Shown here: positions 1 through 36,596 of the stretch, in pieces
How the letters are laid out: each line of letters starts with the position of its first letter
How positions within the stretch are numbered: position 1 is the stretch's first letter
Assembly: GCA_016932475.1 (NCBI GenBank)
Contig: JAFGCU010000105.1
Coordinates: 1 to 36,596, forward strand
DNA length: 36,596 bases
DNA from: Anaerolineales bacterium
GTDB lineage: Bacteria; Chloroflexota; Anaerolineae; Anaerolineales; RBG-16-64-43
Reading direction: 5' to 3'
Translations under genes and position numbers: made by a program
Notes under the pieces: model-generated
What the model was told of the DNA's origin: nothing
What the model saw: the letters and a program-made list of their open reading frames with translations, nothing else
The model's database searches: none

Positions 1-209
1 CGCCTTCTGGAACCTCGCCGTTCGGTAACATCCATTTTGAGCGGACGAATACCTCTTCGGTAACCGTTATTTATGAGCGAATATGGAAGGCCGGAAAACC
101 GACCGCCCTTGCCGGCCGGAAGCCCGAGACGGCGCGGGCCATCGAATATAATTGGCAGGGGATTGGTCCCAACCTACCACAGGCGGTTTTCGACCGGGAG
201 TGTGCGGTG
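1..209. other. Leading edge of window, no assignable gene
   Basis: No complete gene. The frame of the following glycosyltransferase is open, without a stop or an ATG/GTG/TTG, from base 3 to the GTG at 207. A 5' extension beyond the window therefore cannot be excluded from the sequence alone. In another frame a short coding tail ending AFWNLAVR would stop at 26-28, and could be the end of an upstream gene. Neither reading is strong. Confidence 0.3.
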
Positions 210-2090
210 ATGCCGGTAAAGCGGATCTTCAGCGAAATACCACCCCTTTTGCGATCGAGGAATCCGCGCGAGAATAACCGCGTTCTCCTTGCTGCCGCGC
301 TGGTTCTCGCCGTGTGGCTGTCGGCGGTCGTGTTTACCGAGAGCCGGCACGAATTCTGGCGCGATGAAGTGCGCGCGCTGTCGCTCGCCCGCGCCGCGGA
401 ATCTCCGGCGGATTTGTACCAATCCGTCCAATACGACGGGCACCCGATGGCGTGGCATTTTCTCCTCTACGCCGCGAAATCGATCGCGGATACGCCGCTG
501 GTCCTCCCGGTCCTCGGGATCGGCATCGGCTTCCTGGCGGCGGCCGTATTCATGTTTTTTTCGCCATTCCCGTTCTGGTTCAAATGCCTTTTTATTTTTT
601 CCGCGCTGCCGCTCTATGAATATTCCGTGATGGCGCGGAATTACGGCATAAGCATGCTGCTGCTGTTCCTGATCGCGCTCCTGTACCGGCATCGAGATTC
701 CTTTGGATGGCTGCTGGTGCTCCTTCTCATCCTGCTGGCGAATACCAACGCGCATTCGGTTGTATTCGCCGCGACGATCGCCGCGGTCTGGGCTTGGGAC
801 CTATTCGTCGATCGTGGAGCGGCGCTGCACCGCGGCAAGGTATTCGCGTTCGGCGCGGGGATGGTCCTGCTCTCGGCCGGGATCCTGGTCAGCATCCTTT
901 GTTTCATGCCGCGCGAGAATACAATCCTGAGTCCCATCCGCCAAACGTTGAATTTTCAGAATATCGCCGCGGCCCTTGGGAAAACGGTGCTGCATCCCGA
1001 ACTGACCTTCGACCGGATGATGCCGGATTGGGTTCCGAATGCCCTGGTGGCGGTTATCTTTTTTTTGCTCATCTTCGGGCTTCTGCGGCGGTTCCCGTTG
1101 TTTATCGCCGCCCTGATCGCGGATCTCGCGTTCGGGATCATTTTCGAACTCGTATATCCCGGGTATTACCGACATCAAGGGCTGTTCCTGGTTTTCGCCG
1201 TGTTCCTGTATTGGCTGGGAATGGACCGGGGCGGGGATGCGCCGGCCCCGACGATCCCGCGCCGGCTCTTTTCCATCGGAGCGTATATTGCGCTTCCATT
1301 GATATTCCTGGCGGGGATAACCCAACTGCGGGAGACGGCCTGGCGGGACATCCGATTGGAGATGTCCTCCAGCAGGGCGTTTGGCGAATTTCTCCTGGAT
1401 CCCCAATACCAAAACGCAATCCTGCTTCCCGAACCGGATTACCTGATCGAATCCGTCGCCTATTACGCGGAGAACGACATTTATCTCCCGCGTGAAAGCC
1501 GTTTCAGCAAAACCGTTTCCTGGACGACGGATTCGAGCGCGCTTCTCTCTATGAAGGAATTGCTTGCCACGGCGCGCGAACTGCAAAGCACCCATGGCCG
1601 GCCGGTCCTGATCGTTCTGGGGCATTTTAATCTGGACTTCTCGCAGACTGGAGAATTGAAGTATTCATACAACAAATTATTTACCTGGGATTCCGGCAGC
1701 GGGGCGGATTTCCGAGGGTCCGCCGTCCTGATCGCGGATTATCAGAATGCACTGGAAGATGAAAATTATTCGGTATATGCACTTCGGGATGAACCCGGCG
1801 GTCATGCGCTGGACCGCCCGGACGACGGCAACGGATCCGCCAACGGGTTCGCCGTGTGCGGGCCGGTTTTTTCTGATCCGGTCACGGCCTCCACGGCGGA
1901 GCGGGATTCCGGAATAACTAGTCCTTTTCAATTTTCATTATTTTCATTTCTCTACTACTCACGGCGTGCACGCGCCTCCCGGCTGGGCGCCCTCGGGGCA
2001 GGGGGCTTTGCATTCGTTCTGGTTCCCCGTCCACACCCAGCAGCCGAGCGGGTCCGGCTCCACAATCGGCACTCCGCTCACATCACCTGA
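210..2090 (+). CDS. Polytopic membrane glycosyltransferase, GT-C / ArnT-PMT (GT39-like)
   Basis: Probably transfers a sugar from a polyprenyl-phosphate donor on the outer face of the cytoplasmic membrane; the acceptor is unknown. Seen: a short N-terminus, a first membrane span at about residues 24-43, then EFWRDE with the acidic pair D52-E53. This matches the catalytic Asp-Glu of the first external loop in GT-C enzymes. YDGHPMAWHFLLY follows, also typical. About ten further hydrophobic segments run to about residue 390, with a soluble C-terminal part after them. ATG 210 is preceded by GGGAG at 196-200; a GTG at 207 is equally possible. The last 44 codons run antisense through the 3' end of the convergent beta-helix gene and look unlike protein, so the natural stop may have been lost or shifted near 1915-1920. 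The family call is good; the substrate is not determinable. Confidence 0.7.
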   Translation: MPVKRIFSEIPPLLRSRNPRENNRVLLAAALVLAVWLSAVVFTESRHEFWRDEVRALSLARAAESPADLYQSVQYDGHPMAWHFLLYAAKSIADTPLVLPVLGIGIGFLAAAVFMFFSPFPFWFKCLFIFSALPLYEYSVMARNYGISMLLLFLIALLYRHRDSFGWLLVLLLILLANTNAHSVVFAATIAAVWAWDLFVDRGAALHRGKVFAFGAGMVLLSAGILVSILCFMPRENTILSPIRQTLNFQNIAAALGKTVLHPELTFDRMMPDWVPNALVAVIFFLLIFGLLRRFPLFIAALIADLAFGIIFELVYPGYYRHQGLFLVFAVFLYWLGMDRGGDAPAPTIPRRLFSIGAYIALPLIFLAGITQLRETAWRDIRLEMSSSRAFGEFLLDPQYQNAILLPEPDYLIESVAYYAENDIYLPRESRFSKTVSWTTDSSALLSMKELLATARELQSTHGRPVLIVLGHFNLDFSQTGELKYSYNKLFTWDSGSGADFRGSAVLIADYQNALEDENYSVYALRDEPGGHALDRPDDGNGSANGFAVCGPVFSDPVTASTAERDSGITSPFQFSLFSFLYYSRRARASRLGALGAGGFAFVLVPRPHPAAERVRLHNRHSAHIT

Positions 2091-4268
2091 TGCCTCCGCA
2101 TTTTCCCCGAAGACCCAACACTGCGTCTGTGTGCCGGGCACCTGCACCTGCCACCAGGAGTTGTTTGGATTTCGTCCGATGATCGGCACGGTAAGACCCG
2201 GCGGCAGGCTGGTTACGATGTCGTAATCGGTGCCCGGCCCGCGGCGGCAGTTGGCGTTGTTCCGCATCGAGGCGGCGGGGATGGATGAGGTGGGCGTCGG
2301 CGTGGATTTATCCGCAGAATCGGGCAACCATATGGTAGGAGTCGCCGGATGGATGAAAGCCGAGGTACCCTCCCGTGCGTCGACTCCTTCCGGTTGCGGA
2401 AGGGCGCTGATCGTCAACCCCGGATTCGACGGCGGTCTCTCCTGCCGCGCGGGCCAACTAATTTCCACGAAAGGCATGTTCAAGAAAACCACGGCAAGGC
2501 CGGCGCCGAGAAAAACGCCGAGAATCACCCAGGGAGCTTGGCGCAGGGTGAGCGGCTGGCGCCGGAGGGCGATCAGCAGCGCCGATCCGGCGCCGGCACC
2601 GGCGCCTCCGAAGAGGAAGATCCATGCCGCAAGTGTGGGGAGGCGGAAACACAATAGTGCCGTCGCGTTCCGCGAGAAAACCGATGTGTTGCCGAGAGCG
2701 TCGGTGGCGGTGGCGGTGATCAGGTCGCAGGTGCGCAACTCCGGAACCGGTATCGAAAAGGAACCGTCGCTGCCGGCCGTTTCCCGTTCCAGGAATGTTT
2801 TTCCTTCTCCGAATCCGGTCGGGTCCGCGGCCGCAATGAATAACTCCACTCTGCAGCCGGGACACGCCGTCCCGATGATCGAGCCGCGGACATAGCGGAG
2901 CCCGGCCGGGGGCTCCACATCGTTGGCATAGGCCGGATCGGGGATGTGGATCCCCAAACCCCCGTTGTCGAACATGCTGTTGGCGCGGATATTGATCCGC
3001 ATCCCGTCGGCGGGAATCGTACCCTCTTCCACGCTCAGATGGATGCCATCGCCGCCGTTGTGGTGAATGAGATTATGTTGAATGAAGACCTGTGAGGCCG
3101 AGTCGATCCAAACGCCGTCTTCGGTGTTATATGCAATCACATTCCCGGCTTCATAGAAACCGGTCCCCAGAAGCGCGCCCGAGGGAACGATGTCCAGCGT
3201 CGCCAATTCCGGATCGGGGTGGATGAACACGCCGATCCGATTGGGGATCGCCGTACCGCTGAAGTCGACTCCAATCCGGTTGTTCAGGATCTGGTTCCCG
3301 ATGCCGGTTATTTCGACCCCGATATCGTTATCGACGATGACATTCCCCTCGTAGATGCCGGTCCCTCCGATCCGGTTATCGCCTTCGAAAGTGGCAAGAA
3401 GAATTCCGATTTCGTTGCCGATCGGCACCATGGAGGATGGAATACAACCGATATAATTTCTGATGATCGTATTTCCACCGGAATACACTTGAATTCCTAA
3501 CTCATTGCCGACTATGGTATTGCGTTCGATGGTCGTTTCATACCCGGCTGTGCTAAGACTGATGCCGCGATGGTTCCCCCGGCGCGTTGCTCCGCGGATC
3601 ACGGTGCCGATATGGCTGTCCTGGATCGTCGAATGGCCGGCGCGGACATCGATCCCGACGGCGTTGTTGGCGACGGTGGCACCGCGGATGGTGTTGTCTT
3701 CTCCCGACAGGAGGATTCCGATCTCATTGGAGGTCGGTTCTGGAATAAACCCCTCCCCGAGATATTCCCCGACTGCGATCCGATAAAGGAAATTCCTTTC
3801 CCCATTCACGCGGATTCCATCACTATTGAATCCCAGGAACCCCAACCCGCGGACCGTGTTGCGGTCGGAGCGGATGATCATACCCGTTCCGGCGTTCCCC
3901 AATCCGTGCAAGTAAACCTTTCCGCCGGGTTGGGTGGTGGCGTCAATCTCCGTGTCGTTGTCCCAGATATTCAATTCCTGATAGGTAAGCCCCGGATGCG
4001 CGGGATCTCCGAGGTATATGATGTACGGCGGATCGCCCGGAAGATCGAAGGTGATGCGATCCGGTCCGGGATGAACGTTCGCCGAGACGACCGCTTCCCA
4101 TAGGGAACAATGGTCAAGCGTGCACGGCCAATCACCCAAATCCCACCGTTGATCCGTGGTATTGACTACATAAGTGCTCGCCTGAACGGTTGAGGGGATG
4201 GCCAGCGCCCCCGCCACAAGTCCGAGGATGCCAAAAGTGGTGATTATCCGCAAATATCTTTGATTCAT
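1959..4268 (-). CDS. Secreted right-handed beta-helix protein with membrane anchor and SH3-like Cys-rich tail
   Basis: Predicted cell-surface protein of 769 residues, the only clear - strand gene. Seen in order: a signal peptide (about 1-30, ending STVQA); a CSLWEAVVSAN segment of the CSLREA-like kind found before parallel beta-helices; many NxIxxNxIGIxV-type rungs (about 80-450) as in NosD/pectate-lyase-fold proteins; an Ig-like carbohydrate-binding-like domain (about 455-535); two hydrophobic spans separated by RRQPLTLRQ (about 540-610); a low-complexity Pro/Ser/Thr linker; a bacterial SH3-like segment (NCRRGPGTDYDIVTSLPPG); and a Cys-rich end (CWVWTGNQNECKAPCPEGA). The start has GAGGT six bases upstream. 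No catalytic residues are recognised, so binding or adhesion is as likely as lyase activity. Its stop lies inside the convergent glycosyltransferase frame. Confidence 0.75.
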   Translation of the reverse strand: MNQRYLRIITTFGILGLVAGALAIPSTVQASTYVVNTTDQRWDLGDWPCTLDHCSLWEAVVSANVHPGPDRITFDLPGDPPYIIYLGDPAHPGLTYQELNIWDNDTEIDATTQPGGKVYLHGLGNAGTGMIIRSDRNTVRGLGFLGFNSDGIRVNGERNFLYRIAVGEYLGEGFIPEPTSNEIGILLSGEDNTIRGATVANNAVGIDVRAGHSTIQDSHIGTVIRGATRRGNHRGISLSTAGYETTIERNTIVGNELGIQVYSGGNTIIRNYIGCIPSSMVPIGNEIGILLATFEGDNRIGGTGIYEGNVIVDNDIGVEITGIGNQILNNRIGVDFSGTAIPNRIGVFIHPDPELATLDIVPSGALLGTGFYEAGNVIAYNTEDGVWIDSASQVFIQHNLIHHNGGDGIHLSVEEGTIPADGMRINIRANSMFDNGGLGIHIPDPAYANDVEPPAGLRYVRGSIIGTACPGCRVELFIAAADPTGFGEGKTFLERETAGSDGSFSIPVPELRTCDLITATATDALGNTSVFSRNATALLCFRLPTLAAWIFLFGGAGAGAGSALLIALRRQPLTLRQAPWVILGVFLGAGLAVVFLNMPFVEISWPARQERPPSNPGLTISALPQPEGVDAREGTSAFIHPATPTIWLPDSADKSTPTPTSSIPAASMRNNANCRRGPGTDYDIVTSLPPGLTVPIIGRNPNNSWWQVQVPGTQTQCWVFGENAEASGDVSGVPIVEPDPLGCWVWTGNQNECKAPCPEGAQPGGACTP

Positions 4269-4300
4269 CTTTCTACCTCGCGGGAGATTTTTTTCAACGT

Positions 4301-4384
4301 GGATTTCACGGATAGGATCACATGGATTAACTGGATAGCGAAAAAAGCAATATCCGTGTCATCCGCCTTGCATCCGTGGAATCT
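4301..4384. repeat. Imperfect inverted repeat of CACGGAT type
   Basis: GGATTTCACGGAT (4301-4313) pairs with ATCCGTGGAATCT (4372-4384) with two mismatches. Degenerate CACGGAT/ATCCGTG words lie between the arms. It sits between the beta-helix gene start and the decayed copy of that gene's 3' end, so it may mark the duplication joint. Confidence 0.5.
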
Positions 4385-4389
4385 GTGGT

Positions 4390-4590
4390 TTATGGTTGGC
4401 ATGCCCCTCCCGGTTGGGCGCCCTCGGGGCAGGGGGCTTTGCATTCGTTTTTGTATCCCATCCACACCCAGCAACCGAGCGGGTCTGCCTCGACAATCGG
4501 CACTGTGCTCGTATTTCCGGACGTTTCCATTCTCTCCTTATACAACCAGCAGTGGTTCACGCTGACTGCTTTTCCTCCGGCATGCTGCGG
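4390..4590 (-). pseudogene. Decayed duplicate of the 3' end of the beta-helix/SH3 gene
   Basis: On the - strand this stretch reads VPIVEADPLGCWVW, then NECKAPCPEGAQPGGACQP and a TAA at 4390-4392. That is nearly identical to the last 36 residues of the beta-helix protein (VPIVEPDPLGCWVW, NECKAPCPEGAQPGGACTP). Upstream, HCWLYKERMETSGNTST still aligns with QCWVFGENAEASGDVSG; beyond that the similarity fades and no credible full-length start exists. An in-frame ATG at 4528-4530 with AAGGAGAG before it could still express 46 residues. I read it as the remnant of a tandem paralogue. The alternative is a stand-alone Cys-rich mini-protein. Confidence 0.6.
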
Positions 4591-4923
4591 GCAGGAAACG
4601 CAAAGCGGGCCGATAAATCGGAGGATGATAATATGAGTTGTTTTGGTGGGTATGTAGTCAGGGATGTGTGCACTTTCTACAGTAGCATAATTACCGACGT
4701 GGAATAACTCTAGAATCTATTCAAAACCTCCAACCAGCCGTTTTTTCAGGAGAGGCCGACCCGTCCGCGGAATTGGATAAAAAAATGGCCTTCCGCAAAG
4801 GAGGGGACGCCGGAAGGAGGGGATTTTGGGCAAGGGGGCGATCCGGCTAGTGGCCGTTCCCTTATCGGCCATGGAAGGGCTTCCAACCGCGAAAGGGATG
4901 CCCCGATGGAAAGAGGAGGAAAT
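4591..4923. other. Intergenic stretch upstream of the GH4 gene, with a hairpin
   Basis: No convincing gene. A possible hairpin pairs CCTTCCG (4789-4795) with CGGAAGG (4811-4817). Purine-rich Shine-Dalgarno-like words are frequent, and one at 4913-4919 serves the next small ORF. The promoter for the GH4 gene should lie here, but I cannot point to convincing -35 and -10 hexamers. Confidence 0.4.
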
Positions 4924-5025
4924 ATGATCCCTATAAGCTATACTTGCAGTGACTTCTTTGGTAATCTTGCCGGTGCAGGCGCCGGCCTGCAAATACCAGT
5001 ATCTATCATTGGAGGTGCGGCATGA
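4924..5025 (+). CDS. Candidate 33-residue leader peptide overlapping the GH4 start
   Basis: An ATG preceded four bases away by GAGGAGG (4913-4919) opens a 33-codon frame that begins MIPISYTC and ends SIIGGAA. Its TGA (5023-5025) shares bases with the ATG of the GH4 gene (5022-5024). This ATGA overlap is the usual sign of translational coupling. A GCAGGC/GCCTGC hairpin (4975-4990) lies inside it. No family recognised. It could be a leader peptide, a small real protein, or chance in a GC-rich region; only the spacing and overlap argue for it. Confidence 0.4.
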   Translation: MIPISYTCSDFFGNLAGAGAGLQIPVSIIGGAA

Positions 5026-6317
5026 AAATAACGGTCATCGGCGGCGGATCCACCTATTCCCCCGAACTGGTCAACGGCCTGCTCGAACGCACAAAAATAC
5101 TGCCGGTGCGCGAGCTGTGGCTGGTGGATATCGATCCGGAACGCCTGGAAGTCGTCGGCGGATTTATCCGGCGGATGGTCGGTGCGGCGGGCAGCCCGTT
5201 CTCCGTTGAATTAACGGACGACTACAAGCAGGCCGTTGCGGGCGCTTCCTATGTGGTCACCCAGCTGCGGGTCGGACAGATGCCCGCCCGCCGCGAAGAT
5301 GAATACCTCGGCAAGCGCCACGGCCTGATCGGCCAGGAGACGACCGGAGTCGGCGGGATGGCGAAAGCCCTGCGGACGATCCCGGTCATCCGCGCGATTG
5401 CCGCCGAGATGCACCGCGTCTCGCCCGCGGCGGTGCTCGCCAACTTCACCAATCCCGCCGGGCTGGTCACGCAGGCTCTGACCGACGTCCTGCCGCAAGG
5501 GCAGGGGATCGGTGTGTGCAACGTGCCGATCACCACCCGGATGAGTATCATCGAGCGCATGGAAAAAATGACCGGAACGAAAATCGATCCCGCGCGGACC
5601 CGGCTCGACACGCTCGGGCTCAACCATCTATCCTGGCACCGGGGGTTTACTCTAGACGGGGAGGATCTGTGGGGGCAGATCCTGGCGGAAACGGTGAAGG
5701 AATTGCGGGATCAGAAAGAACCGGAATGGGATCCGGATTGGATCGAGAAGAACCGGCTGATCCCGAATTACTACCTGCAATACTATTACCATACCGATCA
5801 TAAACTTGCGGCGCAGGAAAAGTGGCCCCCCTCGCGGGCCGAAGAGGTGATGGAGGTCGAGAAGCGGCTGCTGGCGGAATACGCCGAACCGGACCGCACC
5901 TCCCCGCCGGATGACCTGACCAAGCGCGGCGGCGCCTATTATTCCACCGCGGCGACCCAGCTGATCGCCGCCCATCACGCCGGGCAGGGGGAAGTGCACG
6001 TGGTCAACATCGCCCACAACGGGGTGGTGGAGGGCTGGCCGAAGGATTGGGTGCTCGAGATGCCGGTCAATGTGTCACGCGGAAAAGTGGAACCTCTCCC
6101 CGCGCCGCCGCTGCCGAAGATGTGCTTCGACCTGATCGCACGCGTCAAGGATTATGAACTTCTGACAGTCCAGGCGGCGGTCCATGGCGATCGCAAGGCG
6201 GCCCGCGACGCGCTGTTGGCGCACCCGTTGGGGCCGAAAGCGGACCGGGTGGACGCTGTCTTGCAGGATCTGCTCGAGACCAATCGCAAGCACCTGCCGT
6301 TGTTCTGGGAAGGATGA
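5022..6317 (+). CDS. GH4 glycosidase, 6-phospho-beta-glucosidase / ChbF-like
   Basis: NAD- and divalent-metal-dependent glycoside hydrolase of family GH4, acting in the cytoplasm by oxidation at C3 and elimination. Seen: a Rossmann start VIGGGSTYSPELV (residues 5-17), GQETTGVGG (104-112), FTNPAG, Cys166 in GVCNVP and Asn201-His202 in GLNHLSW; these Cys and His positions are the metal ligands in the family. Full length at 431 residues. GGAGG (5011-5015) lies six bases before the start. The family normally uses 6-phosphorylated substrates, yet no PTS is nearby; a sugar kinase follows instead. With the SIS and ChbG genes downstream, a beta-linked amino-sugar disaccharide is the best guess. The exact substrate is uncertain. 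Confidence 0.85.
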   Translation: MKITVIGGGSTYSPELVNGLLERTKILPVRELWLVDIDPERLEVVGGFIRRMVGAAGSPFSVELTDDYKQAVAGASYVVTQLRVGQMPARREDEYLGKRHGLIGQETTGVGGMAKALRTIPVIRAIAAEMHRVSPAAVLANFTNPAGLVTQALTDVLPQGQGIGVCNVPITTRMSIIERMEKMTGTKIDPARTRLDTLGLNHLSWHRGFTLDGEDLWGQILAETVKELRDQKEPEWDPDWIEKNRLIPNYYLQYYYHTDHKLAAQEKWPPSRAEEVMEVEKRLLAEYAEPDRTSPPDDLTKRGGAYYSTAATQLIAAHHAGQGEVHVVNIAHNGVVEGWPKDWVLEMPVNVSRGKVEPLPAPPLPKMCFDLIARVKDYELLTVQAAVHGDRKAARDALLAHPLGPKADRVDAVLQDLLETNRKHLPLFWEG

Positions 6318-6369
6318 AATGTCTCCCATGCCGGGACTATCCAAGAAGAATCACTTGAACACCCGGGTT

Positions 6370-6467
6370 CGTCATGCCCGCGTGTTCCCAGCGGGCATCC
6401 ACTCCTGAGAACCATGGATTCCCGCTACGAACACACCCGCTTCGCGAGTGCAAGCGCGGGAATGACG
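6370..6467. repeat. Dispersed inverted repeat, GTCATGCCCGCG type
   Basis: Arms 6371-6382 (GTCATGCCCGCG) and 6455-6466 (CGCGGGAATGAC) pair with one mismatch, with further self-complementary CGGG-rich words inside. The element fills most of the gap between the GH4 and kinase genes. Similar arms recur near 7553, 15053 and 26265. Confidence 0.7.
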
Positions 6468-6557
6468 ACCAAACCAAGGCAAGGTATCACCCGAAAAAAC
6501 CATCCTTTCGCTTTCTGGACAGCCCCAGTGATCTTCAGGGGGGAGGCAAATAACGGA

Positions 6558-7544
6558 ATGTCATCGGATCGGAAAATTCTCCTGGGCGTGGATATCGGCG
6601 CGACCAAAACCCGGGCGCTGCTGGTCGATGAAAACGGCGCGGTGCTGGGCTTCGGCATCGCCGGGCCCGGCAATCACGAATCGGTCGGCTGGGACGGTTT
6701 GACGGCCGCGCTGCAGACGGCGTTGGATATCGCCTGCAAAGACGCGGGTGTTGGGATCTCGGATATTCTCGCGGCAGGATTTGGAATCGGCGGACTGGAT
6801 TGGGATGCGCAGGAGCCGGATACGCGGAAGGCGATCGGGAAAACCGGATTGAGCTGTCCGATGCACCTCGTAAACGACACCATCCTGGGCCTGGTCGCCG
6901 GCGCTCCGGAAAGGTGGGGAATCGCGGTTGTATCCGGGACCGGATGCAACTGCTGGGGATGGAACCGGGAGCGCACCCGGATCGGGAGGGTGACCGGCGG
7001 CGGGATCGGGATGGGGGAGGGTGCGGGCGCCACGGAATTGATGGCCGAAGCGGTCAAGGCGGTCGGGCGCGCATGGACCAAACGGAGTCCTGCGACCGCC
7101 CTGACGGATGTTTTTCTCGAATGCACCGGCGCGCGTGATCTGCCCGACATGTTCGAGGGGCTGATGGAGGACCGCTACCGCCTGGAACCCTGCACGGCTC
7201 CGCGGATCTTTGAAACGGCGGCGCAGGGGGACGCGGTCGCGATGGGATTGATCGATTGGGCCGGGACGGAACTTGGGGAAATGGTGGTTGCGGTAACCCG
7301 TCAATTGGAATTCCAGAAGCTGGAATTCGATGTGGTGATGATCGGCAGCATGTTCGAAGCCGGCCCGGTGCTTACGGATCCGATGCGCCGAAAAGTGCAT
7401 TCGGAAGCGCCCCGCGCGCGCTTTATCCGGCTGGCCTGCCCGCCGGTCGTCGGCGCGGCGATTCTGGCGATGGAGCAGGGCGGCTTCCCGGTCGGCGAAG
7501 CGGAACGGTCACGGCTTGGACGCGAAACGATCGCGCGCATATAG
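6558..7544 (+). CDS. BadF/BadG-family sugar kinase, N-acetylglucosamine-kinase-like
   Basis: ATP-dependent cytoplasmic sugar kinase of the actin-like (ASKHA) fold. Seen: phosphate-1 motif GVDIGATKTRALLVDENG (10-27), GIGGLDW, phosphate-2 motif VSGTGCN (125-131), and a glycine-rich GGGIGMGEGAG stretch (147-157). Length is 328 residues, normal for the family. The ATG at 6558 is chosen because a GGGGAGG word lies about 12 bases upstream and the family motif starts right after it; an in-frame ATG at 6414 falls inside the repeat element. Next to a GH4 hydrolase, a GlmS-like SIS protein and ChbG, N-acetylglucosamine or glucosamine is the likely substrate. Other hexoses cannot be ruled out. Confidence 0.82.
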   Translation: MSSDRKILLGVDIGATKTRALLVDENGAVLGFGIAGPGNHESVGWDGLTAALQTALDIACKDAGVGISDILAAGFGIGGLDWDAQEPDTRKAIGKTGLSCPMHLVNDTILGLVAGAPERWGIAVVSGTGCNCWGWNRERTRIGRVTGGGIGMGEGAGATELMAEAVKAVGRAWTKRSPATALTDVFLECTGARDLPDMFEGLMEDRYRLEPCTAPRIFETAAQGDAVAMGLIDWAGTELGEMVVAVTRQLEFQKLEFDVVMIGSMFEAGPVLTDPMRRKVHSEAPRARFIRLACPPVVGAAILAMEQGGFPVGEAERSRLGRETIARI

Positions 7545-7552
7545 CTATAGTC

Positions 7553-7648
7553 GTCATTCCGAGGAGCCGCAGGCTCCGAGGAATCGGTTGCTATTATTCT
7601 CGAGTTACCGATTCCTCGCCTTCGCCTTCGGCTCCGTCTCGGAATGAC
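7553..7648. repeat. Nested inverted repeat, GTCATTCCGAG type
   Basis: Outer arms GTCATTCCGAG (7553-7563) and CTCGGAATGAC (7638-7648) are perfect. Inner arms GAGGAATCGGT (7578-7588) and ACCGATTCCTC (7607-7617) are also perfect. The element fills the gap between the kinase and SIS genes and could fold as a long hairpin in mRNA, possibly attenuating or protecting the transcript. Confidence 0.8.
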
Positions 7649-7679
7649 ATCCCACAATTGCGAAAGGGCCGGCCAACCG

Positions 7680-8717
7680 ATGGAATCTCTGCTTTGGAAG
7701 GAAATCCAAGAACAACCGGAGATTATCCGGCAATTGATCGCCGCCGAGCACGATCATGTGCTCCGCCTCGGCCGCGAACTGCGCGGGAAGAACTGCCGCT
7801 TCATCTACTTGGCGGCGCGCGGCACGTCCGACAACGCCGCCCGCTACGGCCAGTATCTGTTCGGCGGAATCAACCGCCTGCCGGTCGCGCTCAGCGCACC
7901 CTCGCTGTTCACCGCCTACCAGACTCCGCCCCGTCTGGAGGGCGCGCTGGTGCTGGGCATCTCGCAATCCGGCCAGTCGCCGGATATCGTCGAGGTGCTG
8001 GGAGAGGCTCGCCGGCAGGGTGCGCCGACCGTCGCGATCACCAACGACGGCGATTCACCGCTTGCCCGGGCGGCCGAACACGTGCTCCTGCTGGGGGCGG
8101 GGCGCGAGTTGAGCGTGGCGGCCACAAAAACCTACACGGCGACTCTCGCCTTGATCGCGATGCTGTCGCTTGCGCTCGACGACCGGCTGCGTCCGGAGAG
8201 TCTGCTGCCGGTCGTTCCGTGGATGGAAACCGCCCTGAAATCCGAGCCGCAGGCGCAGGCCGCCGCCGAACGGATGGCCGATTCCAGCCGGGCGGTCGTT
8301 CTCGGACGCGGCTACCATTACTGCACCGCGCATGAGATCGCGCTTAAGATCAAAGAACTCTCCGGTGTCGAGGCCGAACCGTATTCCACGGCGGATTTCA
8401 AGCACGGACCGATTGCGATGGCGGAGGGCGGGCTCCCGGTGATCCTTGTTTCGTACGGCACGACTTTCCGGCGGGAAATGGAGGTACTGGCCGATCTCGT
8501 CCGGTCACAGGGCGCGCGCGTTCTTCCGCTGGCCGACGAACTCCCGGGGATGCAGCCGGCCGACAGCTGGATCCCCCTTCCGCCGGGGGAACCCGAGTGG
8601 CTGACGCCGATTGCCGCCATCCTGCCCGGCCAGCTGCTGGCGTTCCACCTGACCCGCGCCCGCGGCCTGGACCCGGACCGCCCGCGGCACATCCGCAAAG
8701 TGACATTGACGCATTGA
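7680..8717 (+). CDS. Double-SIS-domain protein, GlmS isomerase-like (GlmD/AgaS type)
   Basis: Sugar-phosphate isomerase/deaminase-like protein of 345 residues with two SIS domains and no glutaminase domain. Seen: RGTSDNAARYGQYL (47-60) and GISQSGQSPD (93-102) in the first SIS; GRELSVAATKTYT between domains; ELSGVEAEPYSTADFKHGP (226-244) in the second, which parallels the GlmS fructose-6-phosphate site. Proteins of this architecture act as isomerising glucosamine-6-phosphate deaminases (GlmD) or related amino-sugar isomerases. The ATG at 7680 is preferred over the in-frame ATG at 7644, which is part of the repeat arm. Together with the kinase it would convert a phosphorylated amino sugar to fructose-6-phosphate and ammonia; that role is inferred. 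Confidence 0.8.
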   Translation: MESLLWKEIQEQPEIIRQLIAAEHDHVLRLGRELRGKNCRFIYLAARGTSDNAARYGQYLFGGINRLPVALSAPSLFTAYQTPPRLEGALVLGISQSGQSPDIVEVLGEARRQGAPTVAITNDGDSPLARAAEHVLLLGAGRELSVAATKTYTATLALIAMLSLALDDRLRPESLLPVVPWMETALKSEPQAQAAAERMADSSRAVVLGRGYHYCTAHEIALKIKELSGVEAEPYSTADFKHGPIAMAEGGLPVILVSYGTTFRREMEVLADLVRSQGARVLPLADELPGMQPADSWIPLPPGEPEWLTPIAAILPGQLLAFHLTRARGLDPDRPRHIRKVTLTH

Positions 8718-8768
8718 TCCTGTGATCCACGATCTCAGGGTAATGACGGGGCAGTACAAGGCAATTTG

Positions 8769-8838
8769 ACCACCAAGACACCAAGACACCAAGACACAAA
8801 GTAATAATTATTTCTTTGTGTCTTGGTGTCTTAGTGGT
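8769..8838. repeat. Inverted repeat of CACCAAGACAC words
   Basis: The left arm (8769-8801) contains three CACCAAGA words ending ACACAAAG. The right arm (8814-8838) starts CTTTGTGTCTTGGTG and ends TTAGTGGT; about 25 bases pair, around an A/T-rich loop. The same words form the first part of the tandem units at 9711-10147. It fills the gap before the ChbG gene. Confidence 0.8.
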
Positions 8839-8868
8839 GACTCTCTTTTTGCTTTACGAAGGAATAAT

Positions 8869-9702
8869 ATGAAGTCTGAAAAGTACCTTATCGTCAATGC
8901 GGATGATTACGGCCGGACGCCGGGCGTTTCCAGGGGAATCCGCAAAGCCCACCGCGACGGGGTTGTCACCTCGACGACCGCGTTGATGAACATGCCCGGG
9001 ATCGAAGAAGAATTACACACCGCCTTGCGCGAGGCGCCGGATCTGGGATTGGGCGTGCACCTGGTGCTGACCTCCGGTTCTCCGCTCCTGGCGCCTTCCG
9101 CTGTGGATTCCATCACCGGCGGGAGGAAGAATTTTCCGGTCTTGGAAGATTTGATCCGCGATCTCCATGCCATCGATCCGGAACAAGCCGCCGCCGAATG
9201 GGAGGCGCAGATCCGGAGATTCATTTCGGTCGCCGGGCGGAATCCGGATCACCTGGATTCCCACCACCACGTCTCCTATTTTTCCGAACCGCTCTTTGAA
9301 CAATTTCTGAAACTAGCACAGCGATATGCGAGCGCGATCCGGATCCCGTTGCCCTGTCCGTCGGGGCATTGCGACGGCCTGCCCCGGGAGTTTTGCCCGG
9401 CGGCGCAGGATTTTGTGCCTCGGCTGACCGTAAAATACGGCGCGAAAAAACCGGATTGGTTTATCGGAACATTCTATGACGAGCAGGCGACCCGCGAACA
9501 ACTGGCATCGATCATCGACCGGCTGCCGTCGGGAATCTCGGAGATCATGTGCCACCCGGGTTACGCGGATCCGCCGCTGCTGGAAGGTTCCGCGTACAAC
9601 AAGCCGCGCGAGCGCGAGATCGAAATTCTCACGACAGATTCCATTCGGCAGATGGTTGCCAAGCATGGAATAAAGCTGATCGACTTCGCCTCTCTTGAAT
9701 AA
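8869..9702 (+). CDS. ChbG/YdjC-family carbohydrate deacetylase
   Basis: Metal-dependent cytoplasmic N-deacetylase of 277 residues, related to E. coli ChbG, which removes an acetyl group from chitooligosaccharides. Seen: the diagnostic VNADDYG (9-15) with acidic ligands Asp12/Asp13, His64 in LGVHLVLTSG, and DSHHHVSYF (130-138) supplying metal histidines; a CHPGYAD motif lies near the C-terminus. The ATG at 8869 follows GAAGG at 8858-8862 at a suitable distance. An in-frame extension upstream runs into the inverted repeat and is rejected. Its place after GH4, kinase and SIS genes supports an amino-sugar pathway, though many YdjC proteins have unknown substrates. Confidence 0.85.
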   Translation: MKSEKYLIVNADDYGRTPGVSRGIRKAHRDGVVTSTTALMNMPGIEEELHTALREAPDLGLGVHLVLTSGSPLLAPSAVDSITGGRKNFPVLEDLIRDLHAIDPEQAAAEWEAQIRRFISVAGRNPDHLDSHHHVSYFSEPLFEQFLKLAQRYASAIRIPLPCPSGHCDGLPREFCPAAQDFVPRLTVKYGAKKPDWFIGTFYDEQATREQLASIIDRLPSGISEIMCHPGYADPPLLEGSAYNKPREREIEILTTDSIRQMVAKHGIKLIDFASLE

Positions 9703-9710
9703 AAAATTCA

Positions 9711-10147
9711 ATAACCACGAAGACACTAAGACACCAAGAAAAAACAAACGAAACGAACCAAAACAAATCGAAAGAATTTACTTTGTGTCTTGGTGGTAAT
9801 AATTTGATAATTCGGACGACACCTGGGGTTTGCGGATCAGGTTGCGTTTTCAGACCCTTCGCAAGGCTCGGGGCGACATAATAAAAGGATTCAATACGAT
9901 TAGCCACTAAGACACCAAGGCGCCAAGAAAGAACAAAAAACGAAATGTTTTACTTTGTGTCTTGGTGGTAATAATTTGATAATTCGGACGACACCTGGAG
10001 TTTGCGGATCAGGTTGCGTTTCCAGACCCTTCGCCAGGCTTGGGGCGACATAATAAAAGGTTTCAATATGATTAACCACTAAGACGCCAAGGCACCTAGA
10101 AAGAACAAACAAATCGAAAGAATTTACTTGGTGTCTTGGTGGTAATA
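9711..10147. repeat. Tandem repeat, about 2.4 units of 172-189 bp
   Basis: Unit 1 (9711-9901), unit 2 (9902-10074) and a partial unit 3 (10075-10147). Each begins with a CCAC(T/G)AAGAC block, passes an A-rich stretch with AAGAAA, then ACTT(T/G)GTGTCTTGGTGGTA. Units 1 and 2 continue into GATAATTCGGACGACACC, CAGACCCTTCGC and GGGGCGACATAATAAAAGG. The 5' and middle words of each unit are inverted complements, so each unit can form a hairpin. It occupies the non-coding gap between ChbG and deoC. Neither strand has a believable gene here. Not CRISPR: there are no short uniform repeats with unique spacers. Confidence 0.85.
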
Positions 10148-10211
10148 AGTGCCGCGGCCTCTGCGAATGACCATGGGGGTAGAATATAGAGCGTCCGTAT
10201 GGAGGATCAGA

Positions 10212-10937
10212 ATGGAAAACTCCGGCCACATACCCCTGAAAGAAATTTCCCAAATGATCGATCACTCGCTGCTGCATCCGACGATGACCGACAAGGACAT
10301 CCTCGCCGGGTGCGAACTCGCGAAAAAATATCAAACCGCGACAGTATGCGTCAAGCCGTATGCCGTTCCGATGGCGCGCGACGCGACCGCCGGATCCGGG
10401 GTGGGCGTCTGCGCGGTGATCGGATTCCCGCACGGCAACAGCACGACCGGGATCAAGATCGCCGAAACGCTCCAAGCCGTCAAGGACGGCGCGAATGAAA
10501 TCGATATGGTGATCAATATCGGGAAAGCCCTGGGCGGGGATTGGGATTACGTCGGATACGAGATCCAGGTCGTCAACGACGCCTGCCTGGCCGGAAACGC
10601 GATCCTGAAAGTCATCTTCGAAACGGATTTTCTCCGCGACGACCGGATCATCCATTTGTGCCGGCTGTGCTCGCAAATGCCGGTCGCGTTCATCAAGACC
10701 TCCACCGGGTACGGTTTTGTCAAACAACCGGATGGAAAATACGCCTACCGGGGGGCGACGGAATATGTCGTCGGATTGATGCGGAAACATGCCGACCCGA
10801 AAGTGCGGGTCAAAGCGGCGGGCGGGATCCGGACTTTGGACGAGCTGCTGCGTTTCCGCGCGCTGGGCGCGGCCCGGATCGGCGCGACGGCGACGGAATC
10901 GATCCTGGAGGAAGCCAAGCGGCGCGGCTATATCTGA
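10212..10937 (+). CDS. deoC: Deoxyribose-phosphate aldolase
   Basis: Class I aldolase cleaving 2-deoxyribose-5-phosphate to glyceraldehyde-3-phosphate and acetaldehyde in the cytoplasm. Seen: Schiff-base Lys162 in VAFIKTSTGYG, second active-site Lys201 in VKAAGGIR, Asp98 in NEIDMV, and GFPHGN. At 241 residues it is somewhat longer than the usual 210-230, and carries a short insert around GFVKQPDGKYAYRG. GGAGG at 10201-10205 lies six bases before the ATG. It stands alone between the tandem repeat and the regulator gene. Related family members act on other sugar-phosphates, so a role in the surrounding uronate/amino-sugar genes is possible but not shown. Confidence 0.9.
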   Translation: MENSGHIPLKEISQMIDHSLLHPTMTDKDILAGCELAKKYQTATVCVKPYAVPMARDATAGSGVGVCAVIGFPHGNSTTGIKIAETLQAVKDGANEIDMVINIGKALGGDWDYVGYEIQVVNDACLAGNAILKVIFETDFLRDDRIIHLCRLCSQMPVAFIKTSTGYGFVKQPDGKYAYRGATEYVVGLMRKHADPKVRVKAAGGIRTLDELLRFRALGAARIGATATESILEEAKRRGYI

Positions 10938-11131
10938 GGCGCCCGGCGCCGAGGCCGGCTCTCCGGCGGTATATGCTTGGGTATAATCCATTCCAATTCT
11001 TATACAGGCGATGTCCCGGTATTCATCGACCCGGCACGCTCTGAGCCGGGACCCAATGGTTTTTCCGGCGAAGGAACGGCTCCGGGCGCTGCGGCGGAGC
11101 GGCATGCGATGGTCCGGGAGGAAAGCTGGCG

Positions 11132-14100
11132 ATGGAGAATGATCCGGGGCGGGGAAGTCCTGATCGCTCGGAGAAATCCGAAGCCGCCCGGCCGCGTCCC
11201 ACTCTGGGATTCCTGCTGGCCAACATCCATATCGGCATCGGCCGCTCGCTGTGGCCGGCGATCGTTAAATCGGTAGCCCGGCACGACGTCAACCTGATCT
11301 GTTTCCCCGGCGGCGGATTGCAGGCGGCCGGCGGATTTGAAGCGCAGCGGAACGCCATCTACGATCTGGTGAACCCCGGGAGCGTGGACGGGTTGATCAG
11401 CTGGTCTTCCACGCTGGGCGGGGCGCTGGAACCTTCCGTCGTCGCGGATTTCCACAACCGGTTCAAACCCCTGCCGCTGGTAAGCCTGGCCCAGCTCCTG
11501 GCGGACGTCCCGACGGTGCTGATGGACAGCTACAACGGGATGCGTTCCGTCATCGCGCATCTGATCGAAGTGCACGGGTACCGCCGTCTGGCTTTCATCC
11601 GCGGACCGGAGCGCCACTATTACGCGCAGGAAAGATTCCGCGCGTACACCGAAACCCTCCAGGCATACGGAATCCCCTTCCACGAAGCGCTGGTCACGCC
11701 CCCGATGCAATGGGAGGCCGGCGCCGACGCGATCCGATTCCTTCTGGATGAAAATCAGCTGCGTCCACGGATAGATTTCCAGGCCGTGCTGGCGGTCAGC
11801 GATCTGCTGGCTCTGGAAGCCCTTAAGGCGCTGCAATCCCGCGGGATCCAGGTGCCCGGTGAAGTGGCGCTTTCCGGATTTAACGATTTCACGGAAAGCC
11901 GGTTGTCGACGCCTCCGTTGACCACCGTATCGCTGCCGTTCGGGGAGCAGGGCGTGCGCGCGGTGGAAATGCTCCTGGCCCAGCTCCGGGGAGAATCCGT
12001 TCCCAAGCAAGTTCTCCTTCCCTCGCGGCTGGTCATCCGTCAATCGTGCGGATGCCCGTCATCGGCGGTCGTCCAGGCGGCGGCTCGGTCGGCGGCTTTC
12101 GAAGGATTGGATTTTCCGATGGCGATGGCGGCCTTCCGCGAACGGGCGCTGGCGGACATGTCCGCGGCGATTCCGGGCCCGGAGGAGAGATCCGGGATCT
12201 GGGCGAAAACACTGCTCGACGCGTTCCAAGCGGATTTGCAGGCCGCACCGGCCGGGGGATTCATCCCCACGCTGGAGAAAGTCCTCACGGAGGCGGTGGC
12301 GGCCGAGACGGAGCCGGCCGCATGGCAGGGGATGATCTCGGCCCTGCGGCGGCGGTCGATTCCCTACCTCGCGCCGCCCGCGCGGGCATTGGCCGAAGAC
12401 CTGTTCGGGCAGGCGCGGGTCGTGGTCGGTGAAACCACCCAGCGGATGCAGATCTTCCAGCAATGGCAGGCCGAACGGCAGACGGCGCTTCTGCAGGAGA
12501 TCGGACAGGCGCTGATCACCACCTTCGACATCGCCAAGCTTGCGGACGTGCTCGCGGAAAGCCTCCCCCGGCTCGGCATCCCCGCCGCCAGCCTCGCGCT
12601 TTACGAGCAGCCTTCCTATTCGCTTGAGTATTCGCGGCTGATCCTGGCTTATAACGAGCAGGGACGGGTGCCGCTGGAAATCGGCGGCCGGCGTTTCCTC
12701 TCGCGCCGGCTGCTTCCGGAGGGATTGCTCCCGGCCGAACGGCGGTTCAGTATGGTGGTGGAACCGCTCTATTTTCAAGAAACCCAGATCGGCTTCGCGG
12801 TCTTCGAGATCGGACCGTATGAAGGTTCCGTGTACGAAGCCCTGCGCGGGCACATCAGCACCGCCCTGAAGGGCGCTCTGCTGTTTCAGGAGGCGCAACA
12901 GGCGCGCCTGACGGCCGAGAAGGCCGACCGGATAAAAACCCGGCTCCTGGCGAACGTCAGCCACGAACTGCGCACCCCGCTGAATATCATCCTGGGGCAC
13001 ACCCGGAACGCCATGGACGAGTCTCAATCGGGAGGCGCCGAATCGCCGCCGGGATTAAGCCACGACCTGCAGCACATTCAAAGCAGCGCCGAGCATCAGC
13101 TGCGCGTGATCAACGATCTCCTGGACCTTTCGCGGGCTGAGATCGACGAATTGGACCTGCATCCTGAACTGCTCGAGCCTCTGCCGCTCTTAGCCGAGGT
13201 TTTTCAGAGCCTGTCCGGACGCGCGGACAATCCCGGAGCCGTGCGCTGGAACCTGAGGATCCCGGACCAGCTCCCGCTGATCCAGGCCGATCCGGTCCGG
13301 CTGCGCCAGATCCTGCTCAACCTGCTCAGCAATGCGAAGAAATACACCGAACGGGGGACGATTACGCTGGGCGCGGAAGTATCGCCGCCGTTCCTCCACC
13401 TGTGGGTGGAGGATTCCGGGATCGGCATTCCCGAGGACCAGCAGGAGCATATTTTTGAACCGTTCGGAACCGGCGAACACCCCGGCGAAATCCCGGCCGG
13501 CATCGGCTTGGGGCTTTCGATCACGCGGCATCTGGTGGCGCTGCATAACGGCACGATCAAGTTGGACAGCCGGGCCGGGAAGGGCAGCACGTTCCACGTC
13601 TTTCTGCCGCTGCCGCGGATCAGCGGTTCGCCCGCGCCGATGGTCGAATCCGCTCAGCCGGTTCTCCTGCTGATATCCGCATCCGATCGGCCGGCCGGGG
13701 AAATCGTCGAGCTGAGCCGGCGCCAGGGATTGGAAATCCGGCGGCTGCGCGCCGCTGGGGATTGGGAACGGGAGCTGGAGGGCGTGCGGCCTGTGGCCCT
13801 GGCCTGGGACCTGGCGGGGGCGGGCGCGAACGACTGGACGATGGTCCGCAGGTTTCGCGCCCATCCGCTCCTGACGAGCGCGCCGGTGATCGTCTACGGC
13901 CAGGTCCAGAAGGAGCAGGGGGCGGACGTCGAACTCACGCTGGGGCTGACCAGCTTCCTGGATAAATCCGCCGGAGCGGAAGGGCTGATGGAATCGATTC
14001 ACACAGTGCGGGTGACGCCCGACGCCGGCCCGGTGCTGATCGTGGATGACGACCCGAACGTGCGCGCGGCGCACAAGGAGACCGTGCTCAAGGGGCTTCC

Positions 14101-14743
14101 GGGCTTGCCCATCCGCATCGCGGCCGAAGGCGGCGCGGCGGTGGAAGTGATGCGTGAGGAGATTCCGAGTCTCGTCATTCTGGATTTGATCATGCCCGGG
14201 ATGGGCGGCGAAGAGGTATTGGATTGGATGCGGGCGGACCCGCGGTTGCGGCCGGTGCCGGTGGTCATCCTTTCCAGCAAACTGCTCCGGGAGGATGACG
14301 TCAAACGGCTGGAGCGTTACGCGCGGGTGACGTTTCAGAGCAAGGGGATTCTCTCGGAGGCGGAGACAATCGCCGCGCTGCACCGGGCGCTGTTCGGGAG
14401 CGATGTGCTCCCGCCGCAGACTTCCGCGCTGGTCAAGCGCACGGTCGCCTTCCTCCACCATAATTACTCGCGCCCGCTCTCGCGCTGGGAGCTGGCGAGA
14501 TCGCTCGGGATAAGCGAGGATTATCTCAGCCGGGTTTTCAACCGCGAACTGGGGCTTTCCCCGTGGGATTACCTCAACCGCTACCGCATCCTGCAGGCGA
14601 AGACGCTTCTGCAAAACACGGCCAACAGCATCCGGATCGTCGCCCATCAGGTTGGTTTTCGCGATCAATCCTATTTCAGCCGGGTTTTCCATAAATTCAC
14701 CGGACAATCCCCGCAGGCTTTTCGGGAATCCACCGAGGGATGA
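11132..14743 (+). CDS. LacI-type sensor / histidine kinase / receiver / AraC hybrid regulator
   Basis: Soluble single-chain signalling protein of 1203 residues. Domains seen: a LacI/periplasmic-binding-like sugar-binding domain (about 24-315, ending RQSCGCP) without the usual LacI helix-turn-helix; a helical and GAF-like region (about 320-590); a DHp helix with phospho-accepting His611 in VSHELRTPLN; a HATPase with the N-box LLNLLSNAKKYT and G-boxes DSGIGIP and GIGLGLS (about 725-825); a degenerate receiver (about 845-960) containing AWDLAG; a full receiver (about 968-1085) with acidic VDDDP and phospho-Asp1018 in VILDLIMPG; and a C-terminal AraC-type double HTH (about 1105-1203). No membrane segment is visible, so it should sense a cytoplasmic sugar. 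GGGAGG (11116-11121) supports the start. It likely controls the Lpl-type operon that follows. Confidence 0.88.
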   Translation: MENDPGRGSPDRSEKSEAARPRPTLGFLLANIHIGIGRSLWPAIVKSVARHDVNLICFPGGGLQAAGGFEAQRNAIYDLVNPGSVDGLISWSSTLGGALEPSVVADFHNRFKPLPLVSLAQLLADVPTVLMDSYNGMRSVIAHLIEVHGYRRLAFIRGPERHYYAQERFRAYTETLQAYGIPFHEALVTPPMQWEAGADAIRFLLDENQLRPRIDFQAVLAVSDLLALEALKALQSRGIQVPGEVALSGFNDFTESRLSTPPLTTVSLPFGEQGVRAVEMLLAQLRGESVPKQVLLPSRLVIRQSCGCPSSAVVQAAARSAAFEGLDFPMAMAAFRERALADMSAAIPGPEERSGIWAKTLLDAFQADLQAAPAGGFIPTLEKVLTEAVAAETEPAAWQGMISALRRRSIPYLAPPARALAEDLFGQARVVVGETTQRMQIFQQWQAERQTALLQEIGQALITTFDIAKLADVLAESLPRLGIPAASLALYEQPSYSLEYSRLILAYNEQGRVPLEIGGRRFLSRRLLPEGLLPAERRFSMVVEPLYFQETQIGFAVFEIGPYEGSVYEALRGHISTALKGALLFQEAQQARLTAEKADRIKTRLLANVSHELRTPLNIILGHTRNAMDESQSGGAESPPGLSHDLQHIQSSAEHQLRVINDLLDLSRAEIDELDLHPELLEPLPLLAEVFQSLSGRADNPGAVRWNLRIPDQLPLIQADPVRLRQILLNLLSNAKKYTERGTITLGAEVSPPFLHLWVEDSGIGIPEDQQEHIFEPFGTGEHPGEIPAGIGLGLSITRHLVALHNGTIKLDSRAGKGSTFHVFLPLPRISGSPAPMVESAQPVLLLISASDRPAGEIVELSRRQGLEIRRLRAAGDWERELEGVRPVALAWDLAGAGANDWTMVRRFRAHPLLTSAPVIVYGQVQKEQGADVELTLGLTSFLDKSAGAEGLMESIHTVRVTPDAGPVLIVDDDPNVRAAHKETVLKGLPGLPIRIAAEGGAAVEVMREEIPSLVILDLIMPGMGGEEVLDWMRADPRLRPVPVVILSSKLLREDDVKRLERYARVTFQSKGILSEAETIAALHRALFGSDVLPPQTSALVKRTVAFLHHNYSRPLSRWELARSLGISEDYLSRVFNRELGLSPWDYLNRYRILQAKTLLQNTANSIRIVAHQVGFRDQSYFSRVFHKFTGQSPQAFRESTEG

Positions 14744-14856
14744 ACCTTCGCCAACAACTTGCGGTATTTAAATGAAGCCCGATCCGTTGGCAGGGTTGAA
14801 TATGGCTTCCATCCTTGTGAATTGGGTCGACGATACGCGGATTCCGGCCGTTGAAA

Positions 14857-14882
14857 ATGTTACCGAATGCTCCTTGTAACAT
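14857..14882. promoter_or_regulatory. Candidate operator palindrome ATGTTAC-N12-GTAACAT
   Basis: Perfect 7-bp inverted arms (14857-14863 and 14876-14882) separated by 12 bases, in the gap between the AraC-type hybrid regulator and the operon it may control. No T-run follows, so it is not an obvious terminator. Assignment as an operator is a guess from position and symmetry. Confidence 0.25.
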
Positions 14883-15052
14883 CGCATAATGCAAAAAAGG
14901 CCGGAAAATCCGGATTGGGCAACCTCTCTTCGCGGTGCAGGATAGTGGTAGATTATTTGCGTCAGTTCAGGATTCCCCTCAACCCATGCCCCTGCAACCC
15001 TGCTCCGGGATAAATTTGCCCATGTGCGATCCGGGTGTGCTCGGTTTCGTCC

Positions 15053-15132
15053 GTCATCCCGGCGTGCTCGAAGCCGGGGTCCTGCGATTTTCGCGGTTCA
15101 TGGATGCCGGCCAAGTTCGCGCCGGCAGGACG
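15053..15132. repeat. Degenerate inverted repeat, CGTCATCCCGGCG type
   Basis: CGTCATCCCGGCG (15053-15065) faces the imperfect complement CGCCGGCAGGACG (15120-15132). The shape is the same as the elements at 6370 and 26265, more decayed. Confidence 0.45.
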
Positions 15133-15327
15133 ATCGACAGGCTTGGAAGCCGTTGCGATTATTTTTAGGAATAGCCCTCCGCCGTTTCACCCTTGGAAAG
15201 GAAGGTGGCCGGATCAAAACCTAAAACCAAAAACCGTGGATTTTCCGCCGTTTTTCTGACGAATCGCCAGCTAGCCGACGCTTTTTTCCCACATGAAGGC
15301 GTCAGAGTCCATGAGGAGGTTTTTATA

Positions 15328-16356
15328 ATGAAAAAGAGCGGCGTTGACCGTCCGTCCTCCATTTCACAGGATGATAATGTGACCGAAAAAACCGCAGCCC
15401 AACCGGCATTAGTCCCGAACGCGGCAATCGAAATCCCCTGGCGCGAAAAGTTCCGGCGTTTATGGCGCGCTGTCTGGCGGCATCGCTGGCTCTACATTAT
15501 CGTACTTCCCTCCGTGCTTTTTTTTGTCATTTTCAAATATTGGCCTTTATTTAACGCGCAGATTGCATTCAAGGATTTCAAGCCGGTGCTGGGCGTGGTA
15601 GGCAGTCCGTGGGTCGGCCTCAAGCACTTGGAGGCCTTCTTCAATTCCTATTATTTTTCACGGCTTATCGGGAACACGCTGTTTTACAGCATCGCCGGGC
15701 TAATCCTGGGAATGCCGACGGCGATCATCCTCGCCATTGCGCTGTATGAAACGCGTTTCAACATGATCCGGTCCATTGTCCAGACCGGCGCCTACATCCC
15801 GCACTTTCTCTCGTGGGTCATCATGTTCGGCGTATTGCTGACGATGCTTTCTCCCAGCGAAGGGTTGATCAATGAAATCATCAAGGCGACCGAAGGGAAA
15901 TCGATCTCCTTTCTCACCTCGCCGAAATACTTCCGCTGGGTGGCGATCTTCTCCAATATCTGGAAGGAGACCGGGTGGAGCACGATCCTCTATTATGCGG
16001 CGCTGATGGGGATCGAGACGGCGCTCTTCGAAGCGGCGTCGGTGGACGGCGCGTCGCGCCTGCAGCGCATCTGGCACATCTCCCTCCCGGGAATCTTGCC
16101 GGTCATCATGATCGTGACCCTGCTCCGCCTGGGCCACATCCTGGATGCGGGCTTCAATGAGATCTTCGTCCTCTATTCGGTTCCCGTGTACAGCGTCGCG
16201 GATATCATCGACACCTGGGTTTACCGGGCGGGCATTTTGGAATTCAAATACAGCCTGGCCACCGCCGTCGGAATGTTCAAGGGTGTGATCGGGCTCGTCC
16301 TGCTCGTCGTTTCGAACCAACTCGCAAAGCGCTGGGCCCGTACCAGCCTTTACTGA
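15328..16356 (+). CDS. lplB: ABC sugar transporter permease, LplB type
   Basis: First inner-membrane permease of a CUT1-type oligosaccharide importer, related to LplB/YtcP proteins of uronide uptake. At 342 residues it has a cytoplasmic N-terminus of about 50 residues, a first span at WLYIIVLPSVLFFVIF, six membrane segments in all, and the ATPase-docking EAA loop as EAASVDGASRLQRIWHISLP near residue 235. AGGAGG (15314-15319) lies eight bases before the ATG; an upstream in-frame extension lacks such a site. The next gene starts 15 bases downstream. With GH28, GH105 and GH4 genes following, oligogalacturonides or rhamnogalacturonan fragments are the likely cargo. No ATPase gene is present in the window. 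Confidence 0.88.
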   Translation: MKKSGVDRPSSISQDDNVTEKTAAQPALVPNAAIEIPWREKFRRLWRAVWRHRWLYIIVLPSVLFFVIFKYWPLFNAQIAFKDFKPVLGVVGSPWVGLKHLEAFFNSYYFSRLIGNTLFYSIAGLILGMPTAIILAIALYETRFNMIRSIVQTGAYIPHFLSWVIMFGVLLTMLSPSEGLINEIIKATEGKSISFLTSPKYFRWVAIFSNIWKETGWSTILYYAALMGIETALFEAASVDGASRLQRIWHISLPGILPVIMIVTLLRLGHILDAGFNEIFVLYSVPVYSVADIIDTWVYRAGILEFKYSLATAVGMFKGVIGLVLLVVSNQLAKRWARTSLY

Positions 16357-16371
16357 TCAGGAGAGATTTCG

Positions 16372-17250
16372 ATGCCGGTCAAATCGCGGGAAGAAATCGT
16401 CTTCCAAATACTGGTCAACACCTTTTTGATTGTTTTCCTGCTCATTATCCTGGTCCCGATGTGGCGGGTCGTGATGATGTCGGTCACTCCGCTGGGATAT
16501 GCCGCGGAGGATACCTCCTTCGGCATGCTCATCCCGCCCTGGAAATGGAGCATCGAAGCTTACAAGCAGCTGTTGACCCATCCGAATTTCCTCCATGCGG
16601 TCTGGAACAGCGTGCAGATCACCGTGCTTGGGACTTCGCTCAGCCTGATCCTCACCGTGCCGCTGGCCTATGTCCTCTCGATCCGGACCCTTCCGGGCCG
16701 GAATATCCTCATTAATTTCATCCTGCTCACCTATCTGTTCAGCGCGGGAATGATCCCGACCTTCCTGGTCGTGCACGATCTGGGGCTGACCGATCACCTG
16801 GCCGCCGTTTTTGTTCCGGTGGCGATCGGAGTCTATAACGTCCTTCTGATGAAGGGATTTTTCGAAGGCCTGCCTGTTGAACTGGAGGAAGCGGCCCGGC
16901 TCGACGGCGCCAGCGAATTGCAGGTGCTGATCCAGATCATCCTGCCGCTTTCGAAACCGATCCTTCTCACCATCGGATTGTTTTACGGAGTCTTTTACTG
17001 GAACGAGTTCTTCTATCCGATCCTGTATTTGAACGACAACGATCTGATGCCGCTGCCGGTGCTGTTGCGCAACATCCTCATGGCATCCAGCCTGAACGAG
17101 TACGTGGAATACGACGCGTTCAGCAACGCGCCCATTCAATCCCTTAAAGCCGCGGGTGTGTTCATCACTATGCTGCCCATGGTGGCCGTCTACCCGTTCA
17201 TCCAGCGTTACTTCACCAAGAGTACGCTGACGGGGAGCGTGAAGCAGTAA
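16372..17250 (+). CDS. lplC: ABC sugar transporter permease, LplC type
   Basis: Second permease of the importer, of the carbohydrate MalG/LplC type, 292 residues. Seen: membrane spans from LVNTFLIVFLLIILVPMW onward, the Lpl-typical region GYAAEDTSFGMLIPPWKWS, and the EAA loop ELEEAARLDGASELQVLIQ near residue 175. AGGAGAG (16359-16365) lies six bases before the ATG, 15 bases after lplB, so the two are cotranscribed. The C-terminal FTKSTLTGSVKQ resembles the ends of LplC homologues. It should pair with LplB to form the channel, with a shared ATPase encoded elsewhere. Confidence 0.88.
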   Translation: MPVKSREEIVFQILVNTFLIVFLLIILVPMWRVVMMSVTPLGYAAEDTSFGMLIPPWKWSIEAYKQLLTHPNFLHAVWNSVQITVLGTSLSLILTVPLAYVLSIRTLPGRNILINFILLTYLFSAGMIPTFLVVHDLGLTDHLAAVFVPVAIGVYNVLLMKGFFEGLPVELEEAARLDGASELQVLIQIILPLSKPILLTIGLFYGVFYWNEFFYPILYLNDNDLMPLPVLLRNILMASSLNEYVEYDAFSNAPIQSLKAAGVFITMLPMVAVYPFIQRYFTKSTLTGSVKQ

Positions 17251-17348
17251 GGAGGAGGTGAATCGGGAAGAAAACTTCCGAGATTTCATGCACCAGCGCT
17301 TGTGAGTTTCCAAGCCGAGAATCACAACATTTTCCAAGGAGGAATGGA

Positions 17349-18986
17349 ATGAGAAACATATCCAAGCATTTGTTCCTGGCGGTCGTGATCATGGCGCTGC
17401 TTCTCAGCGCCTGCGGCACAGCCACCACCGTCGCCCCGACGGTCGCGAAAGCAACGACCGCTCCCGACGTCGTTCAGCCGACGGCGGAGCCGACCGAAAT
17501 CCAGCCCGCCACCATCTCGATGTGGGCGGCGGGGCGGGTTTCCGAGGCGGATGATCCGCCGGCGGACTGGGTCGTCTACGACATCCTCGAGGAAAAGCTG
17601 AAGATCACGCTGGACCTCGTGGTGATGAAGGGCGGCAACGACGACATGAACCAGAAGATCAACACCGCCGCCGCCGCGAACGATCTTCCGGATCTCTTCT
17701 TCGTGAACCGCGATGCGTGGTACGCCCTCGTGGGGCAGGGCATGATCGCGCCGGTCGATGACCTGCTGCCGCTGATGCCGACCCGCACCGCGACCCACTA
17801 CAGCGATCCGAACCGCAACCGGCTCGTCACGATCGACGGCAAAATGTACGGCCTGCCGGACCCGGGCCAGATCCCGACCACCGATGGCCTGGTGATCCGC
17901 AAGGACTGGCTGGATAAGCTTGGCCTGGCGATGCCCAAGACCCTGGATGAACTGATCGAGGTCGCGCGGGCGTTCACCAACGACGATCCCGACGGCAACG
18001 GCAAGAACGACACCTACGGCTTCGGCGCGTATCCTGAAATGGCCGGGGTTCCGGAAAACGGGCTTGGCCGGCGCTTCGATTACATCATGGGAGCATTCGG
18101 TGTTTCCGGCATGTGGAATGTCACCCAGGATGGTTTCGGGATGAACGTCTACAATCCCGCCTTCCTGGATGCGCTGAAAGTCGTGCGGCAGATCAATGTC
18201 GAGGGTTTGATCACCCCCGATTGGCCGACCCTGAAGAAGGACGATTTCCGCGCCAACTGGAAGCAGGGCCAGTGGGGAATCATGCGCGAGAACTTCGCCG
18301 CCCTCTCCACCAAGTCCAACTACAAGGACTTTGACGCGAACAACCCCGAAGGCGAATGGGTTGTCCTTCCTCCGCCCACCGGACCGGCCGGACTGAGCTC
18401 GGAAGGCCTTTCCAATCAATCGGCGCGCATCTACGCCATATCTCAGAAGGCGATCGACGAGGGCAAAGGTGAGGCCATCGCCCGGTTCCTGGACTGGACC
18501 GCCGGTGACGAAGGCTACTACCTGCTGGGCTTCGGCGTGAAGGGCGAGAACTACAACCTGGACGCCAACGGCTACATCACCCTGGAAGGTATCGACCCGG
18601 CGAAAGCCTGGACCGCCAAGGAAATGCAGCCCTACACCCAGCTGGGAAATTTCGTCTACATCTTCACCGATGTGGAGCTGAAAGCCCGGTATCCGGAACA
18701 TCAGACGGCGAACGGCCGGACGATCAAACCGCTCGACTTCCTGGCCGGTTTCACCGCGCAAAACTGGACGGAGTGCACCGCTTCCGGGATCATCAATCCG
18801 CCCGATAACTGGGGCGATCTCCAGACACGGTACAACGAAGGTATCCAAGCATTCGTCCTGGATGTGGATAACGAGATCACCCAGGAAGCCTGGGACGCCT
18901 TCCTCGCGGATCTGAAGGGGCTGGGCACGGATGATTGGGTTGCCGACGCCCGGGACATACTGACAGGCGCCGGATACCTGAAGTAA
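17349..18986 (+). CDS. lplA: Extracellular solute-binding lipoprotein, LplA type
   Basis: Substrate-capturing lipoprotein of the importer, 545 residues. Seen: an n-region MRNISK, a hydrophobic core, and the lipobox LLSAC with acylated Cys22, followed by a Thr/Ala/Pro-rich tether (to about residue 55) and a two-lobe family 1 binding fold starting ISMWAAG. A PDGNGKNDTYGF segment resembles the calcium-binding-like loop common in LplA proteins. AGGAGG (17337-17342) lies six bases before the ATG. A 98-base gap separates it from lplC, and a strong hairpin follows it, an arrangement often used to raise binding-protein mRNA over that of the enzymes downstream. Ligand inferred as oligogalacturonide from context. 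Confidence 0.88.
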   Translation: MRNISKHLFLAVVIMALLLSACGTATTVAPTVAKATTAPDVVQPTAEPTEIQPATISMWAAGRVSEADDPPADWVVYDILEEKLKITLDLVVMKGGNDDMNQKINTAAAANDLPDLFFVNRDAWYALVGQGMIAPVDDLLPLMPTRTATHYSDPNRNRLVTIDGKMYGLPDPGQIPTTDGLVIRKDWLDKLGLAMPKTLDELIEVARAFTNDDPDGNGKNDTYGFGAYPEMAGVPENGLGRRFDYIMGAFGVSGMWNVTQDGFGMNVYNPAFLDALKVVRQINVEGLITPDWPTLKKDDFRANWKQGQWGIMRENFAALSTKSNYKDFDANNPEGEWVVLPPPTGPAGLSSEGLSNQSARIYAISQKAIDEGKGEAIARFLDWTAGDEGYYLLGFGVKGENYNLDANGYITLEGIDPAKAWTAKEMQPYTQLGNFVYIFTDVELKARYPEHQTANGRTIKPLDFLAGFTAQNWTECTASGIINPPDNWGDLQTRYNEGIQAFVLDVDNEITQEAWDAFLADLKGLGTDDWVADARDILTGAGYLK

Positions 18987-19013
18987 GAAAGCCGGCACGG
19001 ATTTCCTCATCTC

Positions 19014-19046
19014 GTACGTTGGGCGGCCTTGAGCCGCCCAACGTAC
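19014..19046 (+). other. Strong intercistronic hairpin after the binding-protein gene
   Basis: Perfect 14-bp arms GTACGTTGGGCGGC (19014-19027) and GCCGCCCAACGTAC (19033-19046) with a 5-base loop CTTGA. No T-run follows, so it looks more like an mRNA-stabilising or partial-termination structure between lplA and the GH4 gene than a full terminator. Confidence 0.65.
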
Positions 19047-19071
19047 AGATGGGGCGGGAGAATCGGACGGA

Positions 19072-20463
19072 ATGGCCGCCACGGAACTCAAGATCGCGTA
19101 CATCGGAGGAGGAAGCCGCGACTGGGCGCGCAAGCTGATGTTCGACCTTGCGCGGTGTCCGGATCTCTGCGGCCGGATCGCGCTCCACGATATCGACTCC
19201 GAATCCGCGCATCGGAACGAACAACTTGGAAACTGGCTCCAGGATCAGCCGGGCGTGGTTTCCCGATGGGCTTATGAGACGGTTCCCGTTCTGGACGAAG
19301 CGCTGCAAGGCGCGGATTTCGTGATCATCTCCATCCAGCCCGGCCCGCTGGAACTGATGGCGCAGGAAATCGCCATTGTGGAAGAATTCGGCATGTTTTT
19401 CCCGGTCGGCGATACGGCCGGCGCACCGGGATTGAACCGCGGACTCCGGTCCGCCGCGATCTACAAGGGGTTCGCCGAAACGATCGCGAGGATCTGCCCG
19501 CAGGCGTGGATCATCAACTACTCCAACCCGATGTCGATCTGCACCCGGACTCTGGCAAAGGTCGCCCCTGCGCTCAAGGTATTCGGGTGCTGCCATGAAG
19601 TTTTCAACACGCAAAAGATGCTCGCGGGGCTGGTCGGCCGTTATGGGGGGCTGGACCCCGCGCCCGATCGCCGCGAGCTGCACTGCAACGTCATGGGGAT
19701 CAACCATTTCACATGGATCGATCGCTGCGAGTACCAGGGTCGGGATGTGCTCGAACTGGTGCGGCATCACATCGCCCAACCCGGAACGGTCCGGCCGTTC
19801 ACCCGGGTGGAAGTGGAAAGCTGGAAGGACTGGTTCCGCAGCGCGGACCAGGTTAAATACGCGCTGCTGCCGCGTTTCGGCCTGCTGGCCGCAGCCGGCG
19901 ACCGCCATCTGGTGGAATTTCTGCCGGGGTTCACCCGTTCGATCGAAGGGCTCTTCCGCTGGGGCGTCATCCGCACTCCGGTTTCCTACCGGATCGAACG
20001 CTGGCGCGCCGCACCGGAAAAAACACGGGACTTGATGGAAGGCCGAACGCCGTTCCATCTCTTGGGAAGCGGAGAAGAGGGCGTGGAACAGATCAAGGCG
20101 CTGGCCGGATCGGGGGAACTGCATTCCAACGTCAACCTGCCCAATCGGGGGCAGATCGCGAATCTGCCCCTGGGCGCCGTTGTGGAAACCAATGCGCATT
20201 TCGGGCGCGACGAAGTCCGACCGCTTGCCGCGGGTTCGCTCCCGCCGGGTCTGGCGCCCCTGGTCGCCCGGCACGTCGCCAATCAGGAATTGATCATCGA
20301 CGCCGCGTTGAGCAATGATCCGGAACTGGCCTTCCAGGCCATGTTCATGGATCCGGCCAACATTCTGGATGTGGATGAAACCTGGAAAATGTTCCGCCGT
20401 TTGGCCGTTCTCAACCGGGTATACCTTCCGGGTTGGAAGCTCGCGGGTCCGGATGCCGGCTGA
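19072..20463 (+). CDS. GH4 alpha-galacturonidase, LplD-like
   Basis: NAD/metal-dependent GH4 glycosidase of 463 residues, close in layout to LplD-type alpha-galacturonidases and distinct from the GH4 at 5022. Seen: KIAYIGGGSRDWARKL (7-22), where the WA after the glycine motif is typical of the LplD/alpha branch; PVGDTAGAPG (111-120); NYSNPM; Cys174-His175 in FGCCHEVF; and Asn211-His212 in GINHFTW for metal and substrate. No signal peptide, hence cytoplasmic. Likely releases galacturonate from imported short oligogalacturonides. Its TGA overlaps the next ATG (20463) by one base. Alpha-glucuronidase or alpha-glucosidase activity is the alternative within this branch. Confidence 0.83.
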   Translation: MAATELKIAYIGGGSRDWARKLMFDLARCPDLCGRIALHDIDSESAHRNEQLGNWLQDQPGVVSRWAYETVPVLDEALQGADFVIISIQPGPLELMAQEIAIVEEFGMFFPVGDTAGAPGLNRGLRSAAIYKGFAETIARICPQAWIINYSNPMSICTRTLAKVAPALKVFGCCHEVFNTQKMLAGLVGRYGGLDPAPDRRELHCNVMGINHFTWIDRCEYQGRDVLELVRHHIAQPGTVRPFTRVEVESWKDWFRSADQVKYALLPRFGLLAAAGDRHLVEFLPGFTRSIEGLFRWGVIRTPVSYRIERWRAAPEKTRDLMEGRTPFHLLGSGEEGVEQIKALAGSGELHSNVNLPNRGQIANLPLGAVVETNAHFGRDEVRPLAAGSLPPGLAPLVARHVANQELIIDAALSNDPELAFQAMFMDPANILDVDETWKMFRRLAVLNRVYLPGWKLAGPDAG

Positions 20464-21647
20464 TGGGCGGGCAGGATAGGGAACCGTTGCGGGAGAATTC
20501 CGCGGAGATTATGGCAAACATGGTGAACGCCCCCTCCAGCGAGTGCTGGTCTGTCCGGATAACGAATTCCGTCCTGCGCCGGTTCTCCGCGGATCGGACG
20601 CGCTGGCATTACGAGGAGGGGCTGGTGGTGAAAGCCTTGGCGGATACCGCGGCCGTCACCGGGGATGACCGCCTGGACCGTTTCGTCCGCGATTGGGTGG
20701 ATTTGTGGGTGACGCCCGACGGGGATATCCGCACCTACCGGATGGAAGAGTTCAACCTGGATCAGGTCTCTCCGGGCCGGTTGCTGTTCCCCGTATTGCG
20801 GCAAACAGGCGAGCCGCGCTACCGCAAGGCTATCGAACGGCTGCGCGAACAACTCCGCCGCCAGCCGCGGACGAGGAGCGGCGGTTTCTGGCATAAGCAG
20901 ATTTATCCGCACCAGATGTGGCTGGACGGCATGTATATGGCCGGCCCGTTTTACGCCGAGTATGCGTCCCTGTTCGGCGACGGCGCGGCGTTTGATGACA
21001 TCGCCGCCCAGGTCGCGTTGATCGAAAAGCACACCCGGGATCCGAAGACCGGTCTTTTGTATCACGGCTGGGATGAAAGCCGGCAGCAGCGCTGGGCTTC
21101 CCCGGAATCCGGATGTTCGCCGAATTTCTGGGGGCGGGGGATGGGGTGGTTCGCTATGGCGATTGTGGATTTGCTGGATTATTTTCCGCCCGGCCACGGC
21201 GGACGATTGATCCTGGCTGAAATATTCCAACGAACCGCCGAGGCGGTTGCGCGCGTGCAGGATCCCGAATCCGGGATGTGGTTTCAAGTTCTCGACCAGG
21301 CCGGCATTCCGGGGAATTACCGGGAATCATCCGCCTCCGCCATGTTCGCGTACGCATTTGCAAAAGGAGTCCGCATAAATTTGCTGTCGTCCGAATATGA
21401 GACCGGCGCCCGCAAAGCATTCCGCGGCCTGGTGGAGCACCAGGTGAGGCGGGATACGGAAAGCGGATGGTCGCTGAACGGGATTTGCTCCGTCGCCGGG
21501 CTGGGCGGCGAGCCGTACCGGGATGGATCCTACCGGTATTACACGGAAGAGAAGGTGGCGACCAACGACCCGAAGGGCGTCGGCGCCTTCATTCTGGCCG
21601 CCCTGGAATTGGAAGCCGCGGACTCGCGCAAGCGCACGCAGGAGTGA
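20463..21647 (+). CDS. GH105 unsaturated (rhamno)galacturonyl hydrolase, YteR/YesR-like
   Basis: Removes the 4,5-unsaturated uronic acid from the non-reducing end of lyase-produced pectin or rhamnogalacturonan fragments. Seen: the (alpha/alpha)6-barrel signature HQMWLDGMYMAGPFYAEYA (about residues 150-168), with the Asp expected to be catalytic; RGMGWFAMAIVDLLDYFP; GNYRESSASAMFAYAFAKG; and a C-terminal ATNDPKGVGAFILAALE. Length is 394 residues, normal. No signal peptide, so cytoplasmic. The start overlaps the preceding stop (TGATG). Its presence implies that unsaturated oligomers reach the cell, although no polysaccharide lyase is encoded in this window. Confidence 0.87.
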   Translation: MGGQDREPLRENSAEIMANMVNAPSSECWSVRITNSVLRRFSADRTRWHYEEGLVVKALADTAAVTGDDRLDRFVRDWVDLWVTPDGDIRTYRMEEFNLDQVSPGRLLFPVLRQTGEPRYRKAIERLREQLRRQPRTRSGGFWHKQIYPHQMWLDGMYMAGPFYAEYASLFGDGAAFDDIAAQVALIEKHTRDPKTGLLYHGWDESRQQRWASPESGCSPNFWGRGMGWFAMAIVDLLDYFPPGHGGRLILAEIFQRTAEAVARVQDPESGMWFQVLDQAGIPGNYRESSASAMFAYAFAKGVRINLLSSEYETGARKAFRGLVEHQVRRDTESGWSLNGICSVAGLGGEPYRDGSYRYYTEEKVATNDPKGVGAFILAALELEAADSRKRTQE

Positions 21648-21650
21648 TGG

Positions 21651-23195
21651 ATGGGCCCGACGTCCGAGCCGATCATGCAAAAAACCTTCTTCAACGTCCG
21701 TGATTTCGGCGCTGTGGGCGACGGCCGGACGATGGAGACTCCGGCGCTGCAGGCCGCGATTGACACCTGCCGCGCCCAGGGCGGGGGGATTGTGTTCGTC
21801 CCGGCCGGGCAGTACCTGACCGGATCGCTTTTCCTGCGGGATGATATTCATCTTCAACTGGATTCCGGGGCGACTCTGCTGGGGAGTGAAAACCCCGGGG
21901 ATTATCCGGTCATCAGCCATCGCTGGGAGGGCGCGGAACAGGAGACATATGCGCCTTTGCTGATGGGACGGAATATAAAGAACATCACCGTCTCCGGCCG
22001 CGGACGGATCGACGGGCGGGGCGGCGTATGGTGGCAGCGGCATAAGGAAAAAACGCTAAAATATCCGCGGCCGCGGCTGGTCTCCTTCGCGGATTGCGAG
22101 CATGTGCTGATCGAAGGAGTCACCCTGGTCAATTCACCCAGCTGGACGATCAATCCGGTGCGCTGCACGGATCTGGCGGTGCGGGGGGTGACGATCGTCA
22201 ACCCCCCGGATTCTCCGAACACCGACGGGATCAATCCGGACAGCTGCCAGAACGTGCGCATCTCGGATTGTTACGTGAGCGCGGGCGACGACTGCATCAC
22301 GCTCAAGGCGGGCAACGAAGCGGAACAGCCGGAGAGGCGGGCGCCCTGCCGCGACATCACGATTGTCAACTGCACCCTGGCGCACGGGCACGGCGGGGTG
22401 GTGATCGGGAGCGAGATGAACGGCGGTGTGCAGAACGTGGTCATCGCCAATTGCGTGTTCACCGGCACCGACCGCGGCATCCGCCTGAAATCCCGCCGCG
22501 GGCGCGGCGGCACCGTCGAAGACATCCGCGCCAGCAACCTGATCATGACAGACGTGCTGTGCCCGTTCACCATGAATCTGTATTACGGATGCGGCGCCTG
22601 GGGCGATCCGGTCGTGTCCGACAAGCGCCCGCAGCCGTGCAACGAGGGCACTCCGCGCTTCCGCCGCATCCACCTGAGCCAGATCACCGCGCGCGGGGTG
22701 AAGTACACCGCCGGATTCTTCTACGGGCTGCCCGAGATGCCCGCCGAGGAAATTTCCCTGAGCGATGTTTCGATCAGCCTGGCGGCCGGGAACGAGGGCG
22801 GGTATCCGGAAATGGCCGACGGCCTGGAGCGGATGCAGCAGGCAGGGTTCTTCATCCGCAACGTCCGCGACCTGACTCTTGAGCATATCGAGGTCGACGG
22901 GCAATCCGGTCCGGCGTTCCGGCTGTTCGATATCGAAGGCGGGAGGATCGGCGCCTGCGGCACATCCACGCCGGATCCCCGGTCGCCGGTCCTGCACCTG
23001 AACAACGTATCCCATGCGCTCATAAACGCCTGCCGGACCGTCCCGGGCACGGATGTGTTTCTGCGCCTGGAGGGCGCGCACACCGGAAAAATCACGCTGG
23101 CCGGCAACGATCTGAGTCAGGCGCGGCAGGCGCTCGACGTGGCGGACGATGTCCCACCCGATGCGGTCGACCGGGATTCGCGCGGAGAAGGATGA
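21651..23195 (+). CDS. GH28 polygalacturonase, cytoplasmic exo-type
   Basis: Inverting hydrolase of alpha-1,4-galacturonan. The family's catalytic set is complete: Asp192 in SPNTDGI, Asp213-Asp214 in SAGDDCITLK, His246 in HGHGG, and Arg278/Lys280 in GIRLKSR. The N-terminal FNVRDFGAVGDG and PAGQYLTGSLFL match bacterial exo-polygalacturonases. Length is 514 residues. There is no signal peptide, so it probably trims imported oligogalacturonides to galacturonate rather than attacking pectin outside. ATG 21651 is three bases after the previous stop; Met9 (21675) is a reasonable alternative. Its TGA overlaps the next start as ATGA. Activity on rhamnogalacturonan is possible. Confidence 0.9.
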   Translation: MGPTSEPIMQKTFFNVRDFGAVGDGRTMETPALQAAIDTCRAQGGGIVFVPAGQYLTGSLFLRDDIHLQLDSGATLLGSENPGDYPVISHRWEGAEQETYAPLLMGRNIKNITVSGRGRIDGRGGVWWQRHKEKTLKYPRPRLVSFADCEHVLIEGVTLVNSPSWTINPVRCTDLAVRGVTIVNPPDSPNTDGINPDSCQNVRISDCYVSAGDDCITLKAGNEAEQPERRAPCRDITIVNCTLAHGHGGVVIGSEMNGGVQNVVIANCVFTGTDRGIRLKSRRGRGGTVEDIRASNLIMTDVLCPFTMNLYYGCGAWGDPVVSDKRPQPCNEGTPRFRRIHLSQITARGVKYTAGFFYGLPEMPAEEISLSDVSISLAAGNEGGYPEMADGLERMQQAGFFIRNVRDLTLEHIEVDGQSGPAFRLFDIEGGRIGACGTSTPDPRSPVLHLNNVSHALINACRTVPGTDVFLRLEGAHTGKITLAGNDLSQARQALDVADDVPPDAVDRDSRGEG

Positions 23196-24190
23196 CAATC
23201 CCTCCGTTCGCGCTGCAGCGTCATCTGGATGCGCTCTACGACGCCTGCCGGCGGCGGCCTATTCCGGCGGAACCGGATTCCCTGCGGGATGCCTTCCGAA
23301 ATATACTTGGGCTGGCCGGGAGGCGACTGCCGACCGTATCGGCCGAGATGCTTTCCGCGGTCGATCGGCCAAATCATACGGAAGAAAAAATCCGGCTCTC
23401 CGCCGGCGAGGATGTTTCCATCCCCGTTTTCGTATTGGTGCCCAAGTCGCGCCCGCCCTATAGGCCGGTCCTGGTTTTTCCGGGGCACGAGCCCGGGATC
23501 CAGTATTGCATCGGGAATTTCCCGGATCCGGAAACGGCGCAAATCCACCGGACGGCAAACGATAATTATGCCGAGCACCTGGCCGGATGCGGGTACCTTG
23601 TGGGGGCCGCCGAACAGCGCGGCCTGGGAGAGCGCTTGGCCGGGCAGGTTTCGGGAGGGGAACAAAAGCGCTCGTGCCGGGAACTTTCCTTCACCTACAT
23701 GATGGCGGGCCGGTCACTGATGGGGGAACGCTGCTGGGACGGCATGGTCGCCGCCTCGTACCTGCTCTCCCGTCCGGACGTTGCGCCGGGCGGATTGGGC
23801 GCAACCGGCCACTCCGGCGGAGGCGCCACGGCGCTTTGGCTTGCGGCGCTGGACGAGCGCATCCGGACGGTTGTGGTATCCGGATATTTCTGTTCCTTCC
23901 GGGAATCGATCCTGTCGATATCCCATTGCGAATGCAACTATATTCCGGGTATCCTGAATTTGTCGGAAATGGGCGGTCTGGCGGCGTTGATCGCCCCGCG
24001 GCCGTTGTGCATCGTGCATGGACGGCAGGATCCGATTTTTCCGTATTCCGGCACCGTCCGCGAATTTGAGACGGTTCGGCGGGCGTACGAACGGAGCGGC
24101 GCGCCGGAGGCGTGCCGTCTCGCGGACCATCCCGGCGGGCACGAATATCGGAACTCACTGAGCCAGGCTTGGCTGGATCGATGGATGTGA
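23192..24190 (+). CDS. Alpha/beta hydrolase, putative pectin-linked carbohydrate esterase
   Basis: Serine hydrolase of 332 residues with the alpha/beta-hydrolase fold, resembling the dienelactone hydrolase/acetyl-esterase group. Seen: nucleophile Ser208 in ATGHSGGG, acidic Asp280 in HGRQDPIFP, His317 in HPGGHEY, and an oxyanion-type VFPGHEPG near 95. No signal peptide. It overlaps the GH28 stop by four bases (ATGA), so it is translated with the pectinases and may remove acetyl or methyl groups from imported oligogalacturonides. That role is inferred from context; no specific carbohydrate-esterase family could be assigned by reading. Confidence 0.7.
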   Translation: MTIPPFALQRHLDALYDACRRRPIPAEPDSLRDAFRNILGLAGRRLPTVSAEMLSAVDRPNHTEEKIRLSAGEDVSIPVFVLVPKSRPPYRPVLVFPGHEPGIQYCIGNFPDPETAQIHRTANDNYAEHLAGCGYLVGAAEQRGLGERLAGQVSGGEQKRSCRELSFTYMMAGRSLMGERCWDGMVAASYLLSRPDVAPGGLGATGHSGGGATALWLAALDERIRTVVVSGYFCSFRESILSISHCECNYIPGILNLSEMGGLAALIAPRPLCIVHGRQDPIFPYSGTVREFETVRRAYERSGAPEACRLADHPGGHEYRNSLSQAWLDRWM

Positions 24191-24192
24191 TA

Positions 24193-24248
24193 CCTCACCC
24201 CCTACCCCCTCTTCCGGCGTCAGCCGGGAGAGGGGGTAGGGGGTGAGG
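24193..24248 (+). repeat. Perfect 20-bp inverted repeat ending at the kdgK ribosome binding site
   Basis: CCTCACCCCCTACCCCCTCT (24193-24212) is fully complementary to 24229-24248, with an inner CCGGC/GCCGG stem. The right arm runs into the AGGAGG (24246-24251) that serves the KDG kinase start at 24262, so the folded form would hide part of that site. A related element lies at 28189-28220. Confidence 0.85.
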
Positions 24249-24261
24249 AGGGAGTGCAATA

Positions 24262-25293
24262 ATGAAAATCGTCACTTTTGGTGAGATCATGCTGCGGCTT
24301 TCCCCGCCGGGCTATCAACGCTTCCGGCAGGCGCGTGCATTGGATGTCGTTTACGGCGGCGGGGAATCGAATGTGGCGGTTTCCCTGGCGGATTTCGGGG
24401 ATACGGCCGAGTTCGTGACCCGCCTGCCGCAAAACGATCTGGGCGAGGCATGCCTCGCCGCATTGCGCGCCCGCGGCGTGCAGACCGGCCATGTGGTGCG
24501 CGGCGGCGAGCGGCTCGGGATCTACTTTCTCGAGCACGGCGCCGCTCAGCGCGGCAGCAAGGTCATTTACGACCGGGCGGGCTCCAGCTTCGCCGGCATC
24601 CAGCCCGGCATGATCGATTGGCCGGCGGTGCTCGCCGACGCCGACTGGTTCCACTGGACCGGGATCACCCCCGCCGTCTCGCAAAGCGCCGCGGAAACCT
24701 GCCTCGAAGCCGTCAAGACCGCCGAGCGGCTGGGGAAAACCGTATCGTGCGACTTGAATTACCGGGCCAAACTTTGGAAGTGGGGCAAGCCGGCCGCCGA
24801 AGTGATGGCGGAACTTGTTTCCCATTGCGATCTCGCCGTGGGAAATGAAGAAGACGCCGAAAAGGTGTTCGGCATCCGCGCTCCGGAATCCGACGTCGCC
24901 GCCGGAAAAGTGGAGGCGGAAAAATACAAGTCCGTATGCGAGGCGCTGGTCAAGCGGTTCCCCAATCTGCACAAGGTGGCCGTCACCCTGCGCGGATCGC
25001 TTTCCGCCAGCCGCAACACCTGGTCCGGCGTGTTATGGACCAAAAGCGGATTCCACACCGCGCCGGTGTACGACATCCTTCCGATCGTCGACCGGGTGGG
25101 GGCGGGGGATGCGTTCAACGGAGGCCTGATCCACGGTTTGCGCGCCTACCCGGACGATCCGGACAAGGCGCTTCGCTTCGCCGTGGCCGCCTCGTGCCTC
25201 AAGCACAGCATCCCCGGGGATGCCAACGCGGTGACGGCGGCGGAAGTGGAGCAGCTGATGGCGGGCGATGCCTCCGGACGGGTGTCGCGGTAG
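24262..25293 (+). CDS. kdgK: 2-keto-3-deoxygluconate kinase (PfkB family)
   Basis: Phosphorylates 2-keto-3-deoxy-D-gluconate to KDPG with ATP. Seen: KdgK-type N-terminus VTFGEIMLRLSPPGYQRF, substrate-binding VYGGGESNVAVSLADFG (about 30-46), CDLNYRAKLW (KdgK signature, about 157-166), and the PfkB catalytic DRVGAGDAFNGGLIHGL (about 277-293) with the general-base Asp. Length is 343 residues. AGGAGG lies about ten bases upstream, partly inside the hairpin arm. The FAH-family gene starts six bases after the stop. It joins the KduD output to the aldolase at 26452. Confidence 0.92.
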   Translation: MKIVTFGEIMLRLSPPGYQRFRQARALDVVYGGGESNVAVSLADFGDTAEFVTRLPQNDLGEACLAALRARGVQTGHVVRGGERLGIYFLEHGAAQRGSKVIYDRAGSSFAGIQPGMIDWPAVLADADWFHWTGITPAVSQSAAETCLEAVKTAERLGKTVSCDLNYRAKLWKWGKPAAEVMAELVSHCDLAVGNEEDAEKVFGIRAPESDVAAGKVEAEKYKSVCEALVKRFPNLHKVAVTLRGSLSASRNTWSGVLWTKSGFHTAPVYDILPIVDRVGAGDAFNGGLIHGLRAYPDDPDKALRFAVAASCLKHSIPGDANAVTAAEVEQLMAGDASGRVSR

Positions 25294-25299
25294 ATCCCG

Positions 25300-26199
25300 A
25301 TGCGGCTGGTCACGTTTGCCCTCGACGGCCGGGAACGGATCGGAGCGCAGGTGGAGCGTTCCGGGAAGCCCTGCGTGCTGGATCTGAACCAATCCCATTC
25401 GGTGCTGCCGGCCGAGATGAACGCTTTCCTGACCGCGGGCGAGCCGGCTATGCTCATGGCCCGCCGGGCGCTGCAGGAAGCAAAGGAGAACGCGTTCCTG
25501 CCTGAGGCGGATATTCGTTTGACGGCGCCGGTTCCGCATCCCGGGAAAATACTTTGCCTCGGGCATAATTACGACGATCATATCGGCAAGGACCGGACCC
25601 GGCCTTCTGAATTTCCGACTTTCTTCTGCAAGACCGCCAACACGGTGATTGGGCCGGGGGCGCCGATCGTGATCCCGCCCGAAACGGCGAAGGCGGATTT
25701 CGAAGGAGAACTGGCGGTGGTGATCGGACGGCGGGCGCGGCGCATCGCCGAAGGGGATGCGCCATCGTACGTCGCCGGGTATACCATCTTCAACGACGTT
25801 AGCGCCCGCGATTATCAGAAACGCACCAGCCAGTGGATGATCGGAAAATCGTTCGATACCTTCGGCCCGATGGGGCCGGCCCTGATCACGGCCGACGAGA
25901 TCCCCGATCCGCACGCGCTGGATCTGGCGCTCACCCTGAACGGGGTGCTGCGGCAGAAAACCAACACCGGCCGCATGATCTTCACCGTTCCGTTTCTGAT
26001 CGCGACCCTGAGCGCGGTGATGATGCTGGAGCCGGGGGATGTGATCGCCACCGGGACTCCGGCCCGCACGCCGCCGGAACCGGGCTCCCCTGAGTTTATG
26101 CAGCCGGGCGATCTGGTGCGGATCACGGTGGAAAAAATCGGGGTGTTGGAGAATCCGGTGGTTGCGGAGACGATCCCGGGGTCTGGGTCCCCGGCTTGA
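25300..26199 (+). CDS. Fumarylacetoacetate-hydrolase-family enzyme
   Basis: Metal-dependent C-C hydrolase, tautomerase or decarboxylase of the FAH superfamily, 299 residues. Seen: ILCLGHNYDDH (about 84-94), metal ligands Glu135 and Glu137 in DFEGELAVVIG and Asp166 in FNDVSARD, Lys183 in GKSFDTFGPMGP, and TGTPARTPP. It lies between KDG kinase and KDPG aldolase, six bases after the former, so it probably handles a keto-deoxy sugar acid. Characterised relatives cleave 2,4-diketo-3-deoxy sugar acids in non-phosphorylative fucose/rhamnose routes. No known step of the KDG pathway needs it, so the substrate is open. The final residues run into the repeat that follows. Confidence 0.8.
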   Translation: MRLVTFALDGRERIGAQVERSGKPCVLDLNQSHSVLPAEMNAFLTAGEPAMLMARRALQEAKENAFLPEADIRLTAPVPHPGKILCLGHNYDDHIGKDRTRPSEFPTFFCKTANTVIGPGAPIVIPPETAKADFEGELAVVIGRRARRIAEGDAPSYVAGYTIFNDVSARDYQKRTSQWMIGKSFDTFGPMGPALITADEIPDPHALDLALTLNGVLRQKTNTGRMIFTVPFLIATLSAVMMLEPGDVIATGTPARTPPEPGSPEFMQPGDLVRITVEKIGVLENPVVAETIPGSGSPA

Positions 26200-26264
26200 A
26201 CCACGCCGGGGTGACGGTTATCGTCAATCCGGCGTGTACTCAGATGGAATCGGAGTGAGGTGAT

Positions 26265-26424
26265 CGTCATGCCGGCGCCTGCCCTCGCGGAGCATCCCGG
26301 CTCGCTCTGTTCTATGAGCCGGGATGGATGCGAAGCGAGGGTGTACTAAGCCGGCATCCAGAGACCATAATGGGAAAATTTTCCGAGTGTTATGGACCTC
26401 GGCCAAGAACGCGCCGGGGTGACG
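26265..26424. repeat. Inverted repeat, CGTCATGCCGGCGC type, containing a shared 16-bp word
   Basis: Arms CGTCATGCCGGCGC (26265-26278) and GCGCCGGGGTGACG (26411-26424) pair with two mismatches. Inside, CATCCCGGCTC and GAGCCGGGATG form a second stem. CCTGCCCTCGCGGAGC at 26278-26293 occurs again at 27166-27181. The 26200-26451 gap has no other content. Confidence 0.65.
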
Positions 26425-26451
26425 ATAATTGAAACGGCGAGGAAGGCTAAG

Positions 26452-27129
26452 ATGGCCAATTTTCAACGCTTGGAAGTGACGAACACCCTACTCGAGACGG
26501 GCCTGCTGCCGCTTTTCTACAACGGCGATCTGAATACCGCCGTCGAGCTGGCGGCGGCATGCGTGCGGGGCGGCGCGCGGGCGGTGGAATTCACCAACCG
26601 CGGCGAAGCGGCGTATCCGGTCTTTTCCGACCTGGTGCGCCATTTTGCCAGGGCGGATCCGGCGGTGATCCTGGGGGTCGGGTCGGTGATGGATGCCCCG
26701 ACCGCGGCGCTGTACCTCGCCGCCGGCGCGAATTTCATCGTCAGCCCGAGCCTCAACCCCGAAATCTCGCGGTTGTGCAACCGGCGCAAGGTGCTGTATC
26801 TGCCCGGATGCGCGACCGAAACCGAGATTGCGACGGCCGAGGAACTCGGCGCGGAGATCTGCAAGATCTTTCCGGCGGATGCGGCCGGGGGGCCGAAATT
26901 CATCCGCGCGGTCATGGCGCCGTGCCCGTGGCACCGGCTGCTTCCGACGGGCGGCGTCGACGCGACCGATGAGAGCGTGAGCGAGTGGATCCAGGCGGGC
27001 GCGGCGGTGCTTGGCATGGGGAGCAAACTCGTCACGAAGCCGCTGGTGGCGGCGAAGGATTTCGACGGCCTGGCCGCCAAAACCGCCGCATGCATCGGCT
27101 GGGTCAGGAAGGCGCGGGAATCGAAATAA
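26452..27129 (+). CDS. eda: KDPG/KHG aldolase
   Basis: Class I aldolase splitting 2-keto-3-deoxy-6-phosphogluconate into pyruvate and glyceraldehyde-3-phosphate. Seen: Glu46 in AVEFTNRG, the VGSVMDAP turn, SPSLNPE, Schiff-base Lys138 in EICKIFPAD, and LLPTGGVD. Length is 225 residues. The ATG at 26452 is preferred: GAGGAAGG lies about six to seven bases upstream, whereas the in-frame ATG at 26392 sits within the repeat. It follows KDG kinase and the FAH-family gene and closes the KDG branch. The EFTNRGE and CPWHRLLPTGG wording resembles the subgroup annotated as bifunctional 4-hydroxy-2-oxoglutarate/KDPG aldolase. Confidence 0.9.
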   Translation: MANFQRLEVTNTLLETGLLPLFYNGDLNTAVELAAACVRGGARAVEFTNRGEAAYPVFSDLVRHFARADPAVILGVGSVMDAPTAALYLAAGANFIVSPSLNPEISRLCNRRKVLYLPGCATETEIATAEELGAEICKIFPADAAGGPKFIRAVMAPCPWHRLLPTGGVDATDESVSEWIQAGAAVLGMGSKLVTKPLVAAKDFDGLAAKTAACIGWVRKARESK

Positions 27130-27364
27130 CGAAGGCCGCCTCCGCGGGCGAAGAGCATCGATGAGCCTGCCCTCGCGGAGCGTCACCGCTCGGTTGTAAA
27201 CCGTAAACGGTGATGATTGCGCGGGGGGGCGATGCGAAGAGTCCGTGAATGCGGAAGCGGAGAGTCTTCAAAAGCAGATGCTTCGCATCCATGCAAAAAA
27301 CGCAGGCCAAGCGCTTAGCAAGACACACTGTTCCCATGAATCCATGATACGAAAGGCGGAAACC
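27130..27364. other. Gap before the isomerase, with repeat fragment
   Basis: No gene. CCTGCCCTCGCGGAGC (27166-27181), shared with 26278-26293, is followed by a CGTCACCG/CGGTGATG stem (about 27180-27216), so this is a partial copy of the preceding element. An in-frame upstream extension of the next gene begins here but has no family similarity. Confidence 0.5.
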
Positions 27365-28180
27365 ATGTCTTATTTTGAATCCGTACCCGCGAAAGAAGGA
27401 TTGAACAAAGTTGCGGGAAATCCGTTCAAGCTGCTCGATTTTCAATTGCTCATCCTTCCCGACGGCGGGAGTTATTCGGCGGCTACCGGAAGCCGCGAAG
27501 TCCTGCTGGTGATCCTCGGCGGCAAAGCGGCCGTGAAAGCCGGATCGAAAACCTTCGCCGGGATCGGCGGGAGGCCGAATCCATTTTCGGGCAGACCGCA
27601 ATCGGTGTATCTCCCGTGCGGGGCCGAGTACGCCGTCACAGCCCAGGGGCGCCTGGAAGCGGCATTGGTCAGCGCGCCCTCGGAACTGAAAACCGATCCG
27701 TATGTGATCGGACCCGAAAAGATCACGAGCGGGGTATGGGGCGCGGCCAACTTCAGCCGCAATTTCCACCAGATCCTCACAGTGGCCGGCCAGCCGGATC
27801 TCCCCGCTCAGCGGCTGATCGTCGGGGAGACGTACACGCCTTCGGGGAATTGGAGCACCTTCCCGCCGCACAAACACGAAAAGGAAGACCTGCCGCGGGA
27901 GGCGTTCCATGAGGAGTTATACTTCTTTAAAGTTTCGCCTCCCGATGGGTTCGGCTTGACGCGGTACTACAACAACGAGGTGGATACCGGCTTTGTCGTG
28001 CGCGACAACACCATCCTGATGGCGCCGAACGGCTTCCACACCGTCGTCAGCGCGCCTGGGTACACGACATATTATTTGTGGGCGCTGGCGGGCAACCACC
28101 GCACACAGGCCACCGCCGACGATCCGGCTCTGGCGTGGGTCGGCCGGACCGTGCCGATGCTGAAATCGCTGGGACATTAA
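27365..28180 (+). CDS. IolB/KduI-family cupin isomerase
   Basis: Metal-dependent bicupin isomerase of 271 residues. Features match 5-deoxy-glucuronate isomerase (IolB) rather than classical KduI: SYSAATGSREVLLVILGG (37-54), GNWSTFPPHKHE (161-172) with metal ligands His169 and His171, FHEELYFFKV (181-190) with a Glu ligand, and the distal His225 in NGFHTVV. The next gene is KduD and no other inositol gene is present, so here it probably isomerises 5-keto-4-deoxyuronate, the KduI step. The ATG at 27365 follows a GGCGG-type site. Family assignment is firm; reaction assignment is from context. Confidence 0.8.
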   Translation: MSYFESVPAKEGLNKVAGNPFKLLDFQLLILPDGGSYSAATGSREVLLVILGGKAAVKAGSKTFAGIGGRPNPFSGRPQSVYLPCGAEYAVTAQGRLEAALVSAPSELKTDPYVIGPEKITSGVWGAANFSRNFHQILTVAGQPDLPAQRLIVGETYTPSGNWSTFPPHKHEKEDLPREAFHEELYFFKVSPPDGFGLTRYYNNEVDTGFVVRDNTILMAPNGFHTVVSAPGYTTYYLWALAGNHRTQATADDPALAWVGRTVPMLKSLGH

Positions 28181-28188
28181 AACTTACT

Positions 28189-28220
28189 CCCCTTCTCCCA
28201 GCGTAAGCTGGGAGAAGGGG
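28189..28220 (+). repeat. Perfect 14-bp hairpin before the kduD ribosome binding site
   Basis: CCCCTTCTCCCAGC (28189-28202) and GCTGGGAGAAGGGG (28207-28220) with loop GTAA. The downstream GGGGATGAGGGAGTG carries the ribosome binding site for the ATG at 28244. It resembles the element before kdgK, with the outer left arm shortened. Confidence 0.8.
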
Positions 28221-28243
28221 TCGGGGGATGAGGGAGTGAAAAC

Positions 28244-29008
28244 ATGATCCTTGATTCTTTTCGCCTGAATGGAAAAGTGGCGCTGGTGACGGGAGCCCGT
28301 CAGGGGCTCGGGAGGGCGCTGGCGCTCGCGCTCTCGGAAGCCGGCGCCGACATCGCCGCGCTCGACCGTAACGATGTCGCTGAGACTTGCCTGGCTGTGG
28401 ATGCAATAAAGCGCCGCTCGATGGCGGTCAAGTGCGATCTGCGCGAGGCGACGCCGGCCAGCTTGAAACAAATTGTGGATGGCGTGGTTTCCGAACTCGG
28501 ACGGCTGGATATACTGGTCAACAACGCGGGGATCATCCGCCGTGCGCCGGCGGCCGATTTCAGCGAGGCCGACTGGGATGACGTCCTGGCGATCAACCTC
28601 AAGGCGGTGTTCTTCCTTTCCCAGGCGGCGGGAGGCGTGATGCTCGCCCAGGGCGGGGGAAAGATCATCAACATCGCCTCGATGCTTTCGTTTCAAGGCG
28701 GGATCCTGATCCCCTCGTACACCGCCGCGAAAAGCGGCGTGGCCGGCATTACGCGCGCTCTCGCCAATGAATGGGCCGCGCGCGGGGTCAACGTCAACGC
28801 CATCGCGCCTGGATACATGGAGACCGCAAACACCGCCCCGTTGCGCGCGGACCCCAAACGTTCGGCCTCGATCCTCGAACGGATCCCGGCCGGCCGCTGG
28901 GGAACTCCCGAAGACCTTGCGGGCACGGCGGTCTTTCTCGCCTCCGCCGCATCCGATTACCTGCACGGGGCGATCCTGCCGGTCGACGGCGGATGGCTGA
29001 CACGCTAG
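28244..29008 (+). CDS. kduD: 2-dehydro-3-deoxy-D-gluconate 5-dehydrogenase (KduD), SDR family
   Basis: NAD(P)-dependent short-chain dehydrogenase reducing 2,5-diketo-3-deoxygluconate to KDG. Seen: N-terminal FRLNGKVALVTGARQGLGRA (6-25), typical of KduD, with the cofactor glycines; NNAGIIRR (93-100); catalytic Ser146, Tyr159 and Lys163 in IASMLSF and SYTAAKSG; and APGYMETANTAPLRAD (about 188-203), characteristic of KduD. Length is 254 residues, usual. GAGGGAG (28230-28236) precedes the ATG. UxaC begins one base after the stop, so the KDG branch and the hexuronate branch belong to one transcript. Confidence 0.9.
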   Translation: MILDSFRLNGKVALVTGARQGLGRALALALSEAGADIAALDRNDVAETCLAVDAIKRRSMAVKCDLREATPASLKQIVDGVVSELGRLDILVNNAGIIRRAPAADFSEADWDDVLAINLKAVFFLSQAAGGVMLAQGGGKIINIASMLSFQGGILIPSYTAAKSGVAGITRALANEWAARGVNVNAIAPGYMETANTAPLRADPKRSASILERIPAGRWGTPEDLAGTAVFLASAASDYLHGAILPVDGGWLTR

Positions 29009-29009
29009 G

Positions 29010-30434
29010 ATGAGCATGCAAAAGCCAAGCCTGCCGCCCGACCGGTGTTTCGGACCGGATCCCGCGCAAAAGGAGATAGCCCGTCATCTCCATGGCCTGA
29101 CCGCGGAACTGCCGCTCATCTGCCCGCACGGGCACGTGGACGCGCGGATGTTCTCCGATCCGGATTATTCGTTCGGCTCGCCCGCCGATCTCCTGATCAT
29201 CCCCGACCATTACGTCACGCGCATGCTCTATTCGCAGGGCATCCCGCTGGAAAAGCTGGGGGTGCCGCGGCGGGACGGCGGTCCGGTGGAGACCGATCAC
29301 CGGCGGATATGGCAGCTGTTCGCCGAGAATTTTTTCCTGTTCCGGGGCACCCCCAGCGGCTTGTGGCTGACCCACGAACTGAGCGAGGTTTTCGGCGTCG
29401 AAGAAAAACTCGACGGCGGATCGGCTGGGCGGGTGTACGACCATATCGCGGCGCAGCTGGCCACTCCTGCCTTCCGGCCGCGGGCCATGTTCGAGCGGTT
29501 CCGGATCGAAGTGCTGTCCACGACCGACGCCGCCGCCGACCCGCTCGCCGCGCACAAGGAGATCCGCGATTCCGGATGGAAGGGCAGGGTGATCCCCTGC
29601 TTCCGCCCGGATGCGGTTGTCAACATCGAAGCCCCCGGCTGGCGCAGCGCGGTCGATGCGCTCGCCAACGCGGCCGGATTGGAAATCCATTCCCACACGG
29701 ATTTCATCCGGGCGCTTGAGAATCGGCGCGCCTTTTTCCGAACCATGGGTGCGAAGGCGGCCGATCACGGCGTGATCGAAGCCTTCACCACGGAATTAAC
29801 AGGAGCGGAAGCCGAAGCGCTCTTTCAACGGGCGCTGAGGGGGAAACTGGAACCGGATGATGCGCGCCGGTTCACCGCCCATATGCTGATGGAATTCGCG
29901 CGGATGAGCGTGGAGGACGGGCTGGTGATGCAGCTGCACGCCGGCGCACTCCGCAATCACAACGAAGCGGTGTTTGAGCGCTTCGGAACCGACAAGGGCT
30001 GCGACATTCCGGTCGCCGGAGAATTCACCCGGGGCCTGCGGCCGCTGCTAACCAAGTTCGGAAACGATCCGCGCCTGATGCTGATCCTCTTCACGCTCGA
30101 CGAGGCGACCTATGCGCGCGAACTGGCCCCGCTGGCGGGGCATTATCCCGCGCTGCGGGTCGGGCCGGCGTGGTGGTTCCACGACAGCCTGAACGGGATG
30201 ACCCGTTACCGCGAGCAGATCGTCGAAACCGCCGGTTTGCACAACACCGCCGGATTCAACGATGACACCCGGGCCTTCCCGTCCATCCCCGCCCGACACG
30301 ATCTTTCGCGCCGGGTGGATGCCAACTGGATCGCCGGGTTGGTGGTGCGGGGGATAGTCGGGATGGACGATGCGGAAGAAATGATCCGGGATACAGCCTA
30401 CCGGCTGGCGAAGAAGACATACCGTTTGGAGTAG
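29010..30434 (+). CDS. uxaC: Glucuronate/galacturonate isomerase
   Basis: Isomerises D-galacturonate to D-tagaturonate and D-glucuronate to D-fructuronate in the cytoplasm. Seen: amidohydrolase-fold metal motif CPHGHVDA (38-45), DHYVTRMLYSQGI, FRLF-like FENF(F)LFRGTP, CFRPDAV, QLHAGALRNHN (about 310-320), and GPAWWFHDSLNGM (about 390-402), all typical of UxaC. Length is 474 residues, normal. The start may be 29010 or Met3 at 29016. It lies one base after kduD. It is the entry step for free galacturonate released by the GH28 and GH4 enzymes. Confidence 0.93.
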   Translation: MSMQKPSLPPDRCFGPDPAQKEIARHLHGLTAELPLICPHGHVDARMFSDPDYSFGSPADLLIIPDHYVTRMLYSQGIPLEKLGVPRRDGGPVETDHRRIWQLFAENFFLFRGTPSGLWLTHELSEVFGVEEKLDGGSAGRVYDHIAAQLATPAFRPRAMFERFRIEVLSTTDAAADPLAAHKEIRDSGWKGRVIPCFRPDAVVNIEAPGWRSAVDALANAAGLEIHSHTDFIRALENRRAFFRTMGAKAADHGVIEAFTTELTGAEAEALFQRALRGKLEPDDARRFTAHMLMEFARMSVEDGLVMQLHAGALRNHNEAVFERFGTDKGCDIPVAGEFTRGLRPLLTKFGNDPRLMLILFTLDEATYARELAPLAGHYPALRVGPAWWFHDSLNGMTRYREQIVETAGLHNTAGFNDDTRAFPSIPARHDLSRRVDANWIAGLVVRGIVGMDDAEEMIRDTAYRLAKKTYRLE

Positions 30435-30496
30435 AAACGCATGCCCTTTCGAATCGTGGTTTTCCGTTGTTGCAGCATTCCAGGGAGCGGCAGCTT

Positions 30497-31978
30497 ATGA
30501 CTACGGCGTTCCAGGCTCTCGAATTAAAGACGGATCCGCGCTCGGTGGTCAGTATTTCCGAAGCGGAATGCGGTCTATGCGAAGCGGAAGGCAAAAAGCG
30601 GCTTGCGTTGTACGCTGAAACGGGCTCGCCTGCGCTGGGTGAATTCGAGGGAGCGGCGTCCGAGGTCCATGGAAAAACCTTGCTCCTCGGCCCGCTCAGC
30701 CCCCGGAATGCCGGCGCCTTGCGCGCCCAAATCCCATGGCTGCAACCGCGCCGGTGGGGGATGCGCACCTCCGCCGGACTTGGGGACCGGCTGGGGCTGG
30801 CGACGCCCGGGCACGTGCGGGCGATGCGCGCCGCAGGCGGATCGATCGGACCGATCTTCGCACAGCAATCGATGCGGGAGATGGTGCGGACGGGGCGCAC
30901 GCCCCAGCAGGTCATGGACGACGCCACTTGGGGAATATTCCAGGAGGGATGGCGGGAAGGGGTCGGGGCGGATGCGGACCATTTGAAAAGCCCGGCCGAC
31001 ATCGATGCCTGCATAGCGGCAGGTTTCACTTTTTTCACCGTCGACCCCGGAGAATTCGTCGACGGCTCCGCGGAGACGGCGGACCTTTCCACTCTGCGCG
31101 AGCAAGCCGGCAAACTCCCGCCGGACGCCCAACCGCGCGCCACCGGGCTGCTCGGGCGCTCGATCGACGTCGAGGGGCGGACTCTGCACTTCGACGAGCC
31201 GGCGCTCCTTAAAGCCGTCGTCAAGTACGGGCGGGCGGTGGCGCACGTCGCCGCGATGAGCCGCCACCTGGCGCGGGCTGCCGCCGGCAGACTGTGCGAG
31301 TTGGAAGTCTCGGTCGACGAAACCGAACAGCCGACCTCGGCGGTGGAGCATGTTTACATCGCCAACGAGCTCCGGCGGTTGGGAGTGGAATGGGTGAGTC
31401 TCGCGCCGCGTTTCATCGGCCGGTTCGAAAAGGGCGTCGATTACATCGGGGATGTCGCGGCCTTTGAGGCGGACCTGGCGGTGCATGCCGCCATCGCCCG
31501 GCAATTCGGACCGTACAAACTCAGCCTGCACTCCGGCTCGGACAAGTTCAGCATCTATCCGGCGGCGATGCGCCAGACACGCGGATTGGTACACTTAAAA
31601 ACGGCTGGGACCAGCTACCTCGAAGCGTTGCGGACGGTCGCGGCGATCCAGCCGGATTTCTTCCTGGAGATTTACGTCTTCGCCCGCGAGCGGTACGAAA
31701 CCGACCGGGTGAGCTACCATGTATCCGCGCAGCTCGAGCGCGCGCCGCTGCCGGCGGCCGTGACCGATCCGCCCGGCCTCCTCAACCAGTTTGATGCGCG
31801 CGAGATTCTGCATGTGACCTTCGGCTCGGTTCTGACGGCGCAGGCGCCGGGCGGCGGCCTGAAATATTACGGGCGGCTGCGGGAACTACTGCAGTCGCAC
31901 GCGGACCGTTACGCGGGCAACCTGGAGGCGCATTTCCTCCGCCATCTTAAACCCTTCACCTCGATTGGAGTCCGGTAG
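30497..31978 (+). CDS. uxaE: Tagaturonate epimerase, UxaE family
   Basis: Interconverts D-tagaturonate and D-fructuronate, a step described for Thermotoga maritima UxaE that replaces the classical tagaturonate reductase/altronate dehydratase branch. Seen: the conserved stretches RWGMRTSAGLGDRLGLATPGH (first 20 of which are near residue 90), FAQQSMREM, ADHLKSPADIDAC, FFTVDPGEFV, YKLSLHSGSDKFSIYP and LHVTFGSVL, as in this family. The 493-residue length matches. ATG 30497 is chosen with AGGGAG upstream; an in-frame alternative at 30467 adds ten residues. The fructuronate reductase starts three bases after its stop. No uxaB or uxaA is present, which fits the use of this epimerase. Confidence 0.88.
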   Translation: MTTAFQALELKTDPRSVVSISEAECGLCEAEGKKRLALYAETGSPALGEFEGAASEVHGKTLLLGPLSPRNAGALRAQIPWLQPRRWGMRTSAGLGDRLGLATPGHVRAMRAAGGSIGPIFAQQSMREMVRTGRTPQQVMDDATWGIFQEGWREGVGADADHLKSPADIDACIAAGFTFFTVDPGEFVDGSAETADLSTLREQAGKLPPDAQPRATGLLGRSIDVEGRTLHFDEPALLKAVVKYGRAVAHVAAMSRHLARAAAGRLCELEVSVDETEQPTSAVEHVYIANELRRLGVEWVSLAPRFIGRFEKGVDYIGDVAAFEADLAVHAAIARQFGPYKLSLHSGSDKFSIYPAAMRQTRGLVHLKTAGTSYLEALRTVAAIQPDFFLEIYVFARERYETDRVSYHVSAQLERAPLPAAVTDPPGLLNQFDAREILHVTFGSVLTAQAPGGGLKYYGRLRELLQSHADRYAGNLEAHFLRHLKPFTSIGVR

Positions 31979-31981
31979 GCC

Positions 31982-32815
31982 ATGACCAACCCCTCGTCTC
32001 GTTCATCCAAGGATCTTTCCGGCACCGTCGCGGTCGTCACCGGCGGGGGCGGCGTGCTGTGTGGCGCGATGTCGCGTGCGCTCGCGGAGGTCGGCGCGAA
32101 GGTGGCCGTGCTGGATCTCAAACCGGATGGGGCGGAGAAAGTCGCGGAGGCGATACGCGCCGAAGGCGGCGAGGCGCTCGGCGTGGGCTGCGACGTTCTC
32201 GACCGGGCCAGCGTGGAAGCGGCCGCGGAGAAGACCCTGAAGGCGTTCGGGCGGGTGGATTTCCTCGTCAACGGCGCCGGGGGCAACAAACCCCAGGCGA
32301 CGACCGGCGCGGATGCGGCGTTCTTCGACCTGCCGGCGGATGCGCTGCGCTGGGTGTTCGATTTGAACCTGATGGGCGTCGTGCTTCCCAGCCAGGTGTT
32401 CGGAAAGCTGATGGCCGCGCAGAAGCGCGGCGTCATCCTGAACATCGCCTCGATGAACGCCATCCGACCGCTGACGCGCATTCCGGCTTATTCGGCGGCC
32501 AAAGCGGGGGTGGCGAATTTCACCCAATGGCTGGCGGTCCATATGGCGCAGGAATATTCGCCGGAGATCCGGGTCAATGCGATCGCTCCGGGGTTTTTCC
32601 TGACGAACCAGAACCGGTTCCTGCTGACGGACAAGGCCACCGGGGAGCTCACGCCACGCGGACGGACGATTCTCGACCATACGCCGATGAAAAGATTCGG
32701 CGCCCCCGAAGACCTGATGGGCACCATGCTGTGGCTGCTTTCGCCGGCATCCGCATTCGTCACCGGGATTATCGTCCCGGTGGACGGCGGGTACTCGGCG
32801 TTCGGGGGCGTTTAG
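31982..32815 (+). CDS. uxuB: SDR-type D-fructuronate reductase (mannonate oxidoreductase)
   Basis: Short-chain dehydrogenase that should reduce D-fructuronate to D-mannonate, of the type used in Bacillus and Thermotoga rather than the long-chain E. coli UxuB. Seen: cofactor motif VVTGGGGVLCGAMSRALAE (18-36), Asp at the end of the second strand (VLDLKPDG), NGAGGNKP (97-104), catalytic Ser157, Tyr170 and Lys174 (IASMNA, AYSAAKAG), and the long substrate loop FFLTNQNRFLLTDKATGELT characteristic of this subgroup. Length is 277 residues. It sits three bases after uxaE, directly upstream of the LarA homologue. The symbol is by function, not by E. coli homology. Confidence 0.85.
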   Translation: MTNPSSRSSKDLSGTVAVVTGGGGVLCGAMSRALAEVGAKVAVLDLKPDGAEKVAEAIRAEGGEALGVGCDVLDRASVEAAAEKTLKAFGRVDFLVNGAGGNKPQATTGADAAFFDLPADALRWVFDLNLMGVVLPSQVFGKLMAAQKRGVILNIASMNAIRPLTRIPAYSAAKAGVANFTQWLAVHMAQEYSPEIRVNAIAPGFFLTNQNRFLLTDKATGELTPRGRTILDHTPMKRFGAPEDLMGTMLWLLSPASAFVTGIIVPVDGGYSAFGGV

Positions 32816-32896
32816 CGGCGCAAGGAAAGTAAAAATGGGACCGGGAAAATGCAAAAGGTTCCCGGGTATGATGGTTTTGAAGGCCAACTCGCGATC

Positions 32897-34186
32897 ATGA
32901 ATACCATTCAGGTCGTCGCCGAATCCGGTCAGACGCTTCCGGAAGAAACCGTCCGGCAGACTCTCCGCCATGCCCTGGAAGGGGAATTCCGCGGGCGCAA
33001 GGTTCTGGCGCTCATTCCCGATCACACCCGGTCCCTGCCGCTCCCGTTTCTGTTCCGCACCCTGGTCGAGGCGTTGCGCGACGCGGAGAAACTTGATTTT
33101 CTGGTGGCGCTCGGGACTCACCCGCCTCTTTCCGAAGAGCGTTTGTGCGGCCTGGTAGGCATCCGGCCCGAGGAACGGCGGACGCAATACCGGCGGATCG
33201 GAGTATTCAATCACGAATGGGAAGATCCCTCCGCGTTGGTTTCGCTGGGATGGATTTCGGAGGGCCTGATTCATCAATTCGCCGGCGCGCGCTGGCACCC
33301 GTCATTGGGCGGGGATACGGAAGTGCGGGTCAACCGGCACCTTCTGGCCTACGACCACATCCTGATCGTCGCGCCGACTTTCCCGCACGAAGTAATCGGC
33401 TTTTCCGGAGGCGGAAAGTACATCATCCCCGGCGTATCGGGGCCGCAGATGATCAACACCACCCACTGGCTGGGGGCGCTGGCCGGGGTAGTGGGAACCA
33501 TCGGGATAAAGGATACGCCTGTGCGGGCAATGGTGAACGCGGCGGCCTCCAAGCTCCCGACCCCGGTGACGCTGATCGGGATGGTCGTGGAAGGCCACGA
33601 CCTGGCCGGGTTGTTTATCGGAGATCTGCTTTCCGCATGGAGCGCCGCCGCCGACCTGTCTGCGCAGCGGCACATCCGCCGGTGCGCGAAGCCCTTCCGG
33701 AAGATACTCTCCTGCCCGATGCCGATGTATGACGAACTGTGGACGGCCGCCAAGGCGGTCTACAAACTGGAACCGGTCGTGGCCGAGGGCGGGGAAATCA
33801 TCGTCTATGCGCCGCACCTCGACACCGTCAGCCGGACCCACGGGAAATACATCTACGAGGTCGGGTATCACATCATGGCGTATTTTCTCGAGGACTGGGA
33901 GCGGTTCAAGGATTTTCCGCTGGCGGTGCTTGCGCACAGCACGCACGTGCGCGGATCGGGAAGGATGGAAGGCGGGGCGGAACGGCCGCACGCGAAGATC
34001 ACCCTGGCCAGCCGCATCTCCGCCGAGGAGTGCGCGAAACTTCAACTGGGCTATTGCGATCCGGCCTCCATCCGGCCGGAAGAATGGCAAAACCGCGAGG
34101 AGGATGGGATGCTGTACGTCCCGAATTCCGGCGAGATTCTCTTCCGACTACAGGCCGGAGAACAGGCGGCCGGGGAGGTTGGATGA
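32897..34186 (+). CDS. LarA-family nickel-pincer racemase/epimerase homologue; candidate mannonate/gluconate 2-epimerase
   Basis: Member of the lactate-racemase (LarA, DUF2088) family, 429 residues from this start; an in-frame ATG at 32849 adds 16. Family knowledge: LarA binds a nickel-pincer cofactor through a Lys and a His, with two catalytic His, and inverts the hydroxyl at C2 of hydroxy acids. Seen: DHTR (42-45), His75 in GTHPPLS, His164 in PHEVIGFSGG, Lys174 in GGGKYIIPG and His190 in NTTHW. The spacings His-10-Lys and Lys-16-His equal those of the characterised racemase. It lies between fructuronate reductase and gluconate kinase and overlaps the latter by four bases (ATGA). No UxuA is present, so mannonate-to-gluconate conversion is the best guess. 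Family firm; substrate inferred. Confidence 0.82.
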   Translation: MNTIQVVAESGQTLPEETVRQTLRHALEGEFRGRKVLALIPDHTRSLPLPFLFRTLVEALRDAEKLDFLVALGTHPPLSEERLCGLVGIRPEERRTQYRRIGVFNHEWEDPSALVSLGWISEGLIHQFAGARWHPSLGGDTEVRVNRHLLAYDHILIVAPTFPHEVIGFSGGGKYIIPGVSGPQMINTTHWLGALAGVVGTIGIKDTPVRAMVNAAASKLPTPVTLIGMVVEGHDLAGLFIGDLLSAWSAAADLSAQRHIRRCAKPFRKILSCPMPMYDELWTAAKAVYKLEPVVAEGGEIIVYAPHLDTVSRTHGKYIYEVGYHIMAYFLEDWERFKDFPLAVLAHSTHVRGSGRMEGGAERPHAKITLASRISAEECAKLQLGYCDPASIRPEEWQNREEDGMLYVPNSGEILFRLQAGEQAAGEVG

Positions 34187-34743
34187 ACGCGACCGGATTG
34201 ATCGTGATGGGGGTTGCCGGGTGCGGAAAAACCACCGTCGGAAAGGCGCTGGCGGCGCGGCTGGGGTGGGATTTCTTCGATGCGGACGGGTTTCATCCGC
34301 CCGCGAATGTGGCCAAGATGGCGGCGGGCATCCCGCTCGACGATGAAGACCGTGCGCCGTGGCTGGCCGCGCTGCACGAACTGCTGACCCGGACGTTGCA
34401 GGCGGGAAGGCATCCGGTGCTGGCCTGCTCCGCGCTGAAACAACGGTACCGCGATACTCTGCTGGCGTGCAACGACGGAATCCGGGTGGTGTACCTGCGG
34501 GGAAGCTACGGCCTGATCCTCGCGCGGATGAACGACCGCACCGACCATTATATGAAGCCGGGCATGCTGCGCAGCCAGTTCGACGCGCTCGAAGAGCCGC
34601 GGGATGCGCTGATCGTGGATATCACCCCGACGGCGGAGGAGATTGTGGAAAACGTCCTGTTCCTCCTCCACAAGGATGACGCATCTCCGGCGCCGGCGGG
34701 AAGAAACGGGAACATAAAATCCGCCGTTCCATACCGCCGCTGA
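34183..34743 (+). CDS. gntK: Gluconate kinase
   Basis: ATP-dependent kinase of the GntK/shikimate-kinase-like P-loop family, converting D-gluconate to 6-phosphogluconate. Seen: P-loop GVAGCGKTT (10-18), FFDADGFHPPANVAKMAAG (about 31-49), which is the gluconokinase substrate signature, PLDDEDRAPWL, VLACSALKQRYRD, and HYMKPGMLRSQFDALEEP. It has 186 residues with a short low-complexity tail. The ATG overlaps the LarA homologue stop (ATGA), so the two are translationally coupled. With 6PG dehydrogenase next, gluconate is evidently made by, or supplied to, this operon. Confidence 0.93.
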   Translation: MNATGLIVMGVAGCGKTTVGKALAARLGWDFFDADGFHPPANVAKMAAGIPLDDEDRAPWLAALHELLTRTLQAGRHPVLACSALKQRYRDTLLACNDGIRVVYLRGSYGLILARMNDRTDHYMKPGMLRSQFDALEEPRDALIVDITPTAEEIVENVLFLLHKDDASPAPAGRNGNIKSAVPYRR

Positions 34744-34787
34744 ATCCCGCGGCGGGCGGACCGGCAACAATCTGGAAGGGCAGGGAT

Positions 34788-36251
34788 ATGGAAAAAGCGG
34801 ATATCGGATTGATCGGACTGGCCGTGATGGGCCAGAATCTCGTTCTCAATATGAACGATCACGGCTTCGCGGTGGCGGTCTTCAACCGCACGCCGTCGAA
34901 GGTGGACGAGTTCCTGCAGGGGGAAGCCCGCGGCACAAAGGTCGTCGGCGCGCACTCGCTCGAGGAATTGGCCGGCCTGCTGAAAAAACCGCGGCGGGTG
35001 ATGCTGATGGTCAAGGCGGGAAAGCCCGTGGACGACCTTATCGAGAGCCTGCTGCCGTTCCTGGAAAAAGGCGACATCATCATCGACGGCGGCAATTCCA
35101 ATTTTGCCGACAGCATCCGCCGCACCGCCTACCTCGAATCCAAAGGCTTGTGGTTCCTCGGGGTGGGGATATCCGGCGGCGAAGAAGGCGCTCGCAACGG
35201 CCCGTCGATCATGCCGGGGGGGTCGCGCAAAGCCTGGGAGGCTGTGCGGCCGATCTTTCAATCCATCGCCGCGAAGATCGCGCGCGCGGACGGGTGGGAA
35301 GACCCCTGCTGCGACTGGGTCGGGGAAAACGGGGCGGGGCATTACGTCAAGATGGTCCATAACGGGATCGAATACGGCGATATGCAGCTGGTTGCCGAGG
35401 TCTACCACCTGATGAAGGAAGGCTTGGGCCTCCCGCCCGAGGCGATGCGGGACGTATTCGCCCAATGGAACGAGGGCAAACTGAATTCATACCTGATCGA
35501 GATCACCCGCGATATCCTGGCTTTTAAGGACGAAGACGGACAGCCGCTGGTGGACAGAGTCCTCGACACCGCCGGGCAAAAGGGGACGGGGCGCTGGGCG
35601 GGGATCTCCGCGCTCGAACTCGGGATTCCGCTGACGATGATCACCGAGGCTGTCTCGGCGCGGTCGCTTTCAACGCTCAAGGACGAGCGGACCACGGCTT
35701 CCCTCCGGCTTGGCGGACCGCCGCCGCGCATCCCGAATGCGGGCGAATCGTTTCTTGCGGACCTGGGGGAGGCGTTGTACGCGTCGAAAATCATCTCCTA
35801 CACCCAGGGCTACATGCTGATGCGCGCCGCCGCAAAGGAGTACAAATGGGATATGGACTACGGCGGGATCGCCCTGATGTGGCGCGGAGGGTGCATCATC
35901 CGTTCGGTCTTCCTCGGGAAGATCAAAGAAGCCTATGATAAAAACCCCTCGCTTACCAATCTGCTGCTGGATTCTTATTTCAAGGAACAGATCGAGCTCG
36001 CGCAGGACGCCTGGCGGCGGGTGATCGCCGCCGCGGTGATGTCGGGCATCCCGATGCCGGCCATGATGAGCGCCCTCTCGTTCTACGACAGCTACCGCCG
36101 GGCGTGGCTGCCGGCCAACATGATCCAGGCCCAGCGCGATTATTTCGGCGCGCACACCTACGAACGGGTGGACCGGCCGCGCGGGGAATTCTTCCACACC
36201 AACTGGACCGGGCACGGGGGGAAAGTAACCTCGTCCACCTACTCGGCGTAA
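34788..36251 (+). CDS. gnd: 6-Phosphogluconate dehydrogenase, decarboxylating
   Basis: Oxidatively decarboxylates 6-phosphogluconate to ribulose-5-phosphate, CO2 and NADPH. Seen: GLIGLAVMGQNLVLNMNDHG (7-26), NRTPSKV (33-39) whose Arg favours NADP, IIDGGNSN, GISGGEEGARNGPSIMPGG (127-145), catalytic Lys188 and Glu195 in YVKMVHNGIEYGDMQL, and RDYFGAHTYER near the C-terminus. Length is 487 residues, the long dimeric form. GGAAGGGCAGGG precedes the ATG. It is the last gene of the cluster, 44 bases after gntK, and a long inverted repeat follows. It gives the pathway a pentose-phosphate exit. Confidence 0.95.
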   Translation: MEKADIGLIGLAVMGQNLVLNMNDHGFAVAVFNRTPSKVDEFLQGEARGTKVVGAHSLEELAGLLKKPRRVMLMVKAGKPVDDLIESLLPFLEKGDIIIDGGNSNFADSIRRTAYLESKGLWFLGVGISGGEEGARNGPSIMPGGSRKAWEAVRPIFQSIAAKIARADGWEDPCCDWVGENGAGHYVKMVHNGIEYGDMQLVAEVYHLMKEGLGLPPEAMRDVFAQWNEGKLNSYLIEITRDILAFKDEDGQPLVDRVLDTAGQKGTGRWAGISALELGIPLTMITEAVSARSLSTLKDERTTASLRLGGPPPRIPNAGESFLADLGEALYASKIISYTQGYMLMRAAAKEYKWDMDYGGIALMWRGGCIIRSVFLGKIKEAYDKNPSLTNLLLDSYFKEQIELAQDAWRRVIAAAVMSGIPMPAMMSALSFYDSYRRAWLPANMIQAQRDYFGAHTYERVDRPRGEFFHTNWTGHGGKVTSSTYSA

Positions 36252-36257
36252 ACCTTG

Positions 36258-36375
36258 AACCGCAAAGCCTGCCCCGGTTGGGATAGGCCGGGGGCGCAAA
36301 GAACGCAAAGAAAATTTTGGAAACCTTTGCGTGCTTTGCGTCCCTGGACCGAGCGCCAGGGCGGGCTTTGCGGTG
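36258..36375. repeat. Nested inverted repeat of CGCAAAG words after gnd
   Basis: ACCGCAAAGCC (36259-36269) pairs with GGCTTTGCGGT (36364-36374). Inside, GGCGCAAAGAACGCAAAG pairs imperfectly with CTTTGCGTGCTTTGCGTCC (about 36327-36345). It could act as a factor-independent stop or 3' protecting structure, but there is no clear T-run. The architecture is the same as the CACCAAGACAC repeats, with a different word. Confidence 0.75.
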
Positions 36376-36596
36376 AGAAATGCTGTCAATCGAGGAAACT
36401 ACCTACGGTTCATCGGTATTGCACAATTATTCTAAATCAATTCCAACCTGAGAACATACTGATAAAGCCCCGGCCTGCCCGATATAGCCATTAAAATCCC
36501 CAATATGGCAAATCACTGCTGTCCAAAATCGGCCGAAGTAACCTGAAATACCATCAAAACACCGGCATAATTCCCTCCAAGCCCGCGAAATCAGAA
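36376..36596. other. AT-richer trailing edge, no gene recognised
   Basis: About 220 bases with lower GC than the rest and no supported reading frame on either strand. This is the first clear drop in composition after the operon, consistent with the end of the cluster. Confidence 0.4.

Follow-up and report, generated by a model that had tools for sequence, protein, structure and literature searches.

The window considered here is a stretch of 36,596 nucleotides from an Anaerolineales bacterium (contig JAFGCU010000105.1 of assembly GCA_016932475.1), and it carries towards its end a set of sugar-acid genes in the order uxaC, uxaE, mannonate oxidoreductase, larA, gntK and gnd, all on the forward strand. 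The uronate isomerase UxaC is encoded at 29010..30434 (NF002794, 513 bits against a cut-off of 387; PF02614), followed by the tagaturonate 3-epimerase UxaE at 30497..31978 (PF16257, 457 bits), whose reading frame opens at 30467 with an ATG at 30497, and by an SDR-type D-mannonate oxidoreductase, or fructuronate reductase, at 31982..32815 (NF006132, 375 bits, cut-off 281). The larA homologue occupies 32897..34186, and its stop shares four bases (ATGA, 34183-34186) with the ATG of gntK, which encodes a gluconokinase at 34183..34743 (TIGR01313, 173 bits, cut-off 114). The row ends with the 6-phosphogluconate dehydrogenase Gnd at 34788..36251 (TIGR00873, 744 bits, cut-off 427), the only protein with a 6PGD domain in the genome. 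A scan of the operon for promoters and terminators yielded, as consensus matches only, 21 terminators versus 12.5 in shuffled sequences and 5 promoters versus 2.6.

Upstream of uxaC, and again on the forward strand, lie the genes of a second branch of uronate metabolism. A pfkB-type sugar kinase at 24262..25293 (PfkB) is read as a probable 2-keto-3-deoxygluconate (KDG) kinase, KdgK, because its neighbours are eda, kduI and kduD, namely a KDPG/KHG aldolase at 26392..27129 (NF005499, 291 bits, cut-off 275; PF01081), a KduI/IolB-family isomerase at 27245..28180 (PF04962, with TIGR04378 barely above its cut-off), the true start of which is probably downstream of 27245, and the 2-dehydro-3-deoxy-D-gluconate 5-dehydrogenase KduD at 28244..29008 (TIGR01832, 374 bits, cut-off 339). 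The kdgK-eda-kduI-kduD branch can handle unsaturated uronates released by lyases and does not accept mannonate. Between kdgK and eda there is a gene for a fumarylacetoacetate-hydrolase family protein (25300..26199, PF01557); it is kept in the corresponding locus of a different Anaerolineales genome (L039), and the predicted pathway needs no such step.

Further upstream, the window holds a rhamnogalacturonan/pectin degradation locus, in which GH4, GH88/105-type and GH28 enzymes are encoded consecutively at 19072-23195 (forward strand), ahead of the uronate operon; a second GH4 gene is found at 5022-6317. The regions 15193-17250 and 17349-18986 (both forward strand) hold an ABC-type permease (PF00528), then a second permease-like reading frame and a lipoprotein-like reading frame that by eye has the look of a binding protein and matched zero Pfam families. 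No transport ATPase gene was noticed within the window. The reading frame at 11132-14743 (forward strand) encodes a protein of 1203 residues that combines a LacI-type sugar-binding domain, a histidine kinase, a response regulator receiver and an AraC-type DNA-binding domain, its N-terminus having no match to a DNA-binding domain; this protein is likely a one-protein sugar sensor and regulator of the pectin genes.

The larA homologue runs on the forward strand from an ATG at 32897 to a TGA ending at 34186 and encodes a product of 429 residues. There is an alternative in-frame ATG at 32849, but 32897 is preferred since alignments with homologues begin at residues 1-5 counted from that start. The product contains the Lar_N domain (PF09861, 69.6 bits against a Pfam cut-off of 23.3), and an alignment that included Lactiplantibacillus plantarum LarA and the Thermotoga maritima enzyme GntE2 equates D42, R45, H75, H164, K174, H190 and K286 with D72, R75, H108, H174, K184, H200 and K298 of LarA. 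Both the trio that binds the nickel-pincer nucleotide (NPN) cofactor (R45, K174, H190) and the catalytic set (D42, H75, H164, K286) are thus complete. All seven positions are invariant across a 32-sequence alignment, and since this alignment takes in malate- and lactate-racemase-type outgroups at about 25% identity, the conservation is not a matter of chance. The original prediction, that of a LarA homologue with its pincer-binding and catalytic positions kept, is confirmed: the spacings from H164 to K174 (10 residues) and from K174 to H190 (16 residues) equal those of H174, K184 and H200 in LarA, and D42 and R45 (both within the DHTR motif) and K286 can be added to the residues that it had named. 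The DHTR motif it had pointed to is present as well, although it is not diagnostic in itself, as its second residue varies among homologues, which show DGTR, DATR or DYTR.

Which kind of LarA homologue this is can be approached through its nearest relatives. The best match among solved structures is T. maritima GntE2 (PDB 4NAR), with a phmmer E-value of 3e-56 versus 7e-7 or worse for LarA, and the identity to GntE2 is 33% over the full length. A structure model of the product (pLDDT 94.5) superimposes on 4NAR with a Z-score of 50.1 and an rmsd of 1.8 over 400 residues, in which Foldseek concurs, whereas the Z-scores of lactate and malate racemases do not exceed 35 and that of LarA itself is about 32.5-33. 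The specificity residues are a loop behind the catalytic histidine, E165-V166, and W282 in helix 11, where LarA has F175-F176 and Y294; a loop of E-V/S together with a tryptophan in helix 11 is the substrate motif given for groups 18-20 of the superfamily in PMC7583248, and it is present here. In a tree of 94 proteins, with GntE2 as its sole GntE of measured activity, the product falls within a clade of 55 rows, mainly from Chloroflexota plus some Deinococcota, with support of 100/100. A long branch, also supported at 100/100, splits off the lactate/malate-type proteins and leaves GntE2 within the ingroup on the side of the product, albeit on a long branch of its own, so that its exact placement is unsure. 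Among the NCBIfam models of LarA type, the highest score was obtained with NF052594, the equivalog for a group 18 putative hexonate epimerase, yet its 155.5 bits are far below the cut-off of 500, and for this reason the product is not assigned to group 18. Sequence, predicted structure and specificity motif all place the larA product among the D-gluconate 2-epimerases (GntE). The suggestion that this LarA homologue acts on something other than lactate is thereby borne out, and the tree analysis proposed at the time places it with GntE-type groups and not with a group of unrelated substrate.

A LarA-type enzyme would require a supply of cofactor, and no larB, larC or larE lies within the window. 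The original prediction had reasoned that the cofactor must be made from another locus, had proposed a search of the same genome, and had held that absence of these genes from a complete genome would refute it. All three were located, one copy each, clustered on a separate contig (C39) of the genome and on its reverse strand: larE at 20473-21252 (300 bits), larB at 19701-20321 (295 bits) and larC at 15680-16795 (486 bits), each over its cut-off. An orphan LarA without cofactor supply is therefore ruled out. No other LarA homologue was found in the genome, and because the larA product of the window is the sole one, it is probably the client of larBCE.

The genome was also searched for other fates of mannonate. 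The assembly is a draft of 129 contigs, 97.8% complete, and absences, which rest on family searches, are in this sense not absolute. Within it, neither UxuA nor the altronate-dehydratase-type domain PF20629 was found; ManD was not found, the two enolase-superfamily matches both being enolases; and neither gluconate dehydratase nor Edd was found, the single IlvD/EDD protein scoring best as ilvD. With none of the exits through UxuA, ManD, altronate dehydratase and gluconate or 6-phosphogluconate dehydratase found, saturated hexuronates seem to have a single way out in the draft genome, which leads from mannonate through gluconate and 6-phosphogluconate to ribulose-5-phosphate.

Taken with its context, the larA product is very probably a GntE-type, NPN-dependent C2-epimerase that converts D-mannonate to D-gluconate, in agreement with the earlier suggestion of a gluconate 2-epimerase; the operon carries the flanking steps, and GntE2 is the best solved relative. 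In the predicted route, galacturonate would be isomerised to tagaturonate by UxaC and epimerised to fructuronate by UxaE, glucuronate would enter at fructuronate via UxaC, and the SDR mannonate oxidoreductase would reduce fructuronate to D-mannonate at the expense of NAD(P)H. The larA product would then form D-gluconate, GntK would phosphorylate it to 6-phosphogluconate, and Gnd would yield ribulose-5-phosphate and CO2, with NAD(P)H regained. If the mechanism is as in LarA, either H75 or H164 would accept the proton of the C2 hydroxyl while the C2 hydride passes to the pyridinium of the NPN cofactor, and the other histidine would reprotonate the 2-keto intermediate from the opposite face; R45, K174 and H190 would bind the cofactor and its nickel, and the cofactor itself would be produced by the LarB, LarE and LarC proteins encoded on the separate contig.

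This type of enzyme and this route are already known from other bacteria, and both pathway and activity have been published for T. maritima. The route by mannonate epimerisation was put forward by Rodionova et al. in 2012, as cited in PMC6978723, and the activity of GntE2 as a D-mannonate 2-epimerase was demonstrated in 2020, with a measured kcat of 197/s and a kcat/KM of about 11 per s per mM for D-mannonate (PMC7583248). The UxaR-regulated galacturonate locus of T. maritima is arranged as gnd-uxaRED-gntEK (PMC3750489), and uxaE, a reductase, gntE, gntK and gnd are common to both loci. T. maritima also carries uxuA, which was not found in the genome studied here, whereas kdgK, eda, kduI and kduD are additional members of the window operon. 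GntE2, also designated LarAH20, shares with the larA product its fold, all cofactor and catalytic residues, the tryptophan of helix 11 and the glutamate behind the catalytic histidine, but at 33% identity the two differ in that the larA product has V166 and A285 where GntE2 has S156 and G286. L. plantarum LarA (5HUQ/6C1W) has in common the NPN-binding and catalytic residues and the overall fold, but differs in the three specificity residues, and the window locus lacks a lactate context. Corynebacterium glutamicum GntE1 (LarAH19) and LarAH15 of Phytophthora nicotianae belong to the same superfamily, and both are measured D-mannonate/D-gluconate 2-epimerases (PMC7583248, PMC11770544).

Among the alternatives, a reversal of the last two steps, whereby the kinase acts on mannonate and the larA product then epimerises 6-phosphomannonate to 6-phosphogluconate, has a precedent in the mannonate-kinase route of Lactobacillus suebicus (PMC6978723), which likewise leads from mannonate to 6-phosphogluconate in a redox-neutral manner but places phosphorylation before epimerisation. 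Extracts of that organism supplied with mannonate and ATP formed 6-phosphomannonate and 6-phosphogluconate, and no gluconate appeared when ATP was omitted (PMC6978723); a gluconokinase-type kinase adjoining larA is compatible with this order. Against it stand the use of free D-mannonate by the structurally closest enzyme, GntE2 (PMC7583248), the lack of any report of a phosphorylated substrate for a LarA-family enzyme in the portions of the literature covered here, and the fact that the L. suebicus 6-phosphomannonate 2-epimerase activity is known without its gene, and we regard the kinase-first order as unlikely. Were it true, it would provide a phosphorylated substrate of a kind unreported for the LarA superfamily in that same portion of the literature, and would point to the kind of gene that may lie behind the L. 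suebicus activity.

It appears similarly improbable that the larA product epimerises some other sugar acid of uronate metabolism, such as an aldarate or a mannonate isomer. Another substrate has been suggested for C. glutamicum GntE1 in view of its high KM for D-mannonate, the larA product has an E-V loop (inside the E-V/S motif of groups 18-20) where GntE2 has E-S, and gluconate genes are missing near part of the larA-homologue family; however, the gluconokinase and 6-phosphogluconate dehydrogenase genes directly downstream and the mannonate oxidoreductase gene directly upstream, the latter adjoining larA in 33 of 56 close homologues, argue for D-mannonate and D-gluconate. A true lactate or malate racemase that came to lie in a sugar-acid operon by chance would account for the Lar_N domain and the identical catalytic residues, but is so improbable that it can be considered ruled out by the tree, with its 100/100 branch, by the differing specificity residues, and by the NCBIfam racemase models, which score 65 bits against a cut-off of 460 for lactate racemase (the NF033504 equivalog) and 89 against 500 and 64 against 462 for malate racemase.

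The neighbourhood of larA was compared across 56 close homologues from a genome collection, scored for nearby uxaC, uxaE, mannonate oxidoreductase, gntK and gnd. At least one uronate or gluconate gene was near larA in 45 of them, and the gene directly adjoining was the mannonate oxidoreductase in the 33 cases already mentioned, gnd in 15 and gntK in 10, nearly always on the same strand. In L039 the entire order from kdgK to gnd is preserved. By this neighbour test, uronate context was absent from 11 of the 56 loci, some on short contigs; at one of these (L085), an FGGY sugar kinase is two genes away from larA. A more remote set of 30 homologues, from Planctomycetota, Verrucomicrobiota and other groups, had uronate or gluconate genes nearby in 15 cases, and as the context extends to only this share, the wider LarA-homologue family may have additional roles. 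The context recurs in Chloroflexota and Deinococcota and less often in Planctomycetota and others. In a sample of 61 genomes, made up of the present one and 60 relatives that for the most part belong to its order, UxaE was found in 4 of 8 genomes with a close larA homologue versus 0 of 53 without (Fisher p 1.3e-4, a value that ignores kinship). UxuA, which occurs in 1 of the 61 genomes, is too rare across the order for an anti-correlation with larA to show in this sample.

The evolutionary history of larA may differ from that of its neighbours. In L039, larA and gnd are 64% and 74% identical to their window counterparts, whereas in a genome of the same genus as the one studied here larA falls into a different subclade, at 48% identity, and stands beside gnd (73%), uxaC (72%) and the oxidoreductase (67%). 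Across the same-genus and same-family genomes together (L032 and L033), the range is 45-48% for these other-subclade larA genes and 63-74% for gnd, uxaC and the oxidoreductase. Because the identity pattern of larA departs from that of gnd, uxaC and the oxidoreductase, the sequences suggest that larA has probably been exchanged between lineages, also within a genus, while its operon partners were retained.

The larA enzyme would thus very probably allow a bacterium of the Chloroflexota type to route the sugar acids of pectin into the pentose phosphate pathway. The present case contributes an apparently obligate nickel-dependent version of the route, which is mildly new, along with the signs of larA exchange within a genus. 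Since the search of the draft genome turned up no other way out for mannonate, growth on saturated uronates derived from pectin may depend strictly on nickel and larBCE, which is a testable prediction. Nickel-dependent hexuronate catabolism would be extended from Thermotoga to many genomes of Chloroflexota and Deinococcota, and probably to some Planctomycetota and others, and the annotation of many homologues would be aided, from ‘lactate racemase’ to hexonate epimerase.
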